26,900 nt of DNA. Source: a virus. Below, one piece after another: positions 1 through 26,900 of this stretch. A program made the translations under genes and the position numbers. Position 1 is the first letter of the stretch, and each line of letters starts with the position of its first letter. The notes beneath the pieces are model-generated. The model saw nothing but the letters and a program-made list of their open reading frames with translations, searched no databases and had not been told where the DNA came from. The stretch covers positions 1 through 26,900 of the IMG/VR virus record IMGVR_UViG_3300010354_000516; one strand, written 5' to 3'.

Positions 1-200
1 TATGGGTAAACGACCAAATAAACCTTGGCACAGACACGGTTGGAAGTTATGTAGAGTCACTTGTCGCCGGCACTGGGATAACGCTCAGCAATAACTCGGG
101 CGAAGGCGCTACGCCAACAGTTGCAGTAACATCTAACACATACGACGCATATAACTCGTCCAGAAATGTAGAAATAAAACTCTTGATGGAGGTCATGTAA
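1..200 (+). CDS. C-terminal end of a tail-fibre-like protein (5' truncated by window edge)
   Basis: An open frame enters from the left edge (first full codon at base 3) and ends at the TAA at 198-200. About 65 residues are visible. They contain the segments DTVGSYVESLVAGTGITL and EGATPTVAV. This pattern (DTVG.YV..L.AGTGIT....GEG.TPT.AV) recurs in fibre and other structural proteins of aquatic phages and has the alternating small/polar look of beta-structured fibre shafts. The stop codon overlaps the start of the next gene (TAATG), so translation is probably coupled. The gene lies directly upstream of the adhesin-like genes, which supports a fibre role. The N-terminal part and true length are outside the window. 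Confidence 0.7.
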   Translation, partial: WVNDQINLGTDTVGSYVESLVAGTGITLSNNSGEGATPTVAVTSNTYDAYNSSRNVEIKLLMEVM

Positions 201-532
201 TGGCATTGACGCAAAAAAGACTATTCGGCCCAGCTGCAGCTGTTACCTCTGCAACAGACGATGCAACCGGGAGATACCTTGTACCGTCGTCCACCACAAC
301 AATCGTAAAACAAATTATATTTTGCAATACAGCTGCAAGCGCTGCAACTGTAAGGGCCGGTGTTGGAACTACGGCAACCGCAGCCAACAGGGTGATTTCC
401 GACTTGACATTAGCCGCGAATGAGACTGTGTCATTTAACTGCTCATTGGTAATGACAGCAGGCGAAAAATTATTTTTTACAGCCAATGCTACAACGGTAT
501 CAATAACCGCAAATGGCATCGAGGAGACCTGA
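200..532 (+). CDS. Small beta-rich virion-associated protein, unknown function
   Basis: This 110-aa protein starts at an ATG overlapping the previous stop (TAATG) and ends in a TGA that overlaps the next ATG (ATGA), so it is translationally coupled on both sides. It is rich in Thr, Ala and Val with alternating hydrophobic residues, including VKQIIFCNTAASAATVRAGV near residues 36-55 and LTLAANETVSFNCSLVMTAG later. This resembles the single beta-sandwich accessory proteins of phage tails, but I cannot assign a named family. There is no signal peptide or membrane segment. Its position between a fibre end and two adhesin-like proteins suggests a fibre or adhesin accessory. A plain hypothetical protein remains possible. 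A reverse-strand frame over the same bases looks like a shadow because its translation is low in complexity and lacks coupling. Confidence 0.75.
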   Translation: MALTQKRLFGPAAAVTSATDDATGRYLVPSSTTTIVKQIIFCNTAASAATVRAGVGTTATAANRVISDLTLAANETVSFNCSLVMTAGEKLFFTANATTVSITANGIEET

Positions 533-1245
533 TGAGTGGAATATCTCGTTATCCGGCTGCAAACGCATTTGCTTCGTTTTCTGATGCGCCTGATTCTGTT
601 TATGGGACAGGCATGGATGGTGATGCGACATTAGACGGCTCTACGACCGTTCTTGGTATGGCGCCATCATCAAGTGTGTACACGATGACAAAAGATTTAT
701 ATTTTGATGACCTAACAATAAATGCAAGTGTTCGTTTAAACCCAGCCGGTTATAGAATATTTGTAAAAAACGTACTGACATTTGCAGGAAATAACGCAAC
801 AATAGGTTTTACGACAGGGTTTTCAACCGCTGGCTCAATTTATCAAGGGGGGGCGGCAGCAACTGCCGTCACACATTCACTCGGCGGTTCTGCGACTGGA
901 TACACGGCCACAGCACCAACAGCAGCTATGGGTGGAACAGAATATTTCAAAGTTCCCCAGCAGGCAATAACTGGCTATTCACTAACCGCTTCCGGTGGAC
1001 CAACATGGCTTAGGGGTGGCGCTGGCGGCTCGGGGCAAGCTGGGGGAGGGGTTGTTATTCTCGCTGCTCGTTATATTTCTGGCCCTGCTTCTGGAAACAC
1101 TGGATACATAAAAGCGCCAGCAACTGCTCCTGCTGGTGGTGGTGTAATCATAATAGTTTCCACCGGAGCAGCGTTACCTGCAACCGTATCAACAGACGTT
1201 ACTGGTCAAAATGCAGGAACAGTAAATTACATACAGTTGGTGTGA
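532..1245 (+). CDS. Gly-rich adhesin-like tail protein (paralogue A)
   Basis: A 237-aa protein whose ATG overlaps the previous TGA. The N-terminal ~90 residues carry VYGTGMDGDATLDG, then a YFDDLTI strand and YRIFVKNVLTF. The next gene repeats the same order of motifs (VYGTGSDGD, YYNNLTV, FRIFVKNTATI), so the two are tandem paralogues. The C-terminal half is Gly-rich (LRGGAGGSGQAGGGVVILAA) and ends with a GGGVIIIVST strand. This organisation, a beta-helix-like start followed by Gly-rich loops and hydrophobic strands, recalls phage fibre-tip adhesins that use polyglycine segments. It lacks the His-rich insertion and most collagen-like triplets of its neighbour. Receptor binding is inferred from composition and position; no catalytic motif is seen. 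Confidence 0.75.
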   Translation: MSGISRYPAANAFASFSDAPDSVYGTGMDGDATLDGSTTVLGMAPSSSVYTMTKDLYFDDLTINASVRLNPAGYRIFVKNVLTFAGNNATIGFTTGFSTAGSIYQGGAAATAVTHSLGGSATGYTATAPTAAMGGTEYFKVPQQAITGYSLTASGGPTWLRGGAGGSGQAGGGVVILAARYISGPASGNTGYIKAPATAPAGGGVIIIVSTGAALPATVSTDVTGQNAGTVNYIQLV

Positions 1246-1246
1246 T

Positions 1247-2584
1247 ATGTCTGGTGTTGATAGGTATGGTTCGCCAACAAGAACACAAAGAAAAGGAAAT
1301 GACTGGGTATACGGAACTGGCTCTGATGGCGATGTAACCATAAGTGGAACAGTGACACTTACCTCGGATAAATACTATAACAATCTTACTGTTCCGCTCG
1401 GAAATATTCTTTTAACAAACGGATTCAGGATTTTTGTAAAAAATACAGCAACAATAAATGGGGTTGTTGGGATAGGAAAAGTAACCGGGAACATAGATGG
1501 CTCGACCAATGGAACCATATCATCACCAGATTCAGCAGTTAATTGGGGAACCGTTGCTGGTCATGTATCGGCAACAATTTCATATCGTACTGGTGGAATG
1601 GGTGGTGGCTCTGTAAGACCTAGTAGTCCACCTGTTCTTCCAGAATATATTGTCAAAAGAATCGCATCTCTAAGTGGCATATATCTAGATGCATCATATG
1701 GAGATATAACACCAGTCCCAATATATGGTGGAGTGAGTGGAACATATGGTTCTTCTGGAACGCCAGCAACTTCATATACAAATTCAAGTCCTGCTCCGGC
1801 TGGATTTACAAACACTTGGCCGAATAAATCCGGTTCGGCGGGTTCAGCTGGTTCAGCTGGTTCAGCTGGTTCATGGCCCCCAAACGCACATACTGTTGGT
1901 GCTGCTGGTGGGCGTGGATATACGGGGGCAACCGGTGGCACTGGAACAAATGGAAGTGCACCGAATCCACCTATCGCTGCAACTGGCGGAGTAGGGGGGG
2001 ACGGAGCACCCGGCGGTGGCATTGTTGCTATTATGGCTAAAACAATTACTGGCACAGGGACTATTATGTCTCTTGGCATGATTGGAAGCAGTGGCTCCGC
2101 TGGCACAACATCTCCGGCCGGACCAAATGGTACGCCCGGTGCAACTGGTGCAACCGGGGCAGCCGCTCCAGGCTATACCGACCACCACCATCATTCGGCC
2201 ACAATCCATGAACCGCATACATGCTGCGGTGGCCATGCTCATGACCCCGGTTCTTATCATAAACACGTATACGTTCCACCATCGCACCACACTCACCACC
2301 ACAATCATTCCGCCGTAATACACGCCCCGTGCTGCACGCCGGGTCCACATTATCCCGGCGGAGCAGGTGGGGCCGGCGGAGCGGGTGGGGCTGGCGGAAC
2401 TGGCTCTCCCGCTGTAACGGGTGGAACAGGGAAAAGGGGTGGAGCTGGTGGCGGAGGGGCCATAATCATAATTACAGAGACAACTCCGGCAAATCTAAAC
2501 TATGACGTACGGTCTGGAACAACTGCTGACTCTGATACGTTTTCAGCATCAGATGGCTCAACATATATAATATTGAATTCTTAG
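1247..2584 (+). CDS. Large Gly-rich adhesin-like protein with collagen-like runs and a His/Cys-rich insertion (paralogue B)
   Basis: A 445-aa protein starting one base after the previous stop. Residues 1-70 share the VYGTG.DGD / NNLTV / RIFVKN framework of the upstream paralogue. Residues 196-209 are tandem Gly-Ser-Ala triplets. Residues about 215-265 and 280-309 contain Gly-X-Y runs such as GTPGATGATGAAAPG (295-309). Residues 313-368 form a segment with 18 His and 4 Cys in 56 residues, made of two related halves (HSATIHEPHTCC and HSAVIHAPCC). Residues 371-387 are Gly-Gly-Ala repeats, followed by a C-terminal GGGGAIIIITET strand. Low complexity, tip-like strands and position suggest a receptor-binding adhesin, perhaps metal-stabilised. 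No enzyme motif is present. A non-fibre decorating protein cannot be excluded. Confidence 0.75.
   Translation: MSGVDRYGSPTRTQRKGNDWVYGTGSDGDVTISGTVTLTSDKYYNNLTVPLGNILLTNGFRIFVKNTATINGVVGIGKVTGNIDGSTNGTISSPDSAVNWGTVAGHVSATISYRTGGMGGGSVRPSSPPVLPEYIVKRIASLSGIYLDASYGDITPVPIYGGVSGTYGSSGTPATSYTNSSPAPAGFTNTWPNKSGSAGSAGSAGSAGSWPPNAHTVGAAGGRGYTGATGGTGTNGSAPNPPIAATGGVGGDGAPGGGIVAIMAKTITGTGTIMSLGMIGSSGSAGTTSPAGPNGTPGATGATGAAAPGYTDHHHHSATIHEPHTCCGGHAHDPGSYHKHVYVPPSHHTHHHNHSAVIHAPCCTPGPHYPGGAGGAGGAGGAGGTGSPAVTGGTGKRGGAGGGGAIIIITETTPANLNYDVRSGTTADSDTFSASDGSTYIILNS
1832..1873 (+). repeat. Tandem 9-bp repeat coding Gly-Ser-Ala triplets
   Basis: One diverged unit (1832-1840) is followed by three exact copies of GGTTCAGCT (1841-1867) and a partial fourth (1868-1873). 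The repeat stays in frame inside the adhesin gene, so slippage would change protein length in steps of three residues without breaking the frame. Confidence 0.85.
2351..2401 (+). repeat. Degenerate Gly/Ala-coding tandem repeat
   Basis: A run of near-identical 9-bp units of the type GGCGGAGCR / GGTGGGGCC encodes consecutive Gly-Gly-Ala triplets just after the His-rich segment of the adhesin-like gene. It is markedly GC-richer than the surrounding AT-rich DNA. Confidence 0.7.
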
Positions 2585-2587
2585 GAG
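2583..2587 (+). promoter_or_regulatory. Ribosome binding site for the 80-aa gene
   Basis: AGGAG lies 6 bases before the ATG at 2594 and overlaps the stop codon region of the adhesin-like gene. It fixes the start of the following small gene. Confidence 0.7.
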
Positions 2588-2593
2588 AAAATT

Positions 2594-2836
2594 ATGGGAA
2601 TTTTTGACAATATCGACAATAGTGAAAAAAGAAGAATAGTAGACATTGAGCTGTCTACTGCAAAAGTCCATCTTTATGGTCTATTAATACAGATAGGTAT
2701 TGACCCGGACTCTTTTAACCACGACGAGTGGTCTGAACCGATAGATATGGGCGGAGAACCAAGAGGTAGGGTTAAGCACTATATTGACCTAATTGCCACA
2801 CTTGAAGAAAAAAGAGCTGCACTAACCAATGAATAG
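2594..2836 (+). CDS. Small hypothetical protein
   Basis: An 80-aa acidic protein with a clear AGGAG ribosome binding site. I do not recognise it. It appears mainly helical: an N-terminal amphipathic stretch (SEKRRIVDIELSTAKVHLYGLL), a loop with Trp and Asp (DEWSEP), then a second helix (HYIDLIATLEEKRAAL). There is no Cys, signal peptide or membrane segment. Its last 8 bases overlap the next gene, so the two are co-translated. The position between adhesins and the oxygenase gives no firm function. A small chaperone or assembly factor for the upstream adhesins would fit, but this is speculation. Confidence 0.65.
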   Translation: MGIFDNIDNSEKRRIVDIELSTAKVHLYGLLIQIGIDPDSFNHDEWSEPIDMGGEPRGRVKHYIDLIATLEEKRAALTNE

Positions 2837-3227
2837 ATATATCGCCGTTCCATCGGCGATGTGTATAGATGGAAAAATTCCAAGTGAGGCTATTAGGTTA
2901 GCCGGCATCCTATCTATAGAAATTAAAACAATTGATGATTGCGATGTTGTTCATGTTGCAAATGAACCATCGATAAGGCAAGTGTCGTACTCTCCCGTAT
3001 ATTCAATCGGAAAAATTTGGGACCTAGATATAGTTGATGAATTTTTAGATATGACCACTGGTGTCAAACTGTTAATTGACGGACAAGAATACGAACCTAA
3101 AGTGCAGGAGCGTCATGCTGCAAAATTCAGGATTAGACTGCATTGCGGGGGAAAAAAACAAATATTTTTAGTTGCCCAAAATGAGCAATCTATGATTGCG
3201 GAAATAGAGGAAAATCGTGAAAGTTGA
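2829..3227 (+). CDS. Hypothetical protein
   Basis: A 132-aa protein starting at an ATG inside the end of the previous gene and ending at a TGA that lies 11 bases inside the oxygenase gene. The sequence mixes beta-like segments (IEIKTIDDCDVVHVAN, GVKLLIDGQEYEP, KFRIRLHCGGKKQIFLVAQ) with an acidic C-terminal helix. I recognise no family and see no catalytic or metal motif. The tight overlaps place it in the same translational unit as the 2OG oxygenase. Confidence 0.65.
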   Translation: MNRYIAVPSAMCIDGKIPSEAIRLAGILSIEIKTIDDCDVVHVANEPSIRQVSYSPVYSIGKIWDLDIVDEFLDMTTGVKLLIDGQEYEPKVQERHAAKFRIRLHCGGKKQIFLVAQNEQSMIAEIEENRES

Positions 3228-3783
3228 AGAACTTGCTACGTGTATAAATTTGTATAGCGAAGTTTTTGAACCTTTTGAATTTATGCACGAGGTTAACCAA
3301 GATTTAGATAACGAATGGTCAGAAGTTCAGTGGGTGCCATCATCAACAGGTATCGGTGTGGTTGGAAACCATAGGACATCTGCCGAAGTTGACATATCGC
3401 ACCTGGAGCACATGGACACATCTATGGCAAAAAAATTCAAGCCAATATCAAAAACTCTTCTTGCTGATGTAGTTGAAGATTACAAAAAAGAATTCATGGT
3501 TCAGTCATCCAGGTACGAGGGATGGAGATTGCTTAAATATCACGGAGGCGGTGAGTATCATGCACACTACGACCATGCTCCGCACAATGAGAGAATCTTT
3601 AGCATCGTCGCTTTCATGGAAACGCCAGACGGTGGTGGGCAGCTTGAGTTCCCATTTTTTGGTGTGACAGTTGAGGCAGTTGCCGGTAGTGCGGTCGTGT
3701 TTCCGGCCAATTTTCCATACCTACACATAGCCCACCCCGTAACATCCGGAACAAAGTGCAGTTTAGTGACATGGTTCAAGTAA
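3217..3783 (+). CDS. 2-oxoglutarate/Fe(II)-dependent oxygenase, prolyl-4-hydroxylase-like
   Basis: A 188-aa enzyme starting at a GTG preceded by GAGG at 3207-3210. The double-stranded beta-helix signature is complete. The facial triad is H117-Y118-D119 and H170, within HIAHPVTSGTK, and K180 sits where family members carry the Arg/Lys that binds the 2OG carboxylate. The segments GGGQLEFPFFG and GSAVVFPAN match the usual core strands leading to the distal His. Family enzymes hydroxylate Pro, Lys or other residues, or small molecules, using O2, 2OG and Fe(II). Such genes are common in aquatic phages, where substrates are mostly unknown. Here it sits downstream of a collagen-like adhesin and upstream of a halogenase, overlapping its neighbours. 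The family call is strong; the substrate is unknown. Confidence 0.88.
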   Translation: MKVEELATCINLYSEVFEPFEFMHEVNQDLDNEWSEVQWVPSSTGIGVVGNHRTSAEVDISHLEHMDTSMAKKFKPISKTLLADVVEDYKKEFMVQSSRYEGWRLLKYHGGGEYHAHYDHAPHNERIFSIVAFMETPDGGGQLEFPFFGVTVEAVAGSAVVFPANFPYLHIAHPVTSGTKCSLVTWFK

Positions 3784-4919
3784 AAAATATAAGCCAGCTG
3801 AATATTGAAGAACAAAACTATTTTGGTTTTGTAGGGTACCATTCTGCAGAAATAACCATTACAGCCCTGGCCCCTGATGGTGAATTTGAGTATTTAGATT
3901 TTGAGGCGTACAGCCACACACAGGGAACACTAATTAAATTTAATAAACTTCCAGAGTTTGGCTACACCCCATGGTCAATGAAAATAATTGGCTCTAGCGG
4001 AGAAGAGGAGCCGATGCAATGGGTCAATTATGAGGATAGTTTTGATATCTGGGAAAACAGAGAAACAGAGCCACATTCCTTTCTTTCCTTTATGAAATCA
4101 CAAGATATGCGCGCAACGCTTAATCACAGAGTTGTTGACGTATCTCGCAGGTGCGATAGCAATATGTTTGGTCCAGCCGTGGGTTATTTTCCTCAAGATG
4201 GAATAAAACCAACTTCAATGGACCTAGAGGTCATAAAAAATTACAACGCTGCTCTTTTTAGGCCAGTAGTAAACGTATCCGGCATAGCACACATCACAAA
4301 TATTAATTTTCGTGGAATAGGAATGACGTGGAGAAATTGGCCAATAGTTACCCTATCTGCCAAAACTTTGTCTGGGTGTCTCCGCCAGGTTATTGAATGG
4401 CGTGACCTGCGGGTGGCCGGTTTATCCAATGACCAAATCGCTATTGATGCTTTGAACTTTGTTGAGCAATTAAAAATAACCCAGGAAATGATTGATGAGC
4501 TAAAACAGACTGAAGTGAGAATGCCGGTAGAAAGATTTATGCTCGGTTATGGCAACCCGCGTCACGGTTTTTCCGAGACAGGAATTCTGCCAGAGAGCAT
4601 CAAAGCGCTGTTTGCAAAACAGGTGGTCTATAGAACGCTTTCAACATTGGAAACCAAACACCCACTTCACCCGCAATTTAGTTCAGAAATCAAAACTACT
4701 GAAAAACAAAGACAGCAAAATTATATAATTGAATTCGTTTCAAAAGTGATGCCGGGCACTATCAGCGTGGAACAGATAACAGTTGAAGACATATATAGAG
4801 AAGTGTTCAGACAACGTTATAAAGATGAACCAAATGGTCGTGGACCAATTCATCCCGTAGATATGAATATAACGGAAAAAGCAGTATTGGCCGCGAGGTT
4901 CTTTGATGCTCAACAATAA
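3756..4919 (+). CDS. Unknown 387-aa protein between oxygenase and halogenase
   Basis: The long frame begins at GTG 3756 (weak GGA upstream) or at ATG 3771, both inside the end of the oxygenase gene. The stop at 4919 lies 14 bases inside the halogenase gene. The N-terminal ~90 residues look beta-rich (GYHSAEITITALAPDGEFEY). The middle and C-terminal parts look helical, with conserved-looking blocks (FPQDGIKPTSMDLEVIKNYN, NINFRGIGMTWRNWPIV, MLGYGNPRHGFSETG). It is rich in Trp, Arg and Asn. I recognise no family, cofactor-binding loop or metal ligand set. Overlap on both sides with two redox enzymes makes a partner or carrier role plausible, but this is inference only. Confidence 0.75.
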   Translation: MQFSDMVQVKNISQLNIEEQNYFGFVGYHSAEITITALAPDGEFEYLDFEAYSHTQGTLIKFNKLPEFGYTPWSMKIIGSSGEEEPMQWVNYEDSFDIWENRETEPHSFLSFMKSQDMRATLNHRVVDVSRRCDSNMFGPAVGYFPQDGIKPTSMDLEVIKNYNAALFRPVVNVSGIAHITNINFRGIGMTWRNWPIVTLSAKTLSGCLRQVIEWRDLRVAGLSNDQIAIDALNFVEQLKITQEMIDELKQTEVRMPVERFMLGYGNPRHGFSETGILPESIKALFAKQVVYRTLSTLETKHPLHPQFSSEIKTTEKQRQQNYIIEFVSKVMPGTISVEQITVEDIYREVFRQRYKDEPNGRGPIHPVDMNITEKAVLAARFFDAQQ

Positions 4920-6387
4920 ACAGCTTTCTTTTTGTATTGTTGGTTCCGGTACTGCCGGTCTAATAACTTCAATTGTTTTAAGACAGGCATTCCCGTACTC
5001 CTCAATCAAAAATATATCGTCCAGTAAAATTGGAATTGTCGGAGTCGGAGAAGGAAGTACCGAGCATTGGCGAATGTTTATGGACAAATGCAATATAGGT
5101 ATCGAGGATTTGATTAAAAATACCGGAGCAACACATAAATACGGAATTCGTTTCGAAAATTGGACCAACAAAAGGCCCGATTATTTTCACAGCATTTCCG
5201 GAGTCGAAGAGATTAATACATGGGGAATTATTGGAGAGTATCTCAGTTTCATAGAACAGGACAAATCCATAACAAGCCAAACTGGCTCCGTTGGTTTAAT
5301 AAAAAACAAGATAGTCAGAGATGGCTTGCATGGAAACACAAACCAATATCATTTTGATACATTTATGCTGAATGACTTTCTAACTGGTATTTGTTTCAGC
5401 AGGATGATTCAATTCTACGATGATGAAATAAAAAACATAAATTTGACCACCAGCGGATGTATAGAGTCTGCCGAGCTTGTATCAGGCTTGCGTGTTGAGG
5501 CTGATATTTGGATTGATGCAACTGGGTTTAAACGGGAATTGATGAATAGGCTTAATAACAAGAGCTGGCAGTCTTTCTCAAATTATTTACTTGTTGATTC
5601 AGCTATTGCATTCCCGACTGAACACGATAAAAGTGGAACAATAAAACCATATACCAGAGCGCGGGCTGCTGGAAGTGGGTGGATGTGGGAAATTCCCACA
5701 CAAAATAGACGCGGAAACGGTTATGTTTACTCATCCTCACACATAAGTGGGGACGCTGCATTGCTAGAGGCGCAGTCGATGTCCGGCTTCGCTGTTCCAC
5801 AGATACGTCAATTTAAATTTGACCCCGGTTATTACAGGGAGCAATGGCAAAAAAACTGCGTTAGCGTCGGTCTTGCTTCCTCGTTTGTTGAACCACTGGA
5901 GGCAACCAGCATAGGAAGCACAATAATCCAGGCAATGAATATTGCTCAATACTCTGCGTCGTACATTCCCGGTTGTGAAAAACTTGTATCAGACTATAAC
6001 AAAAAAATGGAAGCAGTCATGCTTAATATTAGGGACATGATACGACTCCATTATATTTCTGATAGAAAAGACACTGAATTCTGGAAAGATGCAAACTCAA
6101 TGCCGATACCGGATTCTTTGCAAAACTTGCTAGACGCATGGAGTGAAAGACCTCCTGCGCATTCAGATATAGCAAACAACGGCTCAATTATGTTCTTAAC
6201 CCGCCACTTTGTCCATGTTGCCCAGGGTCAAAATTTAATTGCTACGGAGCCTAGCTCTCTCGTAATGGACAGAATGGCCATAAGAAGTTTCATAGAAAAA
6301 AAGTCAGACAATATTCGGTCGAGTAGATATTCAAAAGAGTTGGTTGACCACAAAGAAGCGTTAATGGAGACAGTCGGTGAAGATTAA
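4906..6387 (+). CDS. Flavin-dependent halogenase (tryptophan halogenase family)
   Basis: A 493-aa protein from ATG 4906 (GAGG at 4895-4898; TTG 4903 is possible). Close to the N-terminus is the FAD-binding loop GSGTAG, followed by GVGEGST. The diagnostic halogenase motif WxWxIP is present as WMWEIP (W259, W261). K78 in THKYGIRFENW aligns with the catalytic Lys79 of PrnA, and E332 in EPLEAT aligns with Glu346. The Ser that follows that Glu in PrnA is Ala here. Length matches the family (~500-540 aa). These enzymes use FADH2, O2 and halide to form HOX, which the Lys directs to an aromatic substrate. A cyanophage member, VirX1, is known to iodinate diverse substrates. No flavin reductase is encoded here, so reduced flavin would come from the host. 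Substrate and halide preference cannot be read from the sequence. Confidence 0.92.
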   Translation: MLNNKQLSFCIVGSGTAGLITSIVLRQAFPYSSIKNISSSKIGIVGVGEGSTEHWRMFMDKCNIGIEDLIKNTGATHKYGIRFENWTNKRPDYFHSISGVEEINTWGIIGEYLSFIEQDKSITSQTGSVGLIKNKIVRDGLHGNTNQYHFDTFMLNDFLTGICFSRMIQFYDDEIKNINLTTSGCIESAELVSGLRVEADIWIDATGFKRELMNRLNNKSWQSFSNYLLVDSAIAFPTEHDKSGTIKPYTRARAAGSGWMWEIPTQNRRGNGYVYSSSHISGDAALLEAQSMSGFAVPQIRQFKFDPGYYREQWQKNCVSVGLASSFVEPLEATSIGSTIIQAMNIAQYSASYIPGCEKLVSDYNKKMEAVMLNIRDMIRLHYISDRKDTEFWKDANSMPIPDSLQNLLDAWSERPPAHSDIANNGSIMFLTRHFVHVAQGQNLIATEPSSLVMDRMAIRSFIEKKSDNIRSSRYSKELVDHKEALMETVGED

Positions 6388-7147
6388 AAATTTTAATCTG
6401 AATAAAATTAAAAAAGTAAAACCTGGAAATTTAAGAATTACAACAATAGACAACCGCTTTTACAACGATGTCCCGTTTGTTAATTCTAAAAAATCCCTAC
6501 CCAGATGGTTTAGAAGCATACATAAGGGGAATTTTTCAGTTAGGTCATGTTCAGGAATTTCTGATTTTTTGGAAATTGGAGCAACAATCCCAGCGTGGAC
6601 AAGTTTTAAGTTTACCCCAAATATAGAGAGCGGTTCATGGGACTGCGAGACTGGCTCGCTAAATCCAATGCCAACAGACTTTCAGATGCAGATGGTCAGC
6701 GGTTTTCCTTTTCATCAAACAGGTAGCTGCCCAATGACACACGCCAGGAAAATTGAAAAAATGGCTTATCCAAAATTGATAACCCCATGGAGAATCCAGA
6801 CTGCGCCAGGCTGGTCAATACTTGTGCTTCCAATTTATTACGAAGAAAACAGTGATTATTCAGTCTTGCCAGCAGTTGTCAATACGGACTATTACCAAAT
6901 CGTAAACATAGTTTTAAACGTAAAAACAGATGTTGAATTTTTAATACAACAGGGGACCCCATTGGCCCACATAATTCCAATTCAAAGGAAAAACGATATT
7001 AAAAACATTGAATGCATAGATGAAAAGTTTTATAAATATGCATCATCTGGAATGTATTTAACTGGCGGAATTTCTCCTGCCGGCAGCACTGGCCTTGCAT
7101 ACAGAAAAGCCGCAAAAATAGTTGATTCAGCAATCAACAAAGATTAA
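6377..7147 (+). CDS. Conserved phage protein of unknown function, downstream of halogenase
   Basis: A 256-aa protein starting at GTG 6377, with GGAG at 6366-6369, inside the end of the halogenase gene. From memory it resembles a family common in cyanophages and related viruses, with an N-terminal LP.WF block, a Cys followed by a D-hydrophobic turn (here RSCSGISDFLEIG), then PWRIQTAPGWSIL, a VVNTDYY-like segment (V/L-D/N-T-D-x-Y) and QQGTPLAHIIPIQR. The latter half is beta-rich, ending with AGSTGLAYRKA. The biochemical function of that family is not known to me. It is the last gene of the rightward operon, and its stop lies 6 bp from that of the opposing gene. Association with halogenase and oxygenase genes suggests a shared pathway, as inference. 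Confidence 0.75.
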   Translation: MKIKNFNLNKIKKVKPGNLRITTIDNRFYNDVPFVNSKKSLPRWFRSIHKGNFSVRSCSGISDFLEIGATIPAWTSFKFTPNIESGSWDCETGSLNPMPTDFQMQMVSGFPFHQTGSCPMTHARKIEKMAYPKLITPWRIQTAPGWSILVLPIYYEENSDYSVLPAVVNTDYYQIVNIVLNVKTDVEFLIQQGTPLAHIIPIQRKNDIKNIECIDEKFYKYASSGMYLTGGISPAGSTGLAYRKAAKIVDSAINKD

Positions 7148-7153
7148 AAATGC

Positions 7154-7423
7154 TTAATTAACATCTACCGCGACCCATTTTCCAATTGGGCATTCGGCAT
7201 AGGCGAGCTTCGTCTTTAGATTCATAAAACAACCGCACTTACGGCACTGTTTTGTGAGGTCAATTAGGTACTCGCATTCGAGACACATATCCATGCGTTC
7301 TTTTGCCGTCGCCTCGTCGGCATATTCAGTATCTGGATTGATGAACGCGGCCGGCGATACCTTGCCCGTCGACTGACGTTCGGCATTCCGTTTTTTCCAT
7401 TCTTGCCAGGGCGAAGATGTCAT
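7154..7423 (-). CDS. Small zinc-ribbon protein (CxxC...CxxCGCF...C type)
   Basis: An 89-aa protein with a putative four-Cys zinc site: CLEC, then CRKCGCF, MNLKTKLAYAECPIGKW at the C-terminus. This pattern (CxxC, about 10 residues, CKKCGCF, K.KL....CP.GKW) is a recognised small family in aquatic phages, where I recall it being annotated as a domain of unknown function (DUF6171-like). It usually sits among baseplate or tail genes, as here. The N-terminal half is charged and probably disordered (WQEWKKRNAERQ). It follows the 68-aa gene by 4 bp and is the last gene of the leftward tail operon. A structural, nucleic-acid-binding or assembly role is possible; none is demonstrated by the sequence. 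Confidence 0.8.
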   Translation of the reverse strand: MTSSPWQEWKKRNAERQSTGKVSPAAFINPDTEYADEATAKERMDMCLECEYLIDLTKQCRKCGCFMNLKTKLAYAECPIGKWVAVDVN

Positions 7424-7427
7424 GGAG

Positions 7428-7634
7428 TTATTCTACAGCAGGTACAAAACTAGTGCCAGTCCAGTGTGAGCCCTGCTCTACCGGTTCATCAGATACAACA
7501 ATTTTAGGGTCGCTACTAAGAATTGCTATAAGTCTTTCTATAGCAGGAAGAAGATTTCCCTCCTCGTCGCGAACTATTGGAACCGGCATTTCCCATGCAG
7601 CCTCTCCATCAACAACAAATATAAAATGACTCAT
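7428..7634 (-). CDS. Small hypothetical protein
   Basis: A 68-aa protein. I chose ATG 7634 over GTG 7643 because AAGGTG (7641-7646) lies 6 bases before the ATG and would overlap the GTG. It is acidic with strands (HFIFVVDGEAAWEMPVPIV) and a short helix (LLPAIERLIAIL), and ends in EQGSHWTGTSFVPA. I recognise no family. It lies directly after the FN3/Cys-rich tail protein and before the zinc-ribbon gene, in the same operon. A small fibre- or baseplate-associated protein is likely from context only. Confidence 0.65.
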   Translation of the reverse strand: MSHFIFVVDGEAAWEMPVPIVRDEEGNLLPAIERLIAILSSDPKIVVSDEPVEQGSHWTGTSFVPAVE

Positions 7635-7640
7635 TTGTAT

Positions 7641-7646
7641 CACCTT
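7641..7646 (-). promoter_or_regulatory. Ribosome binding site deciding the start at 7634
   Basis: AAGGTG on the minus strand lies 6 bases before the ATG at 7634 and covers the alternative GTG at 7643, so it favours the ATG. Confidence 0.6.
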
Positions 7647-7652
7647 TCAAAA

Positions 7653-8663
7653 CTATAGGACAACACACTGGTCGCCGCCAGTAACACGGTAGCCGCCAGT
7701 AACAGAACAATACTGTACATTAACAGGACCAAGAAGTTCACAACAACTATTACAAGGACCGGTTACGTAGCCTGTGCAGTCAGAACTTGTACTGTATAAC
7801 AATCCATAAATTGTGCCTTCAACATAAGGATGTGTTCCACCAGAAACCGGAACACATCCATAGTCAAACCAATTTGACCATGACCCCGAACAGCCACTTT
7901 GCGCCCCACACGAGACATCACATGGACCGTCGGCGCTGCCAGAACGTGTCCACTTGCTACAGACAGTCGATTTTGTACCACAACTGTCGCAACCACTAGC
8001 GTCGTAGTTTGTGCATGACGCAAGTGTCCACCCCGTAGCCGCGCTCGATTCTGCGGAGAAGGAACCACTGCCATTACTGTTTACCGCTGCGACAGTTACA
8101 CTCCAGTCGGAAGCGCTGTAATAGTGGCTTCTGGAGTAAGACCCGGTTGTATTCCCGGTTATTGTCTCTACGAGGGTCTCTGTACCCCTGTTGTTATAGA
8201 CCCGTATTGTGTATGAGGTTACCGCCGTCGGTGTCGTAATCCCAGAACCACTAGAACCGGTTCCAGACCCGAGCGCATTAACTGCACGCAATTTAATATT
8301 GTATAGAGTTGCGGCACTAAGATTTGATGATGAAGAGCTAACCGTTGTGATGGATACCGGCGATGAGGTTGTCCCCGAAGATTTCCACGTTGAGCCATTG
8401 TCGGTAGAATATTCATAATCAGTAATTGATAAGCCACCATTAAATGCAGGGGCTGTAAATGGTATTGAAATTGCCACACCGCCAGCACCCGGTGAACTCC
8501 ATGAAAAGGAGGCGCTATTGGCATCCTGACTCATCGATGGCGTAGAAACTGTATTCGGCGAGTTGATTGACGTCGCCAGGGTTCCGAGCGTTGGTGCGTC
8601 AGGGGTTGTCCCCCCTCCGAAATAGCCCCTAGAGGCCTGAGCCCTCGCTCCAAGGAAAGGCAT
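7653..8663 (-). CDS. Fibre-associated protein with FN3-like domains and a Cys-rich C-terminus
   Basis: A 336-aa protein in three parts. Residues 1-60 are Ser/Thr/Pro-rich, with SRGYFGGGTTPDAP near the start. Residues about 62-145 fit a fibronectin type III fold (ITDYEYSTDNGSTWKSSG, then LYNIKLRAVNALGSG), and 148-208 look like a second, diverged copy (YTIRVYNN, WSVTVAAVNSNGSGS). Residues 217-333 hold 14 cysteines, including GPCDVSCGAQSGC and CNSCC. FN3 domains are common carbohydrate- or surface-binding accessories in phage tails. The Cys-rich part is unusual and loosely recalls disulfide-rich thrombospondin-type repeats. The start ATG overlaps the stop of the upstream fibre gene (TAATG). Function is probably surface attachment. 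The FN3 assignment is moderate and the Cys-rich fold unknown. Confidence 0.75.
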   Translation of the reverse strand: MPFLGARAQASRGYFGGGTTPDAPTLGTLATSINSPNTVSTPSMSQDANSASFSWSSPGAGGVAISIPFTAPAFNGGLSITDYEYSTDNGSTWKSSGTTSSPVSITTVSSSSSNLSAATLYNIKLRAVNALGSGTGSSGSGITTPTAVTSYTIRVYNNRGTETLVETITGNTTGSYSRSHYYSASDWSVTVAAVNSNGSGSFSAESSAATGWTLASCTNYDASGCDSCGTKSTVCSKWTRSGSADGPCDVSCGAQSGCSGSWSNWFDYGCVPVSGGTHPYVEGTIYGLLYSTSSDCTGYVTGPCNSCCELLGPVNVQYCSVTGGYRVTGGDQCVVL

Positions 8664-9769
8664 TATGCAAACTTTGATTGGCTAGCAAATGCCGTATACG
8701 TATTTGCCGCGGTTTTTATGACAGTAATCGTATATACGTCAACAGAGCTCGAGTTCCCAGAGGGGTACGAGTTTCCGCCAAACCATTTAACTGAAACAGT
8801 TCCAGTTGTATCAATAGTCAGCGAGGTTGGCTTATAAGCCGTACCGCCGTTGGTTGCAAAAAGCGCAAAAGTTGCCGATTGTCCGACGTCCATCATCGAG
8901 TTTAATGTTGTTGAGCCATCTCCACGAAGGTTCCATATCCAGTTTGCAGAAGAGTTCGACGTGAAATAGTGGACAGCGCCACTCTTTGCATCAATGTTTA
9001 CAGTTCCTGTCAATGCTGTGGCATTAATGACAACAGCCTCGATGATTTCTTCGAGTTCTGTTGTTCCAGATAAAGATATATTTGCAGCCAGTTTTGCGCT
9101 TGTGATTCCCGCGTCCTTAACCCTCAAAGAATCACTATTTATTTCTATGGTTGAATCGTCAACACTTACAGCAAGCGCACTTCCGCCACCACCAGACAAA
9201 CCACTTCCGGCAGCGCCGGATGCAATGCGTAGCGTATCTGATGAAATTTCAATTGTAGAGCTATCGACGTTGACGGCAAGAGCTGTTCCGTTGCCGCCCG
9301 TTAGCCCGCTACCTGCAACTGATGTTGTTAACTTGGCCTCGGTTATTGTGTTGTCCGATATGTCGGATGCAATCACAGTGCCGGCTGCTATGTGCGCAGA
9401 CGTTATGGAGTTATCGGCTATTTTATCCCCAGTTACAGCATCATCGGCAAGTTTTACCGTTGTAATGGTTCCGTCCTCAACGGAAAAGTTAGAAGCCGCG
9501 ACCCACTGTGAGCCGTCGTAGAACTGAACCTCACCGAAACCGCTGCCATCCGACGCAAGAGAGTTGTCTAGTAGATAACAAAACATTCCTTCTGCAAGCG
9601 CCGGCTTTCCGCTTCCGCCACTACCAATCGGTACGCCGTCGCCATATGCTGCCGTCCTGGCAGCAATATTGGCAAAGCGTGCGATGCTTTGGTCCATGAG
9701 GTATTGATTCACCTCAGAGGCATAGGCAACCTCACCGGACACAAATAACTTTATTCCTGCACCAGACAT
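8663..9769 (-). CDS. Tail-fibre-like protein with beta-structured repeats
   Basis: A 368-aa protein from ATG 9769, set by AGGAG 6 bases upstream (TTG 9772 lies closer to it). The N-terminus (GEVAYASEVNQYLMDQSI) matches the attachment end of many phage fibre or head-fibre proteins. It is followed by a segment with FYDGSQWV. Residues about 98-150 carry short repeats (TTVKLADDAVTGDKIADNSI) typical of triple-stranded beta-helices. Two ~35-residue repeats at about 153-220 contain GSGL(T/S)GG and STIEI.SD(T/S)LR. The C-terminal ~100 residues look like a globular beta domain. The repeats are of the kind found in cyanophage structural proteins. It lies downstream of the gpI-like baseplate gene, the usual fibre position. 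Confidence 0.82.
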   Translation of the reverse strand: MSGAGIKLFVSGEVAYASEVNQYLMDQSIARFANIAARTAAYGDGVPIGSGGSGKPALAEGMFCYLLDNSLASDGSGFGEVQFYDGSQWVAASNFSVEDGTITTVKLADDAVTGDKIADNSITSAHIAAGTVIASDISDNTITEAKLTTSVAGSGLTGGNGTALAVNVDSSTIEISSDTLRIASGAAGSGLSGGGGSALAVSVDDSTIEINSDSLRVKDAGITSAKLAANISLSGTTELEEIIEAVVINATALTGTVNIDAKSGAVHYFTSNSSANWIWNLRGDGSTTLNSMMDVGQSATFALFATNGGTAYKPTSLTIDTTGTVSVKWFGGNSYPSGNSSSVDVYTITVIKTAANTYTAFASQSKFA

Positions 9770-9775
9770 CAAAAT

Positions 9776-9780
9776 CTCCT
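9776..9780 (-). promoter_or_regulatory. Ribosome binding site for the fibre gene
   Basis: AGGAG on the minus strand, six bases before ATG 9769. It selects the ATG over the TTG at 9772. Confidence 0.65.
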
Positions 9781-9805
9781 ATTAATCAACATAATTTTAA
9801 CACCT

Positions 9806-11032
9806 TTATCCAAGCTTAAACTCGTCCAAAATACCAAGAACGGGGTCGTCAAAGGTGAAGAAGAACTCGTCAACGGTTTCATGAATCAGGCGGTAACCGA
9901 GCGGTTTTGCAAGTGTTGCACTTGCAAGCACGACTGCACTTTCTTCACCGGCATCTGCATCGATTGTCTCGTTTGTTAATGTAGTAATTTTTATAGCGAA
10001 TGGGTCATTGAGGTAATTTGGTGCCACCGATACGGCAAGTGTTGATACTTCATCGTCTTTTGTTCTAATCAAAACCTGCCTGACGGCTTCCGCAATTGCC
10101 CTTCTGCTTCCGGCAGCATGGCCGTAATAACCATTAGATATCTGCCATGTAATGAAGTTCTGCTCCTGTTGAAAATTTTGAAAATACTGGGTTCCATCAT
10201 TTAGGAAAAAGTTGGTTATTAATTCTCTCTGTCCAGTAAATTGAGCAAGCCACGATGCGTATTGCGGATTTACCCACCCAGGGTCGACGAGGGAGCTACT
10301 TACCCAGAACTCGCCCTGGTCACTCTGGTTAACTAATTCGCTATTTTCATATTCAAAAATATTTCTATATTCACCATATACGTCATCAGCCGTAGAAAAT
10401 AAAGCGTCCATGAATTTGTGGTATGGGAATGTTGGATACTCCTGGGCGGCATCAACCTCAAAATAAAAATCCGGCATGAATTCCCGCGATGTCATTACAT
10501 AAAAGTTTTGATAAAAAGCAAGGTCATGTATCAGGTGGGGCAGTGTTATGAAAAATGGACCATTGTGATTTGAAACTTCAATATAAATCTGCGCTGAATG
10601 TGGGTCTGTAGTGTCCGGAACAACCGCCCTATTTGAATGTATTGCCGTAAATACACCGCCGGCAAATGTTTGCTCATGGGGCGTGTATTCGTTGGAATCG
10701 CCATCTATGTACAGATGTGTGGATACAGTGACTGTTGAATTAGCATAAAGTCGCGCATTAAATGACAGGGTTCTTCCTCTGTCTGATGCATATAGGGGAA
10801 CAACTGCGGCACTTGCAATTTGGTCTAGATATATGGTTACTGGCAGGGAATCGTTTGGAAATACTTGTAATGAATAACAAGAGTCAACAACAAATGGATT
10901 TGTTGCAATGGCGAGTTCTGCATTAAGGGCTTGCCACTCAATGTCGTATGTGTCTACAAGTTTTACAGTTCCGTTTTCCGCAATTCTAAGCAATGCGGAA
11001 TCGGAAGTCAGTATGTTAGCTGTAGTCGCCAT
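9806..11032 (-). CDS. Baseplate/tail protein I-like (wedge-to-fibre connector)
   Basis: A 408-aa protein placed immediately after baseplate J, where gpI-type proteins normally lie. The C-terminal half carries features of that family: WLAQFTGQRELITNFF, then AAGSRRAIAEAVRQVLI (the recurring GS..AI..AV helix), and near the end LAKPLGYRLIHETVDEF. The N-terminal ~200 residues are beta-rich and look like a jelly-roll or insertion (VSTHLYIDGDSNEYTPHEQ), which explains why it is longer than P2 gpI (~180 aa). The start ATG follows the J stop by 2 bp. It probably joins the J-like wedge protein to tail fibres. Confidence 0.75.
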   Translation of the reverse strand: MATTANILTSDSALLRIAENGTVKLVDTYDIEWQALNAELAIATNPFVVDSCYSLQVFPNDSLPVTIYLDQIASAAVVPLYASDRGRTLSFNARLYANSTVTVSTHLYIDGDSNEYTPHEQTFAGGVFTAIHSNRAVVPDTTDPHSAQIYIEVSNHNGPFFITLPHLIHDLAFYQNFYVMTSREFMPDFYFEVDAAQEYPTFPYHKFMDALFSTADDVYGEYRNIFEYENSELVNQSDQGEFWVSSSLVDPGWVNPQYASWLAQFTGQRELITNFFLNDGTQYFQNFQQEQNFITWQISNGYYGHAAGSRRAIAEAVRQVLIRTKDDEVSTLAVSVAPNYLNDPFAIKITTLTNETIDADAGEESAVVLASATLAKPLGYRLIHETVDEFFFTFDDPVLGILDEFKLG

Positions 11033-11034
11033 TT

Positions 11035-12495
11035 CTATACACTCACAACTGTGTATTCAATATCAATGTCATCTACAGACAGAATTGGCAAAGTGCCCTT
11101 ATTCAGGAATAACAAATCATTGCCATGCTGTGGCAGCCAATCCGAACCAGTCGGTGTCAGGGATAGTGATGTTACGTATGCGACGCCGTCTATTGAATTA
11201 ATCAGGGATAACAATGTATTGTATCTAATTCTGTCTTCATTAAGAGAGAAAGAAGATGGGTTCAAATATGAAATCAGGGCTGACTCAATTGCATTCTGAA
11301 CTGCCTCAAGGCTATATATGTCAGACACGCTTACGCTACCCGATATTTCTAGCGTAACGAGTGTTGGGTCTACGATTGTGCACTGTATGCCGGCCTGCAC
11401 GCGCGATGCCACCTCTGATAGGAGTTCAGTTTTTTCCGACCCTGTCAAAAATCTGTTTATTCCGTATGCAAAAATCGTAGTGTAACCACCAATGTCCTCA
11501 CCAGCATAGGCTGAGGCGGAAACATTCGTACTCGCAGAGTTGGATGCCGTTTTTAAGAAACTAAATGTTGTATCAGTTGTGGCTGTAATTTGATGTTCGC
11601 CATCGAATGTTGCGCTAACAGAAGCATTGAATGTTTCAAATGAGATTACATCTCCAACTATATAAAGGTGTGGAGATTCTGTTGTGATTGTCGCAATATC
11701 GGAATCAAGATAAGTGTAAATGCATCCAGTAGTACGTTTTGTTGTAATATCGCCATCCAGGTCATCGCCATTTGTTAGGTCGTATGTTTTAGACCTACCA
11801 ACAATATTCGGATATGTTGTTAACAAAAATGAGTCGACCTGATTTGGTGTTGTTAAACAGGAGCTTAATGATTGCAAATATGCTGTCGCTCCAGAAAGAT
11901 AATCTCCGTCACCGTCTGGTTCCGTACCATTAACAAAATTGGCAGGGGTAGAAACAACAACATATGCAATATCCGTACCTGAAGTTATAACAGACATTGT
12001 CTCGCCGGCAATAATTGGGGGAACATATCCGACATTGATGCACTCAACGGTGACAGTGGCTGATGGGTAATCTAGTGTTTCCTCTAAATCAACTGCGTCT
12101 ACAGTCGTTGACTCCGTGGTTTGAAACACATACTCGGCAAACTCACCGGCAAACGTAGTAGAATATACAAAGGCTGTGCCAGACGGAATAACCCCACCGT
12201 CATACGTGGAAAGCGTAATGGTTACATCGACCTCGGCTGGCGTACCCTGATTCCTCGTGTATCCAAGAATGGAAACAAGACCAGCCATTAGGCGAGACGG
12301 TATGCGGTTTATTGTTGCGATGCTAAGCGAGCTAATATATGCCGCTGCCTGAAACATGGCGTCCTCTGGTGTACCAACGCGAAAGTTAAAATCCGGCAGC
12401 GTAAGTCTGGCTACAGCAAGAGAATCCCTGTATATATCACCGGGATTTTTGTCGAAAATTCGTAAGTCAATGTATTGTGAAAAATCTGCTGGCAC
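11035..12495 (-). CDS. Baseplate J-like wedge protein
   Basis: A 486-aa protein of the Baseplate_J family. The N-terminus (MFQAAAYISSLSIATINRIP) is the typical helix-rich region. It is followed by RLMAGLVSILGYTRNQGTPAEVDVTIT and GGVIPSGTAFVYST, the characteristic J core with A..P..G....G..F. The second half includes PTLVTLEISGSVSVSDIY and the helix QNAIESALISYLNPSSF, as in the usual C-terminal domain. Start GTG 12495 is supported by AGGAG at 12502-12506. It is part of the wedge that forms the baseplate periphery with the gp25- and gpI-like proteins on each side. An insertion near residues 230-310 (TTKRTTGCIYTYLDSDIATI) makes it slightly longer than typical. Confidence 0.88.
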   Translation of the reverse strand: MPADFSQYIDLRIFDKNPGDIYRDSLAVARLTLPDFNFRVGTPEDAMFQAAAYISSLSIATINRIPSRLMAGLVSILGYTRNQGTPAEVDVTITLSTYDGGVIPSGTAFVYSTTFAGEFAEYVFQTTESTTVDAVDLEETLDYPSATVTVECINVGYVPPIIAGETMSVITSGTDIAYVVVSTPANFVNGTEPDGDGDYLSGATAYLQSLSSCLTTPNQVDSFLLTTYPNIVGRSKTYDLTNGDDLDGDITTKRTTGCIYTYLDSDIATITTESPHLYIVGDVISFETFNASVSATFDGEHQITATTDTTFSFLKTASNSASTNVSASAYAGEDIGGYTTIFAYGINRFLTGSEKTELLSEVASRVQAGIQCTIVDPTLVTLEISGSVSVSDIYSLEAVQNAIESALISYLNPSSFSLNEDRIRYNTLLSLINSIDGVAYVTSLSLTPTGSDWLPQHGNDLLFLNKGTLPILSVDDIDIEYTVVSV

Positions 12496-12501
12496 CTTAT
12501 G

Positions 12502-12506
12502 CTCCT
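12502..12506 (-). promoter_or_regulatory. Ribosome binding site for the baseplate J GTG start
   Basis: AGGAG on the minus strand, six bases before GTG 12495; it supports this non-ATG start. Confidence 0.65.
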
Positions 12507-12810
12507 AATTTCTGCGTATTTCAAATGTAACCGATACGTCTGTTCTTCCGGTACCACCGGCATTGTCGGCAATTGATACATTTTTGATTAAAACTTCCGG
12601 AACATAGCGAGCTGCGTTAAGAACAAACAACCCCCTGTCGACCGTCGTAAACGCTGGGTCGCTTGCGCCAAACGTTGGATAAAAGGGGTGAGTTGATGGT
12701 TCTGTCCGCATTACTATTGACAACAGTTGGGAATAGTATTCGTGTGTTCCTTCGGTCAGTTTTTTTAATCCAGTTGGCCCAAACTTTATTGGAAATTCCA
12801 TCATGTCCAT
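12505..12810 (-). CDS. Baseplate wedge protein, gp25/gpW-like
   Basis: A 101-aa protein of gp25 size. It has IKFGPTGLKKLTEGTHEYYSQLLSIVMRTEPSTHPFYPTFG, in which the I..I..T..GE.P..P.FG pattern of gp25-like proteins is recognisable as IVMRTEPSTHPFYPTFG. The C-terminus is RTDVSVTFEIRR, a beta strand typical of the family. It overlaps the upstream OB-fold gene by 10 bp and precedes baseplate J, the standard gp25-J-I order. In contractile systems gp25 helps start sheath assembly on the baseplate. Two ATGs (12810, 12804) are possible; the family does not decide between them. Confidence 0.85.
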   Translation of the reverse strand: MDMMEFPIKFGPTGLKKLTEGTHEYYSQLLSIVMRTEPSTHPFYPTFGASDPAFTTVDRGLFVLNAARYVPEVLIKNVSIADNAGGTGRTDVSVTFEIRRN

Positions 12811-13163
12811 TTTCCAAGCTCCAGTGCATCAAGTCGTTCTTTAATTATATTTAATTCTGCGGTTAAATCGGCTTGTAGGGCGTAGATTTCGTCACGTTTT
12901 TGCGTAAAACCAAAGACAATAACCTCCCTAAAGAATTCATCGGCAAAGGCACATTTAACAAAATCGCCAACAGATGCAGTGTTCGAGTTCGTTAGGTTTA
13001 ATTGAACAAGAGGCCCAAAGTGTGATTGCAGTTCCTGGATGTAAATAGTTATTAATCCTGCTGTTGTAACGTGTGTTACTTTTGCGGTATAAAACCTTCC
13101 ATGTTTAAGCGGATGTTTTGATGCTTTATTTCTGGCGATAATGTCCGGACGAAAATTACTCAT
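12801..13163 (-). CDS. Baseplate spike/hub OB-fold-like protein
   Basis: A 120-aa protein. Residues about 20-85 show an OB-fold-like pattern: GRFYTAKVTHVTTAGLITIYI, FGPLVQLN, ASVGDFVKCAFADEFFREVIVFG. These are similar to the first beta domains of gpV/gp5 spike proteins. The last 35 residues are a charged helix (EIYALQADLTAELNIIKERL), probably a short coiled coil. There is no lysozyme domain and no C-terminal beta-helix, so it is not a complete gp5-type spike. Its start overlaps the hub stop (ATGA) and it precedes the gp25-like gene, the place where gpV-like genes lie. The fold call rests on pattern and context. Confidence 0.65.
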   Translation of the reverse strand: MSNFRPDIIARNKASKHPLKHGRFYTAKVTHVTTAGLITIYIQELQSHFGPLVQLNLTNSNTASVGDFVKCAFADEFFREVIVFGFTQKRDEIYALQADLTAELNIIKERLDALELGKWT

Positions 13164-14950
13164 ACTTCAGTACCCCCATACCACTGGCTGTCTTCAGCAC
13201 CGCCAAGATTTAGCTCAGGGTCTGCTAGTTCAGCTTTTGTTAAACGTTTCATTAAGATATGCCGTTGTTGCAGGTCTAGTAAAAACGTGTAATCGCGCGC
13301 ATTTATTATTGAGTTTGTACGGGTAGTTCCACGAACAACACCTAAATGTTTTCCAGGATTTAACCCTTCATACCCAGTCGAATCTTCAAAAAGGTTGATG
13401 ACTTCCGTAGCTGTTTTTTGAACAGCATTTGCACCTTCCGTCCAGATTGTAGGTAAAATTATTGTTAACCACTCTGAACCGCTCTCCACAGTGACGGTTA
13501 CCACCCCAAGGGTATTAAACGTAATAATCTTAGAAGAGCCAAGTCGTTGAGCAAGGACCGGGCGCTCATATAGATTTATGTTGCCTGTTACAACAACTGT
13601 TTCGTTTTCTAGTGTGCTGTCTTTGGCTGGCTTAACAGCTGCAATAATTTGAGATTTTTGGCGAGGAAACTGTTGTGTTAGGTTTGCAAACGGCATTGTC
13701 GGATATCTATATGGAAATTCGGCAGTTGGCAGGGGAATTAGTCTTCTGTCTAGCCCTGTATCTTTGTCAAACAAAACAGTAGATATTGTTTTTGACGTCA
13801 CCGGCGGTCGTGGTGTTATTAGTTGTGTATCTGTTATATAGGTTTGTTCATATGTTGAACCGATTGGTAAGTCTTTTATTTTTTCTTTTTCTAAATTTTT
13901 TTCTGGAGAACGAAATTCAATGCTCACCGGGTCGCCGGTTAATTCGTTAAAAGTTACCCCAGTGATTAAATAATAATCACTCATATTGGGTATACCGCCG
14001 ACATAGGCCGTCATGCCAGGCCTTAACTGTGTACCATTTACCCTCAACACAGTGCATGACCCATTGCCCGCATATGGGTCATTATCAGACTTTGTTATAT
14101 TTGGATACTCTGTTAACTCAAACGCACGCCCAAATTCATCTGGATTAATCAACGGTGCAAGCGGATTGCCGCCAACGGCCGCCCTGCTTCTTATTCCAGA
14201 AAATGTTAGATTTACGTATCTTAGATTTTTTCTAGTGGTTGTCTTTTTTTTGGTCTTTGAATTCACTGTTGTCTTTGTGTCAACAACTGAATTCGTCCCC
14301 CATTTGTGCATCAGCCATTTTTCAGAAGCAAAAACCAACACGCCATCAACTTCAAATAATACAAACTTCGCATCTGATGCAAGATTTTGCATCACGTCCC
14401 ACAGTGACTGAGCCTGTTTTGAGCCAGAAGATTTTGTTATTTGTTTTGCTTTCGCTGTATTTTCACCAAAAAATCTTAACCCGTATTTTGCTGCAGCAGC
14501 CTTGATGAAGGCTGTGCCATTTCCAGAAACAGAACCGGGCTGTCTGTCTCGTTTCATTTGCTGAATAGCCTTTGTATAACATTGAACTGAAAATGTTGGG
14601 CTTCCTCCAGGGCCCTGCGATACGCTAACTTTGGAAATCTCAAATAGTTGTTTTACGAATTGAACAGTTCCATCTCCAGAATCAATACGGCCTACGGCTT
14701 GCGTTTCGTAAATGACGTCACGCCCAATTACAAAATAATTATTTTTGGCAAACAATAAGTCTCTATCAATTATGTCAAATGAAAGCTCGGCGGCCATATC
14801 TATTGAGTAGCTAACAGATGCCTGGGTTATAAATTCAGTTATGTCATAGTTCGACGAACCAATTGTAGGGAGATTTGCAATTGATATTTTGCGCGCAAAT
14901 GGAGCCCTCTGTGCGATTGGTCCGTATTGACGAAAATCAACTTCAGCCAT
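13160..14950 (-). CDS. Baseplate hub protein (gpD/gp27-like)
   Basis: A 596-aa protein from ATG 14950, supported by GAGG at 14957-14960. TTG 14962 would overlap the upstream stop. The N-terminal region (NYDITEFITQASVSYSIDMAAELSFDIID) is the barrel-forming part of gpD/gp27 family hubs. It is followed by FVKQLFEISKVSVSQGPGG and the helical GTAFIKAAAAKYGL block, a hallmark of these hubs. The central part repeats the ring-forming strands (VLRVNGTQLRPGMTAYVGG, YYLITGVTFNELTGDPV). The C-terminal ~170 residues extend beyond the common hub core and may contact the tube or spike. It sits between the gpU-like tail protein and the OB-fold protein, as expected for a trimeric hub below the tube. Confidence 0.78.
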   Translation of the reverse strand: MAEVDFRQYGPIAQRAPFARKISIANLPTIGSSNYDITEFITQASVSYSIDMAAELSFDIIDRDLLFAKNNYFVIGRDVIYETQAVGRIDSGDGTVQFVKQLFEISKVSVSQGPGGSPTFSVQCYTKAIQQMKRDRQPGSVSGNGTAFIKAAAAKYGLRFFGENTAKAKQITKSSGSKQAQSLWDVMQNLASDAKFVLFEVDGVLVFASEKWLMHKWGTNSVVDTKTTVNSKTKKKTTTRKNLRYVNLTFSGIRSRAAVGGNPLAPLINPDEFGRAFELTEYPNITKSDNDPYAGNGSCTVLRVNGTQLRPGMTAYVGGIPNMSDYYLITGVTFNELTGDPVSIEFRSPEKNLEKEKIKDLPIGSTYEQTYITDTQLITPRPPVTSKTISTVLFDKDTGLDRRLIPLPTAEFPYRYPTMPFANLTQQFPRQKSQIIAAVKPAKDSTLENETVVVTGNINLYERPVLAQRLGSSKIITFNTLGVVTVTVESGSEWLTIILPTIWTEGANAVQKTATEVINLFEDSTGYEGLNPGKHLGVVRGTTRTNSIINARDYTFLLDLQQRHILMKRLTKAELADPELNLGGAEDSQWYGGTEV

Positions 14951-14956
14951 GTTGCG

Positions 14957-14960
14957 CCTC
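14957..14960 (-). promoter_or_regulatory. Ribosome binding site deciding the hub start
   Basis: GAGG on the minus strand, six bases before ATG 14950, overlapping the stop of the preceding gene; it favours 14950 over TTG 14962. Confidence 0.55.
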
Positions 14961-16743
14961 AATCACAGCTGTGCGGAACAGCTTTTTGTACCCATCTAGC
15001 GGGGTTTATCCATGTAAATCGAGCTTTACATAGCTGGTCCTCATTCGGCGTCTTTACCGGTGGGGTTTGGGGTGGCTGGGTTATCCGTGGTAAGAATATT
15101 GGCGCCGGACCAGTGTTATGCACTTCCTGCACCGTCATATTTACAGTAGCCCTGTTAATGGACCCGGCTGGTGCACCGAGTGTGACATTGTCAATGCCGG
15201 CCCTAGACCTCTGGACTGACGTTATTGACATATCAACAATTGCAAAATATGTTGCTTCGCCGCTCGACAAAAAGTCTGGATATGACAGCTGTTCGCTAAA
15301 CAGTGTATCGAGATTTGTAAATTGAACATATTCTGGACGAATAGCCATCTGTCGAAGCATCTTTAATTGAGCTTCGCATGATGCATAAAGGCTCGACACT
15401 CCATCTAATTTTTCTGCAACTATAAACTCGAAACTTATTTTCATCAATCTAAAATTTTTAAAATCAATGATTGGCGTATTATTGACGCGGTTTATGTCAG
15501 CCCATTCAGCGCCAATGTTTGAATATGTAACATTATTCGGTTTGTAGTGAAAATAAAATTTATCAGCAACGAACTCAAACGAGTCAACATTTTTATCGTA
15601 ATACGGATATGTCTGAATCATTATTGGCACGTCCGGAGCTGCCTGTGCTCCGGTATAGGCTTGACCAGAGTTGCTAAATCTAACCTGAATTGAAATTTCG
15701 CTTGGAGTAAATTCTCCCGCTTTTAGGGATGGTAAACCATCTTTAGCAATTATATTTTTAGGCTGACCGAATTCATCCAGTTCGCCACTCTGCATAAACG
15801 TGCCTGAATCGAATTGATTTTGTGTTTCAACGGCGGTTAGGTTGTAAATGGCTCTTTCATTCATACCTATTACTGTCGATATAGCCGCCTGTCTAGAAGA
15901 GCCATATCCGACCATTTCTTCAATCTGCCCATCAACTAGAGTTTCTAACGGAATGTCATCCTTGTCTCCATTGAATGTTGTAAATTTAGATTTTCCGGAG
16001 GATGGCGAGCTTGAGCCATCTTTTGTTATTCCTGCAGGATTAGTATTGTTTTGATTTTTTACAATTCCAACAGAAAGTTTTGACCACTGTGCAATCGGGA
16101 AAAAATTTGCTACGGCCTCTGCGTAAAAATATGGTGTCATATCTGCTGTTAATCCACCATCAGCGGTCATTTTTGCTTCATCCGCTGGTGTTATCCAAAT
16201 ACGCACTTTTGATGGGTCTAATCCGGAACCTGACTTTTGTTTTGCCCACGGCGGGTTTTTTGCCACTTCAGGTTTGCCAAGTATTGTGCAATACCTTGAC
16301 CAATCAAATTCATAAGATGTCGCTAGGTAATTAATTGTTCCAGCTCCGGAGCTATATCTATCTCCAGCTTTAGCGTATATTCCAATTGCATTGCGTTTGG
16401 CCTTCTCTGCATCTTTTTGTTGTCTATCTGCGCACCTGATTAAATCTTTTTCCGTATATGTAAGTTCTAGGCCCGATGTGTAAACTTCATAACCAACACA
16501 TTGTTTTTGAAATGTAAGCGCATACTGTCTTGTGGCTTCGTTTGTTGGAACGGTTGTCGTTGTTGCCCCACTTGGGACCCAGTACATTGTGTCGTCTACT
16601 TTGACAAATGTGGTCTGACCCTCAAAATTCTGCGCTTTATATTTTTTGTAAATTGGCAGATTTGCAAATCTTGACACCTCGGCCTCGCTTGATGTACGCG
16701 CACCGGTTGGAAGATAATAAATTTTTCCAGGTGTTGCTGGCAT
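14959..16743 (-). CDS. gpU-like tail-initiator protein with long N-terminal extension
   Basis: A 594-aa protein between tape measure and hub. The segment at about residues 395-480 (NNVTYSNIGAEWADINRVNN, then RLMKISFEFIVAEKLDG) resembles the gpU or tail-initiator fold, where a W..I.R motif is followed by an I.F.F.. strand. It continues with SSLYASCEAQLKMLRQMAI. The preceding ~380 residues do not belong to the short gpU family (~150 aa). They include a YYLPTG-type beta start, a Lys-rich helix (RCADRQQKDAEKAKRNAI) and a Ser/Gly linker. Near the C-terminus is a Pro-rich stretch (RITQPPQTPPVKTP). No catalytic motif is visible. The position fits a baseplate-proximal tail protein; the extension is unexplained. 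Confidence 0.6.
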   Translation of the reverse strand: MPATPGKIYYLPTGARTSSEAEVSRFANLPIYKKYKAQNFEGQTTFVKVDDTMYWVPSGATTTTVPTNEATRQYALTFQKQCVGYEVYTSGLELTYTEKDLIRCADRQQKDAEKAKRNAIGIYAKAGDRYSSGAGTINYLATSYEFDWSRYCTILGKPEVAKNPPWAKQKSGSGLDPSKVRIWITPADEAKMTADGGLTADMTPYFYAEAVANFFPIAQWSKLSVGIVKNQNNTNPAGITKDGSSSPSSGKSKFTTFNGDKDDIPLETLVDGQIEEMVGYGSSRQAAISTVIGMNERAIYNLTAVETQNQFDSGTFMQSGELDEFGQPKNIIAKDGLPSLKAGEFTPSEISIQVRFSNSGQAYTGAQAAPDVPIMIQTYPYYDKNVDSFEFVADKFYFHYKPNNVTYSNIGAEWADINRVNNTPIIDFKNFRLMKISFEFIVAEKLDGVSSLYASCEAQLKMLRQMAIRPEYVQFTNLDTLFSEQLSYPDFLSSGEATYFAIVDMSITSVQRSRAGIDNVTLGAPAGSINRATVNMTVQEVHNTGPAPIFLPRITQPPQTPPVKTPNEDQLCKARFTWINPARWVQKAVPHSCD

Positions 16744-16745
16744 TT

Positions 16746-19700
16746 TTAACTTCTTTCCTGCATCGACTGTTGTTTAGCGCTTATTTTGGCCATGACAGCA
16801 TTGGCTATTTGTTCTGGCGACTGATTCCCGCCATTGATTTCAAAAGTATAATAATTTACAACACCAGAACTCGTGGATGTCCCCATATTCCCCAGGTTTC
16901 TTATGGATGTTGTATCGCCGATTCCAGCACCAGGGACAACATGTAAGTGCCTAGAGCCAGCTGAACCATGGAATTCAGCAAAACCACCGTTTGCTCTTGC
17001 AAGCGTTGCGTACCTCCCGAGATTTTGGCCAACAAGGTCTATTGCCCCTCCAGTGACGTGGTCTGAACTTGGTGAGCCCAGGTTGTAATTACGTAGTGCT
17101 GATGTGATTGTTCGCTTACCGGTAAGTTGGGAATCAATAGCAGAATGCCTTGCCATTGTTTGAGACAACTTGCTAGTTGCCGTGTCCCCGATTGAGCCAG
17201 AACGTGGAGTACGGGTATCGCCGGTACTAATTTGATTAGGTGGCACAAGTTTTTTGTTGGTATCATCCCACGCAAGACCGGCTTGCCACCATGCCGGCGC
17301 ATCGCTAAGTGGGTTCATCATGAATGAATTAACGAGCTCTGTAATGCCACTCTCAATCAATCCAAGTTTTTCAAGAGATTTTTGGTCTAGGTCGGCGATT
17401 GTGTCTAGGTTGTCGGGGATTGAACGCTGTTCTCCGGCTATTCCGGTAGATGCCAACATATCTTCAATTTGTCCAGATGTTTTACCAGTTAGTAAATTAA
17501 ATATACTTTGCGGAGTAACTCGCCCGCCTGCTCCAAATTGTTGTTCAGGTTTGCCAAAGTTGGAAACTTGTTTCATAAAATTCTCTAGCGTTGCGAAGTC
17601 CATTCCGAGAATCTGACGTTCTATGTCGGGAGCATTCATTCGATATCCAGCACCGGCGAGAATTGCCTGTAGCTGCGTTGAGTAATCTTTTGCAAATCCA
17701 CTCTTTAGTCCGGCAAGAGATTCCTGCATCCCCTCGTTTGCGGCAAAGTCCGCACCAAACCCTTCAAAAATTTGTCCTTTTCCAAATGCACCAGCATCCT
17801 GGCCCATCCCAAAAGCTTCAAATGTTGCAAGATATGCCTGTGTTGCATCTCCACCGGCAGCCGTCAGCGCAAGATTAAAGTAATTCTCCATCCGCTTATT
17901 TATGACTTTTTGACGGCCACCCTTTGACTTTGTTTTTGACAGCTCTGAACCAAGCGCGGTCATCTCCTGGTCTAGCGCTAGCTGCGCATCTTTTGCTTCA
18001 CGTCTTTGCGTAAATGGGTTTTTGCCGGCTAGGAATCTGTCTGATGTTGCAGCATTGAAACCGGCCGCTGTTTTTAAGACATTTTTTGTAAATTTACCAA
18101 GTAGGGTGTCATATTTTATTGTAGCGTCATATAGGTTTACGCCAAGCTCGCGAGCCAATACTTCAAGTTCTGGCACCGTTTTCCCGGTCGCTTCAGTCAG
18201 GTCGGCGAGTCTATTCGTGACGACGTCATTATATTTGCCTAATAGCTCAATTGTCCCGCCCTGTCCGGTAAGGGTTTCAAGGCTCGCTGAGGCATGTTTA
18301 AAGTCTGGGCCACCAATCATTTTGTTAAGCTGCTCTTTGGTTATGGTCAGACCAAAGCTTGATTGATTTTCATAGATACGGGTAAGGGCTTGTGCTGCAG
18401 CCTCGCCAGCTAATAGCTTTTGATTAGAGCCAAAACCTGGAAGAGGTTCGGTAACCATTCCGCCATACCCACCAGTTTTGGCACTCGCACCTCGATTTTC
18501 TTTAATTAACTCATCGGCCTTTTCTTTTGAGTATGACGCACGCACAGAAGCTTCGTAGGGCGTTAAACCCTTTGCAATATATTCATCATATTTTTTCAAT
18601 TTATCTTCTTGAAGTGATGGAAGAACACTCTGTTTAATCCCCAGTGCAAAATTTTGTAGGCGTTGGAGATTGAATTTTGCATCTCTAAATATATTCTGGA
18701 AAGCACCTGGCGTATTGGCCCTTAGCGCCCCACCCGACTGCAGTATGGTCTGATTTTCTGCAAATTGTCCAGCCGCCGCCGTAGCAAGGCCTGTGTATAT
18801 TGAGCCAATACTTTCCTGCGCTGCTTTTCTTGCTTGTTTTGCAATTTCTTTTCCTCTATTTATGGAGGACATTATCGCCCCAAATATTCCGCCAATTACA
18901 AGTCCAGCCATCGCTCCATATGGCCCAACCATGGCACCCATAGACGCACCACCTATTGCACCACCAAGAACGGCGGAACGGGTGCCTCTTGAGGTAGCAG
19001 CTGTACCAAGGCCGGCAATTCCAAGGCCAAGACGCGGGTCGCTTTGCCCCATCATTCCGCCCAGCGCTATCGCCCCACGACTTTCTTCCGGCACAAAGTT
19101 TGCCTGAGAAAGGAGACCCAGACCAGCGGAGACACCAAATTTAGCCATGCCACTTTGCGCAAAACCAACGTTATATGCGCGACCAAATTTGCTGTACTGG
19201 CGGAAAAGTCTATTGCGGTCTCGCATAAAGTCAATGTCGGCTTTCATTCCTCCAATAAAACCGCGCTCTCTCTTTATTGCGTCACGACGTGCGCGTAAAC
19301 CAGCTACACCAGAACCCCTGCCTGTCGCCGGGTCGTAAGAACCCTCAATATCGTAGTAATCCCCAGTTTCGTAGTTGAATGCTCCGGAATTTGCATATCC
19401 AGCAAACCCGCGAATGCCCCCAATCCCGCGCCTGACGCCACGCTGCAACCTGTCCATCCCTGAGCCAATGCGCGTACCAATATTGATTCGAGTATTACGG
19501 AAACCTTCAGTAAGTGATACACGGTCGCGTGAAAGCGGGTGGTCGTATGGCATCCTTCCGCGACCATATAGGCCAGGAAGAGGTGCGCCACCTGCTGGTG
19601 GCGTTGCCTGGATTGCCTTTATTAGCTGTGACCTGGTCATTCCAGAATCAACTGGAATTCCTATACCAACAGCATATTCTGCTAAATCTCCGCGTGACAT

Positions 19701-21746
19701 TCTGGTCATCGCATTAAATCCGGTTCTTGTTCCACGGCTAGTAAATAAATCAGTAGCGGCGAATGTTATACCCCTACCAGCGCCGTACCTATCATTGAAC
19801 CTTCTGTTCTGACGCTGATAGAAAGTGGAGCGCTCAACTGCTTTTCGTGACCCGGCTAGAACCGACGAGAACATTGTTTGCCGTGGGTCTTTATACATTT
19901 CCCCAATCGGCATATAACCCGGTGAACCAAACTTGGCGTATGCTCGTTTTTGCAATTTGTCATCGAGCGATACATTCCCAACAATATCAAGCGCACCGGT
20001 TCCGCCACCACCGGTAGCACCACTAGCCAAACGACCGGATGAAGCAGGGGATGAAATTTGCGGAGCTACTGGACCAGCCTCGCCATTTACATAAACTTGG
20101 TCAGCGGTAACTATCATTTTTTGCGGATTAAATGCACCCACACCTGGCAGGACTCGTCCCTTAATAGAGGCCATCCGTTTGCCCATGATTGACCCACCCA
20201 GTAGCGGACCAAGCGCTCCAAGCAAACCGCTACCGGCTGATGATGTTATCAATTTGGTGACATAACTAAATATTCCAGCAAGGCCTTTTAGTGTGTCGCT
20301 AATAAATGGCCCCATGTTCTTAAACATTTGTTGAAGACCGCGAAAATATCTTGCCAAAATGTCTATGAATCGACCAACAGTGTGTCCAAACTCGGCCATG
20401 CTGTCTTTGTTCTCGACTAACAAATCCTTGAATTGGAAAAGGTTGTCGGACGCACGTTTGATGGCTTCCCAAATTGGGTCCCATGCTTTATAAAGAACTC
20501 TTGCGCCGTCTATTAACGGCCTTAGTCGGTCAAGTACTAAGTTCCATCCCCGCCTGAATTTGTCAAACCAGTCACCCATGCGTTCAAACATGCCCATAGC
20601 GTTAGGCAGATACTCGCGTATCATTTTGACCATCCAGTTGGATGCCTTATCAATCATCCCAACAAATCCATCGATATACCCTTGATATCCGATGGTTGAC
20701 TGAATGGTTCCCATAATCCTTGTTAAATCGCGACGAATAATTTCAAAAATATCGCCGAAGGCAACCTTTAATGGCTCGAGGAATTGGTCGCCAAAATCAG
20801 CAAAAAGAGTCCGAAGACGACTAAAGTAACCCTTGAGCGTGCTCATCAACGTTGTATTTACCGCATCAAACTGACCAGTAACACCACCGCGTTTTGCCAG
20901 GCCGCCAGACATGAGTAGGTCCTCAAAATCTTTTTTTGTCCTGATTTTTGCGCCCTTAAGCGCCTTCTCCATCTCTGGACCGAGCTTCTTTGCTTCTGCA
21001 ATTACCTGTGAAACATTTTTCTTCTTATCTCCGAGCGCTGCTAAAACGGCACCAACTTGCTCCAGCCCTTTCGCCGGGTCTTGTCCAGCTGAACCAAAAT
21101 CCATCAAAGCTTTTATTGCGCCAGTGCTGCCGGCTATTGCGCGAGAAGACATTGTTTTTGACATGCTCGCATAGGCTTTATTGAGCGCTTCTACACCGAG
21201 GGTGCTTAGGTCGGCGTCGGACTGAAGAGCCCTCATCGCCATTCTTGTCTGGTTCATGGCTGAGCCAAATTCTCTTGCGCCCTTACCCCTATAGGCAAAC
21301 ATGGCAGCCTGCTGTTCGCGAATTGCTGCAGAAAAAGCGGCAACTGCCATTGTTGCGCCGGCCGCTCCGCCGGCAAGAAGTTGCATCACACCCCGATATG
21401 CCTTCATGATTAACTGGCCCGCCACAAACGTCGCATGGACAGCTACCATCGTTGCGCTCAGCGCAAGCATTTGAACTATTACGCCCTTGATTGATTTGGC
21501 CAAAAATCCGGCAAGCATTTTTCCAGTACCGGCAACCATCCCGTCCATTTGGTCGAAGTTGCGCTTCCACTTGCGGGTCATTTCACCGATTGACCTAGTG
21601 TTGCGCTTGGCCATGTTCTCTATCTGCCTGCCACTAGAAAGGCGGCGCTCCATGGCCTTGAGACGGTTCATTTCAACCATGAGCTTCTTCAGCTCACGGT
21701 CATGCGACTCAACTTTAAGTACTATACTTACTTTTTCGTCTGCCAT
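16746..21746 (-). CDS. Tape measure protein with C-terminal M15-type zinc peptidase domain
   Basis: A 1666-aa protein starting at ATG 21746 with GGGGA upstream. The N-terminal ~60 residues are coiled-coil-like (SHDRELKKLMVEMNRLKAME). Hydrophobic segments near residues 87-142 and 925-965 (GGASMGAMVGPYGAMAGLVI) could insert into the host membrane during genome ejection. Its length implies a tail of roughly 250 nm, using the usual 1.5 A per residue. At the C-terminus, S1561-x-H1563-xx-G-x-A-x-D1570 followed by RHLHV (H1602) matches the SxHxxGxAxD...HxH zinc site of M15 (VanY/D-Ala-D-Ala) peptidases. Gly/Ser/Ala-rich linkers separate the parts. Peptidoglycan cleavage by tape measure proteins is established in other phages. 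Confidence 0.92.
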   Translation of the reverse strand: MADEKVSIVLKVESHDRELKKLMVEMNRLKAMERRLSSGRQIENMAKRNTRSIGEMTRKWKRNFDQMDGMVAGTGKMLAGFLAKSIKGVIVQMLALSATMVAVHATFVAGQLIMKAYRGVMQLLAGGAAGATMAVAAFSAAIREQQAAMFAYRGKGAREFGSAMNQTRMAMRALQSDADLSTLGVEALNKAYASMSKTMSSRAIAGSTGAIKALMDFGSAGQDPAKGLEQVGAVLAALGDKKKNVSQVIAEAKKLGPEMEKALKGAKIRTKKDFEDLLMSGGLAKRGGVTGQFDAVNTTLMSTLKGYFSRLRTLFADFGDQFLEPLKVAFGDIFEIIRRDLTRIMGTIQSTIGYQGYIDGFVGMIDKASNWMVKMIREYLPNAMGMFERMGDWFDKFRRGWNLVLDRLRPLIDGARVLYKAWDPIWEAIKRASDNLFQFKDLLVENKDSMAEFGHTVGRFIDILARYFRGLQQMFKNMGPFISDTLKGLAGIFSYVTKLITSSAGSGLLGALGPLLGGSIMGKRMASIKGRVLPGVGAFNPQKMIVTADQVYVNGEAGPVAPQISSPASSGRLASGATGGGGTGALDIVGNVSLDDKLQKRAYAKFGSPGYMPIGEMYKDPRQTMFSSVLAGSRKAVERSTFYQRQNRRFNDRYGAGRGITFAATDLFTSRGTRTGFNAMTRMSRGDLAEYAVGIGIPVDSGMTRSQLIKAIQATPPAGGAPLPGLYGRGRMPYDHPLSRDRVSLTEGFRNTRINIGTRIGSGMDRLQRGVRRGIGGIRGFAGYANSGAFNYETGDYYDIEGSYDPATGRGSGVAGLRARRDAIKRERGFIGGMKADIDFMRDRNRLFRQYSKFGRAYNVGFAQSGMAKFGVSAGLGLLSQANFVPEESRGAIALGGMMGQSDPRLGLGIAGLGTAATSRGTRSAVLGGAIGGASMGAMVGPYGAMAGLVIGGIFGAIMSSINRGKEIAKQARKAAQESIGSIYTGLATAAAGQFAENQTILQSGGALRANTPGAFQNIFRDAKFNLQRLQNFALGIKQSVLPSLQEDKLKKYDEYIAKGLTPYEASVRASYSKEKADELIKENRGASAKTGGYGGMVTEPLPGFGSNQKLLAGEAAAQALTRIYENQSSFGLTITKEQLNKMIGGPDFKHASASLETLTGQGGTIELLGKYNDVVTNRLADLTEATGKTVPELEVLARELGVNLYDATIKYDTLLGKFTKNVLKTAAGFNAATSDRFLAGKNPFTQRREAKDAQLALDQEMTALGSELSKTKSKGGRQKVINKRMENYFNLALTAAGGDATQAYLATFEAFGMGQDAGAFGKGQIFEGFGADFAANEGMQESLAGLKSGFAKDYSTQLQAILAGAGYRMNAPDIERQILGMDFATLENFMKQVSNFGKPEQQFGAGGRVTPQSIFNLLTGKTSGQIEDMLASTGIAGEQRSIPDNLDTIADLDQKSLEKLGLIESGITELVNSFMMNPLSDAPAWWQAGLAWDDTNKKLVPPNQISTGDTRTPRSGSIGDTATSKLSQTMARHSAIDSQLTGKRTITSALRNYNLGSPSSDHVTGGAIDLVGQNLGRYATLARANGGFAEFHGSAGSRHLHVVPGAGIGDTTSIRNLGNMGTSTSSGVVNYYTFEINGGNQSPEQIANAVMAKISAKQQSMQERS
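16905..17130 (-). other. M15 peptidase domain within the tape measure gene
   Basis: The domain spans residues about 1540-1612 and contains SDHVTGGAIDLVG with H1563 and D1570, and RHLHVV with H1602, the expected three zinc ligands. A Gly/Ala-rich tail and YYTFEINGG strand follow, so the peptidase sits close to, but not at, the extreme C-terminus. Confidence 0.8.
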
Positions 21747-21800
21747 TACTTCCCCAGGTGAGTTAGGTCACGTGAGTGTAAGGGCGGCCGAGCTATGGGC

Positions 21801-22525
21801 TTATAGGCCCTGAGTCTTCGACTTTCGCTCTTGCTCTTCGCGGTCGTTACCTATAACTGTAGCACAGGCCATTAATAACAACCAGTCATTATCATCCAGA
21901 TTTAGTATGTCTAAAGGATTTACGTGGAAGAGTTCAGCAACTCTTGCTGCTGATTTTATTGTCGAATCTTCAACTAGCTCGTCGAAGATTCGTTCGTAGG
22001 GTCCACTGTCCCTACCGCATCCGAGTAACCGGCCGCATCAAGAATTGCAAGGGCAGCAGACTCAACGTGCGGGTCAACCCCAAAAAGCGCTCTTACTGCA
22101 TCCGGGACAGGCTTTGTTGTCTCTGTCATCTCAAGGATTGCCGGGTGAGCAAAGTTTAGATTGTGCCCATCCTCGTCGTATATTTCCTCATCATCGATAC
22201 ATACGCCAACCGTTGTATGGCCAATAACTAGGCACGCAAACTTTGTTGGGTCAAGGCCATTGCGAGAGTCCTCGCCAGCATTTTTACGCCAGTTCTTCAT
22301 CTGTGACTGGGTGATGTTGGGGCTAATGCGAAGGCTAACTCCAGGACGTTCTGGGACAGGAAGGAGAACAATATTGCGCTCGACCTTTTTCTTCACGATA
22401 GTGCGAAGGCGGTCAAGCTGTGTCTCTTCCTTTGTCTGCACAAGACCGGATGAAAGGTCTTTAGTTGACTTTTTGGCATCCCGTGGGCTGTCGCCGTCGG
22501 TTGTATAAAGTGTGTTATCGCTCAT
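21801..22525 (-). CDS. Tail assembly chaperone fusion made by -1 frameshift (gpGT-like)
   Basis: The 183-aa gene (stop at 21974) can continue in the -1 frame. That frame is open from 22037 to a TAA at 21801-21803 and has no ATG that could start it separately in the first ~45 codons. It encodes IFDELVEDSTIKSAARVA, ELFHVNPLDILNLDDNDWLL and LMACATVIGNDREEQERK, the acidic, Trp- and Cys/Ala-containing C-terminal part typical of gpT-type chaperone extensions. A shift at the CCC/CCT slip (21998-22001) would give a protein of about 241 residues. The extension ends 54 bp before the tape measure start. Frameshifted G/GT pairs immediately upstream of the tape measure are the rule in long-tailed phages. 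The exact shift codon is inferred. Confidence 0.72.
21974..22525 (-). CDS. Tail assembly chaperone (gpG-like), unshifted product
   Basis: A 183-aa protein lying between the tube protein and the tape measure, the place of the tail assembly chaperone. It is acidic and helix-rich: DAKKSTKDLSSGLVQTKEET, LDRLRTIVKKKVERNIVLLP, then SPNITQSQMKNWRKNAG and FACLVIGHTTVGVCIDDEEI. The C-terminal part (PDAVRALFGVDPHVESAALA) resembles the chaperone core helix. The 0-frame ends abruptly in a Ser/Thr tail (PTNESSTS), typical where a frameshift product continues. It would bind the tape measure protein during tail polymerisation and not be part of the virion. Start ATG 22525 has only a weak upstream ribosome binding site. 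Confidence 0.78.
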   Translation of the reverse strand: MSDNTLYTTDGDSPRDAKKSTKDLSSGLVQTKEETQLDRLRTIVKKKVERNIVLLPVPERPGVSLRISPNITQSQMKNWRKNAGEDSRNGLDPTKFACLVIGHTTVGVCIDDEEIYDEDGHNLNFAHPAILEMTETTKPVPDAVRALFGVDPHVESAALAILDAAGYSDAVGTVDPTNESSTS

Positions 22526-22569
22526 GGGCGAAAAACTAGCACACTAAAACCATCCGGTTGTGCAACTAA

Positions 22570-23073
22570 TTATGCAGTCGGCGCTGATACGTCCGAGATA
22601 GCAAATGTTAAGGCGAATGTTGCAGGGGCACCAGAAGATGAGTCACCCTCTGGCTCCGTCATTCCGACAAGGAGGGCGTTCGTGTAAACCCTGTCGTTGG
22701 TCGGGTCCTTGATGTCACAGTCGTAAACAGATACCGTGATGTCGTAATACGCTACACCGACGTACTTGCGTAGACCGCGCAGTTTGCTACCGATACCCGA
22801 ACCAGTGTCCGAAGGGGCCATGTCGTCGTCGTAGTGGGCAGTAAGGGTGACGTCGCCTATTTCTGATGGGGCACATAGGACTGTTGGCCGTGCACTGCCA
22901 CCTTCATAGATTTTCTCAACCGAAGCGGTTATTTCGCCTCCAGAAACTTGGGCAAAACGAAATGTGTTCCACTTTGGCAGATTGACCTGGACATTTGTCT
23001 GCTGCTTTGCATTAGCATTAAATGTTGACGGCACGATTGTCGCCAGTACTTGCCTCTGAGCTATTTTTGCCAT
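22570..23073 (-). CDS. Major tail tube protein
   Basis: A 167-aa protein 13 bp downstream of the sheath gene, in the standard sheath-tube order. The pattern fits a tube protein: long polar strands (TASVEKIYEGGSARPTVLCA, IGDVTLTAHYDDD), a loop with DTGSGIGSKLRGLRKYVGVA, and YDITVSVYDCDI. The C-terminus returns to strands (LLVGMTEPEGD, ATFALTFAISD). The strong ribosome binding site GGAGGA (23080-23085), 6 bases before the ATG, fits a highly expressed structural protein. It should stack as hexameric rings inside the sheath. Confidence 0.85.
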   Translation of the reverse strand: MAKIAQRQVLATIVPSTFNANAKQQTNVQVNLPKWNTFRFAQVSGGEITASVEKIYEGGSARPTVLCAPSEIGDVTLTAHYDDDMAPSDTGSGIGSKLRGLRKYVGVAYYDITVSVYDCDIKDPTNDRVYTNALLVGMTEPEGDSSSGAPATFALTFAISDVSAPTA

Positions 23074-23079
23074 GTTTTA

Positions 23080-23085
23080 TCCTCC
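23080..23085 (-). promoter_or_regulatory. Strong ribosome binding site of the tail tube gene
   Basis: GGAGGA on the minus strand, six bases before ATG 23073, in the short sheath-tube gap. It is one of the best Shine-Dalgarno matches in the window. Confidence 0.7.
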
Positions 23086-23086
23086 G

Positions 23087-24541
23087 TTAGACCACTGTTG
23101 AGGTCAGGTTTGATTTGACAATGTCTATTTCAATCTGGTCGCCGACGCTGCTGACGCGTACGCCGAGTCTTGCCTTAACCAGCCCCTCAGCTAGCTGAGA
23201 TGTTGGGTTGATTGAGGAATCACACTTGACAGTGTAGCCGTCGTCTAGCTGACGGCCATTTGCATCAAATGCTGGGTAAAGGGCGCCGATGTTTCTCATT
23301 ACTGTGAGTACAGCAAGGAGACGCGACTCAATATTTGCGAAGATTGTATTTCTGCCATCAATGGAGCTGAATACAACATCCTCAACTGTTCGGTAGCACT
23401 CCGTAACAATGCTGTTTATAACGTCTTGCTGTGTTATGTATCGGAAGTTCTCCGTATCAGCTGAGCATGAACGGGCGCCATATATGCGGACAGTATTCTG
23501 TATAACGCGAATTGCGTTGACGTAATTCTCGTCCAGGTCGTCACCAGTAACTTTATTTATTTCGGACTTAACACCGGTAATAAAACGCGCTACGGACAGA
23601 AGACCGGCACCAGGCATGTGGGGACCTACCTGGTTGTGGGCCAGTGCACGCTTTGCGGCAACATACCCAACCGGCGGAATAAACCGAGTAATTCCAGCGG
23701 TTGATGTCGGAGCCTCAACCCATGGGTAATACATTGCTGCGTGCTCGGCACCATCTTCGCCCTGAACTGTAAGCGCCTTTGCCTTGACAGCCGCAGCCGT
23801 TGAGTTCTCCGGAGCGTAAAGAAGTGCGATTCTGCTATATGCATTTGCATGGGCAATAAGACCACTCGTGACGGTCGCATCGCTTTCATCCGCACAGGCT
23901 ACAGCACCAGAGCCAAGAGCATCATTAAATAGCTCCAAAGCATCAACATATCCAGCTGATGTCACCGAGCTTGCGTCATCGTCGCCGGCACTGAGTGCGG
24001 TTGCACTGATTGCGTCCGGAATAAGAGCTGCGTCATCTAGTGATGCAATAACGTATCGCGATGCAATTGCGCTTAGGTTTATTCGGCCAACAGCTTGCGA
24101 GGAAGTCGAAACAGTTCCAGTTGAGTACTTCAAATCACCGTTGTAGTACAGGTTAATCTTGAAAGTAGAACCGGTCGGGTGTGTAACCTCTACCTCAACA
24201 TCACCGCTCCAGTCGCCAGCTCCGTTTGCTGTTAGTGTGATGACATCATCTCCGCCATCCTGAAGCGTTAGCTCGCCAATGGTGGCGGAGGCGCCAACGA
24301 CGCGAGCAACGTATGCACGCGTGCCACCCTCTTCAAAAAATGCCTCTACGGTTGGATGCAGGTAAGAAGTTGAGATGTAGTCGCCAAAGACATCCTCAAA
24401 GTCGGCGATGCTCTCAATCAGGATGGCCTCATCAGAGGGCCCACGCTGCGACAATCCAACAACAAAAAGCTGCGACGACTCACGTGTCGTTGCTGTTGAT
24501 GGGCCTGTTCTTACTGAAGTTGAAATTACTACGCCTGGCAT
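23087..24541 (-). CDS. Tail sheath protein
   Basis: A 484-aa protein with the classical sheath start, MPGVVISTSVRTGPS, and an early QLFVVGLSQRGPSDEAILI. The region from VFGDYISTSYLHPTVEAFFE to GGTRAYVARVVG is the typical sheath core (the F..GG..AYV.RV motif). The C-terminal part, TVRIYGARSC, then IFANIESRLLAVLTVMRNIG and VDIVK-like end strands, contains the region that interlocks adjacent subunits. The length is normal for the P2/SPO1-type sheath (400-500 aa). Start ATG 24541 has GAGGT upstream. Contraction of this protein drives the tube through the host envelope. Confidence 0.92.
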   Translation of the reverse strand: MPGVVISTSVRTGPSTATTRESSQLFVVGLSQRGPSDEAILIESIADFEDVFGDYISTSYLHPTVEAFFEEGGTRAYVARVVGASATIGELTLQDGGDDVITLTANGAGDWSGDVEVEVTHPTGSTFKINLYYNGDLKYSTGTVSTSSQAVGRINLSAIASRYVIASLDDAALIPDAISATALSAGDDDASSVTSAGYVDALELFNDALGSGAVACADESDATVTSGLIAHANAYSRIALLYAPENSTAAAVKAKALTVQGEDGAEHAAMYYPWVEAPTSTAGITRFIPPVGYVAAKRALAHNQVGPHMPGAGLLSVARFITGVKSEINKVTGDDLDENYVNAIRVIQNTVRIYGARSCSADTENFRYITQQDVINSIVTECYRTVEDVVFSSIDGRNTIFANIESRLLAVLTVMRNIGALYPAFDANGRQLDDGYTVKCDSSINPTSQLAEGLVKARLGVRVSSVGDQIEIDIVKSNLTSTVV

Positions 24542-24645
24542 AGGACCTCACTGTTTTGACTAGGACACAAACCGTATCGAGGTCAATTGTACATACGCGA
24601 AACGAATATTTTATGCAACTATGAATTTAACAAATCAAAAACGGA

Positions 24646-25257
24646 TTAATCATTGAGCGATGGCATGTCTTGGCCCACGCCGGCGCTAAATGCCTCAATT
24701 TGAATCTCGTTTGCTATTCCAATTTGTTCCCTGGTTACAACTTCATCAATATCAAGAGTAAATGAAATATATGACCCAGCCATCATTCTCTCGCCCTTTA
24801 AGAGGGTAATGTCCGAATACTCTTCACGTATTGACGACTCTTCGATTATTGCCCTAAATGATGTCCTTGAGTCGTAGGCCTTTAAACACGGATAGTCAAG
24901 TAATGCAGAGCGGACAACAGTTGTCAGTCTGTCCCTCATCTCCGTGGTGTGCTCAGAGCCTTCTGCTCGTACCCACGTATATGTTCTCATATTATATGTA
25001 ACCCTATACAGGGGGTCCGGACCATCAAACCCAATTCTTGACAGTCCGCTCATGCCGATTGCAACAGTAATCAGTGTAGGCCAATGGTCAATCGCCAGCG
25101 GTTCATATGGGATGTAGCGCTCGGGGTCGGGCAGTGCGGTGCTATCCAGGTTCCATCCATTTCTATAGGTAATGAGGCGTATGGGGATGTCCTGCTCCAG
25201 GTAGTCGTTAACGTATTTTTTTGCATAGTAGGCGCCATGCATAAGTGCCGAGGTCAT
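24646..25257 (-). CDS. Probable tail terminator/completion protein
   Basis: A 203-aa protein between the gpS-like gene and the sheath. In other contractile phages this slot holds the tail terminator or a tail completion protein. The N-terminus is helical (HGAYYAKKYVNDYLEQDIPI). It is followed by strands with PTLITVAIGMSGLSRIGFDG, then YNMRTYTWVRAEGSEHTTEM and a helix MRDRLTTVVRSALLDYPCL, a pattern (Y....R.Y.W......T...R..L....R..L) common in terminator-like proteins. I see no catalytic motif. The start overlaps the previous stop (ATGA). Family assignment rests mainly on position and this helix pattern, so it is moderate. A 104-bp gap follows before the sheath gene. Confidence 0.6.
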   Translation of the reverse strand: MTSALMHGAYYAKKYVNDYLEQDIPIRLITYRNGWNLDSTALPDPERYIPYEPLAIDHWPTLITVAIGMSGLSRIGFDGPDPLYRVTYNMRTYTWVRAEGSEHTTEMRDRLTTVVRSALLDYPCLKAYDSRTSFRAIIEESSIREEYSDITLLKGERMMAGSYISFTLDIDEVVTREQIGIANEIQIEAFSAGVGQDMPSLND

Positions 25258-25751
25258 GTCAGTTCACTTCCCTTAACAACGTACTGCTCAACTTTTTTTT
25301 CAAGGTCTTTATCAAAGTTGCGCGGAACAAAGATAATTTTTCTTGCCGGCATCGTGCTTGTGCCGTACTGGTGATACTGGGCAATTCTGCCTGCAATTCC
25401 AAACTCGGCCTGATGGTCGCTGATTTTATTTATGGGACCAGAGCTCATATCGGCAACGCTTTTAAAAAGCTCACCGGTGCGAACAAGTGTTGGCGCACCC
25501 GGGAACCTAGACGACTTCCACGCCCCATATTCCGCATCTAGGGGAGGCCACGCATTTCGGAGCATTGCTTGGGCGGCCATGAGACCCATTGTCGTAAAGT
25601 TTTCAGAATAGATTCGTTCAAGGTGTTTTTCTGCCCATTTAAAAACCGGGCCGAAATCACGCATTCTGTCCTGCATCGCCTCGAGTCTGTCCATTGCCTC
25701 ATCGGCTTTTACATTTATTTCTATATAAACGTCTGCGTTACGGCGTGGCAT
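25254..25751 (-). CDS. gpS/HK97-gp10-like head-tail completion protein
   Basis: A 165-aa protein. ATG 25751, just after the stop of the connector gene, was chosen over TTG 25817, which would add a hydrophobic extension overlapping that gene. It has WPPLDAEYGAWKSSRFPGAP, then LVRTGELFKSVADMS, then YHQYGTSTMPARKIIFVPR. The RTG.L..S and YHQ.GT...PAR motifs are the signature of phage virion morphogenesis (gpS) and HK97 gp10-like proteins. The N-terminal ~50 residues are a charged helix (AMDRLEAMQDRMRDFG). It acts in joining tails to heads or completing the tail end. The next gene overlaps its stop. Confidence 0.82.
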   Translation of the reverse strand: MPRRNADVYIEINVKADEAMDRLEAMQDRMRDFGPVFKWAEKHLERIYSENFTTMGLMAAQAMLRNAWPPLDAEYGAWKSSRFPGAPTLVRTGELFKSVADMSSGPINKISDHQAEFGIAGRIAQYHQYGTSTMPARKIIFVPRNFDKDLEKKVEQYVVKGSELT

Positions 25752-25752
25752 T

Positions 25753-26400
25753 TTAAATACGATTTCTTCTATACTTCCGGATGCTCCCAAGCTCAGTATC
25801 AAGAAAACCGGTAACAAGCGGACCGACGTTGCGCGTGTTGATGTCCTTTACGCCAACAACGTCGTCGTACATGTTTTGCATCTCCCTAGATGCGGCACGC
25901 AGGATTAGCAGTTTTAAAACCGGGATAGTGGAGCCATCAAGGCCAGCCTCATAGGTAACAGTTACGAGGTCGTCTGAGTAGCCATAAAAATAATCAATTC
26001 CATATTTTCGCTGTACGTAATCAACCTCATTTACCAGTACGCGCTCTTCACCCTGAAGAGGTTTAACCTTCACCTCGGAGATGGAAACTATTGGCGTATT
26101 TTTTAAATAGATTGATGGCGGTGGCTCTGCCCACATCGTTGAATCGTTATTTGGAGATGCTGTCGTAAAAGATGAATTATATGTATTTTCGGCAGTTGTT
26201 AAAAATGTTCCCATTGGAACTCCGTAATGGCTTGTGTCCAGCCTGTGCTCCTCAACAAATTCCTGCACCTCAATTGGGCGACGCAAAAATGTTTCCAATT
26301 CACTCTGGAGTCCAGCAAGTATTAATTCCGCGGCATCCTCTTGACGTGCCGTTAGGGATATATCCATATATGTCTTGATATCGCTGATTGTCACAAGCAT
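25753..26400 (-). CDS. Head-tail connector / head completion protein (gp6/gp15-like)
   Basis: A 215-aa protein from ATG 26400 (GTG 26409 is possible). The N-terminal helices (ISDIKTYMDISLTARQEDAA, ELILAGLQSELETFLRR) match the start of gp6/YqbG-like head-tail connectors. It continues with SIYLKNTPIVSISEVKVKPL and DYFYGYSDDLVTVTYEAGLD, then PVLKLLILRAASREMQN, the usual strand-strand-helix order of that family (P...I..V......Y....G...L...W...V.VTY.AG). The C-terminus is basic (SIRKYRRNR). Its position at the head-proximal end of the tail operon agrees. It follows a strand switch and stands 100 bp from the divergent gene. Confidence 0.8.
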   Translation of the reverse strand: MLVTISDIKTYMDISLTARQEDAAELILAGLQSELETFLRRPIEVQEFVEEHRLDTSHYGVPMGTFLTTAENTYNSSFTTASPNNDSTMWAEPPPSIYLKNTPIVSISEVKVKPLQGEERVLVNEVDYVQRKYGIDYFYGYSDDLVTVTYEAGLDGSTIPVLKLLILRAASREMQNMYDDVVGVKDINTRNVGPLVTGFLDTELGSIRKYRRNRI

Positions 26401-26501
26401 GGTCAACACTTTCGGTTATATATCTGGGGACATCAAATTTTACATCATCGAATGGTCCGGGAGGGATTGACTGTTTCTTTATGGCGATGTACTGTTGGGA
26501 T

Positions 26502-26870
26502 ATGGCAAACAAAATCACCAAATCACAGCGTCAAGATGCAACCATTGAGGTGCTCAATCACGTAACTGAAGTTTTGTTTTATTTCTTCCAAGAGACAGAA
26601 GAAGACCTTGAAATTGAACAAGTATTAAATGATTTTACTTCCTCGATGTGGGATATAGCCGTCGTTTCAATGGCCGCAGCAGGAATGAAAATCACGGGAA
26701 TAAACGAAGATGGAACCTATAGCGCAACATTCTCCCCCGTTAAAAGCATCAAAGAATTTATGATTAACGATGACTACGCATCAGATGACGATACTTTTTT
26801 TGAGGACATAGCCGAGAGGCTCCCGGGTGGGGATATGGGGAAGCATGAAAATCGACTATTGGGCGATTAA
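26502..26870 (+). CDS. Small acidic protein of unknown function, divergent from the tail operon
   Basis: A 122-aa acidic protein (ATG 26502; ATGs at 26481 and 26487 in frame are possible). Helical segments include KSQRQDATIEVLNHVTEVLF, YFFQETEEDLEIEQVLNDF and MWDIAVVSMAAAGMKITGI. The C-terminus is strongly acidic (MINDDYASDDDTFFEDIAER). I recognise no family. It is transcribed away from the tail operon, and the ~100 bp between the two starts must hold any promoter. Its stop overlaps by 3 bases the likely end of another minus-strand gene. The start is uncertain because no good ribosome binding site is visible. Confidence 0.6.
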   Translation: MANKITKSQRQDATIEVLNHVTEVLFYFFQETEEDLEIEQVLNDFTSSMWDIAVVSMAAAGMKITGINEDGTYSATFSPVKSIKEFMINDDYASDDDTFFEDIAERLPGGDMGKHENRLLGD

Positions 26871-26900
26871 CTCTTCTTCTTCCTTGGCCTAGCCACAGAA
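26867..26900 (-). CDS. Possible C-terminus of a further minus-strand gene (truncated by window edge)
   Basis: On the minus strand the last bases read SVARPRKKKS followed by a TAA (26867-26869). A basic, Lys/Arg-rich tail is a common end for phage structural proteins. The tail operon is also leftward, so an upstream head gene here would be expected. With only about 10 residues visible, neither function nor coding status can be established. Confidence 0.4.
   Translation of the reverse strand, partial: SVARPRKKKS

Follow-up and report, generated by a model that had tools for sequence, protein, structure and literature searches.

The Salmonella phage S16-type gp38 protein is a distal adhesin with a polyglycine-rich tip, in which glycine-rich tracts surround variable segments. 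Metal-binding histidines are described in the fibres of other phages. The iron-binding residues H929 and H931 of T4 gp37 are essential (PMC6957217, which also cites work on gp38), and HxH iron sites are reported in the fibre of Alteromonas phage R22Y, in a study that proposes HxH fibres for marine phages (PMC11705849). In animals, the preCols of the mussel byssus combine Gly-X-Y, glycine-rich and His-rich domains, the latter containing about 20 mol% His and coordinating Zn and other metals (PMC6477608). The Nereis jaw proteins Nvjp-1 and Nai11527 are Gly/His-rich and zinc-binding, and are reported to be probably halogenated and cross-linked (PMC13120676). Viruses also encode halogenases, such as VirX1 of cyanophage Syn10, a broad iodinase in vitro for which no biosynthetic cluster is listed (PMC8407142). 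Our literature search found no description of a phage protein like the one presented here, which is weak evidence given its partial journal coverage.

The window analysed here, i.e., the whole 26.9 kb stretch of a virus record, encodes a contractile-tail module and, on the opposite strand, a glycine-rich adhesin-like protein. Matches to fibre, baseplate, sheath and tube genes lie further along the window; the sheath is nearest to those of Gordonia myophages (~38-39% identity), with other matches in Arthrobacter, Brevibacterium and cyanophage records. Beside the tail genes, positions 7653-8663 (-) encode a 336-aa fibronectin-III protein with a strongly Cys-rich C-terminal part, possibly another surface protein. 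No Pfam family matches the adhesin above cut-off, and its one PHROG match is weak and of unannotated function; tblastn found no relatives in cultured phages, and comparison of sequence and fold with solved phage adhesins gave no match. Its PDB sequence hits (botulinum neurotoxin, CopN constructs and kinesin chimeras) were dismissed as linker, tag or low-complexity matches. A Pfam search for the tape measure in ten related records returned nothing useful. From its glycine-rich composition, its position among fibre genes and its domain layout, we infer that the adhesin sits at the fibre tip of the virion; roles in adhesion or receptor recognition and in metal binding are presumed.

The adhesin carries a segment dense in His and Cys (Table 1). 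The residue count given by the initial annotation is exact: residues 313-368 apart, the protein contains just 2 His and lacks Cys, and 5000 shuffles reached at most 12 His plus Cys per 56-residue window, compared with the 22 observed. The two related halves that it recognised, marked by HSATIHEPHTCC at residue 316 and HSAVIHAPCC at residue 354, correspond to a 35-nt direct repeat with copies 77% identical and spaced by 114 nt. The sole tandem array within the segment is a minor 12-nt one (2285-2307, 1.9 copies). The multiple HxH motifs number seven in the adhesin, His runs included, and the His codons of the segment mix CAC and CAT. The Gly-rich repeats noticed on either side are a Gly-X-Y tract upstream and a (GGA)n tract downstream.

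Table 1. Features of the adhesin gene and its neighbours in the window.
Feature	Coordinates	Strand	Remarks
110-aa protein (phrog_20100)	200..532	+	Upstream, often present among relatives
Adhesin paralogue	532..1245	+	Shorter, lacks the His segment; immediately precedes the adhesin gene in nearly all relatives
Glycine-rich fibre/adhesin-like protein	1247..2584	+	445 aa, carrier of the His segment
N-side Gly-X-Y tract	2075..2164	+	Before the His segment (residues ~277-306); proposed outgoing leg
35-nt direct repeat, copy 1	2181..2215	+	HHHHSATIHEP unit
His/Cys-dense segment	2183..2350	+	Residues 313-368; 18 His, 4 Cys in 56 residues
35-nt direct repeat, copy 2	2295..2329	+	HHNHSAVIHAP unit
C-side (GGA)n tract	2357..2401	+	After the His segment (residues ~371-385); proposed returning leg
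80-aa ORF	2594..2836	+	Downstream of adhesin; no family match
132-aa protein	2829..3227	+	Kept in many relatives
Predicted 2OG-Fe(II) oxygenase	3217..3783	+	Prolyl-4-hydroxylase type; HxD...H motif intact
387-aa cassette protein	3756..4919	+	
Putative flavin-dependent halogenase	4903..6387	+	Tryptophan-halogenase family; signature motifs intact
256-aa cassette protein (phrog_7084)	6377..7147	+	

The adhesin family is widespread among uncultured bacterial viruses. The segment is kept in all four close relatives (53-87% identity over the best segment), with differing numbers of the HSAxIHxP unit. In an alignment-based homologue scan, which retrieved 51 loci, the members sharing the C-terminal part carry a His-dense segment at the same place, made of other units (NGGHHHV/NPHHHT, SHPGNPF, SNHHFHQQ and DGHYHHPHNDGPHGG). 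Since the units differ while place and His density stay the same, composition and position are conserved and sequence is not. The duplication of one unit first suggested holds for the window subclade and fails elsewhere, other lineages being built from different repeat units. Likewise, the His part of the His/Cys density extends across the family, whereas Cys, ranging from several residues down to none, is confined to some lineages. Repeat units, length and Cys vary freely among lineages; His content does not. Loss of the segment or free variation of its His among homologues had been named as evidence against the metal-related reading; the segment proves to be kept throughout the cassette-bearing family, and its His do not vary freely. 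Two adhesins of the family (L028 6699-8579 and L123 2564-4693) contain an inserted stretch, which we take to resemble an Lcl/DUF1566-type domain. Relatives of the cassette or adhesin also occur on MAG-binned contigs (L055 and L056 in Gammaproteobacteria MAG SP183, L054 in a Phycisphaerae MAG); these are likely phage contigs or prophages and possibly hint at hosts.

A scan for the halogenase only, whose ascertainment is independent of the adhesin, retrieved 80 loci. A simple density threshold finds a His-rich protein in 60 of them, and individual reading brings in a further 12, whose proteins have 11-36 His in the corresponding place. Five loci (L077, L082, L091, L094 and L133) have no upstream DNA and were excluded as non-evaluable, so a His-enriched adhesin, with 11-75 His per protein, is present in 72 of the 75 evaluable loci. 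The remaining three (L118, L135 and L140) have upstream DNA without a related adhesin. Weakly His-rich lineages exist (11 His in L136, 13 in L107 and 8 in L055), and the upstream paralogue has no His segment and a median of 2 His. A Fisher test of His richness against halogenase presence was set aside, because most controls without halogenase end at contig ends and only about three retain 5 kb downstream.

Anatomy, family-wide conservation and cassette are well supported. Along the cassette, the genes follow one another almost invariably as paralogue, adhesin, 2OG oxygenase, halogenase and phrog_7084 protein. By its matches, the oxygenase is of the prolyl-4-hydroxylase type (PF13640, E 1.3e-11), with an intact HxD...H iron triad and bacterial prolyl 4-hydroxylase 5hv0 as best PDB match (E 1.3e-5). 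The putative halogenase belongs to the flavin-dependent family (PF04820, E 3e-95), and the window copy has GxGxxG, the catalytic Lys, WxWxIP and EPLE. It matches solved enzymes of the tryptophan-halogenase family, including VirX1 and 6frl, which we take to be BrvH. Several loci (L033, L035, L036, L038 and L056) have two 2OG-oxygenase-like ORFs flanking or accompanying the cassette, rather than one. The 'ferrochelatase' family phrog_3531 matches the C-terminus of the window oxygenase, and proteins labelled 'ferrochelatase' in some cyanophage records (Sf-CH11 and HTVC008M were noted) may be misnamed oxygenases. Downstream of the cassette in L102, an ORF (13547-15460, +) with 31 His and collagen-like Gly-X-Y with proline at Y is possibly a second His-rich fibre.

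Gly-X-Y is found in 49 of 52 adhesin members and GGX in 37 of 52, around the variable segment. In the adhesin Gly-X-Y tracts, Pro occurs 123 times at Y and 13 times at X, whereas in the remaining collagen-like ORFs of these loci it occurs 1341 times at X and 82 times at Y. In animal collagen, hydroxylation falls on Y, which makes the adhesin a plausible oxygenase substrate; the bias could alternatively stem from packing rules of glycine helices. In this scenario, the oxygenase would hydroxylate the Gly-X-Pro legs and the halogenase would halogenate His, Tyr or Trp of a metal-coordinating tip. Such enzymatic modification of the tip is the most tentative element of our account, a minority hypothesis that we consider improbable. 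The chances are evenly poised that the enzymes target something else (small molecules of host or phage, lipids or another protein), next to the adhesin through inherited linkage only. Consistent with such targets, a review treats the halogenases of viruses as auxiliary metabolic genes with metabolites as substrates (PMC10452541). In many cultured cyanophages a distant halogenase lies away from the fibre genes, and the synteny is not fully independent because all loci examined here are relatives. Yet the link persists from ~100% down to ~43% halogenase identity in 72 loci, and the proline-at-Y bias is specific to the adhesin. Moreover, some distant halogenases also have structural or glycine-rich fibre genes as neighbours and oxygenases close by: immediately upstream of the halogenase in Syn10 are two glycine-rich, mildly His-enriched proteins (7-8 His per 60 residues), and Sf-CH11 and S-SZBM1 group structural genes, oxygenases and halogenase together. 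A comparable arrangement is not annotated in P-SSM2, S-PM2, S-MbCM6, S-B64, S-SSM6a and S-SCSM2R; the halogenase-fibre link is therefore strong in the adhesin family and partial beyond it.

Selection on the segment was assessed with pairwise alignments in which His and Cys were masked, so that His could not steer its own placement. His changed at 18 of 204 aligned positions, compared with 84 of 369 for the other segment residues (odds ratio 0.33, p = 2e-5; eight pairs, with some dependence among them; those as close as the window and L003 have too few changes to be informative), and 68 silent His codon differences were counted. His is thus the most constrained residue class within the segment, and its density is under selection. 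Among 51 representatives below 70% identity, each with its maximal His segment, His makes up 28.2% of the segment and 1.6% of the remainder; Pro, Tyr, Gln and Asn are also enriched, and Ile, Leu, Met, Lys and Arg are scarce. Pairs of His are rarer than expected at lags 3-4 and enriched at lags 6-7, and the segment consists of short His clusters with a 6-7 residue period rather than of an HxH needle.

The geometry of the flanking tracts suggests how the segment could be displayed. Their lengths covary (Pearson 0.74, n = 37), as do phylogenetic contrasts (rank correlation 0.77; a contrast coefficient of 0.95 is driven by short branches and should not stand alone), and L021 and L047 differ by 42 residues in both legs. 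The length of the His segment correlates with neither leg, and the whole pattern fits two paired legs joined by a His-bearing turn. The covariation is partly post hoc, since it is significant only under a second, later segment definition; an earlier, cruder measurement gave Pearson 0.02 and Spearman 0.32 (p = 0.06). The hairpin with a His turn is thus supported by indirect evidence. AlphaFold2 gives pLDDT below 50 for residues 309-370, without predicted strands in the His segment, is confident elsewhere only in parts, and reaches pLDDT 34 for the glycine domain alone. The polyglycine-II sandwich fold is absent from the structure matches listed for this partly confident model. Foldseek matches to collagen-like viral proteins (rmsd mostly >20 A) were given no weight, and VIA-align beta-solenoid matches (IcsA 3ml3, Z 6.2) were rejected as below the safe level.

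Altogether, we favour, with moderate confidence, a distal tail-fibre adhesin of an uncultured myophage in which a beta-rich core bears Gly-X-Y and GGX tracts that would form the outgoing and returning arms of a hairpin, exposing the His-rich segment as the turn at its tip. Selection would maintain the high His density there while leaving exact sequence, length and Cys free. The persistence of the segment across the family and the constraint on His make metal binding a fair inference. By analogy with the His-rich parts of byssus and worm-jaw proteins, the most likely function of this putative metal-coordinating tip would be the polydentate coordination of transition metals (Zn, Cu, Ni or Fe), and the bound metal could stiffen or cross-link the tip or bridge it to the host surface.

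It is also conceivable, if rather unlikely, that the tip is a metal-free surface for receptor binding or pH sensing, in which charged imidazoles bind acidic or sulphated glycans and the sequence varies under host selection. Hypervariable sequence and length at constant composition would fit such a surface, as would the enrichment and depletion described above, which resemble those of an exposed loop. However, a pure charge role could use Lys or Arg, both of which are depleted, and the CC pairs recurring in certain lineages, like the clustering of His at 6-7 residues, fit chelation at least equally.

A T4-like iron needle, in which HxH motifs from three chains hold Fe within an intertwined trimeric beta needle, finds some encouragement in the H-x-H motifs of the window adhesin and in the precedents of T4 gp37 and the marine phages. 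It is nevertheless very improbable, and is rejected because His spacing is not enriched in HxH: across the 51 representatives, lag-2 pairs are slightly below chance (418 observed vs 458 expected, z -2.7), and the preferred spacing lies at 6-7 residues. In addition, the context is rich in Gly, Pro and Asn, the segment is without predicted strands, and the PDB matches, from a sequence search only, include no gp37-type chain. Functionless low-complexity drift or codon slippage is scarcely tenable: repeats are present, their units duplicate and variable tracts are common in glycine-rich fibres, but His is conserved relative to the masked alignments amid silent codon change, position and composition are alike across 51 divergent members, and the paralogue lacks the segment.

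If the metal-coordinating tip exists, viruses would be able to build the His-metal adhesive tips known from mussels and worms. The finding is also relevant to the debate over phage fibres as metal ligands in natural waters. Aquatic phages commonly encode halogenases and 2OG oxygenases, which are usually classed as metabolic and lack an assigned substrate; their conserved partner here, a fibre protein whose His-rich tip is under strong selection, is a concrete and testable candidate. If modification does occur, one group of viral halogenases would gain a native substrate, and the cassette would represent, in viruses, an equivalent of animal proteins that are sclerotised, halogenated and hardened by zinc.

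Among phages, the nearest precedent for the adhesin is provided by the HxH iron sites of T4 gp37 and R22Y. All three have a His-dense fibre region, with proven or proposed metal coordination by His in the T4 tip and the R22Y fibre. Those fibres show regular HxH in a trimeric needle, whereas the window family has unenriched HxH, several-fold denser His and a glycine-rich carrier. The adhesin shares with S16-type gp38 the glycine-rich tracts bracketing variable segments; membership is not claimed. The variable segment here is constrained to be His-rich, an enzyme cassette is attached and neither a sequence nor a fold match was found. The putative window halogenase resembles VirX1 (6qgm) as a viral flavin enzyme of the same Pfam family, but the part in which they match is ~30% identical. 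As materials, the mussel preCols and the Nereis jaw protein come closest; they resemble the adhesin in composition and layout, with no claim of homology. The preCols share the Gly-X-Y, Gly-rich and His-rich layout as a functional analogy; they form a non-homologous animal extracellular fibre with terminal His domains, whereas that of the adhesin is proposed to lie at a hairpin turn. Nvjp-1, likewise a non-homologous animal protein, of the jaw, parallels the adhesin and its cassette in combining His/Gly richness with halogenation, which is putative for the adhesin.

Follow-up and report, generated by a model that had tools for sequence, protein, structure and literature searches.

Viral halogenases have been treated as auxiliary metabolic genes or linked speculatively to antibiotics (PMC10452541, PMC2984593). 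The stretch of DNA analysed here (the window, positions 1 to 26,900 of IMG/VR record IMGVR_UViG_3300010354_000516) stems from a tailed virus and carries a flavin-dependent halogenase within a set of enzymes that adjoins putative host-binding tail proteins. This raises the question of what such a halogenase acts upon, and whether the neighbouring adhesin-like proteins may themselves be the substrate.

Organization of the adhesin operon

The initial annotation described a co-translated oxygenase-halogenase unit starting at position 3217, placed downstream of Gly-rich adhesins and inside a structural operon. The features considered in this work are the following:

200..532, + strand: small upstream protein, phrog_20100-like (E=1.5e-5), kept 5′ of GR1 in many relatives
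532..1245, + strand: GR1, Gly-rich and adhesin-like, conserved (47-92% identity in relatives) and lacking a His domain
1247..2584, + strand: GR2, Gly-rich adhesin-like protein with a hypervariable His-rich domain, paralogue of GR1 and candidate substrate
2594..2836, + strand: S80, small conserved protein, the cluster of which is often found again behind U256 in relatives
2829..3227, + strand: S132, protein conserved in relatives
3217..3783, + strand: OXY, 2OG-Fe(II) oxygenase of the prolyl-4-hydroxylase type (GTG start; PF13640; H117/D119/H170)
3756..4919, + strand: U387, no family match (GTG start; in-frame ATG at 3771 possible)
4906..6387, + strand: HAL, flavin-dependent halogenase, Xcc4156/BrvH-like (ATG start; in-frame TTG at 4903; PF04820)
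6377..7147, + strand: U256, phrog_7084, with a dUTPase-like fold and related to a DUF6065-like family (GTG start)
11035-12495, − strand: baseplate J, part of the main tail operon
23087-24541, − strand: tail sheath, part of the main tail operon

The cassette at 3217-7147 consists of overlapping frames 3′ of GR1 and GR2, and a check of the open reading frames confirmed the coordinates of the overlaps (3217/3227, 3756/3783, 4906/4919 and 6377/6387). Stops and starts do overlap as described, but translational coupling is only implied by this. Likewise, the position downstream of Gly-rich adhesins holds, but the cassette does not lie inside a structural operon; it ends a + strand adhesin operon, which converges on the main tail operon of the − strand. 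The unit also begins further 5′ than position 3217, with GR1, GR2, S80 and S132. Gene set and order are retained in most relatives, down to a HAL identity of 43%, and the genes from GR1 to HAL are separated by a median intergenic gap of 1 nt in these relatives, for which reasons we regard the cassette as more than a chance assembly. A promoter scan remained at chance level, a terminator scan came out little above chance, and a DNA-level search in phage records returned 0 matches.

The adhesin-like proteins GR1 and GR2

GR1 and GR2 are putative adhesins, judged by composition and position; a sequence search of the PDB displayed no relative of either protein among solved structures, and for GR2 no adhesin match up to E=1. 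The composition of GR2 suggests that it may possess a polyglycine-II helical core. The hypervariable His-rich domain is present in GR2 homologues as well. Tyr occurs in every one of these His-rich regions. Trp is found in only 28 of 48, because of which Trp in this region was rejected as the sole target of modification. A [YWF]xGG motif closes the His region in 41 of the 48 GR2 clusters, and may represent either a modification site or merely a structural residue.

In gp38 of T-even phages and S16, Gly-rich segments alternate with hypervariable segments in a protein at the tail-fibre position. GR2 shares both this alternation and the tail-fibre position, but is larger and His-rich and has no sequence match in the PDB. 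To our knowledge, no modifying cassette has been described for gp38.

Halogenase and oxygenase

HAL matches PF04820 with E=3e-95 (320 bits, Pfam cut-off 21). The halogenase is complete, as had been claimed: GSGTAG (G14/G16/G19), GWMWEIP (W260/W262), K79 and E330 are all present (residues counted from the TTG at 4903), and the catalytic Lys and Glu as well as the three glycines are invariant among 69 viral halogenases. A single-sequence PDB search lists Xcc4156 (6y1w, E=1.8e-57) and BrvH (6frl, E=1e-56) as nearest solved relatives. VirX1, suggested as closest relative by a profile match, was discarded, since that profile contained Syn9 halogenases and was therefore biased, and the single-sequence search ranks Xcc4156 and BrvH first. 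Alignments of HAL to PrnA, RebH and Thal end at query positions 409-428, before the long loop that holds the amino and carboxyl groups of Trp in these enzymes; the alignment to Xcc4156, which itself lacks the long loop, reaches position 465 through the short substrate-loop region and has no long insertion there. HAL is probably an open-site halogenase. Xcc4156 and BrvH have open sites and do not halogenate free Trp, and peptide substrates have been suggested by the authors of both studies (PMC5945002, PMC7336383). Unlike HAL, they stem from bacteria or marine metagenomes, and no tie to phage adhesins is known for them. MibH-type peptide Trp halogenases, to which BrvH has been compared (PMC5945002), halogenate a residue inside a ribosomal peptide and in this resemble the activity proposed below; however, they belong to lanthipeptide biosynthesis and do not act on a virion protein, and no MibH structure is among the listed PDB hits for HAL. 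Among the genes of the cassette, none for a flavin reductase was noticed.

OXY matches PF13640 with E=1.3e-11 (45.7 bits, cut-off 27), and its H117/D119/H170 triad was confirmed, in agreement with the initial annotation of a complete 2OG-Fe(II) oxygenase. The closest solved proteins are prolyl 4-hydroxylases (5hv0/3itq, 2jig; E=1.3e-5), which share the PF13640 core and the HxD...H triad. By these PDB matches OXY resembles collagen/peptide prolyl 4-hydroxylases, although the similarity is weak (E about 1e-5).

U387 has no relative in Pfam, PHROG or phage records, and a confident structure model of it yielded no fold match in the PDB (best E=0.056); U387-related proteins of ~220 aa lie behind U256 in other viruses. 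U256 displays a dUTPase fold (E=1.1e-4 with Foldseek, and a TM-score, by target, that reaches 0.75), but it was rejected as a dUTPase, as it scores 13.8 bits with the Pfam dUTPase profile, below the cut-off of 22. Relatives of U256 are also found away from halogenases (S-RIM4, Sf-CH8, HSTV-2), and therefore U256 alone is no marker of the system.

Linkage of HAL and GR2 in relatives

Two scans of IMG/VR were anchored on GR1, independent of HAL, and loci with enough sequence were counted. With GR1 clustered at 95%, both GR2 and HAL were present in 49 loci and both absent from 6; at 80% clustering the respective counts were 16 and 2. GR2 without HAL, and HAL without GR2, were found in 0 loci at either level. 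As the loci share ancestry, these counts are not independent. Nevertheless, HAL is strictly tied to GR2, without exception, in both scans. In four loci (L065-L068) GR1 and GR2 are inverted, yet they lie just beyond the cassette, so that the link survives the inversion. Lineages with GR1 only retain U256-like genes and mostly OXY; HAL is absent.

Further tailoring enzymes of the cassette are variable, including extra 2OG oxygenases, a cytochrome P450 and, among relatives lacking GR2, a PF11397 GlcNAc transferase. Two of the GR1-only loci (L197, L209) combine this transferase with a P4H-like oxygenase. The Skp1 hydroxyproline GlcNAc pathway is likewise composed of a P4H and a PF11397 GlcNAc transferase. 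However, the relatives described here are viral genes beside GR1, no Skp1 was seen, and the window holds HAL in place of the transferase. HAL may also adjoin other Gly-rich proteins: in one locus (L064) it lies behind two that the GR1 profile does not match, and in DSL-LC01 it follows closely behind two collagen-repeat genes.

Cyanophages and other viral halogenases

VirX1 of Syn10 (PDB 6qgm) shares with HAL its viral origin, the PF04820 family and the catalytic residues Lys79 and Glu. The neighbourhood in the close relative Syn9 (Gly-rich adhesins, with gp36, gp38 and gp39 as the Gly-rich proteins of this phage, two halogenases, a U256 homologue and a run of 2OG-type oxygenases) mirrors the layout of the window; the differences are a HAL identity of ~25-30% to the Syn9 halogenases, another adhesin family, and a single halogenase in the window. 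Among phages found via the Syn9 gp38-like Gly-rich adhesin, halogenase(s) and then 2OG oxygenases are located downstream of the adhesin in 9 of 9 inspected; in S-CREM1 the order is adhesins, HAL, a 'triphosphate nucleotidohydrolase', a small protein, and then nine 2OG/JmjC oxygenases in a run. VirX1-type cyanophages thus repeat this layout independently, beside Gly-rich adhesins of an unrelated kind. The synteny with Gly-rich adhesins for which the initial annotation had suggested a search is hence observed twice over, for GR2 and HAL in both GR1-first scans and independently in the cyanophages with gp38 adhesins.

Halogenases without an adhesin nearby do occur in viruses, namely in P-SSM2, S-PM2, S-MbCM6, S-SSM7 and S-B64, where they lie in metabolic or replication regions; one part of what the initial annotation had named as speaking against the adhesin link is thereby observed. 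This limits the link to particular lineages, within which it still holds. The halogenase tree contains at least four changes between the adhesin-linked and the unlinked state, with two big adhesin-linked clades separated by unlinked ones.

The first four of these phages, with related halogenases among metabolic genes, speak for auxiliary metabolism, in which HAL and OXY would act on a free host metabolite (indole, a tryptophan derivative or a pigment), for example to yield a protective or signalling compound. VirX1 takes many free aromatics in vitro (PMC8407142), and antibiotic protection of the host was an early proposal for cyanophage prnA (PMC2984593). However, the exceptionless tracking of GR2 by HAL, the recurrence of an adhesin-first order in cyanophages, and the rejection of free Trp by Xcc4156 and BrvH render this explanation unlikely.

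A proposed adhesin-modifying cassette

Taken together, we lean towards the view that the genes of the + strand operon form a cassette for making an adhesin and then hydroxylating and halogenating it. The tailoring of a virion component suggested by the initial annotation is supported by the adhesin synteny; the virion as its substrate is what we infer. GR1 and GR2 would be host-binding proteins of the tail tip, and expression would be late. OXY would hydroxylate peptidyl residues, Pro by family precedent and possibly Asn or His, and HAL would halogenate aromatic side chains of GR2 (Tyr, His or Trp), either ahead of tail assembly or in its course. The remaining proteins S80, S132, U387 and U256 may serve as chaperones, substrate-presenting or accessory proteins. 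The modification might alter, for example, metal binding, stability or receptor affinity.

The cassette could also simply travel with an adhesin on which it does not act, tail-fibre loci being hotspots of recombination. Phage adhesin regions are variable, and the varying accessory enzymes and the several unrelated Gly-rich adhesins beside HAL fit such hitch-hiking. Mere co-travel would not, however, readily account for the strict GR2-HAL association with a conserved gene order, the invariant catalytic residues, a linkage that outlasts local inversion (L065), or GR1-only lineages that keep U256-like genes and mostly OXY yet no HAL, and we consider it quite unlikely.

Instead, the target of the enzymes late in infection might be the surface or receptor of the host, modified for instance so that progeny do not re-adsorb. 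The cassette adjoins putative receptor-binding genes, and glycosyltransferases and surface-sugar enzymes are located near the halogenases of S-SCSM2R and S-SSM7. However, the conserved neighbours of HAL include no secretion gene, the sole membrane-like neighbour is a protein of ~95 aa (cluster c7), and both 2OG oxygenases and flavin-dependent halogenases belong to enzyme types of the cytoplasm; this appears improbable to us. That the His-rich domain of GR2 is a metal-binding tip like that of T4 gp37, with HAL and OXY serving another phage protein, is highly improbable: HxH motifs resemble metal-binding tail-fibre tips and GR2 homologues have His-rich regions, but HAL is missing exactly where GR2 is missing, though GR1 and U256-like genes remain.

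Implications

More tentatively than for the operon itself, we consider it possible that a system for hydroxylating and halogenating the phage's own receptor-binding proteins was gained repeatedly, in several lineages of tailed phages; VirX1 and other viral halogenases would then be modifiers of virion proteins, and adhesins would carry residues beyond the genetic code. The adhesin synteny points to a possible reason for the existence of viral halogenases, and makes their native role directly testable in the cultured phages Syn9, Syn10 and S-CREM1. If the proposal is true, it would provide a source of protein-acting halogenases for biotechnology, many 2OG oxygenases of marine phages would gain a purpose, and phages would use enzymes to broaden the chemistry available to their attachment proteins, which would add a new layer to phage-host recognition.

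Organisation of the cassette operon

All four cassette genes of the initial annotation, namely a 2OG-Fe(II) oxygenase (OXY), a flavin-dependent halogenase (HAL) and the proteins U387 and U256, are real and complete on ORF check, and their overlaps were found at the same positions on re-check. The operon starts upstream of OXY with two Gly-rich adhesin-like proteins (GR1, GR2) and two small conserved proteins (S80, S132), in this order.

532-1245, + strand: GR1, first adhesin-like gene of the operon
1247-2584, + strand: GR2, second adhesin-like gene, followed by S80 and S132
3217-3783, + strand: OXY, PF13640 match (1.3e-11), H117, D119 and H170 present
3756-4919, + strand: U387, ORF without Pfam or PHROGs match
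4906-6387, + strand: HAL, PF04820 match (3e-95)
6377-7147, + strand: U256, phrog_7084 match (5.5e-26)

Since this + strand operon starts with adhesins and converges on the - strand tail operon (baseplate J and tail sheath genes), the cassette closes the adhesin operon and lies outside the main structural operon, in which it had been placed before. A DUF6171/phrog_13558 protein (7154-7423, - strand) is convergent with the cassette, and its relatives (cluster c8) flank the cassette in other loci too. The tail operon also encodes a protein of 1666 aa (16746-21746, - strand) with weak PHROG matches only.

The tail sheath (23087-24541, - strand) has its nearest match (39%) in myophages of Gordonia and Arthrobacter, and cassette copies occur in MAG contigs of Actinomycetota (L162) and Gammaproteobacteria (L163). 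Tail sheath and L162 point to a possible actinobacterial host, although L163 speaks otherwise.

Enzymes and adhesin

In a single-sequence search with HAL, the halogenases Xcc4156 (6y1w) and BrvH (6frl) rank first; the alignment with Xcc4156 spans the region of the short substrate loop and shows no long insertion. According to their authors, both enzymes are inactive on free tryptophan and have an open substrate site, with peptides named as possible substrates (PMC5945002, PMC7336383). That the cassette enzymes act on a free metabolite appears unlikely to us. The best PDB matches of OXY are prolyl 4-hydroxylases. U256 has a dUTPase-like fold, and a related protein in locus L197 matches DUF6065 slightly under the cut-off. 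The U387 model is confident (pLDDT 81, pTM 0.83), and no match to it was found among PDB folds.

GR2 homologues conserve their ends and Gly-rich stretches, and their His-rich region is hypervariable. Mean His content is 20.8% in the richest 150 residues (7 to 58 His each) versus 1.8% elsewhere, and median His content is 7.3% in GR2 versus 1.4% in ORFs in general. These His-rich windows contain Tyr in 48 of 48 clusters and Trp in 28 of 48. Position, composition and variability suggest that GR2 is a receptor-binding protein. In L050, L059 and L071, GR2 appears by eye to carry an extra inserted domain of the variable-ligand (C-type-lectin-like) kind.

Co-occurrence of GR2 and HAL

A HAL scan of IMG/VR yielded 128 relatives; the best 80 were retained, and clustering at 90% HAL identity left 38, window and Syn9 included. 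Among these 38 clusters (best 80 of 128), GR1, OXY and U256 each had same-locus BLAST hits in 35. The commonest order is tail fibre, GR1, GR2, S80, S132, OXY, either U387 or a protein of 235 aa, HAL and U256. The latter protein of about 235 aa (cluster c9; e.g. L025:7253-7960), often located between OXY and HAL, looks Rossmann-like by eye; no Pfam family match was found for it.

As HAL-first sampling is blind to an adhesin without HAL, two scans were begun from GR1, each with a different sequence, counting loci in which GR1 is followed by 7 kb or more and clustering at 95% GR1 identity. GR2 and HAL occurred together in 49 loci, both were missing in 6, and neither occurred alone (0 and 0), although these counts are not independent samples because GR2 viruses, nearly all uncultured contigs, are mutually related. 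Clustering at 80% gave 16 loci with both and 2 with neither. HAL thus tracks GR2 and not GR1. The adhesin pair is flipped relative to the cassette in L065-L068, yet still adjoins it; in L201, HAL is found on the opposite side of GR1, some 5 kb away.

GR2-less loci retain U256-like genes (6/6) and an OXY-matching gene (5/6), and both of those tested encode a PF11397 GlcNAc transferase (L197:10715-11944, L209:5910-7136). There the transferase adjoins P4H-like oxygenases, a pair that recalls the Skp1 hydroxyproline glycosylation pathway.

Recurrence in other phages

VirX1, the halogenase of cyanophage Syn10, is reportedly a characterised enzyme. In Syn9, a relative of Syn10, Gly-rich gp36, gp38 and gp39 are followed by two halogenases, the U256 homologue gp43 (27% identity, E=3e-8, tblastn) and a 2OG-type run. 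A gp38 search of phages returned 20 records; in all nine distinct phages inspected (Syn9, P-TIM40, P-RSM6, S-RIM44, S-CREM1, S-WAM1, S-SZBM1, Sf-FP1, Sf-FR1), the adhesin is followed after a few genes by a halogenase, and this in turn by 2OG oxygenases or proteins with a 2OG motif (9/9). Halogenases also lie behind other Gly-rich or collagen-repeat proteins (L064, DSL-LC01). Starting from halogenases, a Gly-rich gene was found within 3 kb upstream in 5 of 16 distinct phages inspected (Syn9, Sf-CH11, P-RSM6, S-RIM44, DSL-LC01), and none within this distance in P-SSM2, S-PM2, S-MbCM6, S-SSM7, S-B64 and others.

On a tree of 68 halogenases, a quick build with some long branches and unsure placements of DSL-LC01 and HTVC008M, adhesin linkage (any Gly-rich ORF within 4.5 kb) changed state at least 4 times. 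L017 was scored as linked owing to the presence of GR2, which falls slightly under the Gly threshold. The sister of the GR2 clade is unlinked (P-SSM2, S-H38, S-SCSM2R, marine single-cell viruses).

Several individual loci may be mentioned. Actinobacterial phage DSL-LC01 (L174:8103-10567) has two collagen Gly-Pro-Thr repeat genes close upstream of its halogenase. The halogenase of HTVC008M (L161:8974-10368) is located between the genes for the small and the large terminase, and a phytanoyl-CoA dioxygenase-like gene precedes it; four further 2OG-type genes follow the tail fibre region. Cyanophage S-SCSM2R, which also has a halogenase, clusters glycosyltransferases, a radical SAM maturase, an amidinotransferase and a 2OG oxygenase (L179:1-6300).

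Possible modification of the adhesin

We hypothesize, as the likeliest reading, that GR2 would be produced together with its modifying enzymes, and be hydroxylated and halogenated prior to joining the tail. Further enzymes vary at the cassette position (extra 2OG oxygenases, a cytochrome P450 in L033, the GlcNAc transferase in GR2-less relatives), and this changing set agrees with a protein-tailoring locus. Modification of the host surface by these enzymes we regard as very unlikely, and a cassette that hitch-hikes beside the adhesin seems quite unlikely. The P450 gene (L033:11221-12468, + strand; PF00067, 1.3e-25; FGGGIHYCLGAALAR motif) lies in an adhesin-halogenase cassette, and that of L035 holds one of the same cluster; to our knowledge, P450 genes are rare in phages.

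Phage halogenases are treated as auxiliary metabolic genes in the accessible literature, in which, subscription papers being mostly outside its scope, no link between halogenase and tail adhesin in phages was found. The enzyme families and phage adhesins are already known; within the searchable literature, the conserved pairing of both is new. Virion halogenation, if shown, would be categorically new.
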